A stretch of DNA of 36,367 nucleotides from a virus. Where the stretch lies: positions 1-36,367 of IMG/VR virus record IMGVR_UViG_3300037541_000777. The stretch is one strand, 5' to 3'. The notes beneath the pieces were generated by a model. That model saw nothing but the letters and a program-made list of their open reading frames with translations, did not search any database and was not told where the DNA came from. Each line of letters begins with the position of its first letter. Position 1 is the stretch's first letter. Shown piece by piece: positions 1-36,367 of this stretch. The position numbers and the translations under genes were made by a program.

Positions 1-36
1 CATAGGTCCGGCGGGTGTCAACCCACGGAGGAGGGG

Positions 37-64
37 GCCCACGGAACACACGGAATACACGGAA
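37..64 (-). repeat. Triple-nonamer repeat, copy 1
   Basis: Three 9-base units of the TTCCGTGTN type (minus-strand reading) lie just beyond the terminator of the capsid-like gene, close to the contig's left end. The middle unit differs by one base from the commonest form. It is not in a gene. The consensus, read on the minus strand, is TTCCGTGTC, TTCCGTGTG, TTCCGTGGG. Confidence 0.85.
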
Positions 65-99
65 AAGAAAAAGCCCCACCGGGTAAGCGGTGGGGCTTT
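62..99 (-). terminator. Rho-independent terminator after capsid-like gene
   Basis: A perfect inverted repeat, AAAGCCCCACC at 70-80 and GGTGGGGCTTT at 89-99, has an 8-base loop. In minus-strand reading it runs into a T-rich tract (68-72 and beyond). It lies about 45 bases after the stop of the capsid-like gene and should end the leftward structural transcript. The stem is symmetrical, but the T tract is clearer for minus-strand transcription. Confidence 0.88.
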
Positions 100-141
100 G
101 TTCGCGATATGCGCCTCGCGGGGGCGGGCCTTGAAGAGAGC

Positions 142-1020
142 TTACGCGCTCTTGAAGAGGTAGCCGGCCGCGGTGTCGCCGGTGGCGGACGCGCCGAGCA
201 TGACGTCGAACGAGACCCAGCGGGTGCGGGTCGCAAGCGAGAGCCAGGTGGAGGTCATCACCGGGAGGGCGGGACCGCTCGGGCCTTGGCCGAGGGTGCC
301 GCGGCCGCCGAGCTGGACCGAGACGACGGACTGCTCGAGGCCGTCCATGCCGTCGCTGTTGATCTCGGGCAGGCCCGAGACCATCGCGATTGCACCGGCG
401 CCGCCGGCGAAGCCGTAGATGTTGGCGCCGGCACCGGTCCAGCGGGTGTTGAGGTGGACGGCGTCGAAGCCGGCGAGGCCGGCGCGGGGGCCGATCTCGG
501 TCGTGAGGCTGGTTGGGAGGAGGCGGCTGTAGGCCGTGCCGTCCAAGATGACGCTCTTGAAGGGGACTTTGGCGATGCCGGCCCACGCGGTGGCGAGGTT
601 GGCGCCGACGAGGCTGGCCTGGGCGACGGTGATGTTGCTGAAGTTGGTCGTGGTCATCGGCGCGAAGGCGACGTCGATGAGCTTGTTGCCGAAGTTCTGC
701 AGGTTGATGTCGACGAGCTGCTCGAGGCGGAAGCCGTTGTTGAGCTCGCGCGGCGTAAGCTGGAAGCTCACGGAATACTGCGAGACCAGCACGTTGACGT
801 TGCTGATGTTGCTATCGCCGGATTCCCAGTTGGTGGGGTTGGTCTGGACGGTGGCGCCGACGGTGGCGACCGGGATGCGGACGTTTTGGCCCTGCGTGAA
901 GGTCTCCTGGGAGAAATCCGTGGAGAAGGCAGAGAAGGGGGCGAGGACGTTGCCGAGATACGTGATCGAGCGTTTGCCGATCGTATCGAGAATGAGGTTG
1001 GACGTGAGGTTGTTTGGCAT
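142..1020 (-). CDS. Putative second major capsid protein (non-HK97-protease type)
   Basis: A 292-residue protein with no signal peptide or membrane segment. After a short amphipathic N-terminus comes a pattern typical of phage coat proteins: a segment with the motif QNVRIPVATVGATVQTNP, then a mainly beta region and an alternating helix/strand C-terminal half. I infer a coat protein from this pattern, from its place directly after a scaffold-like gene, and from the strong terminator behind it. No catalytic motif is visible. It does not resemble the HK97-type capsid protein at 32757-34079, so the window carries two capsid candidates. A tail tube or decoration protein is the main alternative. 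The ATG start gives a normal coat-protein length; no Shine-Dalgarno sequence precedes it. Confidence 0.6.
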   Translation of the reverse strand: MPNNLTSNLILDTIGKRSITYLGNVLAPFSAFSTDFSQETFTQGQNVRIPVATVGATVQTNPTNWESGDSNISNVNVLVSQYSVSFQLTPRELNNGFRLEQLVDINLQNFGNKLIDVAFAPMTTTNFSNITVAQASLVGANLATAWAGIAKVPFKSVILDGTAYSRLLPTSLTTEIGPRAGLAGFDAVHLNTRWTGAGANIYGFAGGAGAIAMVSGLPEINSDGMDGLEQSVVSVQLGGRGTLGQGPSGPALPVMTSTWLSLATRTRWVSFDVMLGASATGDTAAGYLFKSA

Positions 1021-1099
1021 GATCGAGGGCCAGCCCGATCAGGTGTGCTTGGTGGAATGGGAGGGTGAAGGGTGGATGGAGACTAGCGGGAAAGGGAAA

Positions 1100-1729
1100 T
1101 CACCGGCGCGTGGTGCGGCGGGCGATGTCAGCGCGCCAGAGGGCTTGGCTGTTGGCCGAGAGGTAGGCGGAGGCTTCGGCGCCGGAAAGTTTTTCGTAGG
1201 CGGCGAGGTGGGCTTCGTCGCTGAGTTGTTCGGTGGCGGTCGTGGCGCCGATATCGATCTGCTGGACGGGCGGGTGGCCGGCCTTGGCGTTGGCGAGGAC
1301 GACTTGCTTGGCGACGTGGGTGTCGAGGGCGGCGGCGACGGCGGCAGAATCGGCGGCGGCGGCGACGGGGAGGCCGAGGGCGGCGGGGATGGCCTCGAGG
1401 GCGGTGGCGCGGGCGGCGGCGGCGGCTACCTCGCCGGCTTTGGCGTCGAGGGCGGCTTGGGCGGTGGCGAGCTGCGCGGTGAGGGACTTGATCTGCTCGG
1501 CGTTGTCTAGGCTGGCAAGGTGCGCCTTGAGGCTCTCGGGGCCGGCGGCGAGGAGGGTGTCGAGGTCGAGACCGGCGTTGCTAAAAAGATCGGTGACGGA
1601 TTGGGCGATGGCTTTGGACGAATCGACGGTGGCGCGGGCTTGGTCGAGGGTCTTGGGCGGGAGCGTGAAGGTGGCGAGGAGAGCTTTGAGCATGGTGGCG
1701 GGGTCGGTTGTTGATGGTGAAGGTGTCAA
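1100..1729 (-). CDS. Putative capsid scaffolding protein
   Basis: A 209-residue, alanine-rich, mostly helical protein. Residues about 70-110 look like a coiled coil (alternating Leu/Ala with Gln, Lys and Glu), followed by an Ala/Val-rich linker and a basic C-terminal tail ending in ARRTTRR. Scaffolding proteins commonly combine a helical body with a basic tail that binds coat protein. Its place directly before the capsid-like gene fits. The proposed start is TTG at 1729, overlapping the TGA of the upstream gene, which suggests translational coupling. An ATG at 1694 would shorten it by about 12 residues. The function is inferred from composition and position; no scaffold family signature was recognised. 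Confidence 0.5.
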   Translation of the reverse strand: MTPSPSTTDPATMLKALLATFTLPPKTLDQARATVDSSKAIAQSVTDLFSNAGLDLDTLLAAGPESLKAHLASLDNAEQIKSLTAQLATAQAALDAKAGEVAAAAARATALEAIPAALGLPVAAAADSAAVAAALDTHVAKQVVLANAKAGHPPVQQIDIGATTATEQLSDEAHLAAYEKLSGAEASAYLSANSQALWRADIARRTTRR

Positions 1730-2034
1730 ATGACGGTGAGGAGGATATCGATGGCATCATCGGGCGGAGTGAGGCTTGCGGTGCCGGTAACACGGGCGGG
1801 CGCCGAGCGGAGGCGGCCGATGCCGGTGACGGGGGCGCGGCGCTTGAACAGGGTGCGCCACCAATCGAAGATAAAGCCGAAGCCGCCGCCTCCGCCAGAG
1901 GGCGGAGCACTGCCAGAGAGTTGCGCGGTGCCGCTGAGGATCGCGGGCGCCTGGACAAGACCCGAAGGCGGGGACGAGGTGCCGCCAAACCACGAGGCGA
2001 ACCACGCGGGGAGCCATGTGCCGAGCCACTGCAT
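1726..2034 (-). CDS. Small Trp-rich hypothetical structural-region protein
   Basis: A 102-residue protein whose N-terminus is rich in aromatic residues (WLGTWLPAWFASWFGG), followed by a Pro/Ser/Gly-rich stretch and a basic C-terminal half. Short proteins with repeated W/YFG-like motifs are often found beside phage virion genes. I know no function. It occupies the position held by the unrelated-looking 110-residue gene at 34889-35221 in the other structural cluster, just after the repetitive structural gene. Its stop overlaps the TTG start of the scaffold-like gene, and it begins three bases after the upstream stop. Confidence 0.55.
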   Translation of the reverse strand: MQWLGTWLPAWFASWFGGTSSPPSGLVQAPAILSGTAQLSGSAPPSGGGGGFGFIFDWWRTLFKRRAPVTGIGRLRSAPARVTGTASLTPPDDAIDILLTVI

Positions 2035-2037
2035 GGG

Positions 2038-2895
2038 CTAGGCGCCGTCGAGGGTGACGGAGGTGCGGTTGCCGGAGCCGTCGAGGGTGCCAGAAACGCG
2101 GACGGTGGCACCATCGAGGCCGGTAAACTCCATCGTGCTGGTGCCGGCGCCGGTGGATTTGCCGGCCATCACACTGGCGAGTAGGCGCAGGATCTCGGCG
2201 GCGGTGTAGCCGCTCTCGATCACTTCGGTCCACGGGTTGCTCGCGCCGCCGGCGTCGTTGAGTTTCTCGCCCATCGTGCCGGGCTCGTCGTTGGCGGTGG
2301 CCACGGCCGACCACACGGCGCGGGCGAGCGACTCGGGCGAGAGCTCGGTAAACGATGAGCTCTCGCCGGACATGGCGAGCAGGCCCTTGAGATCGGCGGT
2401 GCCGGAGACCGAGAGCACGCCAGAGCCGGCGACGGGCACGATCATACTCAGGCCGGCCGTGGGCGTGAGCGTCCAGGTCGCCTCGCCGGTGAGGCCGATC
2501 GTGAGGGAGAGCACGGCGTCGGCCGTGGTGAGGGTGAGCGTGGCCTCGCCGCTGAGGGCGATGACGAGGGAGAGACTGGCGCCGGACACGGCGAGGGTGA
2601 GCGTGGCCTCGCCGCTGATGGGTGCGCCCGCGATGAGGGCGGCGGCGGCGGTGAGCGCGGAATCGGCGGTGCTATTGCCGGCCGACATCGCCCCACCGAC
2701 GAGCGGCGCGAGGATGCACGCGCGGCTCTCAAACGACCCCTCGGGGATGCTCGCGGTGGGCGTAACGACGGAGTTGGCAAAAAACGTGATTTGCCGCGCA
2801 CGTTGTTGGGCGGCCATATCAAACGCGGGACTCCCGACTAGGCCGATCAGGGATCTGCCACGGATGTCGGAGAAATTATTGGGCCAGAGCGCCAC
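2038..2895 (-). CDS. Repetitive beta-rich virion-associated protein, copy A
   Basis: A 285-residue protein starting with GTG. Residues about 75-165 contain repeated strands of the form SGEATLTL, SGASLSLV and TGEATWTL. The C-terminal 95 residues carry a segment I recognise from many phage structural proteins, with the motifs ESLARAVWSA and ESGYTAAEILRLLASVMAGK and a final beta hairpin. A paralogue at 35218-36078 is nearly identical from about residue 48 to 200 but differs in the first 45 residues and in the last hairpin. It may be a decoration or receptor-contacting protein; the biochemical role is unknown. It follows the 292-residue gene with 9 bases between. Confidence 0.72.
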   Translation of the reverse strand: MALWPNNFSDIRGRSLIGLVGSPAFDMAAQQRARQITFFANSVVTPTASIPEGSFESRACILAPLVGGAMSAGNSTADSALTAAAALIAGAPISGEATLTLAVSGASLSLVIALSGEATLTLTTADAVLSLTIGLTGEATWTLTPTAGLSMIVPVAGSGVLSVSGTADLKGLLAMSGESSSFTELSPESLARAVWSAVATANDEPGTMGEKLNDAGGASNPWTEVIESGYTAAEILRLLASVMAGKSTGAGTSTMEFTGLDGATVRVSGTLDGSGNRTSVTLDGA

Positions 2896-2904
2896 GTTTT
2901 TTGT

Positions 2905-3783
2905 TTAACCCCAGACGGTCTCGGTGTGGCCGACGAACGTGGTGCTTGCGGCGACCGCGCCGCCCGCAACCAAGATGAAGCCGAGGCACGCGCCATCAGG
3001 GATGATCGGGAGCGAGGGCGTTTGGCTTAAAGTATCTTTGTTGTGATAGAGCGAAAGAACACCGAGCGGGATCTCCATGATCGGGCGGGCGAGCACGAGC
3101 GCGCCGGTGCCGGTGTTGGCGGCGGAAAACGTAACCGTGGCGACGTTGCGCACGCCGTAGTCGCCAGAGGCGAGGGGCAAGAAAGGCCCGTAATTATTGG
3201 CGGCGACGCCGCTGTGGGAAATGTGCGGCGTGATGGCGGAGGCCGTCATGGCGACGGTGACGGGGAGGGTGTTGCCCGTGTTGCCATCTTGGTCGGTGTA
3301 GCTGAGCGCGATGTTTTGCGCGGTGGCGCCAGCGGTCGCGGTCTGGACCCAATAGAGCCGGGTGCCGACGCCGTTGGCGGCGCGGAGCGAGGGCGTGCCG
3401 GTGAGCGTCTGCGCCGTGGCCGTGTTGTTGCTGATGCCGGGCCAGTAGCCCTCGATGTCCACGAGGAGCAGCGTTGAAGGGATGCCGGTGGCGGCGGTCG
3501 TGATCGCGCCCAGGTTGAGGAGGTGCTTGATGCTCGCGGCCACATCGCCGCCGTGGCGGATGCCGAAAATCTGCGTGCCGTTGCCGGTGGCCTCGTCGCA
3601 CTCGCGGAAGGCCAGCGCGGTGCCGGCCCAGGCATTGGCCACGGGGCTGCCGGCGAGTGAGGTGGTGTCGTAGGAGCGGCCGGCGACGTAGGCGGCGGCG
3701 CCGGTGATCTTGTTCCAGTCGGAGCGCCAGCGTTGACCAGAGCTAAGAGCAGATACGATTGCGTTGATTGAGGTGAGGGCCAT
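2905..3783 (-). CDS. Virion-associated protein of a three-copy family, copy A
   Basis: A 292-residue protein without signal peptide or membrane helix. It is glycine-, alanine- and threonine-rich with many short beta segments. The C-terminus (GACLGFILVAGG, ending TVWG) matches the C-termini of the neighbouring 3804-4682 product and of the truncated gene at the window's right end. I infer a surface or decoration protein of the virion, because it sits between portal and capsid genes with other small structural genes. The last 124 bases of the window are identical to 3062-3185 in this gene. No known enzyme motif was seen. An ATG after an A-tract is used as start. Confidence 0.68.
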   Translation of the reverse strand: MALTSINAIVSALSSGQRWRSDWNKITGAAAYVAGRSYDTTSLAGSPVANAWAGTALAFRECDEATGNGTQIFGIRHGGDVAASIKHLLNLGAITTAATGIPSTLLLVDIEGYWPGISNNTATAQTLTGTPSLRAANGVGTRLYWVQTATAGATAQNIALSYTDQDGNTGNTLPVTVAMTASAITPHISHSGVAANNYGPFLPLASGDYGVRNVATVTFSAANTGTGALVLARPIMEIPLGVLSLYHNKDTLSQTPSLPIIPDGACLGFILVAGGAVAASTTFVGHTETVWG

Positions 3784-3803
3784 GTTTTTGGGTGTGTTGA
3801 GTG

Positions 3804-4682
3804 TTAGCCCCAGACAAAGGAGGCCGTGCCGAAGATAGAAACCGAGCGGGCGCCGCCATTGCGGAGCACGAAAAAACCGAGGTGCGCGCCGTCGTAAATG
3901 CGCGGAAAATCAAAGGCGTTGTGCGTTGCAAAATTTTTGACTGAAAAGACGGTGTTTATCACGCCCGTCGCGCCGCCTTGCCAATCGATGCGGGCGATGG
4001 GCTTGACGAGATAGATGCACCAAAACCCGCCCGCATCATTTTGAAACGTGACGCTTGAAATGCTTTTCACGCCGCCGCCCTCTGTGGGCAGGTAGAGCAT
4101 CCCCTGGACGCCGGCTCCATTTGTCCGCATCGTGACGGCGGCGGTGCCGAGGCCGTCGTTGGTGGAATACACCGTGACCTCGCGGGTCACATCTTCCGAA
4201 TCGACGTAGGAGACGACAATCGGCACGCCAAAGCCCGAAGCGGGGGCGACGTGGTTGACGAGCACGGCTCGCACGCCCACGCCGTCGCCGTAGCGGGGCA
4301 GAGTGGCGGAGTTGACCAGGACTTGCTCGGCGGTGTTGCCGCCGTCGATGAGCGGGTAGATGCCGAGCAGGTCGTAGAGCTCAAACGATTGATTGAGCAG
4401 ATCGGGCGCAGTGACGCCGCAATACACCGAGAGCTCGGTGAGGTGACGAGTCTGCCCGGCGGCGATGGGTGGGAAAAAAATTGCCTCGTTGCGCGTGGCA
4501 TCCATCGGGCGCAGCGTGAGGGCCTCGCCAATGCGCGCCTCGTAGGCGGGCTGCCCGGAGGTGTAGCTCCAATCGTGCCAGCGGCCATCGCCCGCCGCCC
4601 CTGGGTTCTTAAAGAATCTTTGGGTGTGGGCGCGTCCCTCGGAATAGGCGGCGGCGACGTCGGCTGTGGAGGTGATGGGCAT
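3804..4682 (-). CDS. Virion-associated protein of a three-copy family, copy B
   Basis: Exactly the same length (292 residues) as the next gene at 2905-3783 and ending in the same way (GAHLGFFVLRNGG, then FVWG), but otherwise diverged. This points to an old tandem duplication. The N-terminal third contains an aromatic-rich segment (RWHDWSYTSG); the remainder is predicted beta-rich. No catalytic residues or export signal can be seen. Its place in the portal-to-capsid interval suggests a virion surface component. Twelve bases separate it from the upstream gene's stop, and no Shine-Dalgarno sequence is present. Confidence 0.68.
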   Translation of the reverse strand: MPITSTADVAAAYSEGRAHTQRFFKNPGAAGDGRWHDWSYTSGQPAYEARIGEALTLRPMDATRNEAIFFPPIAAGQTRHLTELSVYCGVTAPDLLNQSFELYDLLGIYPLIDGGNTAEQVLVNSATLPRYGDGVGVRAVLVNHVAPASGFGVPIVVSYVDSEDVTREVTVYSTNDGLGTAAVTMRTNGAGVQGMLYLPTEGGGVKSISSVTFQNDAGGFWCIYLVKPIARIDWQGGATGVINTVFSVKNFATHNAFDFPRIYDGAHLGFFVLRNGGARSVSIFGTASFVWG

Positions 4683-4694
4683 CGGGAGCGGAAC

Positions 4695-5135
4695 TTAATC
4701 GACCGTCGCCGCGAGGGTGCCGGGATTAAAAAGCGGCGTGATGCCCGCGCTGATGGAGCGGGTGGCATCGAGCGCGCCGGAGACGATGATCTGAGCCGCG
4801 CCCGAAGACGCGACGCCGATGCTAAAGTGCGTGGCGGTGGCCGAACCTGAGGTGCACTCGCCAAACTGAACCGTGGCCACGTTGCTAATAGTCGAAACCG
4901 AGCGCGACCAACCGGAGCCGGAGCGGGCCACGGCGACGCGGGCGTAGCCGGTGTAGGCGGCCTCGCTCGTCGCTTGCGTGCCGGCCTCGCCGGGATCGGC
5001 GGTGTGCAGGGCCACGAAGAAGCTGCCGGCCGCGGCGCTGTTTTGCAGGCCGCCGGCGTCGCCGATGTTGGCCCAGTCGGTGTTGAGGAATAGGAGATCG
5101 AGGAGGGCGGCCTCGGCCGCGTTGGACATGCTCAT
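4695..5135 (-). CDS. Conserved phage structural protein with LHTADP motif
   Basis: A 146-residue protein of a type I recognise as widespread in tailed phages, often labelled tail-fibre-like or virion protein. Hallmarks are FFVALHTADPGEAG at about 42-55, then AYTGYARVAVARS, then an ATHFSIGVA strand and a C-terminal ISAGITPLF. These suggest a compact beta-sandwich. The enzymatic role is none known. It is followed by the two 292-residue paralogues and preceded by another short LHTADP protein. Two in-frame ATGs, at 5135 and 5129, are possible starts. Confidence 0.72.
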   Translation of the reverse strand: MSMSNAAEAALLDLLFLNTDWANIGDAGGLQNSAAAGSFFVALHTADPGEAGTQATSEAAYTGYARVAVARSGSGWSRSVSTISNVATVQFGECTSGSATATHFSIGVASSGAAQIIVSGALDATRSISAGITPLFNPGTLAATVD

Positions 5136-5147
5136 GGTGGTGGTGGT

Positions 5148-5495
5148 TTAGGCGGGCAGTTGCGTGAGATCGAAACGGAGGGAGCGGGGCGGGAGGTCGA
5201 GGCCGTCGCCGGCGCGGAGGGCCACGACTTCGGCGAGCGTGCTCGAGAAAATGAGCTCACCGCCGAGCCAAAGGCCGAGCACGACGACCTCGGCGGCGGG
5301 CAGGTTGAGAAACGACACGCGCTCGGCATTGACGTGCGTGCCATCGGCCTCGGCGCTGAGCGCGAAGGGTTGGCGCGCATAAGAGCCGCCGCTCAACTCG
5401 GCGGGCGCGCCGGGCAACGGATCGGCGGTGTGCAGGCTGAGCACGGCGCCGGCGAGTGGGCCGAGCATGAGGGACGCAAGCGCCGGCGAGATCAT
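5148..5495 (-). CDS. Small phage virion protein with LHTADP motif
   Basis: A 115-residue protein that begins at an ATG overlapping the portal's TGA (ATGA), so it is probably translated by coupling. It has an N-terminal hydrophobic helix, then LSLHTADPLPG, GGSYARQPF and VLGLWLGGEL, a pattern resembling the start of the next gene and of known small virion proteins. I infer a decoration or head-tail joining role only from position. A longer reading upstream of 5495 would lie inside the portal gene in another frame and is rejected. Confidence 0.68.
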   Translation of the reverse strand: MISPALASLMLGPLAGAVLSLHTADPLPGAPAELSGGSYARQPFALSAEADGTHVNAERVSFLNLPAAEVVVLGLWLGGELIFSSTLAEVVALRAGDGLDLPPRSLRFDLTQLPA

Positions 5496-7066
5496 GGGGA
5501 GACGACGACCTCTTCGCGGGACTCGATCAGGCGGCCCGACTCGTCGCGCACGTGCCGCACGGTGCGGAGGGGCGCGCCGGGCTGGTTGAGGTTGATCTCG
5601 ACCTTGACCGGATCCGGCGCGGCGGCCTGGGCGAGCCGGGCCTCGAGCTTGAAACTCTCGGGGCCGAAATGCACTTGAGCCGGGGCCGGGGCCGCGAGGT
5701 TGATCGTGAGGTTGCGCGGCTCGGCCGGCTCGTCGTCGGCCGAGTCGTCGGGCCGCGAGGTTTGGCCGGCCTCCTGGGCGTTGAGCGGCCACTCAGGATT
5801 ATTCGCGCCGGTGTCGGGGAATTCGTTGAGGTCGAGTTGGCGCCGGTATTCGTTGACCGTGATGAGGCGCGAGCGGCGCTCGATCTCGGCCTTTTGCGCT
5901 TGCTCGAGGGGCGAGCCGCGGAGCAGCGCGCCCACGTTGAACTTGATGAAATAGCCCTCGGCCTTTTCGGCTTCGGTGAGGCACTTATCCTCGAGCTCCA
6001 TCTCCCAATTCACGAGCCAAGGGAGCAGGGTGTAATTGACGAAGCCGCGGGAAAGCTCGGCGATGCCGGTGCCGAAGCTCGTCGATTTCTCCATCGATTG
6101 GAGGAGGGTGAGCGGCACGCGATAAACGCGGGCGATTTCCTCGACCTCAAATTTGCGCGTGAGCAGCAGCTCGGCGTCTTGGTTGGTGAAACCGGAGTTG
6201 ACCCAATCGACGCCGCCGAAGATGAGCGGATTTTTGCCGGCCGCGATGGCGCCGGTATAGTTTTCATCCCAGAATTTTTTGAATTCCGTGGCCTTGGCGC
6301 GGTCCCAGGTGGGCGGGCCTTTGATGAGCCCGGGCTGTCGGTTGCCGTTGGCAAAGGTGGCGGCGTTGAATTGCTGGGCCGTCATGGCGAGGCCCACGCT
6401 CTCGCGCATATCGTGGAGCGGGGAGCGGCCGGTGGCGCCGTTGGTCGAGAGGCCGCGGAGGTGAAGGACCTCGTAATCAAAAAGCACGCGGTCGACGCCG
6501 CGCACGCGGTAGGCGAGCGAGCGATCGGCGCGGCGGAGCACGGTCACATCGGAGGCCTTGAGCGGCTCGAGCTCGGTGACTTGGCCAAAGGTGTCGCGGT
6601 AAATGCGAGAGTAGCCGTTGCCGCCGAGGCACGCGCACGTCATCTTCCACGCGCGCCATTGGTAGGAGGTTTGCGCGGCGCAGGGCTTGCGCTTGAGCAG
6701 GGCCGAGAGCGGGTGATCGATGGCCTCGTCGGCGCCGGTCGGGGTTTTGCGATAAACCTTGAGCGGGATCATCGCGATGGACTGCGCCAAAATGTTGATG
6801 CAGGCCGAGACGGTGGCGACGTTAAAAGCGGTGTCTTCCGTGATCTGGGCGCCGGAGCGGGTGGAGAGGCCGAGCGCGCCGAGCAGATCCGAAGTGGGAT
6901 CCGAGAGGGAGCCGGTGGAGACGGAGACGCCGCGGAGCTCGCGGGTGGCGGCGGCGAGGGCGGAGCGGGCGCGGGCAAAGAGGCCGGGAGCTGATGCGCG
7001 CGCCACATCGCCGGGGGCAATTTCCCCAAATTGCCCGTCGGTGTTTTGTGATGTGGCGCGCGGCAT
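5492..7066 (-). CDS. Portal protein (HK97 family)
   Basis: The portal forms the dodecameric ring at one capsid vertex through which DNA is packaged and the tail attaches. The 524-residue protein shows the HK97-type pattern: an N-terminal segment with VSACINILAQSIAMIPLKVY, a central KNPLIFGGVDWVNSG region, then IARVYRVPLTLL and a C-terminal clip/stem with LDLNEFPD. The start at 7066 is preferred. It has AGGA about 12 bases upstream, one of the few Shine-Dalgarno-like sites here. Longer readings begin inside intergenic repeats (peptides such as SFPELRF) and are rejected. It belongs with the terminase genes upstream and matches the HK97-type protease and capsid at the other end of the window. 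Confidence 0.95.
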   Translation of the reverse strand: MPRATSQNTDGQFGEIAPGDVARASAPGLFARARSALAAATRELRGVSVSTGSLSDPTSDLLGALGLSTRSGAQITEDTAFNVATVSACINILAQSIAMIPLKVYRKTPTGADEAIDHPLSALLKRKPCAAQTSYQWRAWKMTCACLGGNGYSRIYRDTFGQVTELEPLKASDVTVLRRADRSLAYRVRGVDRVLFDYEVLHLRGLSTNGATGRSPLHDMRESVGLAMTAQQFNAATFANGNRQPGLIKGPPTWDRAKATEFKKFWDENYTGAIAAGKNPLIFGGVDWVNSGFTNQDAELLLTRKFEVEEIARVYRVPLTLLQSMEKSTSFGTGIAELSRGFVNYTLLPWLVNWEMELEDKCLTEAEKAEGYFIKFNVGALLRGSPLEQAQKAEIERRSRLITVNEYRRQLDLNEFPDTGANNPEWPLNAQEAGQTSRPDDSADDEPAEPRNLTINLAAPAPAQVHFGPESFKLEARLAQAAAPDPVKVEINLNQPGAPLRTVRHVRDESGRLIESREEVVVSP

Positions 7067-7090
7067 GGTTGGCTTGCTTCCTATGGCGGG

Positions 7091-7173
7091 ACAAGCAACG
7101 CGCGGCGCGGGGCGGCTGGGGCAAGACCGAAACCGCAACTCAGGGAAACTCGGGGAAACTCGGGGAAACTTTT
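7091..7173 (-). repeat. Leader repeat, copy A (10-base tandem array plus GC-rich part)
   Basis: Three units of GGGAAACTCG-type sequence (plus strand) ending in AAACTTTT, preceded by GC-rich sequence containing CAACGCGCGGCGCGG and ACCGCAACTCAGGG. The same arrangement, with four tandem units, lies at 34796-34888 upstream of the prohead protease. Confidence 0.85.
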
Positions 7174-7194
7174 GGGCGCGGAGGCCGGAGAGGT

Positions 7195-7224
7195 GCCCAC
7201 GGAATACACGGAACACACGGAAAG
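7195..7224 (-). repeat. Triple-nonamer repeat, copy 2
   Basis: Same orientation as most copies. It lies in the leader between terminase and portal, outside any supported gene, and forms the left arm of an inverted pair with copy 3. Confidence 0.85.
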
Positions 7225-7271
7225 GGGACCGGAGAAAAAATCACAAACGCACGGATTGAGGCGGCGCTTTG

Positions 7272-7301
7272 CTTCCGTGTGTTCCGTGTGTTCCGTGGGC
7301 C
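7272..7301 (+). repeat. Triple-nonamer repeat, copy 3 (inverted)
   Basis: The only copy in opposite orientation. It is the reverse complement of copy 2 over about 26 bases with one mismatch and ends six bases before the terminase stop codon. The pair could fold into a long hairpin in the leftward transcript. Confidence 0.85.
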
Positions 7302-7306
7302 ACTAC

Positions 7307-9172
7307 TCAAAAGATCGCGCCGGCGTCGCCGCTGTTTTCGGGCGGGGCGGCGCGCAAGAAACGGTCGTGCGCCATGATGAGCGCCACGATGCCGTCGATC
7401 TTCTCGGAGCTTTTTTCCTTGTCGGGTTTGATGTTGCCGGCGCTGTCGCCGCTCGCGGCGCAGTTGCTCGCCATCCAGCGGAGCACGGGGTGGTCGAAGT
7501 GCAGGAGCTTTTCCGTAAGCACGAGTTTTTCTATGGCCTTGCTCGGGGCGTTGAGGGTCAAAAAACCTTGGCGCACGGGCACGCATTGATAGCCGTCGCC
7601 GCTGAGCTGGGTGATAAGCTGGGTGACGTTATACGGATCAAAAGCGATCTCGGAGATCTGATAGACCGCGCCCAGGCGGAGGATGTGGGCGCGGATGGCA
7701 TCGTAGTCCACGATGTTGCCGGGGGTGGTGAATAAAAAACCTTCGTCGCGCCATTGGTCGAAGCGGATGCCGGTCGCATCGACGCGGGCCGGGAGATTGT
7801 CCTCGGGGATGAAGAGGAAGGGGAGCGTGGCGTAGAAACCGCCGCCGAGGTCGAACTCCAGGACAAAGGCAAAAAAATCGCCCACGCTCGCGCCGTCGAT
7901 CGCGGCTTTGCAAGGGGCGGTGCGGAGGGCGGCGAGCAAGTTTTCGCGGGTGTCGAATCGGCCGTTGCTCCGCCCGCACGCGGTCCACTTGGCCATGTTG
8001 ATCCAGCGCACCGACTGCTCGGTCCAGAGGCAGAAGTTGAGGCGCTTGATGAGATTGGCCTCGGTGGGGACGGTGGCGGCGGTGCCGATCTGCTCGCGGA
8101 GGTAGGAGGCGGGGAGGATCGTATCGAGGCCGGGGTTGGCCTTTTTCCACGCGGCGGGATCTCGCCAGTCGTCGCACGCGGGGCAGTTTTCATCGGGCTG
8201 GTCGAGGCCTTTTTCTAGGCACGCCGGGCAGGGGTCGAGCGTGCACACGTAGGCAAACCACGCATCATTCTGCGCGGTGCCCTCGAGGATGCGGACGGAG
8301 CTCTCGTGGTGTTGGCGACACACGGAGGTGCGGCCGAATCCGGAATTGGTTATTTCTAGGATGAGCGCATTTTGCCGGCGCTTGGTGCCGGCGCGGATCT
8401 TGGCCTGGACGGTGCCATCGGGGTGGGCGTGGAGCTCGTCGATGATGCCGATATGCACGCGCTTGCCGTCGAGGTTGTTGGCCTCGGAGCTAAGCGGGCG
8501 GAAGACGCCGTCGCCGTTGGTGATCGATCCGACTTGCAGCGCCAGGCGGCGGCGGAGCTCGGGCGAGGCCTCGACCATCATCTTCGCATCTTTGAAACAA
8601 ATGGCCGCCTGGTCTTTGGAGACGGCGGCGGAATAGATCTCGGGGGCGGTCTCGCGGTCGAGGGTGAGGCCGCCGAGGCCGATACCGGCGGCGAGCGGGG
8701 TCTTGCCGTTGCCCTTGCCGATCTCGACGTAGGCGTTGCGGAAACGGCGGAAGCCATCGGCGCGGTACCAACCGAAGAGGGATCCGATGATAAACGCTTG
8801 GAAATCGTGCAGGATGAACGGGGTGTTTTCCTCGAGGTGCAGGACCGATTCGAAGAAGAGGAGCCAGGCCTCGGCCTTGTCGGCACGCCACACGAGGGCG
8901 GGGGCCGGAGAGGTGCCCACGGAACACACGGAAGACACGGAAGCCGGAAGGGGGCGGCCGTGATCGTCGAAGCCGGCGCGGGCGAGGTCGGCGAGGTGGC
9001 GCTCGCAGGCCATACGGACAAAGCGCCCGGCGAGGATTTCGCCGGCCACGACGCCGCGGGCGTAGGCGTGCACGCGCGGCTCTTTGGGCGGCGGCGCCGC
9101 CGGGCGGCCCGTAGCACGGGCGGGCAATTTGGTCACGCGGCGGGCGGTGGGTTTGGGGCGGAGGGTGGGCAC
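7307..9172 (-). CDS. terL: Terminase large subunit
   Basis: The packaging motor: an N-terminal ATPase drives DNA into the prohead and a C-terminal RNase H-like nuclease cuts concatemers. In the 621-residue protein, IGKGNGKT at about 151-158 is the Walker A motif and VHIGIIDEL at 239-247 the Walker B motif with catalytic Glu. DGASVGD near 426-432 fits the first nuclease aspartate region. Two oddities are visible. Residues 78-86 (SVSSVCSVG) are a translated nonamer repeat inserted between the N-terminal helices and the ATPase. A cysteine cluster (C310, C315, C318, C330, C333) could bind zinc. The start is GTG at 9172, three bases after the small subunit's stop. Confidence 0.95.
   Translation of the reverse strand: MPTLRPKPTARRVTKLPARATGRPAAPPPKEPRVHAYARGVVAGEILAGRFVRMACERHLADLARAGFDDHGRPLPASVSSVCSVGTSPAPALVWRADKAEAWLLFFESVLHLEENTPFILHDFQAFIIGSLFGWYRADGFRRFRNAYVEIGKGNGKTPLAAGIGLGGLTLDRETAPEIYSAAVSKDQAAICFKDAKMMVEASPELRRRLALQVGSITNGDGVFRPLSSEANNLDGKRVHIGIIDELHAHPDGTVQAKIRAGTKRRQNALILEITNSGFGRTSVCRQHHESSVRILEGTAQNDAWFAYVCTLDPCPACLEKGLDQPDENCPACDDWRDPAAWKKANPGLDTILPASYLREQIGTAATVPTEANLIKRLNFCLWTEQSVRWINMAKWTACGRSNGRFDTRENLLAALRTAPCKAAIDGASVGDFFAFVLEFDLGGGFYATLPFLFIPEDNLPARVDATGIRFDQWRDEGFLFTTPGNIVDYDAIRAHILRLGAVYQISEIAFDPYNVTQLITQLSGDGYQCVPVRQGFLTLNAPSKAIEKLVLTEKLLHFDHPVLRWMASNCAASGDSAGNIKPDKEKSSEKIDGIVALIMAHDRFLRAAPPENSGDAGAIF
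8915..8943 (-). repeat. Triple-nonamer repeat, copy 4 (inside terL)
   Basis: Read in frame within the terminase as SVSSVCSVG. The flanks (GCCGGAGAGGTG before, GCCGGAA after, plus strand) are shared with copy 9, giving about 46 bases of near-identity. Confidence 0.92.
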
Positions 9173-9175
9173 GGG

Positions 9176-9697
9176 TTAGCCGCGGGCGAGGTTTTGGGCT
9201 TGGGTGAAGGGGGAGACATTCTCGCCGTCGAGGGGGAGCTCGGCTTGGCCGGGGTTGACCCGGATGCGAGTGCGGGCGGCGGGGTTGAGGCCGAGAGAAT
9301 TTCCGTGGGTGGTCATCTCTTTGTCCGCTTGCTTGCGTTGGCCGGTAAGGAGGTTGAGGCGGTTGAGGGTGAAACCGCGCTCTTCGCCGGTGAGCTTGCG
9401 GCGGTCGAGCTTGCGCTCGAGCCGGGGCACGGTCGCGACGGCGTGCTCCCAGCGGGCGCGGGCGTCGCAGTAGCGCGCGAGGATGTCGCGATCGGCGCCG
9501 GTGAGCCAGCCAGGGACTTTCTCCATGATCGCCACGATCTCAAACCAACACCGTTTTGCGGCGGGCGGGAGGTAGCGCGGGGGCTCGCCGACGCCAGGCG
9601 TGGGCGCGGGCTCGTCGCCACGGTCGTCGTGCGAGCGGTGGCCGGCGTTGCCCTCGAGGGCTTTGATCGAGGTGGGTTTGGAGGGACGGCCGCGCAT
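9176..9697 (-). CDS. terS: Terminase small subunit (P27 family)
   Basis: Recognises viral DNA and recruits the large subunit for packaging. The 173-residue protein has the P27-family opening MRGRPSKPTSIKALEGNAGH, a PPRYLPPAAKRCWFEI segment, a helical middle containing TGADRDILARYCDARARW, and a C-terminal LGLNPAARTRI motif. Length is normal for the family. It lies directly between the HNH endonuclease and the large terminase, the usual order in HNH-associated packaging modules. The start ATG follows the upstream TAA by a single base, with no Shine-Dalgarno sequence. Confidence 0.93.
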   Translation of the reverse strand: MRGRPSKPTSIKALEGNAGHRSHDDRGDEPAPTPGVGEPPRYLPPAAKRCWFEIVAIMEKVPGWLTGADRDILARYCDARARWEHAVATVPRLERKLDRRKLTGEERGFTLNRLNLLTGQRKQADKEMTTHGNSLGLNPAARTRIRVNPGQAELPLDGENVSPFTQAQNLARG

Positions 9698-9698
9698 T

Positions 9699-10376
9699 TT
9701 AAGGAGTGGCCCGCAAATCGGCGCGGATCTCGGAGGAGTTGCCCACGGAACACACGGAAGACACGGAAGCGCCGGAGGCTTGGGAAACGGTGTCGCCGTG
9801 CGACCCGTGCGCGCCGCGGAAGCCGCCGTCTTCGGTGGCGGTTTTGGTGTCGTGCTGGCGTTTGCTCAGGGCTTGGAGATTCCACTCGGCCCAGAATAAA
9901 TTCTGGTCGCCGCGGTGCGGGATGATGTGGTCGCACACTTCGACGCGGTCGGCGGCGGTGATCAGCATCGTCTCAGGCGTGACGCCGGGGCCGAGGTGCA
10001 ACGTGTAGATCGGATGGGCCGCCAAGAAATCGCCGCCGGGGCGACCGGGGGCGAGAAAGTAGATCGAGCGGTTTTGCAACTGGGCCGCGATGCGTAGGCC
10101 GTGGAACTCGAGGGCGAGCCGGGGCGACCACGCCGGGCCGCGGGTGAGGTAGCCCAGGGAAAAAGGAAACTGCCGGCGGATGGCGAGCGAGAGCGCGGCC
10201 CAGCGGTGGCCGTAGCCGCGGGACGCGGCCGAGCCGCGGCGGTCGTCGAGCGTCGAGCGGGTGGCCGCGATCTCGGCGCGCTCGGCGGTGGCGTGGGCGC
10301 TGCAGTAGCGCGAGCCAGGCGCGGCGAGGCCGGAGCAACGAAGGGCGCGGCAGGGCTTGGCGGGAGCGTAGGGCAT
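9699..10376 (-). CDS. HNH endonuclease of the packaging module
   Basis: HNH nucleases next to terminase assist specific DNA cleavage during packaging in several phages. The 225-residue protein has an N-terminal zinc-binding pattern (C9, C14, C25, H28), the segment SRGYGHRWAAL common in this family, and an HNH core with DH at 149-150, H154, N166 and H175. After about residue 180 the family homology seems to stop. The tail contains GAHGSHG and a translated nonamer repeat (SVSSVCSVG near 204-212), so the C-terminus looks extended by repeat sequence. The start ATG directly follows eight A residues, which also include the upstream TAA. Confidence 0.88.
   Translation of the reverse strand: MPYAPAKPCRALRCSGLAAPGSRYCSAHATAERAEIAATRSTLDDRRGSAASRGYGHRWAALSLAIRRQFPFSLGYLTRGPAWSPRLALEFHGLRIAAQLQNRSIYFLAPGRPGGDFLAAHPIYTLHLGPGVTPETMLITAADRVEVCDHIIPHRGDQNLFWAEWNLQALSKRQHDTKTATEDGGFRGAHGSHGDTVSQASGASVSSVCSVGNSSEIRADLRATP
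9741..9769 (-). repeat. Triple-nonamer repeat, copy 5 (3' end of HNH gene)
   Basis: Read in frame as SVSSVCSVG near the C-terminus of the HNH endonuclease. Confidence 0.92.
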
Positions 10377-10382
10377 TTTTTT

Positions 10383-10631
10383 TTAGGCGGCGGCGGAGGA
10401 GGCGGAGGAGTTGCCCACGGAACACACGGAAGACACGGAAGCCGGAGCCGGAGCCGGAGAAGGGGACGGGCGCCGGGCTTGCTCGTAGATGATCCAGCAT
10501 TGAGAGCCGAAGGCGTAGGGGTTGATCGCGGTGGGGTCGCCGGCATCGCGGCGGCCGTAGCAGGCGGCCCGATGCCAGGCGGGAGGGGTGGCGGGTTTCA
10601 CGCGGCGGGGCGGTGTTGGGCTTGGCGGCAT
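10383..10631 (-). CDS. Small hypothetical protein ending in nonamer-encoded tail
   Basis: An 82-residue protein with a Pro/Arg-rich N-terminus, a middle containing CYGRRDAGDPTAINPYAFGS and CWIIYEQARR, and an Ala/Pro/Ser tail that includes the translated repeat SVSSVCSVG. It starts 34 bases inside the end of the upstream gene in another frame and stops six bases before the HNH start. No domain was recognised. Reality is supported by close packing and by a protein-like middle section; the tail is low-complexity. Confidence 0.55.
   Translation of the reverse strand: MPPSPTPPRRVKPATPPAWHRAACYGRRDAGDPTAINPYAFGSQCWIIYEQARRPSPSPAPAPASVSSVCSVGNSSASSAAA
10413..10441 (-). repeat. Triple-nonamer repeat, copy 6
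   Basis: Read in frame as SVSSVCSVG at the C-terminus of the 82-residue hypothetical protein. Confidence 0.92.
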
Positions 10632-11254
10632 TTTTCGGTGAGGTAGCGGCGATAGGAGGCGTCGAGATCGGGCCATTGAGCGCCGGCGCGGGCGTTGCCG
10701 GCGGCGAAGGGGGCGTCGGGCGTGTTGGCGTTGATCCACTCGCGCCAACCGGCGGGCTCGTCTTCCACGAGCTTCACCGCCGCGGCCACGGCGCGGTTGC
10801 CGGCGAGCTTGCCCCAGTGATCGACGAGAAGCCGCGCCGTGAGGCTTTGCGTGGGAAATAGTTTTTTGAACACGCCGGCGGCGGCGATGAGATCCTCGGG
10901 GTGCAGATCGGCCTTGACCCGCTGGATCGCGGCCACGGCGTGGCGGATCTTGCGCGCGCCGGCCTCGGTGAGGCGCGTGGGATCGCTGCCCTCGAGCTCG
11001 CACACGGTGCGGCACAAGCGGTCGAAAAAGTAGCGGACGGGGAAGGGCTCGGGATTTTCGGCTGAGCCTGGGCGGCGGCGAGGATTGGCGGCGGCTTGCT
11101 GGCGCTCCAGCTCGGCAACGATGAGCGCGCCGGCCATGATCCACTCGCCGCGCTCGAGCTCGGCGAGGACGGCCGCCACGGGCTCGGCCACGGGCTCGCC
11201 GCCGCCAAAGTGGCGGGAGCGGGCAAGGGCGATGAGCTCGAGGGGCGTGGGCAT
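10598..11254 (-). CDS. Replication-region protein sharing a C-terminal domain with its neighbour
   Basis: A 218-residue protein. The first half is helical with AVLAELERGEWIMAGALIV; the second half includes LTEAGARKIRHAVAAIQ. Its C-terminal 90 residues resemble the C-terminus of the replication-initiator-like protein at 11509-12468: both have EPAGWR(E/D)WI, a PD(A/S)PFA motif, and WPDLD followed by RR and a short helical end. The shared module suggests a common partner, perhaps a helicase or the host replisome, but this is inference. The ATG follows seven A residues. The protein's stop lies within the next gene. Confidence 0.65.
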   Translation of the reverse strand: MPTPLELIALARSRHFGGGEPVAEPVAAVLAELERGEWIMAGALIVAELERQQAAANPRRRPGSAENPEPFPVRYFFDRLCRTVCELEGSDPTRLTEAGARKIRHAVAAIQRVKADLHPEDLIAAAGVFKKLFPTQSLTARLLVDHWGKLAGNRAVAAAVKLVEDEPAGWREWINANTPDAPFAAGNARAGAQWPDLDASYRRYLTEKCRQAQHRPAA

Positions 11255-11259
11255 TTTTT

Positions 11260-11499
11260 TTAGAAGGTGCCCACGGAACACACGGAAGACACGGAAGCCG
11301 GAGAAGTGGCGCGGGTGCGGCGGCGAGAGACGGCGAGGATGCGGATGGCGGCGGCGCGGCGGGCCTCGAGGGGTGCGGCGGGGTTGTCCATCTCGCGGCG
11401 GTCGTAGGTGCCGGCGACGGCGGTTTCGCAATCGGGGCAAAGCATCGTCTCGGGGAGCTTTTGGCCGCGACACGGGCATCGGGTGTTTTCGTAGGACAT
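11260..11499 (-). CDS. Small zinc-ribbon-like protein with nonamer-encoded tail
   Basis: A 79-residue protein. The N-terminus has paired cysteines (RCPCRGQKL and LCPDCETA), a pattern suited to one zinc ribbon. It is followed by a basic helical segment with EARRAAAIRI and a C-terminal tail that is a translated nonamer repeat (SVSSVCSVGTF). It sits between the two proteins that share a C-terminal domain, so a role in replication or its control is plausible but unproven. The start ATG has no Shine-Dalgarno sequence. Confidence 0.68.
   Translation of the reverse strand: MSYENTRCPCRGQKLPETMLCPDCETAVAGTYDRREMDNPAAPLEARRAAAIRILAVSRRRTRATSPASVSSVCSVGTF
11269..11298 (-). repeat. Triple-nonamer repeat, copy 7
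   Basis: Read in frame as SVSSVCSVG. It forms the last residues of the zinc-ribbon-like protein, whose stop follows directly. Confidence 0.92.
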
Positions 11500-11508
11500 G
11501 CGGGAAAT

Positions 11509-12468
11509 TTACGCGGCGGCGGCGGGTTGGGTGAGTTGGCGGAGGAGGTGGCGGCGGTGGTCGGGGTCGAGGTCGGGCCACGCGAGGCCGGACTTTTCGC
11601 CGCCCGGGGCAAAGGGGCTGTCGGGGCAGTTTTCGGCGATCCAGTCGCGCCAGCCGGCGGGCTCGGCCGGGACGGCGGGCGTGGGGCGGAGAGCGGTCGC
11701 GGCGGGTTGCAGGCGGGGCCAATGCTTGGCGAGGGCGTGGGCAGTAAGCGTGGCCGTGGGAAAGGCGCGGCGGTAGGCGGCGGCGGCGGCGGCGATCTCG
11801 GCGGCGGTGACGGTGGGCGACGCGGTGAGGATCTCGCGGGCGGCGTGCTGGAGCTCGCGGTGGGCGGCGGGCGTAAGCTCGGTGCCGGCGGTGCCCTCGG
11901 CTTGGCGGAGGGCCGCGACGACGACGGCGGCGGGCAGATTAAAACCCAACGGCACGGGCTTGGGAGACGAAGGCGAAGCCGATGAAAACTCTCCCTTCGC
12001 CGCCGGAGGCGGCGGGATCGGCCGAGCGGAAGATTGTATCTCTATCTCTTCCTCTATCTCTGGTCCCGGTTTTGGTCCCGGTGAATGTCCCGATGGCATC
12101 GGGACATTTCTCCCGGTTTTGTCCCGTTGGCGTTGGGATGCTTTCTTGCGGTTTTCCATGGCGCGGGCTTTGGCGGAGCTTCCGTTGTGGCGGTCGAAGT
12201 TGACGAAGCAGAGGGCGCCATCGGTGCCGGTGAGCCAACCGACGTGCCGGAGCGCGGACGCGAATCGGCGTTGATTGGTGAGGCGGTCGACAAAGGCTTC
12301 GGTGATGGGGAGGGCCTCGCCGTTTTCGCTGTTGAGATTGGCCCAACCCCAGAGGCGGAGGAGCTTGCCGACCACGGCGTCTTGATCGACGCGTAGGTGC
12401 GTCGCCATGGCCACGACTTCCGGTTTATCGGGGGTCGTGATTTCGATTTTGATCCAGTCGCCGCTCAT
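11509..12468 (-). CDS. Replication initiator-like protein (winged-helix N-terminus)
   Basis: A 319-residue protein. Residues 1-105 match a phage replication protein pattern I recognise: GDWIKIEITTPDKPEV, a winged-helix-like part with VVGKLLRLWGWANL, then GWLTGTDGALCFVNFDRHNG. Such proteins typically bind the phage origin and recruit helicase or its loader. A Pro/Ser/Glu-rich linker (about 110-175) follows, then a helical region and the C-terminal module shared with the 10598-11254 product (EPAGWRDWI, PDSPFA, WPDLD). It is likely the main replication protein of this phage. An origin often lies inside such genes, but no iterons were identified here. Confidence 0.78.
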   Translation of the reverse strand: MSGDWIKIEITTPDKPEVVAMATHLRVDQDAVVGKLLRLWGWANLNSENGEALPITEAFVDRLTNQRRFASALRHVGWLTGTDGALCFVNFDRHNGSSAKARAMENRKKASQRQRDKTGRNVPMPSGHSPGPKPGPEIEEEIEIQSSARPIPPPPAAKGEFSSASPSSPKPVPLGFNLPAAVVVAALRQAEGTAGTELTPAAHRELQHAAREILTASPTVTAAEIAAAAAAYRRAFPTATLTAHALAKHWPRLQPAATALRPTPAVPAEPAGWRDWIAENCPDSPFAPGGEKSGLAWPDLDPDHRRHLLRQLTQPAAAA

Positions 12469-12498
12469 AGGTGGGAAGGGGGAAAAGGGCGGAAAAAA

Positions 12499-12891
12499 TT
12501 AGTCGCGGAAGGCCCGGGCAAATTCGGGGTGGGAGAGGGCGCCGTGGAAGGGGCCGCCGCGCTCGGCGTGCTCGAGGTCCCAACGGGGGCCGAGGTTGCG
12601 GAACGCTCGGTTGCGGGCGAGCGTGCCACGGGTGAGCTCGAAAATGGTGCGCGTGCCACGGAGCCGGGCATAGGCGCGGGGCCATAGCTCGGAATCGCGC
12701 CGGCCGGCGCCGGGGATGCGCTTGAGCTCGCAGGCGCGGGCGGGGCGGTTGTGGAAAACCTCGGCGGCCTCGGCGGCGGTGAAGACGGGGCGGGCGTAGT
12801 TGGGCGGGAAGGGCGTGGGCGTGGGCGTAGTTTCGGAGGGGGTGCCCACGGAACACACGGAAGACACGGAAGCTGAGGCGGGGGAAATCAT
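12499..12891 (-). CDS. Hypothetical early protein with nonamer-encoded N-terminus
   Basis: A 130-residue protein whose start overlaps the upstream stop (ATGA). Residues 8-16 are the translated nonamer repeat SVSSVCSVG. After a Pro/Thr linker comes FTAAEAAEVFHNRPARACEL, which may be a helix-turn-helix-like segment, and a charged C-terminal half with GPRWDLEHAERGG. The normal protein may therefore begin after the repeat, with the repeat added to its front. No family was recognised. It lies between a small membrane protein and the replication initiator. Confidence 0.6.
   Translation of the reverse strand: MISPASASVSSVCSVGTPSETTPTPTPFPPNYARPVFTAAEAAEVFHNRPARACELKRIPGAGRRDSELWPRAYARLRGTRTIFELTRGTLARNRAFRNLGPRWDLEHAERGGPFHGALSHPEFARAFRD
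12844..12872 (-). repeat. Triple-nonamer repeat, copy 8
   Basis: Read in frame as SVSSVCSVG at the N-terminus of the 130-residue early protein. Confidence 0.92.
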
Positions 12892-13055
12892 CGGCGAAGG
12901 GTGCGGACGGGGTCGAAGGTATCGGCAAGATCGCGGCGGGTGCGGCGGGGCCAACGGGTACTAGTGAGAAATTCGGCGACGGTGCAGAGCAGCCAGGCCA
13001 CGCCAAAGGCGCAGAGGACCAGCCAAAAGCCAAAACCGATCAGAGCCCTTTTCAT
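12888..13055 (-). CDS. Small single-pass membrane protein
   Basis: A 55-residue protein: basic start (MKRA), one membrane segment at about residues 5-30 with IGFGFWLVLCAFGVAW, then a basic cytoplasmic-type tail (RWPRRTRRDL). It is coupled by ATGA overlaps to the gene before it (13052-13471) and the gene after it (12499-12891), which supports it as real. Possible roles include superinfection exclusion or anchoring a replication factor, but nothing in the sequence decides. A longer reading from 13094 would lie in the preceding gene. Confidence 0.62.
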   Translation of the reverse strand: MKRALIGFGFWLVLCAFGVAWLLCTVAEFLTSTRWPRRTRRDLADTFDPVRTLRR

Positions 13056-13471
13056 GCGGCGAGCCCCTGGGCGGGGGCGAGGGCGGCGATGCAACGGGCG
13101 CGGAGGGCTTGGTAATCGGCCTCGACGGTGGGCTTTTGCGCCCGGCGCGAGGTGATGGCGGCGACTGCAAAGGCGACGAGGTCGTGCGTGCGGCAGAAGG
13201 CCCGCGCGAGGGCGGCGGTGCGCTGGGGCAAGAGCTCGGCGGCGAGGGCGATGGCCATGTGCCGGGGCAATACGATATCATCGGTGCGGCGGGAGCCGAG
13301 CAGTTGGGCGACCGCAAAGCCGTAGTGGGCGGCGACGATCTCTTGGATGAGGCGGACGGCGGCGTTGGCCTCGGGGACGCGGGCGGAGTCGGCCCGGGCG
13401 ATGAGCCGCATGGTCTTGCTTATCTGGGCTTGCTGGCGAGCAAGCCGGGCGAGCAGTTGGGGAATGGTCAT
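13052..13471 (-). CDS. Stand-alone DnaA domain IV-like DNA-binding protein
   Basis: A 139-residue protein. Residues about 40-125 align by eye with the C-terminal DNA-binding domain IV of the initiator DnaA: IQEIVAAHYGFAVAQLLGSR corresponds to its first helices, LPRHMAIALAAEL to the R-P-R-x-x-A-M-x-L segment, and THDLVAFAV to the signature helix that reads the DnaA box. The ATPase domain is absent. DnaA uses this domain to bind DnaA boxes, so this protein may occupy phage or host DnaA boxes, either to start phage replication or to block the host. It is coupled to the downstream membrane protein by ATGA and lies upstream of the replication initiator. Confidence 0.75.
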   Translation of the reverse strand: MTIPQLLARLARQQAQISKTMRLIARADSARVPEANAAVRLIQEIVAAHYGFAVAQLLGSRRTDDIVLPRHMAIALAAELLPQRTAALARAFCRTHDLVAFAVAAITSRRAQKPTVEADYQALRARCIAALAPAQGLAA

Positions 13472-13483
13472 GGGGGAAACGGA

Positions 13484-13861
13484 TCAGGCGGCGCGGCGGG
13501 CGGTGAGGGCGCGGCGGGCGTAGTCGGTGAGGGCGAGGTCGAAGATCGCAAAGACCCGGGCGTTTTTCTGCCACACGGGATAGAGCGCGCCGGAGCGGCG
13601 GAGGGCATGGACCTCGTCGTCGGTAGTGATGCCGAGGCGGCGGAGGCGGGGATCGGCGGCGGCCTCGCCGGCGGTGAGGGTGGGGTGGGCCGGGTTGTCT
13701 AAATTGTGCTCGGCGCCGGCGGAGTCGGTCCAGACCGTGCCGCGGCGCACGTCGAGCACGAGGCCAGGGCAGGGGATGAGCCGGCCAAGACTTGGAGCGG
13801 GGGCCTGAGATTGAGAGACAAGATCGAGCGAGGCGGCGGGCGTGGGCGCGGGCTTTTTCAT
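13484..13861 (-). CDS. Hypothetical early protein
   Basis: A 125-residue soluble protein of unknown function. The middle holds LIPCPGLVLDVRRGTVWTDS, suggesting short beta strands, followed by LGITTDDEVHALRRSGALYP and a helical C-terminus with FDLALTDYARRALTARRAA. It has no membrane segment, cysteine motif or repeat. It sits in the early operon between the excisionase-like gene, three bases upstream, and the DnaA domain IV-like gene. Confidence 0.6.
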   Translation of the reverse strand: MKKPAPTPAASLDLVSQSQAPAPSLGRLIPCPGLVLDVRRGTVWTDSAGAEHNLDNPAHPTLTAGEAAADPRLRRLGITTDDEVHALRRSGALYPVWQKNARVFAIFDLALTDYARRALTARRAA

Positions 13862-13864
13862 GAG

Positions 13865-14185
13865 TTAGGCGGCGATTTTTTGGGAAAGGGGAGCAGGCCG
13901 CGCCGGGGCGGGCTTGGCGGGGCGCTTTTTCTGGGTCTCGCGCTCGAGGGCGGCGTCGAGTTGGCTGCGGGCGTAGCGGCCATTTTGCGCGGAGGTGACG
14001 CGCCATCGGCCGGCCCAGCGGTAAAAGGCCGAGTCGCTCTCGTGCTTGGTGTAGGCGATGGCCTCGGTGGTGGTGAGGATCCGGTCGGTGAGCGTAGGCC
14101 GGGCGACGGCCTCGCGGATGAGGGCGAGCAACTGGTCGCGCTGGGCGAGGTCGACCGTGACGGTGATGGGATCGAGCGAGGCCAT
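13865..14185 (-). CDS. Excisionase-like helix-turn-helix protein
   Basis: A 106-residue protein. Residues about 33-80 resemble the winged helix of excisionase/MerR-type small DNA-binding proteins: ILTTTEAIAYTKHES, then AFYRWAGRWRV and NGRYARSQLDAALERE. In these families, the first helix pair reads DNA and a wing with a G-R/K-Y motif follows. The C-terminus is Pro/Ala/Lys-rich. In a phage with a tyrosine integrase, a small protein of this kind may bend DNA for excision or act as a regulator. It begins three bases from its neighbour's stop, inside the early operon rather than beside the integrase. Confidence 0.6.
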   Translation of the reverse strand: MASLDPITVTVDLAQRDQLLALIREAVARPTLTDRILTTTEAIAYTKHESDSAFYRWAGRWRVTSAQNGRYARSQLDAALERETQKKRPAKPAPARPAPLSQKIAA

Positions 14186-14188
14186 GGG

Positions 14189-14470
14189 CTAGGCGGCGGA
14201 GCGGCGGTTGAGCTCGGGGTCGAGCGTGAGGGTGCCTCGGGCGAGCACTTCCAGCAGGAGGGCGTCGCCCTCGGCAGGGCCAAGGTCCAGAGTGTGGGAG
14301 CGGCCGGAGACTTGCCAGCGGCCGGAGGGGAGCATCGTGCAGAAACCGGCCGAAGCCGGGACGTGCGTGCGGGCAAAGGCCTCGGCAAGCTGGGCGTGAC
14401 TAAAGGGAGTCATACCGAGCACGGGGTCGAGGGTGCCGTAGGTGCGGTGGCGGAGTATGACGTATTTCAT
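14189..14470 (-). CDS. Hypothetical early protein
   Basis: A 93-residue protein. The first 60 residues look like a small alpha/beta fold (MKYVILRHRTYGTLDPVLG, FSHAQLAEAFARTH, GRWQVSGRSHTLDLG), and a helix with EGDALLLEVLARG follows. No family was recognised. The start at 14470 overlaps the stop of the 33-residue membrane protein (ATGA) and is preferred over readings that begin farther upstream inside other genes. Confidence 0.58.
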   Translation of the reverse strand: MKYVILRHRTYGTLDPVLGMTPFSHAQLAEAFARTHVPASAGFCTMLPSGRWQVSGRSHTLDLGPAEGDALLLEVLARGTLTLDPELNRRSAA

Positions 14471-14568
14471 GGGGAGCGGCGGAAGGCGCGGAAGGCGGCG
14501 GGGAGCAGGGCGAGGCCAAGGCCGGCGAGCAGGCCGGAGAGCCAGAGGATGAGGTCGGGGGAGATCAT
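14467..14568 (-). CDS. 33-residue membrane peptide gene
   Basis: A tiny gene with one membrane segment (LILWLSGLLAGLGLALLPAA) and a basic end (FRAFRRSP). Its ATG overlaps the stop of the upstream gene and its TGA overlaps the start of the downstream gene, both as ATGA. This double coupling is the main evidence that it is translated. Function unknown; a regulator of a membrane process or a host-excluding peptide are possibilities only. Confidence 0.55.
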   Translation of the reverse strand: MISPDLILWLSGLLAGLGLALLPAAFRAFRRSP

Positions 14569-14786
14569 GGGGTCGTGGCACGACGGGCGGCTTTGCGGTC
14601 GCGCTTGGCTTGGGCGGCAATGATGCGGTCGCGCTCGGCCGGGGTGAGCGCGCGGGGCAAAAGGTCGAGGGCCTTCTCCGCGGCGCGGATGGCCGAGGGG
14701 CGGGCGCCTTGGCTGGCGATGATCTCGGAGGCGGCGGCCACGGCGAGGAGGTTGATGACGGCGACGGATGGGTGATGGATTCGCAT
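14565..14786 (-). CDS. Hypothetical early protein
   Basis: A 73-residue helical protein with an alanine-rich N-terminal half (INLLAVAAASEIIASQG) and a basic C-terminal part (LTPAERDRIIAAQAKRDR). The ATG at 14786 is preferred; a TTG two codons upstream is possible. It ends in an ATGA overlap with the membrane peptide gene. No domain was recognised. Confidence 0.55.
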   Translation of the reverse strand: MRIHHPSVAVINLLAVAAASEIIASQGARPSAIRAAEKALDLLPRALTPAERDRIIAAQAKRDRKAARRATTP

Positions 14787-14797
14787 GGTCAAAAGGC

Positions 14798-15154
14798 TCA
14801 GGCGGCGGGCGGGAGGTTGGTGGCTTCGGCGAGCTCGTGATCGGCGGCGGCGCTGCGCCGGATGTGGCGGACGGCTTGCTCAACTGCCGGGAGATCGGCG
14901 GAGTTGAAGCCGTCGCGGGCGGCGTCTTCCAGGAGGCGGAGGGCCTCGAGGTCGGCTTGCTCGGCGGAATAGGCGAGGGCCGAGGCGGCGGTGCAGGCGG
15001 CGGCGCTGTCGGCCGCGATGTCCTGGGCGACGGTGAGGGCGGGGAGCGCGGCATAGTCGCGCAGGGCGCGGGCGGAGGCGGAGCGGCGGGCGAGCCAACG
15101 GTTTTGCTCGCGGATCAGGTGGCCGAGGGAGGGCCGGGGGGGCGCGGTGTGCAT
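14798..15154 (-). CDS. Hypothetical early helical protein
   Basis: A 118-residue, strongly helical, alanine-rich acidic protein (AQDIAADSAAACTAASALAY, then AEQADLEALRLLEDAARDG). No membrane helix, zinc pattern or DNA-binding motif is apparent. It is the second gene of the early operon after the regulator at 15194-15478. Function unknown. Confidence 0.55.
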   Translation of the reverse strand: MHTAPPRPSLGHLIREQNRWLARRSASARALRDYAALPALTVAQDIAADSAAACTAASALAYSAEQADLEALRLLEDAARDGFNSADLPAVEQAVRHIRRSAAADHELAEATNLPPAA

Positions 15155-15193
15155 AGGTGGGAAGAGCCGAGGGTGGCGGTGCGGGGGAAAAAC

Positions 15194-15478
15194 TTAGGCG
15201 GCGCGGCGGGCGCGGGCGCGGAGGGTGTCGAGCGCGGCGGGTAGGCCGATGTCCTCGGCGAGGGCGAGGAGCTCGGCACGCAAAGGGGCGTCGCTCGTGG
15301 GCCAGTGGCCGTCGCGCTTGAGCTTTTCCTCAATGGCGGCGCAGACGTAGGCGGACCAAAGGCCCTTCTCGCCGTCGGGCGATGCGACGGACTTGGCGAG
15401 AGTGAGCAGGTTAGCCGGGCCGGAAAAAGCTTCCTTGACGGCTCGGGAGGGTTTGGCGGGGGAGATCTCGGCGGGCAT
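15194..15478 (-). CDS. Leftward regulator of a divergent homologous pair (ribbon-helix-helix-like)
   Basis: A 94-residue protein and the first gene of the leftward early operon. Residues about 11-55 (VKEAFSGPANLLTLAKSVAS, then WSAYVCAAIEEKLKRD) are clearly homologous to the divergent plus-strand gene at 15569-15904. The order of a short strand, helix, turn and second helix resembles ribbon-helix-helix DNA-binding proteins, though no family signature is certain. A perfect palindrome begins five bases upstream of its start codon, so the gene is probably controlled by itself or by its partner. The start at 15478 is preferred; one upstream would place the palindrome inside the coding region. Confidence 0.65.
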   Translation of the reverse strand: MPAEISPAKPSRAVKEAFSGPANLLTLAKSVASPDGEKGLWSAYVCAAIEEKLKRDGHWPTSDAPLRAELLALAEDIGLPAALDTLRARARRAA

Positions 15479-15482
15479 GGTG

Positions 15483-15511
15483 GTATTGGTAGGATACTTT
15501 ACTACCAATAC
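15483..15511. promoter_or_regulatory. Palindromic operator of the divergent switch
   Basis: A perfect inverted repeat with 10-base arms (GTATTGGTAG and CTACCAATAC) and a 9-base spacer. It lies between the divergent regulators, in AT-rich sequence unlike the surrounding GC-rich DNA. An extra TGGTA half-site-like element abuts its left side. Position directly before the start of the leftward gene suggests repression by promoter occlusion. I did not find convincing -35/-10 boxes. Confidence 0.78.
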
Positions 15512-15568
15512 TCAAGAAAAAACATGGAATTTCTTTTCTACCGTAAAAATCCGGTTTAGGTTTGGCTT

Positions 15569-15904
15569 ATGGGTAGGCCGCGAAAACAGCCACAGGATAG
15601 AGTGAAAAAGGACGCTTTCAGCGGGCCGCGCTACTTGTTGGCGGCGGCGAAGCAGGCGGCGGGAGTGGCCGAGGGGAAAGATTTCTCCCCGTGGGTGGTG
15701 GCCGCGATCCGCGAAAAGTTGCAACGGGATGTGCCGGACTTAATCGCGAAGATGCGGGCCGAGATGCAGGCCGCGGCGGTGCGAGCTAATCCTTCGCCAG
15801 ACTGGGACGATCTCAAGACGGCCGAGGCGGCGCCGCCTACCGGCGCGGATCTCGGTTCGCAGGTGATCGCCGCCGCGCTAAAGAAGAAAACCGGCGGGCG
15901 ATGA
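15569..15904 (+). CDS. Rightward regulator of a divergent homologous pair (ribbon-helix-helix-like)
   Basis: A 111-residue protein, one of only two supported plus-strand genes. Residues about 12-52 (VKKDAFSGPRYLLAAAKQAA, then FSPWVVAAIREKLQRD) match the leftward regulator, including the AFSGP strand and the AI-x-EKL-x-RD helix. It has a basic N-terminus (GRPRKQPQDRVKK) and a longer C-terminal part. Placement opposite the early operon and on the integrase side suggests the lysogeny repressor, with the leftward paralogue in a Cro-like role; this is inference. The ATG has only a weak AGG upstream. Confidence 0.68.
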   Translation: MGRPRKQPQDRVKKDAFSGPRYLLAAAKQAAGVAEGKDFSPWVVAAIREKLQRDVPDLIAKMRAEMQAAAVRANPSPDWDDLKTAEAAPPTGADLGSQVIAAALKKKTGGR

Positions 15905-16025
15905 GCCGGTGTCGGGGCCAGAGCCGGGCGACTTTACGGAGGGAGCGGGTGCTCATGTAAGAGCAGAGAAGGCCGACGAGTTGCAAGAGCTCGGCTTCGC
16001 GTGGGGTGAGCTTGGTGAAGGGCAT
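15837..16025 (-). CDS. Possible small LuxR/GerE-like helix-turn-helix fragment
   Basis: A 62-residue reading frame starting FTKLTPREAELLQLVGLL, which resembles the first helix of a LuxR-type DNA-binding domain. The rest (basic, Arg-rich) does not continue the pattern convincingly. Its last 68 bases run antisense over the end of the plus-strand regulator. It may be a remnant of a regulator or a chance frame in GC-rich DNA. Confidence 0.33.
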   Translation of the reverse strand: MPFTKLTPREAELLQLVGLLCSYMSTRSLRKVARLWPRHRLIARRFSSLARRRSPANRDPRR

Positions 16026-16089
16026 AGCAAGAGATACGCGCGCGCCCGGCTAAACTCGCCACAACGAGAAGGATGTGGTGCAATGGGGC

Positions 16090-16518
16090 ATGAAGCTATT
16101 TTTCACGATCTTCGGGGCGATCTTGGCGGCGGCGGCGGTGGTGTGGGGCGTGATGTCCTGGTCGAAGAGCGCGGATCGGGACAAAGAGCGCGCCCGCGCG
16201 GCGGCGGTGCATCTCGCAAAATCGGCGAAGATGTTAAAAGAGCTCGTCGAAGAAAACAGCGGGAAACTACCCGTGGGCGACATCTGGGAAAAATCGAGCC
16301 TCGACGCGCCGGCACACTTTGCCGCGACGATCTCAGGGGGGTGGCCGAGCGACGGGCCCGGGAGGTGGGGCGTGCGGATCGATTTCTTTTCCTCCTATGG
16401 TACGGCCGTCGAAACCGCAAAGGCCGGCGGAGATCCGCGGAGCGTGGCGTGGGCCGATGAGATGGCCAAGCGGTTGGCCGCGGCGGCGGCGAGAATCGAC
16501 GGCAAGCCTAGCCCGTAG
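16090..16518 (+). CDS. Membrane-anchored hypothetical protein
   Basis: A 142-residue protein with one N-terminal membrane helix (FFTIFGAILAAAAVVWGVMSW) followed by a charged, helical region (SADRDKERARAAAVHLAKSA) and a mixed C-terminal domain with GRWGVRIDFFSSYGTA. It likely projects from the membrane. GTG codons at 16075 and 16078 could also start it; AAGGA lies just upstream of these. It is convergent with the integrase and overlaps its end by 11 bases. Expression from the rightward promoter region suggests a lysogenic or superinfection-exclusion function, unproven. Confidence 0.6.
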   Translation: MKLFFTIFGAILAAAAVVWGVMSWSKSADRDKERARAAAVHLAKSAKMLKELVEENSGKLPVGDIWEKSSLDAPAHFAATISGGWPSDGPGRWGVRIDFFSSYGTAVETAKAGGDPRSVAWADEMAKRLAAAAARIDGKPSP

Positions 16519-17644
16519 TGCCGGAAAGACTACGGGCGCGGGCGGCGAGCACGGTGAAGAGCGCGGTGCCAGGTGCGGCGAGCTCAGGCGGCCGGAGCGC
16601 GTGGTAGGCGGTGGCCATGGCGTGGTCGACCTGCGTGCGGTCGAGGGTGAGTTGGCCGCGATAAACTTGATGGAGAAGCGTCGGGCGGCCCTCGTGCCCC
16701 AGCCACTCGGAGACGCGGCCGGCGTCGCGGGTGTAGGTGATGAGGTAGCTCGCGGCGGTGTGGCGGAAACAATCGTGGGGCCACGAGCTGAGGCCGGCGG
16801 CGTGCGCTGCGCGCTCGCGGAGGACGCGGGCGGTGACGGGCGAGACGTGGCGCGCGCCATCGATGCCAGGCGTGAGCCAAAGCCAGAGCGTGGCGGGGAG
16901 ATTCTCGAGCAGGCGGGTTTTGCCCGTTTTGGAAATCTCGGCGGGGATGCGGATGAAGCGGCCGGCGAGGTTGATGTGCTCCCAACGGAGCCAGGGCTTG
17001 TCGCGGCCGGCGATCTCTTCGGGCCGGATGCCGGCAAAAAGCATGAGCGCGCACGCGGAGCGGCCGGGGCCGGCGTCGGCGAGGATGGCGGCGGCGTGGG
17101 CGGGCGTAAGGATCATGCGCTCAGACTCGGCGCCGCGCACGGCAAAGGCGTCGAGGCCCAGCGTGGCGTCGGCGCTCACGAGCGGCGGATCTTCGGCAAT
17201 GGCCCAACGCCAGAGCGCGCGGGCGGAGCGGATGATCGAGACGCGGGACGCATCGCCCACGGAGAGCTCGTTGACCCATCGGGCGAAGCGGCCGCGGGTG
17301 ATCTCGTCGATGGGTTGGTCGCCGAAGTCGCGGGCGATGGGCGCGAGGAAATTTTCATACCACTCGAGGGTCGCGTTGCGAATCGGTTTGCCGCGGCGGG
17401 TTTTCTTGCGGGTGCGGCTCAGGAGGAAACGATCGACCGCGACCGCCACGGGCGTGCGCTCGAGGGCGCGCTTGCCGTCGAGGGCAATGGTCGCCGCCTG
17501 GACAAGCGAGATGCCGGAGCCGGCGAGCAGTTGCAAAGCGCGGCGGGCGTCGTGCCGCTCGGCGGTCGTGATGCGGAGGCGCGTGCGCTCGGTCTCGATG
17601 TAGCGGGAAGGCGCGGCCGGAGGGATCGAGGAGGGCGAGGGCAT
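16508..17644 (-). CDS. int: Tyrosine-type site-specific integrase
   Basis: Catalyses recombination between phage attP and host attB. The 378-residue protein has an N-terminal core-binding domain (about 60-150) and a catalytic domain with the expected residues: R207 in LMLFAGIRPEE, a lysine in EISKTGKT (about 239-242), H290 and R294 in PHDCFRHTAAS, H317 in EWLGHEG, and nucleophile Y328 in LLHQVYRG. The start lies only 16 bases after the 3' end of a complete tRNA-Arg gene on the same strand, a classic arrangement for an integrase beside a tRNA attachment site. A run of T (17652-17658 on the coding strand) lies between them. No Shine-Dalgarno sequence was found. Confidence 0.95.
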   Translation of the reverse strand: MPSPSSIPPAAPSRYIETERTRLRITTAERHDARRALQLLAGSGISLVQAATIALDGKRALERTPVAVAVDRFLLSRTRKKTRRGKPIRNATLEWYENFLAPIARDFGDQPIDEITRGRFARWVNELSVGDASRVSIIRSARALWRWAIAEDPPLVSADATLGLDAFAVRGAESERMILTPAHAAAILADAGPGRSACALMLFAGIRPEEIAGRDKPWLRWEHINLAGRFIRIPAEISKTGKTRLLENLPATLWLWLTPGIDGARHVSPVTARVLRERAAHAAGLSSWPHDCFRHTAASYLITYTRDAGRVSEWLGHEGRPTLLHQVYRGQLTLDRTQVDHAMATAYHALRPPELAAPGTALFTVLAARARSLSGTTG

Positions 17645-17660
17645 GGCGCGGAAAAAAAGT

Positions 17661-17735
17661 TGGTGCCCGCGGAGGGAATCGAACCCCCAATTTCACGTTC
17701 GAAGCGTGATGTGATAGCCTTTCCACCACGCGGGC
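17661..17735 (-). tRNA. tRNA-Arg (anticodon TCG)
   Basis: A full cloverleaf can be folded: acceptor GCCCGCG with CGCGGGC, a 4-bp D stem (GTGG/TCAC), anticodon stem TCACG/CGTGA with loop CTTCGAA, a 4-base variable loop, T stem GGGGG/CCCTC around TTCGATT, then A and an encoded CCA. All stems pair (one G-T pair in the T stem, one in the D stem). It would read CGA codons. It sits directly upstream of the integrase in the same orientation, so it is both a probable functional tRNA and the likely attachment locus. Confidence 0.95.
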
Positions 17736-18119
17736 CGCGTCTTTGATTCGGGCCAAGGGTTTGGCGAAGTCAAACGCCTAATGCCCGGGGAAAAGTGACA
17801 AGAAAACGGAGGCCGAAAAACGTAAGTGGCCAGCGGAAAAAATCGACTACGCCGCGCAAATCATTTTCCAAAAGCAAGATGCGCGAGAACTTGGCACGCA
17901 ATCCCACGGCGCGGGCTCGTGACTTCGAATCAGAGGTTGCGGCGATGATTTGCAACGACTTAACCCCTCCCCCCTTGCTCATTTTTGCGCTCATGCGCGT
18001 TGCAGCAACCTAACGGTCTCGGCGGATTTTCGCCTATACTTTTGACCCGCCCCCCCCGTCGGGGTCTAAAAGGCTCAAAAATGCAGGAAAAACGAGGTTT
18101 TTGCCCGGTTTTGGGGCGC
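17736..18119. other. Non-coding region between J-like gene and tRNA; attP candidate
   Basis: A 384-base stretch with no credible gene. It is less GC-rich than its surroundings and holds scattered A-tracts (for example around 17840 and 17868), a C-rich run near 18050, and a weak hairpin (18088-18102). With the adjacent tRNA and integrase it probably contains the arms of attP, where integrase and bending proteins bind. I could not define a core sequence. Confidence 0.6.
18088..18102 (-). terminator. Weak terminator-like hairpin after the J-like gene
   Basis: AAAAAC, three bases, GTTTTT form a small AT-rich inverted repeat just downstream (minus strand) of the J-like stop. It could end the late transcript, but the stem is weak and lacks GC pairs. 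Confidence 0.35.
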
Positions 18120-21100
18120 TCAGTCTAGGAAGTGAAAGGTGAAGCGCCGGGCGCCCGCGGTGATCGTGCCGCCGGCTGGGTCGAAGACCTTGAAGACCGA
18201 ATTGTTGGCGTCGTTGCCGGCGGCGCTGTAATCGTGGAAGATGTCCACGTCGCCGGCGGGATCTACACACTGGGCGAGGATGTAATCTTGGACCGCCCCA
18301 AGCGCGTGGTTGAACGTGAAGGAAACCGCCGCGGCGCCTAATGTTTCAACGTGCGAAACGCGACGGATGCCGAGGTTGCCTTGCGCTCCGCTCTTGGTGC
18401 TTGCGCCGGTGCCGCCGTCGGCAAGGGCGAGGTCGGTGATGCCCGCGATCGTGCCGCCGGTGATGGCCACGGCGGTGGCGTTTTGCTGCGTCATGCTGCC
18501 AGCAGCCAAACCCAAAACCGTGTTGAGGTTTACCCCAGGCGTTGCCCACCCGCTTTTCACCCCCGTCGCGTTGACGCTGCGGACGCGGAAGTATTGAGCG
18601 GCGAGGGTGTCGCTATAAACGAAGGTCCTCGTCTCGGTGGTGTTGCGCTTGCTCGACGGCCATTGGAGATCGGCGTCGGCGTCGGTGTCGGAGGTATGCA
18701 ACACCCAATCATAGGAGACCACATCCTTCTCGGTTGGCGCAGTCCAGGAGATCAAACACCCGAACCGTTGCACGCCAAAGGCGAACGATGGCGGGACGAT
18801 CGCGCCGCTCGCCGATGAGCTTGCGGTGACACTGGTGGGCGAGGAAGCCGTTGCCTTGTTCGGAGCCGCGAAAGGCGAGCCCGTCGCGTCCACGATGCCA
18901 GAGCCCACGCCAAAGGCGGAAAACGCTTGCACGGCGACCTCGTAGCTCACGCCGGGGCTGAGGTCGTCGATGTCGCTTGTGCTGCCGCCGGTGCTGCGTT
19001 GGTCGGCGACGATCCACCCCGTCGCGCCGCTCTTGCGATAGAGCAGGTTGAGCACATAGCCGCCGGTCGGCATCGCGGGCACGTTAATCACGAGTTTCGA
19101 GAAGACGGTGCCGTCGCCGCTCAGGTAGGTCGTGGAAGAACTTAGCGTAGGCGCGGCGGGGTTGCTGGGTGGGGTCGTGCTCAGACCTTGCACGTCAACC
19201 CATGCCAAGCCGCTCCAACGATAAAGCCGGTTGGCGTCGTCGGTATCGACCCAGAGATCGCCGACGGCCGTAGCGGTGGGCGCGCTGGTTTGGTAGAAGG
19301 TCACGATCTTGCCGTCGGCCGTAGCTTGGGCGTTGCCGGCGTTGGTGAGCGCGGTGGCGATGCCGGTGTCGCGGATGGCGACCCACGCCGAGCCGCTCCA
19401 TCGGTATAGAGTGTTGCTGTCGTCGCTATCGACCCAAAGATCGCCGACGCCCTCGGCCGTGGGCGCGCTCGTTTGCACGAAGGTCACGACCTTGCCGTCG
19501 GCGGTGGCTTGGGCGTCGGCGGCGTCGGAGATCGCCGTGGCGGCGGCGGATGCGGCGGCGGCGATGTCGGCGGCGATGGATGGATCGAGGGAGCCGGCCG
19601 ACACGGTGCCAGGCGTGGCGGTTGCGGTGGCGCTAAAGGCGCCGGCGTTTTCGCTGCGGTCGATGGCGCGGACGCGGTAGTCGTAGGCCGTGCCGATCGT
19701 CACGTCGACATCAACGAAGCGCGAGGCGCGGACCTCGGCGAGCTTTGCCCAGGTGCCGGAGCCGGCCGGTGCGCGTTGCACTTCGTATTCGCCGAGATCG
19801 GCCTCGGTGCTGTCAGGCCAATCGAGCGAGACGGCTTTGCCCGTGCCAGTGACGGCGGTGAGGCTTGCAACGCCGGCGGGGCCGGACAGATCGCCGGCGG
19901 CGGTGAGGTTGACCGTTACCCATGAGGACGGCACGGCGAGGTTGTTTTCGCTGCGCACGCGGAAATTGTAAGCGGTGCCGATGACGACCGCGCCGATGAA
20001 TTCGCGCACGGCATCGCCTCGCACCGTTGACCACGGCCGCCAGTCGGCACTCGCGGCCGGCTTAAACTCGATCCGGATGACGCCGCCTTGCGTCACGTTG
20101 ATGTCGGCCGGGGCGGTCCAGTCCAGGCGCACGCGGGGCACCACGCTCCCATCGGCTTGGAGATCGGTGGTGGTCGCGCCGCTCGTGGCGGTGAGGCTCG
20201 TGGGCGCGGCGACGGTAAACGGATCGGGCAACGTGGTATTGGGCGCGAGATCCACGATCGTTTCTTCGCCGTTGGCCCAATCCCACACGCCGGCCGCCGT
20301 CTCTTGGAGCTCGAGCGCGATGCCGAGCGTGAGGTTGTCGCCCTCGCCCACGAGGCGGAAATCCCACGAGATGACGGAGAACTGTTTGGCGGTCCATCCC
20401 AACGTCGCCCGCGTGATCTCGACCACATCGCCGGGCATGCATTGCATGGCCTTGAGCATGTAGATCCCGCCGCACGTGATCTGTTGGCGGCCGCGCTCGA
20501 GCTCGATCTTGGCGAGGCGCTGCGCCGTGGCGGGCGAGGTCGTGAAATTGAACTGCACATCGCGGTCGAGCCAGATGCCGCCATCGGCGGCCTTGTAAGT
20601 CGTGTTGGCGATGGGTGGGAAATCGGCGGCGGCCCAGTTGGTCGTCGGGCTGATGTAGATGCCGCGCACGCGGTTGAAGGTATCGCGCCGCGATTGGCGC
20701 GGTTGCACGGTGAAGCCGCCGCAAAGATCGGCATCGGTGAGCGAGAGCGTGGGCGTGCGGTGGGCGCCGGCGCGCACGGTCCACGTGCCGCCCGTGTCCA
20801 CGATGTGGCCGGCCATCGCGCCCGCGAGGTCGAGGAGGACGGCGTCGGGATCTTGGTCGGCGTTGATCGTGCCGTTGCACGTGTAGCGGTCCTCGGTGCC
20901 GCTCGGGTTGAGCGTGATGTTTTCGTCGCAGATATTGGCGGCCTCGATGAGATCGGCCGAGCGGATGCGGGCGCGGGCGACGCCCTTGCCGAAGGTGGAG
21001 TCTTCCAGGTAATCGGCGGCGCAGAGGGCCGCGTTGGCCGACCACACGGTGGTTGAGGTGCGCGGGTCGAAGACCTTTTTGCCCTTCACCATGCAGCGCA

Positions 21101-21695
21101 CGTTTGGGAGGCCGTTGGGGAATTTCTCGGCGGAGTAGGTGAGGCGGATGTAAAGGTAGGCGATGCCGCGGAGCCGGTGGGCGGAGGTCCACACGGCGGG
21201 CGCATCGGCGTTGAGCGAGGCCTCGACGCTTTGCGTGGAAGTGCCGGTGAATTTGCCCATGTGCACGAGGCCGGAATAAAAGCCGGTCGCATCGCCGGAG
21301 CCGTTAAACGGCACGACCTCGTCGCCGAAGTAGATGTCGCCCAGCTCTTCGACCTCGTGGCCGGCCATGGCAATAATCAGGTGCAATTGCTGATTGTTCG
21401 CGCCGGTGGTGTGGATAAAAACGAGCGTGCCAGAGACGAGGACTTGGCCGTAGATGAGCCGGCGCGGGGCGATGGGGTCGCGGGTCATGAGGTTGCGCCC
21501 CTGGTCGATGCTGCCGGTGGAGAGTTGCCGGCGGAGCTTGGCGCTTTGCGCGGAGGAGTAGGCGATCGAGGCGGCGGCGGCGAGCCCGTAGAAAATCGCC
21601 GCTTGCACGCCGGCCACGGTGACGGAGATGCCGGTGGCGATCGTAAAATAAGCGCCGACGATCTTGGCGACGGCGAGGGGGACGAGTTGAGGCAT
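18120..21695 (-). CDS. Host specificity / tail tip protein (lambda J-like)
   Basis: The longest gene of the window, 1191 residues. The central tail-tip fibre protein contacts the receptor. The N-terminus has a hydrophobic region (VGAYFTIATGISVTVAGVQA) followed by a J-like section (APRRLIYGQVLVSGTLVFI, ELGDIYFGDEVV, PNVRCMVKGKKVFDP). Fibronectin type III-like domains follow at about 490-690 (VRLDWTAPADINV, VSLDWPDSTEADLGEYEVQR). Two tandem repeats around 730-850 share VGDLWVD(S/T)DD and LYRWSG-x-AWV. The C-terminal 200 residues are the expected variable receptor region. It lies at the end of the tail module as in lambda-like phages. The start at 21695 lacks a Shine-Dalgarno sequence. Confidence 0.9.
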   Translation of the reverse strand: MPQLVPLAVAKIVGAYFTIATGISVTVAGVQAAIFYGLAAAASIAYSSAQSAKLRRQLSTGSIDQGRNLMTRDPIAPRRLIYGQVLVSGTLVFIHTTGANNQQLHLIIAMAGHEVEELGDIYFGDEVVPFNGSGDATGFYSGLVHMGKFTGTSTQSVEASLNADAPAVWTSAHRLRGIAYLYIRLTYSAEKFPNGLPNVRCMVKGKKVFDPRTSTTVWSANAALCAADYLEDSTFGKGVARARIRSADLIEAANICDENITLNPSGTEDRYTCNGTINADQDPDAVLLDLAGAMAGHIVDTGGTWTVRAGAHRTPTLSLTDADLCGGFTVQPRQSRRDTFNRVRGIYISPTTNWAAADFPPIANTTYKAADGGIWLDRDVQFNFTTSPATAQRLAKIELERGRQQITCGGIYMLKAMQCMPGDVVEITRATLGWTAKQFSVISWDFRLVGEGDNLTLGIALELQETAAGVWDWANGEETIVDLAPNTTLPDPFTVAAPTSLTATSGATTTDLQADGSVVPRVRLDWTAPADINVTQGGVIRIEFKPAASADWRPWSTVRGDAVREFIGAVVIGTAYNFRVRSENNLAVPSSWVTVNLTAAGDLSGPAGVASLTAVTGTGKAVSLDWPDSTEADLGEYEVQRAPAGSGTWAKLAEVRASRFVDVDVTIGTAYDYRVRAIDRSENAGAFSATATATPGTVSAGSLDPSIAADIAAAASAAATAISDAADAQATADGKVVTFVQTSAPTAEGVGDLWVDSDDSNTLYRWSGSAWVAIRDTGIATALTNAGNAQATADGKIVTFYQTSAPTATAVGDLWVDTDDANRLYRWSGLAWVDVQGLSTTPPSNPAAPTLSSSTTYLSGDGTVFSKLVINVPAMPTGGYVLNLLYRKSGATGWIVADQRSTGGSTSDIDDLSPGVSYEVAVQAFSAFGVGSGIVDATGSPFAAPNKATASSPTSVTASSSASGAIVPPSFAFGVQRFGCLISWTAPTEKDVVSYDWVLHTSDTDADADLQWPSSKRNTTETRTFVYSDTLAAQYFRVRSVNATGVKSGWATPGVNLNTVLGLAAGSMTQQNATAVAITGGTIAGITDLALADGGTGASTKSGAQGNLGIRRVSHVETLGAAAVSFTFNHALGAVQDYILAQCVDPAGDVDIFHDYSAAGNDANNSVFKVFDPAGGTITAGARRFTFHFLD

Positions 21696-21713
21696 GGCGG
21701 GAGCGGGGAGAGG

Positions 21714-22394
21714 TTAAATCGAGAGGGTGGCTTGCGCGGTCTCGCGGGCGATGCGGGCCATCGCGGCGGCGTAGTAGTCGGCGTCGAGTTCGGAGGCCGT
21801 GAGGTGGGCGCCGAAGTAGTGGCAGGCGATCGCGTGCGAGCCGCTGCCGAGGTGGGTGTCGAGGATGCGCTGACCGGGCTTGGCGTATCGCTCCAAAAGC
21901 CAAGTGTAGCGTTCGACCGGCTTTTGCGTGGGGTGGATTTTGTTCTTTTCAGCCAATACAGAGCGGCGAAACATTTTTGCAGGCGTTTGCAGGCTTATCC
22001 ACGCATACTCACACATGCTGAGGCTAAAATCTTCCGGCTGAATTTTATCCCAGATGATAAAACCCTGAGAAGGATGCAGCGGAAAATAATTGCCGCCCCA
22101 GATAATTTGTTGACGGCTCACTCGGCGCAATTCGGCGAAGTATTCCAACGAAGGAATATCCGAGTCCCATGGCTTTCGATCATGCAATTGACGCACCGGA
22201 TTTGATGCAATGCCGATGCCGTAGGGCGGGTCGACAATTGCCAGGTCGAAGTGTTTGTCGGGAAACTCGCGCATGAGATCCATGCAATCGGCGTGCCGGA
22301 GATCGAGCGTGCCGGGCGTGGCGGCGAGGGGCTCGGCGGGCGCGACCTCGGCGGCGGACTCGGCTTCGAGGATGAGCTCGGGGGCGGCGCTCAT
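21714..22394 (-). CDS. DNA adenine methyltransferase (beta-class order)
   Basis: Transfers a methyl group from S-adenosylmethionine to DNA. The 226-residue protein has the catalytic DPPYGIG motif at about 55-61 and, farther on, KIHPTQKPVE and the cofactor-binding ILDTHLGSGSHAIA (about 177-190). The order catalytic-then-cofactor motif is that of beta-class enzymes; DPPY favours N6-adenine methylation. The first 28 residues are an acidic Ala/Glu-rich extension. The middle of the gene (about 21930-22230) is clearly less GC-rich than its neighbours, suggesting acquisition. It may protect phage DNA from restriction. It lies between tail genes, an unusual place. A longer reading beyond 22394 runs into the next gene. 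Confidence 0.88.
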   Translation of the reverse strand: MSAAPELILEAESAAEVAPAEPLAATPGTLDLRHADCMDLMREFPDKHFDLAIVDPPYGIGIASNPVRQLHDRKPWDSDIPSLEYFAELRRVSRQQIIWGGNYFPLHPSQGFIIWDKIQPEDFSLSMCEYAWISLQTPAKMFRRSVLAEKNKIHPTQKPVERYTWLLERYAKPGQRILDTHLGSGSHAIACHYFGAHLTASELDADYYAAAMARIARETAQATLSI

Positions 22395-22395
22395 G

Positions 22396-22827
22396 TTATC
22401 CGATCCGCCAGGCGCGGCGGGCGGTGAGGGTGGGGCGGTAGTCGAGGCCGGTGGGGCTGGCGAAGACGCTTTGCGCGCCGAGGCACACGCCGAGCGCGGG
22501 GCCGCCGTCGCCGTCGTGCGCCACGAGATCGCCGCGCCGGGCCATCGCCACGGGCGCCTCGGGCCAGCCATGCTCGGCAAACGTTTTTCTTGCGATCGCC
22601 TCGAGGCCGCCGAGCGTGCCGAGCACGCGGGCCGCCGTGAGCGCGGAATCGACCTCGGGGCGCCACGGGCGCGCGGGATCGACGCCGGTGAGGATCGCCA
22701 CCCAATCGCACGCGAAGAAGGCGCAGTTATTCTCGGCCCAGTCGAAGGGCTGCGCTTTCTTTTCCTCGACGAACAGAGCGAGGCGGGCGGGCCAGTTGTC
22801 GCGGCGGGTGGTGGTGGTCGTGCTCAT
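22396..22827 (-). CDS. Tail assembly protein with NlpC/P60-like cysteine fold (K-like)
   Basis: A 143-residue protein. The segment FDWAENNCAFFACDWV near residues 28-43 contains the candidate catalytic cysteine in an N-C-A-x-F context typical of phage K/NlpC-like or DUF6950-like tail proteins. Farther on, ARRGDLVAHDGDGGPALGVCL could give the histidine and acidic partner. Such proteins cut peptidoglycan during DNA entry or help tail-tip assembly. Its position between the hub-like and J-like proteins (with the methyltransferase inserted) fits lambda order. Its ATG overlaps the upstream TGA (ATGA). Confidence 0.78.
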   Translation of the reverse strand: MSTTTTTRRDNWPARLALFVEEKKAQPFDWAENNCAFFACDWVAILTGVDPARPWRPEVDSALTAARVLGTLGGLEAIARKTFAEHGWPEAPVAMARRGDLVAHDGDGGPALGVCLGAQSVFASPTGLDYRPTLTARRAWRIG

Positions 22828-23447
22828 TCGTAGGTGTCGCCGCCGCGCGGGTCGATCACGCCGGAGCCGGCGCCGCCGCCGATGCTCACCGTGGCCTTGC
22901 CCCACGTGATTTCTTTGTTTTGCAGGCCGGCCACGTAGGCGAGGCCGAGGTCGCCGGGATACTCGATTTGCAGATCCTCGTCGGTGTAGCGGCGGCCACG
23001 GGCGCGGGAGTCGATCAACTCTTTCTCGAGGTTGATCGTGATGGAGGCCGTCTCGCCGTTGTCCTCGATCGGGCAGATGTCGATCACGCCGTCGAAGATG
23101 AGATACGGGTCGATCGTAAAGCCGGCCGAGGCGTTGAGCAGGCCGAAATAGATCTTGGCGGGGCGGCCTTGGGTATCGTCGGCGAGGGCGAGGGCGATCA
23201 GGCCGCTCGGGATGCCGGAGAGGCGCAGTTGCACGCCGTTGGCGGCGCCGTCGCGGGTCTCTTTGATCGGGGAAATCGTGCCGAGGTGCCCGGTGCCGGT
23301 GTAGGTGTTGCCGCCCCAGGTGATGTCGCCGTAGCCGTTCCACGCGCGCACGGTGCCGGTGGGCCATTGGAGCTCGACCAGAAAGACGGGCGAGATCGAG
23401 GCGGCGGCGGCGGCGGCGCCGAAGGAGGTGGGAAGATCGCGCGGCAT
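22824..23447 (-). CDS. Tail tip / hub protein (DUF2163-like)
   Basis: A 207-residue protein with the order expected for lambda L-like or DUF2163-like hub proteins: LVELQWPTGTVRAWNGYGDI near the start, WGGNTYTGTGHLGTIS, LRLSGIPSGLIAL, then a C-terminal section with YTDEDLQIEYPGDLGLAYVA. Such proteins link the distal tail ring to the central tip. It follows the distal-tail-like protein and is coupled to the K-like protein by ATGA. The start ATG is preceded by a run of eight A residues two bases upstream. Confidence 0.75.
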   Translation of the reverse strand: MPRDLPTSFGAAAAAASISPVFLVELQWPTGTVRAWNGYGDITWGGNTYTGTGHLGTISPIKETRDGAANGVQLRLSGIPSGLIALALADDTQGRPAKIYFGLLNASAGFTIDPYLIFDGVIDICPIEDNGETASITINLEKELIDSRARGRRYTDEDLQIEYPGDLGLAYVAGLQNKEITWGKATVSIGGGAGSGVIDPRGGDTYE

Positions 23448-23455
23448 GGTTTTTT

Positions 23456-24055
23456 TTAGGAAAGGGCCTCGACGGCGGTGAAGGAGAGGCCGGCGCAGAT
23501 CTTGCGCTCATCCATCGCCCAGGCGGGGAGGCTCGCCAGGCGGAAGAGGCCGCGCGGGGTGGCGTAGGTGATGGGCGAGGTGTTGGCGTAGGCCGAGCGG
23601 AGCCGGGGGAAGACATCGACCGACGTGGCCGAGTTGACCTGGACGACGCGGTGCAGGCGCGACGAGAGCCCGGTGAAGACTTGCAACCAATCGCCCACGG
23701 CAAAGGTGCCCGTGGCGCCCGCGATCGGGAGCGTGGTCGAGTTGGCCACGGCGCCCGCGCCCACGCTGAGCGTGCCGGTGACGGCGCCGAGGCGCGTCGT
23801 GCGGACTGAATCGCCGAGCAAAAAAGTGCCCTCGCGGCCGTTGAGCGCGAGGAAGAAGGCGGCCCACTCGCCGGCGGCGGCTTCCTTCATGGGCGGGAGC
23901 GAGACGGTGGCCTCCCACCATTGGCCGGGCCAAGCGTAGATCTGTTGCTGGCCGGTGAAGGGCGAGGCGTTGAGGCCCACGATGGAGCGCGGCGACCACT
24001 CGATCGAGCGGATGCCGGTGACGGTGGGCAGGGTGAGCGGGAAGGTGATGGCCAT
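23456..24055 (-). CDS. Distal tail protein-like
   Basis: A 199-residue protein located right after the tape measure, where distal-tail or lambda M-like proteins are encoded. The opening PLTLPTVTGIRSIEW, WPGQWWEATVSLPPM, a loop region with AVGDWLQVF and the C-terminal LFRLASLPAWAMDE are typical of a phage tail family I recognise by pattern only. It likely forms the ring at the end of the tail tube. No enzyme motif is visible. Confidence 0.7.
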   Translation of the reverse strand: MAITFPLTLPTVTGIRSIEWSPRSIVGLNASPFTGQQQIYAWPGQWWEATVSLPPMKEAAAGEWAAFFLALNGREGTFLLGDSVRTTRLGAVTGTLSVGAGAVANSTTLPIAGATGTFAVGDWLQVFTGLSSRLHRVVQVNSATSVDVFPRLRSAYANTSPITYATPRGLFRLASLPAWAMDERKICAGLSFTAVEALS

Positions 24056-24064
24056 GGCGGGTCT

Positions 24065-25669
24065 TTAGTAGGCGCGGGCGGTGGCGCCGCCGCGGCGGCG
24101 GATATCGGCGAGCTGGGCGAGGGTTTGGCGTTGGTTGAGGGCGAGCAACGGGCCGAGCTCCGCCTTGGTAACGCCGGTGGCGAATGAGTAGTTGAAGGCG
24201 TAGCTATCGCCGCCGCCGCGCTCGGTCATGCCGGCGGAGATACCCGCGGGGATGATCGTGCCGCCGGTGTTGCTTTTGAAAAACTCTTCGCCGGCCTCGT
24301 TGACCCGGTAGGTCACGCCGGCCTCGACGCCGCCACCCATGGCGCGGCCCGGGATCGCGGCGCCCGTGCCGTAGAAGGCCGGGAGCACGGCGCGGCCGCT
24401 GAGGCCAAAGAGCCCATTGATGAGCGGGTTGATGATCGCCAGGCGCGCGGCCATTTCGATGACGGAGCGGGCGACCACATCGACCAGGCTGGAGAAGGTG
24501 TTTTCGCCGGTGATGAGGATATCGGCAAACGATTGGCCGGCGCGGTCCGCGACGTTTTCCCACATCGCCGCCATGCCGCTCGACCACGCGGTGGCCTTTT
24601 GGCCGACCACGTCTTGGGCCTTGCCGGCATCGATCAGGCGCGAGGCGTAGTCCTCGACCTCGCCGCTGGCTTTGGCGTAGGCCTCGGCGGCTTCGCCCAT
24701 GGCACGGGCGGCGGTCTCGGTCGTGATTTCCTGCCGCTTTTCCATCTCGTTGAGGCGCTCGATCTCGGCGGTGTATTTTTCCAGCGGGGTGCGGACGGCG
24801 AGGGTGAGGGCGGCGGCCTCTTGCAGGCGTTTATTCACTGCCGCTTGGGCCTCGGCGAGGGCCGCCGCATCGCGGCTCACATCGCCGAAAAACGTCGCGA
24901 GGGCATCTTCGACCTTGGGCAAAATGGCGGCGGCGGCGGCGTCGAGATCGCCGAAGAAATCGGTGACGGCATTATTTACGGCGCTGGCGTTGAGGCCCTC
25001 GATCTGCTTGCGGAGGGCGTCGGCTTGCTTTTGCAGCGCGGGCATGGCCGCTTGCGCCTTGTCGGCGCGGTCGAGCATGAGCTCATAGAAATCGCGCCCG
25101 CCCATGCCCACGTCGCCGAAGCTCTCGCCTTCGAACCGCTTGACCCGCGTGCCCAGGTTGGAGAGGCCGAGGGCGCCTTGGCTGCCCTTATCGACAAAGG
25201 TCATGCCGGCCGTGGCCTTGGCGCGGTCCGCTTCCAAGTTGCGAAGCTGGTTTTCGATGTCGGCGAGTTGTTTCTTGCGGGCGGCGAGCTGGGCCTCGGG
25301 GAGCATCTGGTCGAGGCTCGATTCAATCCGCATTGAGGAGATCTCGCGGAATTTCTCCGCGATGCTCGCGGCGCTGTCATCGACGCGCTTGGTGTAGGCC
25401 TCGGCCTCTTTGATCATGCCGACGAAGTAATCGACACCGGTGTTGATGATGCTGAAACCGCCAAAAAGACCCGCGCCGCGGAGCAGGTCTTTGCCAAAGT
25501 CGGCGAGCTCAAACTTGCGTTTGATGCCCTTGGTGAGCTTGTCGACCTCGGTGTTGATCGCCGCCGACGAGCGGCGGGAGGCGTTGTCGGCGCGCTTGAA
25601 CTCGTCGACGAACTGCGTCGCGTCGGCCGTGACTTTGGCGTGGAGCTCGCCGATGGATTTTTTCGCCAT
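24065..25669 (-). CDS. Tail tape measure protein
   Basis: Sets tail length and enters the host envelope during DNA ejection. The 534-residue protein begins with ELHAKVTADATQFVDEFKRA, a common start of tape-measure proteins. Long coiled-coil helices follow (about 100-170 and 250-360), then a hydrophobic stretch near 415-435 (ARLAIINPLINGLFGLSG), and a C-terminal GVTYRVNEAGEEFF-type domain found in many tape measures. At about 1.5 angstroms per residue the tail would be roughly 80 nm. It follows the gp10-like gene with four bases between. A short tape measure suggests a short-tailed siphovirus. Confidence 0.92.
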   Translation of the reverse strand: MAKKSIGELHAKVTADATQFVDEFKRADNASRRSSAAINTEVDKLTKGIKRKFELADFGKDLLRGAGLFGGFSIINTGVDYFVGMIKEAEAYTKRVDDSAASIAEKFREISSMRIESSLDQMLPEAQLAARKKQLADIENQLRNLEADRAKATAGMTFVDKGSQGALGLSNLGTRVKRFEGESFGDVGMGGRDFYELMLDRADKAQAAMPALQKQADALRKQIEGLNASAVNNAVTDFFGDLDAAAAAILPKVEDALATFFGDVSRDAAALAEAQAAVNKRLQEAAALTLAVRTPLEKYTAEIERLNEMEKRQEITTETAARAMGEAAEAYAKASGEVEDYASRLIDAGKAQDVVGQKATAWSSGMAAMWENVADRAGQSFADILITGENTFSSLVDVVARSVIEMAARLAIINPLINGLFGLSGRAVLPAFYGTGAAIPGRAMGGGVEAGVTYRVNEAGEEFFKSNTGGTIIPAGISAGMTERGGGDSYAFNYSFATGVTKAELGPLLALNQRQTLAQLADIRRRGGATARAY

Positions 25670-25673
25670 AAAA

Positions 25674-26228
25674 TTAGACGCGATGGGCGCCGGCCTTCAC
25701 GAGGCGGGCGCGGGTTTTTTCGATGCCTCTGGCGATGCCGGCGGCGAGGGCCTCGCCGGTCTCGCGGTGGCCGGCGTTGACGGCGGGGCGCATAAAGGGG
25801 CGGGCGGCGACGAAGCCGAGCACGCGGGCGGTGCGTTTGCGGAGCGTCGTGCCGGCCTTGGGCGCGACGATGAAGTGCCCAAATTCGACCAAGTGGGCGT
25901 ATTTGTGCGGCTTGCCGGCCTTGCTAAAATTGCCGCCGGCTTTGATGCGCTCGCCGCCGCGGTAGAAACCTTTATCGGGGCCGATGATCGCCGTCGCGTT
26001 GAGGCCGCCGCGATATTTTTTGACGATGTGCGTGATGCTCTTTTTGAGCGCGCCGGTATCGCGCGAGCGTTCGGCAAATCGCTTGGCGTGTTGCTCGATC
26101 GGGCGGGCGGCGACCTTCATGGCCGTCGTCATAATCTGCGCTTGGAGATCCGCCGGAAGCCCACGGAGGACGGCGGTGATGCCGTCGAGGCCGGTGAGCG
26201 GGGTGCGGATGTAGGCGGTGCGGGCCAT
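25674..26228 (-). CDS. HK97 gp10-like head-tail/tail completion protein
   Basis: A 184-residue protein with the family pattern: LTGLDGITAVLRGLP at the start, helix with KVAARPIEQHAKRFAER, TGALKKSITH, then KYAHLVEFGHF and ARPFMRPAVNAG near the end. gp10-like proteins help join tail to head or complete the tail tube. It normally comes before the tail terminator, whereas here it follows the G/GT chaperones, so the order is unusual. The ATG at 26228 is preferred to longer readings into the chaperone gene. Confidence 0.85.
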   Translation of the reverse strand: MARTAYIRTPLTGLDGITAVLRGLPADLQAQIMTTAMKVAARPIEQHAKRFAERSRDTGALKKSITHIVKKYRGGLNATAIIGPDKGFYRGGERIKAGGNFSKAGKPHKYAHLVEFGHFIVAPKAGTTLRKRTARVLGFVAARPFMRPAVNAGHRETGEALAAGIARGIEKTRARLVKAGAHRV

Positions 26229-26230
26229 GA

Positions 26231-26832
26231 TTAGCGGGTGGGCGGGAGCGGTGGGCCGAAGGCGGCGGTAAGGGCGGCGGAGAGTTTTTTTTGCTGGGCG
26301 GCGAGTTGCTCGGTGGTCTCTTCCTCGGGCGGAAGAAAATCGGCGGGGTCGCCGCCGATCTGGCAGGCCATGAGGTTGGCAAATCGGCGAGAGTCGCGGC
26401 GTTCCTTGGTGCGCCACGCTTTGGCGAGGGCGGAGGATTCGGCGGGCGTCAGTTGCCAGGCGTCGAGGCCGGCGGTGAGGCCGAGATCGACGACGGCAAA
26501 GGCCCAGTCGGCGAGGGCGCGGCGCTCGGCGGGCTTTTTTTTTCTGGGAAGGCCTCGGCCACGAGCGCCGAGATAACTTTGAGGGCGCCGAGTTGCTGGT
26601 CCTCGGTGCTGAGATACTCGGCGAGATCCTCGGGCGCGGCGAACTCGTGATCGCGCTCGGTGAGGCTCGCCCAGAGCAGAGCGCAGAGCGCATAGAGCCG
26701 GTGCCGGCCCCGGCCGAGCGCGGCGAAGGAGGCCGGGCGCTCGAGGCTGGCGTTGCGCGCTTGCGCCCGGGCCGTCCACCGCACGGGGCGGGGACGGTCG
26801 AGGGCGATGAGGATCGGGCCGGCGGGGGCCAT
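26231..26832 (-). CDS. Tail assembly chaperone GT (by -1 ribosomal frameshift)
   Basis: The G frame (from 26832) and the T frame (to 26231) overlap. A -1 shift on A9 at 26535-26543 would give a fusion of about 200 residues: 99 from G, then 101 from T beginning KPAERRALADWAF. The T part continues with LTPAESSALAKAWRTKERRD and LPPEEETTEQLAAQQKKLSA. In lambda and relatives, G and GT bind tape measure and tube protein in a set ratio. The T frame has no start of its own that makes sense. The heptamer A AAA AAA is correctly phased in the G frame. Confidence 0.82.
26449..26832 (-). CDS. Tail assembly chaperone G
   Basis: The unshifted product, 127 residues, starting MAPAGPILIALDRP. A helical body with RLYALCALLWASL and LAEYLSTEDQQLGALKVIS is followed, after the slippery site, by a low-complexity Pro/Ser tail. 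It starts two bases after the tube protein's stop, exactly where G is expected. The gene is read on into T by -1 frameshift in a fraction of events. Extensions upstream of 26832 overlap the tube gene and are rejected. Confidence 0.8.
   Translation of the reverse strand: MAPAGPILIALDRPRPVRWTARAQARNASLERPASFAALGRGRHRLYALCALLWASLTERDHEFAAPEDLAEYLSTEDQQLGALKVISALVAEAFPEKKSPPSAAPSPTGPLPSSISASPPASTPGN
26534..26544 (-). promoter_or_regulatory. Slippery site for -1 frameshift in G/GT
   Basis: On the minus strand the sequence is G, nine A residues, then G. Codons GAA AAA AAA AGC in the G frame become AAA AAA AAG in the T frame after a one-base backward slip. The length of the A-run also makes transcriptional slippage possible. 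Confidence 0.8.
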
Positions 26833-26834
26833 GC

Positions 26835-27257
26835 TCAGGCGGTGAAGGTCGAGGCGCCGGTGCCGTCGATCACGATATTGCACATGAGCTTGCCGTTGAC
26901 CGGGAGCGGGAGGCCGATGCTCGTGATGCGCGAGGGCACGACCCATTTGGCCGCGCCGGCATCGGGCAAGGTGACTTCCAGAAAGCCAGCGGTGCCGGCC
27001 TCGACGGCGGCGCGCAAGATCTCGTGGGTCGCATCGGCCGGATCCCAGAGGATCTCGCCGGAGAAGTTAAACGGCTCTTTGAAGCCGGCGTCGATCTTGT
27101 CGAAGGTGCCGGAGCTGTTGTCGTGGGTGGTTACATCGAGCAGGCCGGCGCGGTCGCCGAGGCTGATGGTCGAGTCGCCGGCTTGGCCGATGACGGTGGT
27201 GGGAGGGTTGGCGGTGCCCCATTTGAAGATAGCGCCTTTTGCTTTGTATTTGGCCAT
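26835..27257 (-). CDS. Major tail tube protein
   Basis: Forms stacked hexamers that make up the tail tube. The 140-residue protein begins MAKYKAKGAIFKWG and contains TVIGQAGDSTISLGDRAG, GEILWDPADATHEI and a C-terminal GLPLPVNGKLMCNIVIDGTG, a pattern of beta strands typical of short siphovirus tube proteins. It stands just before the G/GT chaperones as in lambda-like order. An A-tract (six T on plus near 27268-27273) lies a little upstream of the start. Confidence 0.88.
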   Translation of the reverse strand: MAKYKAKGAIFKWGTANPPTTVIGQAGDSTISLGDRAGLLDVTTHDNSSGTFDKIDAGFKEPFNFSGEILWDPADATHEILRAAVEAGTAGFLEVTLPDAGAAKWVVPSRITSIGLPLPVNGKLMCNIVIDGTGASTFTA

Positions 27258-27312
27258 GGTGGTCGGTGTTTTTTAGTTGGTGATTTTGGTGCGGTGGAAA
27301 AGTGGGCGGGGC

Positions 27313-27696
27313 TTAAACGATGAGGTCGCAATCGGCGCGGAAGACCTCGACGTTTTCGTCGAAGTTGCCGTCGCGCTCGTCTTGCAGGGTGGGCACTTCG
27401 CCGGTGGCGAGGGCGACGCCGTCGAGGGCGGCGATCACGGCGTCGCGGAGCTCGATCGCTTGCGCCGCGGTGCCGGCGAAACACGCGAATTGATAGGTGC
27501 GCTCGGTGACGGCCGAGGCGCCGGCGTGGCATTGATCGGGCGAGCTCGCGATTTGTTGATAGACGACATACGGAAAGCCGGCGCCGGCGGGCACGGTCAC
27601 GAAGTAGAGCCCATCGGCGCCGATGAACGCGGCGACGGCGGTGTTGGCCGTGAGGGCGGCGACGAGGGCCGAGTGAGTATCGAGGGCGGTGGCCAC
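27313..27696 (-). CDS. Tail terminator-like protein (DUF3168-type)
   Basis: Caps the tail tube and links it to the head. The 127-residue protein matches this small alpha/beta family by pattern: helical start with SALVAALTANTAVAAFIG, FPYVVYQQIASSP, then TYQFACFAGTAAQAIELRDA and a C-terminal strand NVEVFRADCDLIV. The proposed start is GTG at 27696; an ATG upstream would overlap the small membrane-protein gene. It is followed by the tube protein, as expected. The head closure and connector genes that usually adjoin it are about 4 kb away. Confidence 0.8.
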   Translation of the reverse strand: MATALDTHSALVAALTANTAVAAFIGADGLYFVTVPAGAGFPYVVYQQIASSPDQCHAGASAVTERTYQFACFAGTAAQAIELRDAVIAALDGVALATGEVPTLQDERDGNFDENVEVFRADCDLIV

Positions 27697-27718
27697 GGTG
27701 AAAGGGGGCGGGCGGGGC

Positions 27719-27892
27719 CTAGTCCTGGTCGTGCTCGCGGCGGCGGGAGCGCACGAGCAAGATCCATTTCGTAAGGACGTAGCCAAGCGAGGCGAGGCCG
27801 ACGGCGATCGAGAGCACGCTGTGGATATTGGAGAGGATCGCGGTGCCGATGGTGCCCGCGCCGCCGATGAGTGGTGTGAGGTCGTGTCGCAT
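27719..27892 (-). CDS. Small membrane protein, holin candidate 1
   Basis: A 57-residue protein with two hydrophobic stretches, LIGGAGTIGTAIL and VLSIAVGLASLGYVLTKWIL, and a charged C-terminal tail (VRSRRREHDQD). This layout resembles small holins, which form pores that release endolysin. It lies just after the nested lipoprotein gene in the lysis-like cluster. The start ATG follows a run of A residues. Confidence 0.6.
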   Translation of the reverse strand: MRHDLTPLIGGAGTIGTAILSNIHSVLSIAVGLASLGYVLTKWILLVRSRRREHDQD

Positions 27893-27896
27893 TTTT

Positions 27897-28157
27897 TTAC
27901 GGGGTGCGGTTGGCGTGTTGGCGCTCGAGGCGGGTGATGGTGTCGAAGGTCTCCAAAACAAAAACGGGGGCGGCGGCGGCGGCGGCTTGGAATTGCGGGT
28001 GGCGGGCGAGGCGGGCGGTGTTATCCTCGGCGGTCACGGGCAGGGCACGCGGCGCAAAGGTCGCGCACGCCGTCAGGAACGGGAGGAGCAGCAGGCCGAG
28101 CACGAGCAAGGGCCTCGGCGATGAGCGCGGCGTTGCGGGCGTTTTTGGCGGATTCAT
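27897..28157 (-). CDS. Small lipoprotein, outer-membrane spanin (Rz1-like) candidate
   Basis: An 86-residue protein with signal peptide and lipobox: LLVLGLLLLPFLTAC, with lipidated Cys in the L-T-A-C context. The mature part has helices ending in FDTITRLERQ. The first half of its gene lies inside the 28021-28275 gene in another reading frame. An Rz1-type lipoprotein nested in or overlapping an Rz-type gene is a known phage lysis arrangement, in which the pair fuses inner and outer membranes. The role is inferred; the mature part is not very proline-rich. Confidence 0.6.
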   Translation of the reverse strand: MNPPKTPATPRSSPRPLLVLGLLLLPFLTACATFAPRALPVTAEDNTARLARHPQFQAAAAAAPVFVLETFDTITRLERQHANRTP

Positions 28158-28275
28158 CGGCAAGGTTTTGCTCGGTTTTGTACGCGGAGTAGGCGGTGAG
28201 CAGTTGGGCAAAAAGGGACTCCGCCGCCGGGAGCGCTTTGATAAGCGCGAGCAGCGCGGCGACGACGGAGGCCAT
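28021..28275 (-). CDS. Possible inner-membrane spanin (Rz-like) overlapping the lipoprotein gene
   Basis: An 84-residue protein with a hydrophobic/amphipathic N-terminus (VVAALLALIKALPAAESLFA) and a helical segment (YKTEQNLADESAKNARNAAL) that could be a coiled coil. Its last 137 bases overlap the start of the lipoprotein gene in another frame. The start ATG follows AAAAAAAG. The N-terminal hydrophobic part is a poor transmembrane helix, so the spanin call is tentative; a small lysis regulator is possible. Confidence 0.5.
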   Translation of the reverse strand: MASVVAALLALIKALPAAESLFAQLLTAYSAYKTEQNLADESAKNARNAALIAEALARARPAAPPVPDGVRDLCAACPARDRRG

Positions 28276-28281
28276 CTTTTT

Positions 28282-28461
28282 TTATTTGGCGTTGGCTTGC
28301 TCGGAGGAGACGCCGTTGTCGCGGGCGGCGACGCCCACGATGAGGCCGCCCAGGGCGAGCAGGGCCTCGCTCACCCAGTAGTAATCGGGCGTGAGCAGTT
28401 GTTTCGCGACGGGAGCGAGGGCGAGGATGATGCCGCCGAGGGTGGTTTTCCAAGATTTCAT
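28282..28461 (-). CDS. Small membrane protein, holin candidate 2
   Basis: A 59-residue protein with two hydrophobic segments (GGIILALAPVAKQL and ALLALGGLIVGVAA), a short basic start (MKSWKTT) and a polar tail. It resembles phage holins of the two-segment kind. It is followed by the Rz-like gene. Together with the 57-residue protein, there may be a holin and an antiholin. Confidence 0.62.
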   Translation of the reverse strand: MKSWKTTLGGIILALAPVAKQLLTPDYYWVSEALLALGGLIVGVAARDNGVSSEQANAK

Positions 28462-28480
28462 GGTGATGTGGTTTTGATGG

Positions 28481-28657
28481 TTACGGGAGCGGGAGAAGTT
28501 TGGCGGGGGGGCGGGAGAGGATGGCGGGGTCGCGGGGATCGTGGGTTGTGGCGCAACCTGAGAAGGCGAGCACTGCGATGAGGCAAACAAGCCGGAGAGG
28601 TGCCCACGGAACACACGGAAGACACGGAAGCCGGAAAGATTGGAAAAAAAGTTTCAT
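28481..28657 (-). CDS. Short lipoprotein with nonamer-derived signal region
   Basis: A 58-residue protein. A lipobox (VLAFSGC) follows a hydrophobic segment. Before it, residues about 9-18 (RLPCLPCVPW) are the translation of a nonamer repeat in a frame different from that used in other genes. The mature part is short and Pro-rich (HDPRDPAILSRPP, then KLLPLP), as is typical of small outer-membrane spanins. The start overlaps the stop of the cysteine-hydrolase-like gene (ATGA). It may be the true Rz1-like partner of the cluster. Confidence 0.55.
   Translation of the reverse strand: MKLFFQSFRLPCLPCVPWAPLRLVCLIAVLAFSGCATTHDPRDPAILSRPPAKLLPLP
28602..28630 (-). repeat. Triple-nonamer repeat, copy 9
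   Basis: Translated within the 58-residue lipoprotein in the LPC-LPC-VPW frame. Its flanks are almost the same as those of copy 4 in terL. Confidence 0.9.
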
Positions 28658-29139
28658 GCGGCGAAGCCTTCGGTGATCGAGGCGCGCTCGCCATCGGTGA
28701 GGGTGATTTCTTCGCCGTCGGCGGGCTCGAAAAAATGGATCTGCCCGTCGTGATCGGCGAACCATAGGGCGGCGTGGCGGCCGACCCGGCGGGAGTTGCG
28801 GGCGGTATAGTCGATCGAGCCGAGGGCGGTGCCGGTGCGGGTGCGGCCGGTGGCGAGAGCATCGACGGCGCAGCAGTCGATGACGTAGGCGGTGAAGCTG
28901 AGGGCGTGGTTGTCGCAGTCGTAGATCTCGGGGCGCCAGAGCGGGCGCTTTTCCGTTTTGCCGCCGCCGATCTGCACGACGTGCGTGAGCCGCTCAGGGA
29001 GCGAGGCGACCCAGTAGCCCCACGCCTCGCGGACCCATGCAGGCGAGAGCCCGTCAAAGGTCGCGTCTTTCCAGCGCCAAAGGTGCGCGGGGGCGCCGAT
29101 GGCGTAGAGCGCGAGAGCGAGCTGTTGGGTGGTGAGCAC
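28654..29139 (-). CDS. Cysteine-hydrolase-like protein, endolysin candidate
   Basis: A 161-residue protein. EIYDCDNHALSFTAYVI (about 71-87) puts a cysteine (C75) in a D-C-D-N setting at a helix start. H122 (GRHAALWF) and an acidic residue around FFEPADGEE (E138) could complete a transglutaminase- or papain-like triad. No export signal is seen, as is usual with holin-dependent endolysins. Position beside two holin-like proteins and a lipoprotein supports a role in lysis. The family is not certain, so it could also be a virion-associated hydrolase. Confidence 0.55.
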   Translation of the reverse strand: MLTTQQLALALYAIGAPAHLWRWKDATFDGLSPAWVREAWGYWVASLPERLTHVVQIGGGKTEKRPLWRPEIYDCDNHALSFTAYVIDCCAVDALATGRTRTGTALGSIDYTARNSRRVGRHAALWFADHDGQIHFFEPADGEEITLTDGERASITEGFAA

Positions 29140-29163
29140 GAGGCGGCCGGAGGGTTTTGGGCT

Positions 29164-29532
29164 TTACGGCGCGGGCGCGGGAGCCGGGGCCGGTGCGAAC
29201 TTGGCGGCTTGGTCGGCGGTGAAGGCGGCTTTTACGGCTAGACTCAGGCCGGAGAATTGCGCGGGCGTCAGTGTAATCGTGAAGCTCGCGGAGGTGGAAA
29301 GCTCGCGGGAAATCTCAGTGCCTTCGGAGTCGTTTTTGACGACGAGGGGGAACACGGTGAGGGTGAGGGAGCCGTCGTCGGCGGGGTCGCCTTGCACGCG
29401 GCCAACGTAGTGCGTGATCGTGTTGCCGGCCTTGGTGACGGTGGAGAGGACGGTGCGAATCGGAGCCGGTTCGGCCGCAAAAGCGACGGAGGCGAGGGCG
29501 AGGGCGAGGAGTGCGAGGATGTGTTTTTTCAT
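29164..29532 (-). CDS. Secreted small hypothetical protein
   Basis: A 122-residue protein with a Sec signal peptide (MKKHILALLALALASVAFA, cut likely after AFA) and a mature beta-rich domain containing TITHYVGRVQGDP and SASFTITLTP. It ends in an Ala/Pro repeat tail (APAPAPAP). It lies four bases after the fibre-like gene, which also carries a signal peptide, so the two may act together outside the cytoplasm. No known family was recognised. Confidence 0.65.
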   Translation of the reverse strand: MKKHILALLALALASVAFAAEPAPIRTVLSTVTKAGNTITHYVGRVQGDPADDGSLTLTVFPLVVKNDSEGTEISRELSTSASFTITLTPAQFSGLSLAVKAAFTADQAAKFAPAPAPAPAP

Positions 29533-29536
29533 GTGC

Positions 29537-31381
29537 TTACGAGGAGACGGCTTTGATAACGGAGAAGTTGAAGACGGGCGCTTCGGAGGTAGTGCCGCCC
29601 GTGGTGGCGAAGCTGATGCGGAAGGAACCCGCGCCAACGGCGGTCACGGAGATCATGTAAAGGTCGGTCCCGCTGCGCTGGTTGACGATGATCGTGTCAG
29701 TCGCGGCCACGGCGGAATTGGTGACGGTGAATGATTGCCACGTCGCGCTGCCTGCGGCGGTGAACAGCGTGATTGCGCCTGCGACGGTGTTGAGCGTCAC
29801 GCCCGTGGTGCGGCTCGTGATCTGCGTGACTGCGCCGCCCGCGCCGGTAGCGTAGCCGATGCCGCCCGTTGCGGAGGTCGAGCGGATTTGTGCGCCCGCC
29901 ACGATGTTGCCGCCGCCCACTGCCACGTTGGTGGCTGCGCTGCCGTTGCCGACTGTGAACGCGCCAACCGTAGAGCTAGACGCCGATGTGGTGTCGGTTA
30001 TGTTGACCTTGCCGTTTTGCAGAACATAGCCACCCGCTGCGGTAAGTGCGAAGTAATTCCCGTTATTGATGCGCAGGGCAACGGTGCCGCCAGTGGGCGC
30101 GTTTAAGATTGTGTTACTTGCATCGCCCGAGAGCCCGTAATTGCTGGTTGAGGGCGACGCTTGGCGGAACCAAAGGCCAATAGTCGATGGAATGGTCGTG
30201 CCGTCTATTTGAAACAAAATTCCGCCGTTGTTGAGATTCAGCGAACCGCCGAAATACGCCGCCCCCGCATTGCCGAAACCGCCGCTGTTGATAAGCGAGC
30301 CGGTCGTGGTGGACGTGCTGGCGGTGGTGCCGGAAACAGACAAAGTGTTGGTAAACGTCGCCGCGCCCGTGGCTCGGACAATACTGAACCAATCGTTGCC
30401 ACCGACTGAAAGCCGGAAGTCTCCGCTCGTTGCTATGTTGCGTAAAGACCACTGCCCAACCCCGCTCTGATTGAGCGCAAAATTTACTTCGGTGCCGGTT
30501 GACCCAAAAACGGAAACAGGAGCCGAAAACGTCGCCGCGCCCGTCGCGCTTGCAAAGGTCAACGCCGTGCCGAAGCTGCCTGTGCCTAGGGTCAGGTTGG
30601 ACGCGGCTGCGCTGGTGATGCTGTTGATCGAGGTGAGCGCGGTGGGGAGGGAGAGCGTGGGGTTGCCCGCTACGCCGTCGCCGTTGGTCACGGTGATCTG
30701 GCCCGCCGTGCCGGTCAGCGTGCGGGCGGCGGCGGTCGAGGCCGAGGTGCGGGCGATAAGGCCGTTGGCGGAGATGCCGGAAATGGCATCGAGCTCGGCG
30801 TCGAAGGCTTGGACGTTGGTGCCGATCACGAGCGCGGCCGAGGTGCGGAGCGCGGCGGCGTCGGCGAGGGTGAGCAGGCTGCGGCCGTAGCTCGCCGTGG
30901 TGAGCGCGGCGATGGCGGTGAGATCGGCGTCGAGCGGTTGCGAGGCGGCCTGGGCGGCGGCGATGGCGGTGGCTTGTGCGGTCGAGACCGGCTTGTCGGC
31001 ATCGGCGGTGTTGGTGACGAGGTTGAGGGCGAGCGTGGTCTTGAGGGTGGCGTCGCTGGCCTCGGTGAGCAGGCCACGGCCGAAGCTCGTCGTGGTGAGG
31101 GCGGCGATGGCGGTGAGGTCGGCGTCGATCGGCTGGGCATCGGCGTTGATCGTGTTGTTGGCGGAGGCGACGATGTTTTTGAGCTGGGCGCGGAGCACGG
31201 CCGCCGTGATCGCGCCCGTCGTGCTCGGGAGGTTGGTGTCGATCTCGGTATAGAGCGCGGCGCGGCTCTTGGCGGTCTGGGCGCCGAGCGGGGCGGTGAG
31301 CAGGGCGACGACCAACGCCAGCAGGGTGCCCACGGAAAACACGGAAGACACGGAAGGACGGAAAAAGCGGGAGAGGCGCAT
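29537..31381 (-). CDS. Tail-fibre-like repeat protein with N-terminal signal peptide
   Basis: A 614-residue protein. Residues about 60-190 hold repeats of the kind common in tail fibres (QPIDADLTAIAALTT, LDADLTAIAALTTASYGRSL). The middle is beta-rich and low-complexity, the C-terminus (GAGSFRISFATTGG) a small beta domain. It opens with MRLSRFF, a nonamer-derived SVSSVFSVG and a hydrophobic LALVVALLTAPLGAQ, which together look like a secretion signal with cleavage after GAQ. A fibre with a Sec signal is unexpected. The start at 31381 is four bases after the head closure stop; earlier readings overlap that gene. The fibre sits between head and tail genes, not after J. Confidence 0.8.
   Translation of the reverse strand: MRLSRFFRPSVSSVFSVGTLLALVVALLTAPLGAQTAKSRAALYTEIDTNLPSTTGAITAAVLRAQLKNIVASANNTINADAQPIDADLTAIAALTTTSFGRGLLTEASDATLKTTLALNLVTNTADADKPVSTAQATAIAAAQAASQPLDADLTAIAALTTASYGRSLLTLADAAALRTSAALVIGTNVQAFDAELDAISGISANGLIARTSASTAAARTLTGTAGQITVTNGDGVAGNPTLSLPTALTSINSITSAAASNLTLGTGSFGTALTFASATGAATFSAPVSVFGSTGTEVNFALNQSGVGQWSLRNIATSGDFRLSVGGNDWFSIVRATGAATFTNTLSVSGTTASTSTTTGSLINSGGFGNAGAAYFGGSLNLNNGGILFQIDGTTIPSTIGLWFRQASPSTSNYGLSGDASNTILNAPTGGTVALRINNGNYFALTAAGGYVLQNGKVNITDTTSASSSTVGAFTVGNGSAATNVAVGGGNIVAGAQIRSTSATGGIGYATGAGGAVTQITSRTTGVTLNTVAGAITLFTAAGSATWQSFTVTNSAVAATDTIIVNQRSGTDLYMISVTAVGAGSFRISFATTGGTTSEAPVFNFSVIKAVSS
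31328..31355 (-). repeat. Triple-nonamer repeat, copy 10
   Basis: Read in frame as SVSSVFSVG inside the signal region of the fibre-like protein. The middle unit is changed (TTTTCC instead of TGTTCC). Confidence 0.9.
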
Positions 31382-31385
31382 GGGA

Positions 31386-31772
31386 TTATTGAAACTCGGG
31401 TGAGAACTCGTCGGAGAAGGAGGAGACCGGCTCGCGGATGGAGCGGGTGACGAGCTCGAGGTAGGCGCGGCGGCCGAGCTCGATCGGCTTCTGCACGATC
31501 TCAAAAAATTGATCGCCATAGACGACCCGCATGAAGGCCACGACCCCGGTGCGGTAGCGGATCCGAAAGGTCACCGTCTCTTCGATGCTCTCTTGCTCGG
31601 CGGCGTAGTAGCGGCGGCCGTTGTCGACGCGGCGCATGGCCCACACGGTGGCCGAGTCGGTCCACACGTCGAACTTGCCACCCACGCCGTCGCGCTGGGC
31701 GGTGCGCGATTGCAGCACGATGCGGCGGTCGAGTTGGCCGGGATCGGTATTCCCTTGGGCTTGGAGGCTCAT
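31386..31772 (-). CDS. Head closure / head-tail joining protein
   Basis: A 128-residue protein with the pattern of the head-tail joining family (SPP1 gp16-like): LDRRIVLQSRTAQRDGVGGK, then VWTDSATVWAMRR, ETVTFRIRYRTGV and VVYGDQFFEIV. It closes the portal channel and binds the tail. It is coupled to the connector by ATGA. The C-terminus is more acidic and longer than is typical. Confidence 0.87.
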   Translation of the reverse strand: MSLQAQGNTDPGQLDRRIVLQSRTAQRDGVGGKFDVWTDSATVWAMRRVDNGRRYYAAEQESIEETVTFRIRYRTGVVAFMRVVYGDQFFEIVQKPIELGRRAYLELVTRSIREPVSSFSDEFSPEFQ

Positions 31773-32434
31773 GCGAGGAAGGCGATGCGGGCTTGCTCGA
31801 TCAGGGCGTCGAGGTGGTGGGGCACGGCGTTGACGATGTTGCCCACGTTGACCGGGAGGCGTTGCTCATACCACCAGGCGGCGAGGGCGAGGATGGCGTA
31901 GCGGTGGCCCTCGGGGACGGCGGTGGCGGCGGCGCCGTAGCCAGCGACGAAGGTGATGGAAAACGCGCCGGGATACTCGCCGAGATCCGGCCAGGAGTAA
32001 TCGGGCTTGAGGCTCACGCGGCCGAAGGCGGAGTCGCAACCCACGGCGCTCGCGGCGTAGGCCGAGGGGCTGAGGACCTGGGCGACGCCGGCGTCGTCGA
32101 TGTAGTTGACGGAGGTGATCGAGATGAGCGGCGCCCGGGGGAGATCGAGGTGGCGGAGGTTGCCGTGGCGGTTGGCCGGGATCCGGTCGAAGGTGGCGGT
32201 GAGCGTCTGCGTGATGAGCGCGAGGCCGGTCTGTTTCTCAAAATGTTTCCGCGCCGCGGCGATGAGGTGCGTGATGTAGGCGGCATCGGTCGTGCCATCG
32301 AGCCGGAGCATCTGTTGCACGAGATCGTCGGCCACGAGCGCGACCTCGACCGCCGGCGGCGTCACGACCGTGACGCGCACGGGATCGGCGGCGAAGAGCG
32401 GGGCGGGGTAGTTGCGTGCGGCCGTGGCGGGCAT
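31769..32434 (-). CDS. Head-tail connector protein (gp6-like)
   Basis: A 221-residue protein. The segment DAAYITHLIAAARKHFEKQT followed by LALITQTLTATFD, PRAPLISITSVNYIDDAGV and a C-terminal helix region fits the HK97 gp6-like connector family, which sits under the portal. An N-terminal extension (about residues 1-50) has short strands. The start at 32434 is preferred; upstream codons would enter the previous gene's end. Followed by head closure, as in typical order. Confidence 0.85.
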   Translation of the reverse strand: MPATAARNYPAPLFAADPVRVTVVTPPAVEVALVADDLVQQMLRLDGTTDAAYITHLIAAARKHFEKQTGLALITQTLTATFDRIPANRHGNLRHLDLPRAPLISITSVNYIDDAGVAQVLSPSAYAASAVGCDSAFGRVSLKPDYSWPDLGEYPGAFSITFVAGYGAAATAVPEGHRYAILALAAWWYEQRLPVNVGNIVNAVPHHLDALIEQARIAFLA

Positions 32435-32445
32435 GGGCGGAAAAA

Positions 32446-32670
32446 TCAGGCCTTGAGCTTGCGGGGGGCGGAGCGGGCGACGGCGGCGGTCTCGACGACG
32501 GGGGCCACGGCGGCGGTCTCGACCGCGGGCGCGGTGGCATCGGCGGGGGCGGCGGTGGCTTGGCGCTCGGCGATGAGCTGGGCGGCGACGGCATCGGCCA
32601 CCTCGACCGGGCGGCCGGCCTCGCAATGCTGGCCAGCAATGGCAATGGACTGCGTGGGGATGATTTTCAT
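32446..32670 (-). CDS. Small phage protein following capsid gene (DUF7210-like)
   Basis: A 74-residue protein. A compact beta N-terminus (IIPTQSIAIAGQHCEAGRPV) with a helix (VADAVAAQLIAERQA) is followed by an Ala/Val repeat linker and a basic tail (RSAPRKLKA). Small proteins with this N-terminal pattern are common after capsid genes in siphoviruses. Function unknown. Confidence 0.68.
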   Translation of the reverse strand: MKIIPTQSIAIAGQHCEAGRPVEVADAVAAQLIAERQATAAPADATAPAVETAAVAPVVETAAVARSAPRKLKA

Positions 32671-32756
32671 GGGCAGATTTTTTGTCTGAAAGGTGTGGGC
32701 TTAGAAGAGACCCCCAGCCCGGTGAGGGGCTGAGGGGCTCGCAAAGCTCACACGGC
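32671..32756 (-). other. Hairpin in the gap after the capsid gene
   Basis: In minus-strand reading, a GC-rich inverted repeat (CCCC-TC-AGCCCC facing GGGCTGGGGG) stands between the capsid stop and the next gene. There is no T-run, so it may be an attenuator or RNA-stabilising hairpin rather than a full terminator. Confidence 0.45.
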
Positions 32757-34079
32757 TCAGGCGCCGAGAGCGTCGAGCATCGCGGCGAAGCTCTTGGGCC
32801 GAGCGACGCCGGCGTCGTAGTAGCTCGAGGCGACGAGCGTATAGAGGCCGGAGATGGCGTTGGTCTTGTCGCGCACCATCTCGAGGCTCACGCCGCCCCA
32901 GTAGGCGACGTAGAGATCCTGCCAGTTGCCGAAGAAGATCGCCGAGCAGACGCTCGACGAGCTGCCCTTGGTGAGCGTGCGGGAGATCGCGTTGGAGAAG
33001 AGGGCCTCGTAACCGTTGATCTGGCCGTCTTGCAGCAGCGTGACGGAATCGGTCGAGCTAAACTTGGCCGTCTGCTTGAGCTTGCCGCGGATCTGCCCGT
33101 TGGAGCAGTAGCGCAGGGAGCCGTTGAGGGCGTTGTTGGTATCGACCGCGGTCTCGAGGGCCACGAGGTGCGAGAGCGCGGGCGCGAGGCCGTTGGTGCC
33201 GCCGGCCACGGAGCCGATGCCGGAGGTGCCGGCGAGGCCGGAGGGCTCGTTGGTGCCGCCGCCGTGGAAGATGGCGACCTCTTGCACGGCGAGCATTTGC
33301 GCCGTGAGGTTGCGGCCCACGATGGCCTCGATCGCGGCCGAGCTCTGCTTGAGCAGGCGCTCGGAGATGTCGATGTAAGCCGGCAGGCGGCGGGGCGTGA
33401 GCGAAAGCATCGCCGTGAGGGGCGAGACTTCGTCGGCCGCGGCGTTCTCCGCCTTGGCGGCGGGAGCGGTGCCGGCGGTGAGGCGCGGGAGATCCAGATT
33501 GCCGACGAGGCCCTCGACGACCGTGGCGCCGAGCTGGCGAGCGATCGAGGCGTTGTAGAAATCATCGAGCAGGCCGCTCTTGACGGTGGCAACGGTCATG
33601 CCGCCTTGGTCGCCGGCCACGGAGGTCGTGCCGCTCGCGGTCATATCGCGGCGATTGACGCCACGGCGCACGAGCAGGCGCGGGAGCATGATGCCGCCGG
33701 CTTCGATGCCGGCGGAGCGGGCCTCGCGCTCGCCCTCTTGCAAGAGCTCGGCCTCGACGCCGTCGATGTTGCCGACATTGGCGCCGCGGGCTTGGCGGTG
33801 CAGGTGGTTGAGGACCTTGCCCAGGTCGAAGCGATCGACCGAGCGGACCTCGTCGCGGCTGAGCTCGACGGGCTTGTTGCCCTCGCGGGCGGATTGGCGG
33901 AACTCCGCATCGAAATCGGCGGCGGCCGTGGCGTGGCGGGTCTCGAGCTCGGCGAGCTTGGCGTCTTTGGCGCGCGCTTCGCCGGTGAGGGCTTTGCGGG
34001 TTTCGGAATCGAGGTAGGAGCGGATCTCTTTATTGATCGCGCCGACTTCCTCGTGCATTTTCTTTAGCTTCTGATTCAT
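32757..34079 (-). CDS. Major capsid protein (HK97 family)
   Basis: Forms the icosahedral shell. The 440-residue protein has a helical N-terminal delta domain (about 1-100, KKMHEEVGAINKEIRSYL) that acts as internal scaffold and is removed by the prohead protease. The HK97-type body follows: MTVATVKSGLLDDFYNASIA, RRLPAYIDISERLLKQSSAA, FHGGGTNEPSGL and a C-terminal DKTNAISGLYTLVASSYYDA. Length and order are normal. The protease gene lies just upstream. The start ATG has no Shine-Dalgarno sequence; its leader is rich in CA repeats. Confidence 0.95.
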   Translation of the reverse strand: MNQKLKKMHEEVGAINKEIRSYLDSETRKALTGEARAKDAKLAELETRHATAAADFDAEFRQSAREGNKPVELSRDEVRSVDRFDLGKVLNHLHRQARGANVGNIDGVEAELLQEGEREARSAGIEAGGIMLPRLLVRRGVNRRDMTASGTTSVAGDQGGMTVATVKSGLLDDFYNASIARQLGATVVEGLVGNLDLPRLTAGTAPAAKAENAAADEVSPLTAMLSLTPRRLPAYIDISERLLKQSSAAIEAIVGRNLTAQMLAVQEVAIFHGGGTNEPSGLAGTSGIGSVAGGTNGLAPALSHLVALETAVDTNNALNGSLRYCSNGQIRGKLKQTAKFSSTDSVTLLQDGQINGYEALFSNAISRTLTKGSSSSVCSAIFFGNWQDLYVAYWGGVSLEMVRDKTNAISGLYTLVASSYYDAGVARPKSFAAMLDALGA

Positions 34080-34130
34080 GGTCGTGTGTGTGTGGTTGGT
34101 TTTGGTTGAACGTAAAAAGGGAGGTGATGA

Positions 34131-34763
34131 CTAGGCGGTGAGAAGCCGGAGGCGCGTCTCCCGCGCGTCTTCGGAAATTTCTGGGGCCGGTGGGACCGTG
34201 GCCTCGGTGAAGGCGGCGAGGCCGCGGGCGGCGAGGGTGGTCTCCAAATAGGCGGGCTCGGTGACGGGGTTGACCCGGTGCAGGATCGCCTCGCGGATCG
34301 TGCGGACGGCGAGGGCGTCGCGCTTGGCCCACTCTTCGCCGGTGCGGGTGCCGCCGGCGGAGCGGAGCTCAAATTCGAAAGAAGTGCCGTCGATGATGCC
34401 GAGGGCGACGTTGGCCTTGAGATCGCGGCCCACGGTGGTATCGGGCAAAAGGGCGGTCCAGGTGAGGCCGGCGGCGGAATCCTCGAGGGTGAGGTTGACG
34501 CCGGAGCGGGCGAAGGTGGCGGCGTCGTTGTGGCCCACATCGGCAAAGACGGTTTGCCCGGCATCGGCGAGGGAGCGGGTGAAGACGCCAGGCGCGAGGC
34601 GCTCGACGAAGGCGAGGCCGCGGCCGTCGCGCATCTCGCGCGAGTCGGATCCGTAGGGGATGAAGCCGCGCATCTCGCCGATGTAGCCGGCGGCTTTTTG
34701 CTCGGGCGTCAAAACGCGGAGCTCGACCTTGGATTTGAAGAAGCGGGTTTCGCGGGTGTGCAT
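34131..34763 (-). CDS. Prohead protease (HK97 family)
   Basis: A serine protease that removes the capsid delta domain and itself. The 210-residue protein has GEMRGFIPYGSDSREM, ERLAPGVFTRSL, catalytic His near residue 78 (VGHND) and Ser near 128 (IIDGTSFEFEL), the usual H-S arrangement. The start at 34763 (MHTRETRFFKSK) is preferred; a longer reading starting at 34892 would translate intergenic repeat sequence. A leader repeat shared with the portal gene lies upstream. Confidence 0.93.
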   Translation of the reverse strand: MHTRETRFFKSKVELRVLTPEQKAAGYIGEMRGFIPYGSDSREMRDGRGLAFVERLAPGVFTRSLADAGQTVFADVGHNDAATFARSGVNLTLEDSAAGLTWTALLPDTTVGRDLKANVALGIIDGTSFEFELRSAGGTRTGEEWAKRDALAVRTIREAILHRVNPVTEPAYLETTLAARGLAAFTEATVPPAPEISEDARETRLRLLTA

Positions 34764-34795
34764 CGTGAGAGCGGAGTGGTGGGCGCGGGTGACGA

Positions 34796-34888
34796 GACAA
34801 CCAACGCGCGGCGCGGCGGGCGTGGGGCAACTGGGAAACCGCAACTCAGGGAAACTCGGGGAAACTCGGGGAAACTCGGGGAAACTTT
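34796..34888 (-). repeat. Leader repeat, copy B (10-base tandem array plus GC-rich part)
   Basis: Four GGGAAACTCG-type units (about 34857-34888, plus strand) that abut the stop of the 110-residue gene, with GC-rich sequence toward the protease start (CAACGCGCGGCGCGG). Same elements and order as at 7091-7173 upstream of the portal gene, with one more tandem unit. Confidence 0.85.
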
Positions 34889-35221
34889 TCACCCGCCGCC
34901 GAGCAAGATCGCGGCGGAGAGGCAGGCCTCATCATCGCCGCAATGGATCGGCACGGGCGCGGCGCGGAGGCCGAGGGCAAGCGTAGCCTGGGCGGCGGTG
35001 GCGGCGCGGCGGCGAGCCTCGGCGGTGGCGGTGAGCGCGAGGGTGGCCGAGACCCGGGCGGCGTGGGTGAGGGGCGGCCGCGAGCGCGCCGGATAAATGA
35101 AGCGATCGCCGCCGCCGCCGGGCGTGGGCGTGGGCGGGGCGGCCTCGACGACGACGGGGAAATAGGCGCCGAGGTAGCGCCGCGGAAAGGCGCCGGAAAA
35201 ATAGGAATCGCGGACGCTCAC
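34889..35221 (-). CDS. Small hypothetical structural-region protein
   Basis: A 110-residue protein. The N-terminus (DSYFSGAFPRRYLGAYFP) has the Y-F-G-type motif common in short virion-associated proteins. A Pro/Gly linker and an alanine-rich helical part with THAARVSATLALTATAEARR follow. It is coupled by GTGA to the repetitive structural gene and holds the same position as the 102-residue protein at 1726-2034 in the other cluster, without clear similarity. The C-terminus ends at the leader repeat. Confidence 0.6.
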   Translation of the reverse strand: MSVRDSYFSGAFPRRYLGAYFPVVVEAAPPTPTPGGGGDRFIYPARSRPPLTHAARVSATLALTATAEARRRAATAAQATLALGLRAAPVPIHCGDDEACLSAAILLGGG

Positions 35222-36078
35222 GGAGTGGCGTCGAGCGTGATGGCGGTGCGGTTGCCGTTGGCGTCGACGGTGGCGGTGATCCGGTTTTTGCTATCGGCGG
35301 CATCGCGAAAGGTGACGGTAGCGCCGCCGCCGCCGGAGGATTTGCCGGCCATCACGCTGGCGAGCAGGCGCAGGATCTCGGCGGCGGTGTAACCGCTTTC
35401 GATCACCTCGGTCCACGGGTTCGAGGCTCCGCCGGCGTCGTTGAGTTTGGCGCCCATCGTGCCGGGCTCGTCGTTGGCGGTGGCCACGGCGGACCACACG
35501 GCGCGGGCGAGCGACTCGGGCGAGAGCGCGGTAAACGACGAGCTTTCGCCGGACATGGCGAGCAGGCCCTTGAGATCGGCGGTGCCGGAGACCGAGAGAA
35601 CGCCAGAACCGGCGACGGGCACGATCATGCTCAGGCCCGCCGTGGGCGTGAGCGTCCAGGTCGCCTCGCCGCCGAGGCCGATCGTGAGGGAGAGCACGGC
35701 GTCGGCCGTGGTGAGGGTGAGCGTGGCCTCGCCGCTGAGGGCGATGACGAGGGAGAGACTAGCGCCGGACTCGGCGAGGGTGAGCGTGGCCGCGCCGCTG
35801 ATGGGTGCGCCTGCGATGAGGGCGGCGGCGGCGGTGAGCGCGGAATCGGCGGTGCTATTGCCGGCCGACATCGCCCCACCGACGAGCGGCGCGAGGATGC
35901 ACGCGCGGCTCTCAAACGACCCTTCGGGGATGCTCGCAGTCGGGGAAACGACGTCGTTGACGAAAAAAGAGAGCTGTCGCTGGGTGAGCTGTTGGCTCAT
36001 GCCGAGGCCCGCATCGCCAAATAGCCTGATGCGAGAGAACCCGCGCAGGTTGGAGAAATTGTTGGGCCAGAGCGCCAC
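35218..36078 (-). CDS. Repetitive beta-rich virion-associated protein, copy B
   Basis: A 286-residue paralogue of the 2038-2895 product. Both start with GTG and MALWPNNFS. They differ in residues about 10-45, then run nearly identical from PTASIPEGSFESRACI through the repeated SGEATLTL-type strands to ESGYTAAEILRLLAS. The final 40 residues differ again: here DAADSKNRITATVDANGNRT. Recombination or selection seems to act on both ends while the middle stays conserved. Role as in copy A, unknown. An A-tract precedes the start. Confidence 0.72.
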   Translation of the reverse strand: MALWPNNFSNLRGFSRIRLFGDAGLGMSQQLTQRQLSFFVNDVVSPTASIPEGSFESRACILAPLVGGAMSAGNSTADSALTAAAALIAGAPISGAATLTLAESGASLSLVIALSGEATLTLTTADAVLSLTIGLGGEATWTLTPTAGLSMIVPVAGSGVLSVSGTADLKGLLAMSGESSSFTALSPESLARAVWSAVATANDEPGTMGAKLNDAGGASNPWTEVIESGYTAAEILRLLASVMAGKSSGGGGATVTFRDAADSKNRITATVDANGNRTAITLDATP

Positions 36079-36086
36079 GTTTTTTT

Positions 36087-36367
36087 TTAGCCCCAGACGG
36101 TCTCGGTGTGGCCGACAAACGTGGTGCTCGCGGCGACCGCGCCGCCCGCGACCAAGATGAAGCCGAGGCAGGCGCCATCGGGGATGATCGGGAGCGAGGG
36201 CGTTTGGCTCAAAGTATCCTTGTTGTGATAGAGCGACAACACGCCGAGCGGGATCTCCATGATCGGGCGGGCGAGCACGAGCGCGCCGGTGCCGGTGTTG
36301 GCGGCGGAAAACGTAACCGTGGCGACGTTGCGCACGCCGTAGTCGCCAGAGGCGAGGGGCAAGAAAG
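36087..36367 (-). CDS. Virion-associated protein of a three-copy family, copy C (5' part outside window)
   Basis: The C-terminal about 93 residues of a gene whose start lies beyond the right end. It is near-identical to the end of the 2905-3783 product (both end HTETVWG), with scattered substitutions up to base 36243 and none from 36244 to 36367. The contig therefore stops inside a repeat. It may be the same locus as 2905-3783 in a related strain or a true third copy. Confidence 0.78.
   Translation of the reverse strand, partial: FLPLASGDYGVRNVATVTFSAANTGTGALVLARPIMEIPLGVLSLYHNKDTLSQTPSLPIIPDGACLGFILVAGGAVAASTTFVGHTETVWG

Follow-up and report, generated by a model that had tools for sequence, protein, structure and literature searches.

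Divergent paralogous genes around a candidate operator in an uncultured phage: a putative lysogeny switch organized like mnt/arc of P22

Two small paralogous genes of an uncultured phage diverge from a short intergenic region that holds an inverted repeat. We infer that this locus probably encodes a pair of divergent paralogous repressors that share one operator and set the state of lysogeny and early transcription, in an organization like that of mnt/arc of phage P22. A more far-reaching reading, which we offer tentatively, is that the pair forms the primary switch of the phage, two paralogous ribbon-helix-helix (RHH)-like repressors acting through a single operator, with both DNA-binding domains and the operator replaced as one recombination unit and with C-terminal tails that are lineage-specific. 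The window, by which we mean the whole stretch analyzed, is an IMG/VR-style virus record of 36,367 bases with 67% G+C overall. The comparison rests on three phages: the window, a distant relative of 36.4 kb (L170; IMGVR_UViG_3300044656_000133), and a near-identical relative represented by a 12-kb fragment (L004; IMGVR_UViG_3300046009_014664). Coordinates are collected in Table 1.

Table 1. Features of the switch locus and its surroundings (window coordinates unless L170 is named)
Feature	Position	Strand	Description
Left protein gene	15194..15478	-	ORF, 94 aa; putative N-terminal DNA-binding domain at about residues 9-57, plus C-terminal tail
Right protein gene	15569..15904	+	ORF, 111 aa; N-terminal domain of the same type as in the left protein, C-terminal part longer
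Divergent intergenic region	15479..15568		90 bp, 36% G+C versus 67% in the window
Inverted repeat GTATTGGTAG-N9-CTACCAATAC	15483..15511		Perfect 10-bp arms; candidate operator; lies 4 bp ahead of the left ATG
Candidate operator core GGTAGGANANTTTNCTACC	15488..15506		19 bp; also present in L170, in the corresponding position
Exchanged block relative to L004	~15276..15837		Junctions near residue 67 (left protein) and near residue 90 (right protein)
Small antisense ORF	15837..16025	-	62 aa; overlaps the 3' end of the right gene; stop codon coincides with right edge of exchanged block
N-terminally hydrophobic protein	16075..16518	+	ORF downstream of the right gene; 97% identical in L004
Tyrosine integrase	16508..17644	-	PF00589, E 3e-6; phrog_1, E 1e-18
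Early-operon protein, excisionase/regulator-like (weak)	13865..14185	-	phrog_66, E 0.015; 100% identical in L004
Early-operon protein with DnaA C-terminal DNA-binding domain	13052-13471	-	PF08299, E 3e-12; without ATPase domain; 99% identical in L004
L170 left orthologue	L170 4997-5311	-	55% identical to window left protein
L170 right orthologue	L170 5403-5792	+	67% identical to window right protein over residues 1-67
Dispersed repeat CGGAGGAGTTGCCCACGGAACACACGGAAGACACGGAAGC	37-64, 7194-7300, 8914-8944, 9731-9770, 10403-10442, 11268-11298, 12834-12873, 28601-28631, 31327-31356

The left gene is the first in a leftward early operon. The N-terminal halves of the left and right proteins are 47% identical across 64 aa (BLASTP E 2e-8, from a single comparison), their alignment scores 12.9 standard deviations above 300 shuffles, and the motifs AFSGP and AI-x-EKL-x-RD are invariant between them. 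Both open reading frames and the segment common to their products are thus as the first-pass annotation had described them. The same measure of paralogy gives z = 10.4 for the L170 pair and 14.6 for the L004 pair. Two features had been overlooked in that annotation, namely the small antisense ORF and a possible alternative start of the left gene at an in-frame TTG at 15508; upstream in-frame starts are found also in L170 (ATG) and L004 (TTG). If the TTG were used, the palindrome would lie inside the left-gene coding sequence.

The inverted repeat is present with 10-base arms in an AT-rich gap, as had been claimed. Its description as a perfect palindrome holds for the arms, which are perfect, and fails for the 9-bp spacer, which is not fully symmetric. 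A palindrome of this quality was equalled by 9 of 4,000 and by two of 2,000 dinucleotide shuffles of the 90-bp gap in separate runs. The core GGTAGGANANTTTNCTACC is the sole match in the window at two or fewer mismatches, with 0.05 matches expected at up to three, and exact copies of it occur once in the window record and once in the L170 record. The candidate binding sequence for the left and right proteins can be written as GTATTGGTAGGATACTTTACTACCAATAC. No sigma-70-type consensus promoter was found in the divergent intergenic region.

The L170 gap contains GGTAGGAAAGTTTCCTACC, as far from the left ATG as is the window repeat; this sequence forms a 9+9 bp palindrome that was equalled by 12 of 2,000 shuffles. 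The window and L170 have a common gene order, running from the tail tip through an opposing integrase and a small hydrophobic-protein gene to the divergent right and left genes and the early operon. The switch pair is better conserved between these phages than are the other matched neighbors, for most of which identity is 33-42% (early genes 42%, 34%, and 33%; tail tip 35%). The window integrase has no match in L170, and the hydrophobic-protein genes beyond the right gene are unrelated; the window version has no homologue in L170, where another small hydrophobic protein occupies its place. The pair and its site therefore persist where neighbors do not. Whether pair and palindrome stay together in relatives had been put forward as a check on the proposed switch, and they do so, with the integrase/early-operon layout, in both related phages. 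A tRNA-Met (CAT) gene (L170 4841-4915, minus strand) lies directly downstream of the L170 left switch gene.

A palindrome next to a start codon might instead work at the RNA level, by folding the leader of the left mRNA into a stem-loop that hides the start codon. A hairpin adjoining the left ATG can be folded in all three leaders (z values of -3.2, -4.9, and -1.4 among the three phages), as is to be expected of RNA copied from any DNA palindrome. The core GGTAG...CTACC is identical in the window and L170, yet the outer pairs are lost in L170 and the inner pairs in the window, with no compensatory pairs. Since the sequence of the core is kept while pairing outside and inside it is lost, a DNA site read by protein is favored. 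The gap has, moreover, been exchanged along with both N-terminal domains (below), and we regard the RNA explanation as improbable.

By blastn, L004 and window DNA are about 95% identical up to 15276 and again from 15837, and no L004 homology is detectable between these points. The L004 pair proteins, of 79 and 78 aa, have reading frames that are open across both junctions and retain the C-terminal tails of the window proteins (LLALAEDIGLPAALDTLRARARRAA and TGADLGSQxIAAALKKKTGGR). Their N-terminal domains (KRIMVNL...NYIALLVERD and KRVMVNL...NYIENLISRD) are mutual paralogues with 48% identity (E 2e-10). They show little or no relationship to the window domains (z = 2.7 for the left and -0.2 for the right protein), and hhalign of the AFSGP profile against the L004 or P22 N-terminal domains gave no significant alignment (probability at most 1.8%). 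Whole-protein similarity between window and L004 was rejected as a sign of kinship of these domains, the score being due to the tail that they share. The possibility that L004 is a chimeric assembly was likewise rejected, because both junctions are in frame and the two new N-terminal domains are paralogues of each other. The L004 gap has an inverted repeat of its own, CACGGTG-CAA-CACCGTG, 6 bp before the left ATG, which is individually weak, being equalled by 131 of 2,000 shuffles.

Within each phage, both N-terminal domains are of one type, and the type changes together with the gap. This joint change is the best evidence, drawn from sequence comparison, that both proteins may read the same DNA, and a coordinated swap of both domains and the gap is what a switch of two proteins and one operator predicts. 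Domains of putative DNA-binding type and the intergenic region between them have been exchanged en bloc between near-identical phages, which is the sequence mark of a heteroimmunity cassette, and the block looks like an immunity cassette exchanged as one unit. We know of no report, among open papers, of a divergent paralogous pair exchanging both DNA-binding domains together.

The two edges of the block differ in setting. On the left, the junction lies where the paralogous domain gives way to the tail, and no overlapping ORF was noticed there. The right edge coincides with the stop codon of the antisense ORF, which is conserved in L004 (79% aa identity, with 9, 7, and 16 substitutions at codon positions 1, 2, and 3), so the right tail may have been retained through selection on this overlapping ORF and not on the tail itself. 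The product of the antisense ORF begins MPFTKLTPREAELLQL, which recalls a LuxR-type HTH; it has no Pfam match.

The window N-terminal domain type (AFSGP) is recognized by no family library used here: neither the window pair in searches of Pfam, NCBIfam, and PHROG nor, for RHH profiles, the L170 pair gave a match, and the window proteins fail to match PF03869 (Arc) at E up to 1, a family that is matched by P22 Mnt with E 4e-30 and by P22 Arc with E 5e-31. AlphaFold monomers of the window proteins, with a mean pLDDT of only 57, contain helices at residues 19-30 and 41-54 and at 21-31 and 43-55 and no strand. The helices of these low-confidence models are in the places expected for RHH. Foldseek with the structure models found nothing, and sequence and fold searches of the PDB with the window proteins were empty. 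The L004 pair matches PF07878 (RHH_5) at E 0.006 over positions 2-42 of 43, which is below the curated cut-off, and a profile of the L004 domain matches a small phage protein (E 5e-7) that in turn matches RHH_5 at E 9e-6. The L004 N-terminal domains are thus probably ribbon-helix-helix domains of RHH_5-like type. The window and L170 domains have an apparent order of strand, proline, helix, loop, serine, helix, which, together with the two predicted helices, would be consistent with RHH. They are called RHH-like here because of this residue order and because RHH_5-like domains replace them in L004, and would on these grounds be DNA-binding.

RHH proteins serve also as partition and relaxosome factors, and the pair could by the same token be architectural or segregation factors (in partition, the relaxosome, or excision as accessory), with the palindrome as an assembly site. 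The locus adjoins the integrase, and a plasmid pair of RHH-type factors has been described (PMC5675868). The site, however, is single and not iterated, and it adjoins the left start codon; pair and site have been kept although the window integrase has no L170 match; and a non-systematic look at the surroundings of the pair revealed no ParA-like gene. Of the explanations weighed here, we consider this the least likely.

The gene order asserted in the first-pass annotation, with one gene of the pair facing the early operon, the other facing a membrane-anchored protein gene, and the integrase opposing, is confirmed. By analogy to sieA of P22, the N-terminally hydrophobic product of the membrane-protein gene is a candidate lysogeny-expressed protein. 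A complete tRNA-Arg (TCG) gene at 17661-17735 (minus strand), present also in L004, lies directly upstream of the integrase start and is a possible attachment-site tRNA.

The searches covered few families, HTH_3, S24, and ANT (PF03374), in linear and perhaps incomplete records; all three phages were negative, whereas most of 14 control genomes were positive in the same searches. The HTH_3-type domain and the S24 peptidase in the repressor that characterize a CI/Cro switch are thus not found in these three records. It might nonetheless be that an undetected repressor elsewhere holds lysogeny and that the pair is a secondary module like P22 immI, tuning early genes or a single superinfection-exclusion gene. 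Lysogeny of P22 does not require immI (PMC11016777), no function has been assigned to many of the window genes, and the records, all three linear, may be incomplete. On the other side, the location of the pair, flanked by integrase and early operon in the window as in L170, is the usual one for a primary switch, and none of the three records yielded an antirepressor (ANT) or CI-like domain. We consider a secondary role unlikely, though less so than either the RNA or the segregation explanation.

Few further relatives came to light. Scans of viral contigs with single proteins returned few; among genome contigs the integrase had no match, and TerL led only to terminases from other phyla, all of them distant, and to no near relative; and tblastn against phage and plasmid collections gave no convincing match. 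A search with N-terminal-domain profiles over 180 loci revealed no further AFSGP pair, and the L004 type led only to generic RHH proteins. Two candidates were set aside: L174, a tail-only match to an unrelated protein without a divergent partner, and a Rhizobium phage "Arc" match of L004 (E 0.6), beside which no divergent paralogue is annotated.

Other features of the record concern its overall structure. A direct repeat of 1.05 kb, 91% identical, lies near both record ends (2143-3185 and 35326-36367), flanked by unrelated capsid-like genes at 142-1020 and 32757-34079. In L007, the TerL, portal, and fiber genes are linked directly to the protease and the 32757-34079 capsid, and nothing matches 142-1020. 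The window record may represent a permuted genome with part of a strain variant attached, or it may carry alternative capsid modules. A dispersed repeat of 28-40 bp, CGGAGGAGTTGCCCACGGAACACACGGAAGACACGGAAGC, has ten matches in the window and is found also in L007 and L004, and not in the L170 locus.

Under the preferred reading, that of two paralogous repressors sharing one operator, the left and right proteins would both recognize the GGTAGGANANTTTNCTACC site. The right protein would be a Mnt- or CI-like lysogenic repressor, made in the lysogen along with the downstream membrane protein, and its binding to the palindrome would block the left/early promoter; it is given this role because it is the longer of the two and has a membrane-protein gene behind it, just as sieA comes after mnt. 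An Arc- or Cro-like part, that of an early autoregulator limiting its own operon and the right gene, would fall to the left protein. Exchange of the block would alter immunity specificity.

Should concerted replacement prove true, the asymmetry of roles, maintenance as against early shut-off, would reside in the tails, and the block would supply only the address. Should the pair prove to be the primary switch, then an uncultured phage group would decide on lysogeny without CI/Cro, by means of one duplicated domain. The near-identical window and L004 form a natural domain-swap experiment, which predicts that the pair reads one site and that a change of immunity needs both domains and the site to be changed together. 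The locus also provides a concrete candidate operator sequence.

The locus has likenesses to several known systems. En-bloc exchange of immunity is familiar from lambdoid phages, and the divergent pair between integrase and early operon and its en-bloc exchange of specificity (heteroimmunity) resemble lambdoid CI/Cro. Here, however, no HTH_3 or S24 domain was found in the three records, the pair consists of paralogues of one family where CI and Cro are two HTH proteins with multipartite operators, and the exchange junctions fall inside both genes. Among RHH_5/CopG-like proteins (PF07878), the L004 pair is probably of this type, whereas the AFSGP versions of the window and L170 are undetected by PF07878. 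An RHH-type protein that maintains the lysogenic state, like the RHH-like repressors proposed here, is F55 of the archaeal virus SSV1 (PMC5569661); F55 differs in being single, with tandem direct repeats at several promoters and no divergent paralogue. Co-divergence of repressor and operator has been described in cluster A mycobacteriophages (PMC6550527).

The closest parallel is P22 immI (NC_002371), with mnt at 14519-14770 (minus strand), arc at 14861-15022 (plus strand), a 90-bp gap in which the promoters and operators of the two genes lie, and the membrane exclusion gene sieA on the far side of mnt; the paralogy of Mnt and Arc was confirmed by sequence comparison. In P22, Mnt acts as repressor of arc and ant, Arc as repressor of mnt and of the operon to which it belongs, and immI modulates lysogeny without being essential for it (PMC7549136, PMC11016777). 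The systems differ in that P22 has separate Arc and Mnt operators and the window a single palindrome, which speaks against our main reading. They differ also in that immI is a secondary immunity region controlling an antirepressor gene inside the late operon, whereas here no ant gene was found (PF03374), the early operon lies downstream of the left gene, and the pair stands between integrase and early operon; both P22 proteins match PF03869 and the window proteins do not. A further point of difference is that in the present phages the N-terminal domains and the candidate operator have been swapped as one block. Because immI is secondary and dispensable, the analogy alone does not make the pair the primary switch. 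Of the proposal in the first-pass annotation, a CI/Cro-like switch of two members of one family and of an unrecognized kind, the paralogous pair, the palindrome, and the layout recur in relatives, and what falls away is the novelty of the layout, for which immI is a precedent. In both systems, small paralogous genes diverge around a 90-bp gap with one or more operators (here predicted repressors and a candidate operator), one protein is larger (Mnt with its C-terminal segment, the right protein) and one smaller (Arc, the left protein), and a gene lies beyond the larger member, sieA beyond mnt in P22 and a hydrophobic-protein gene beyond the right gene here.
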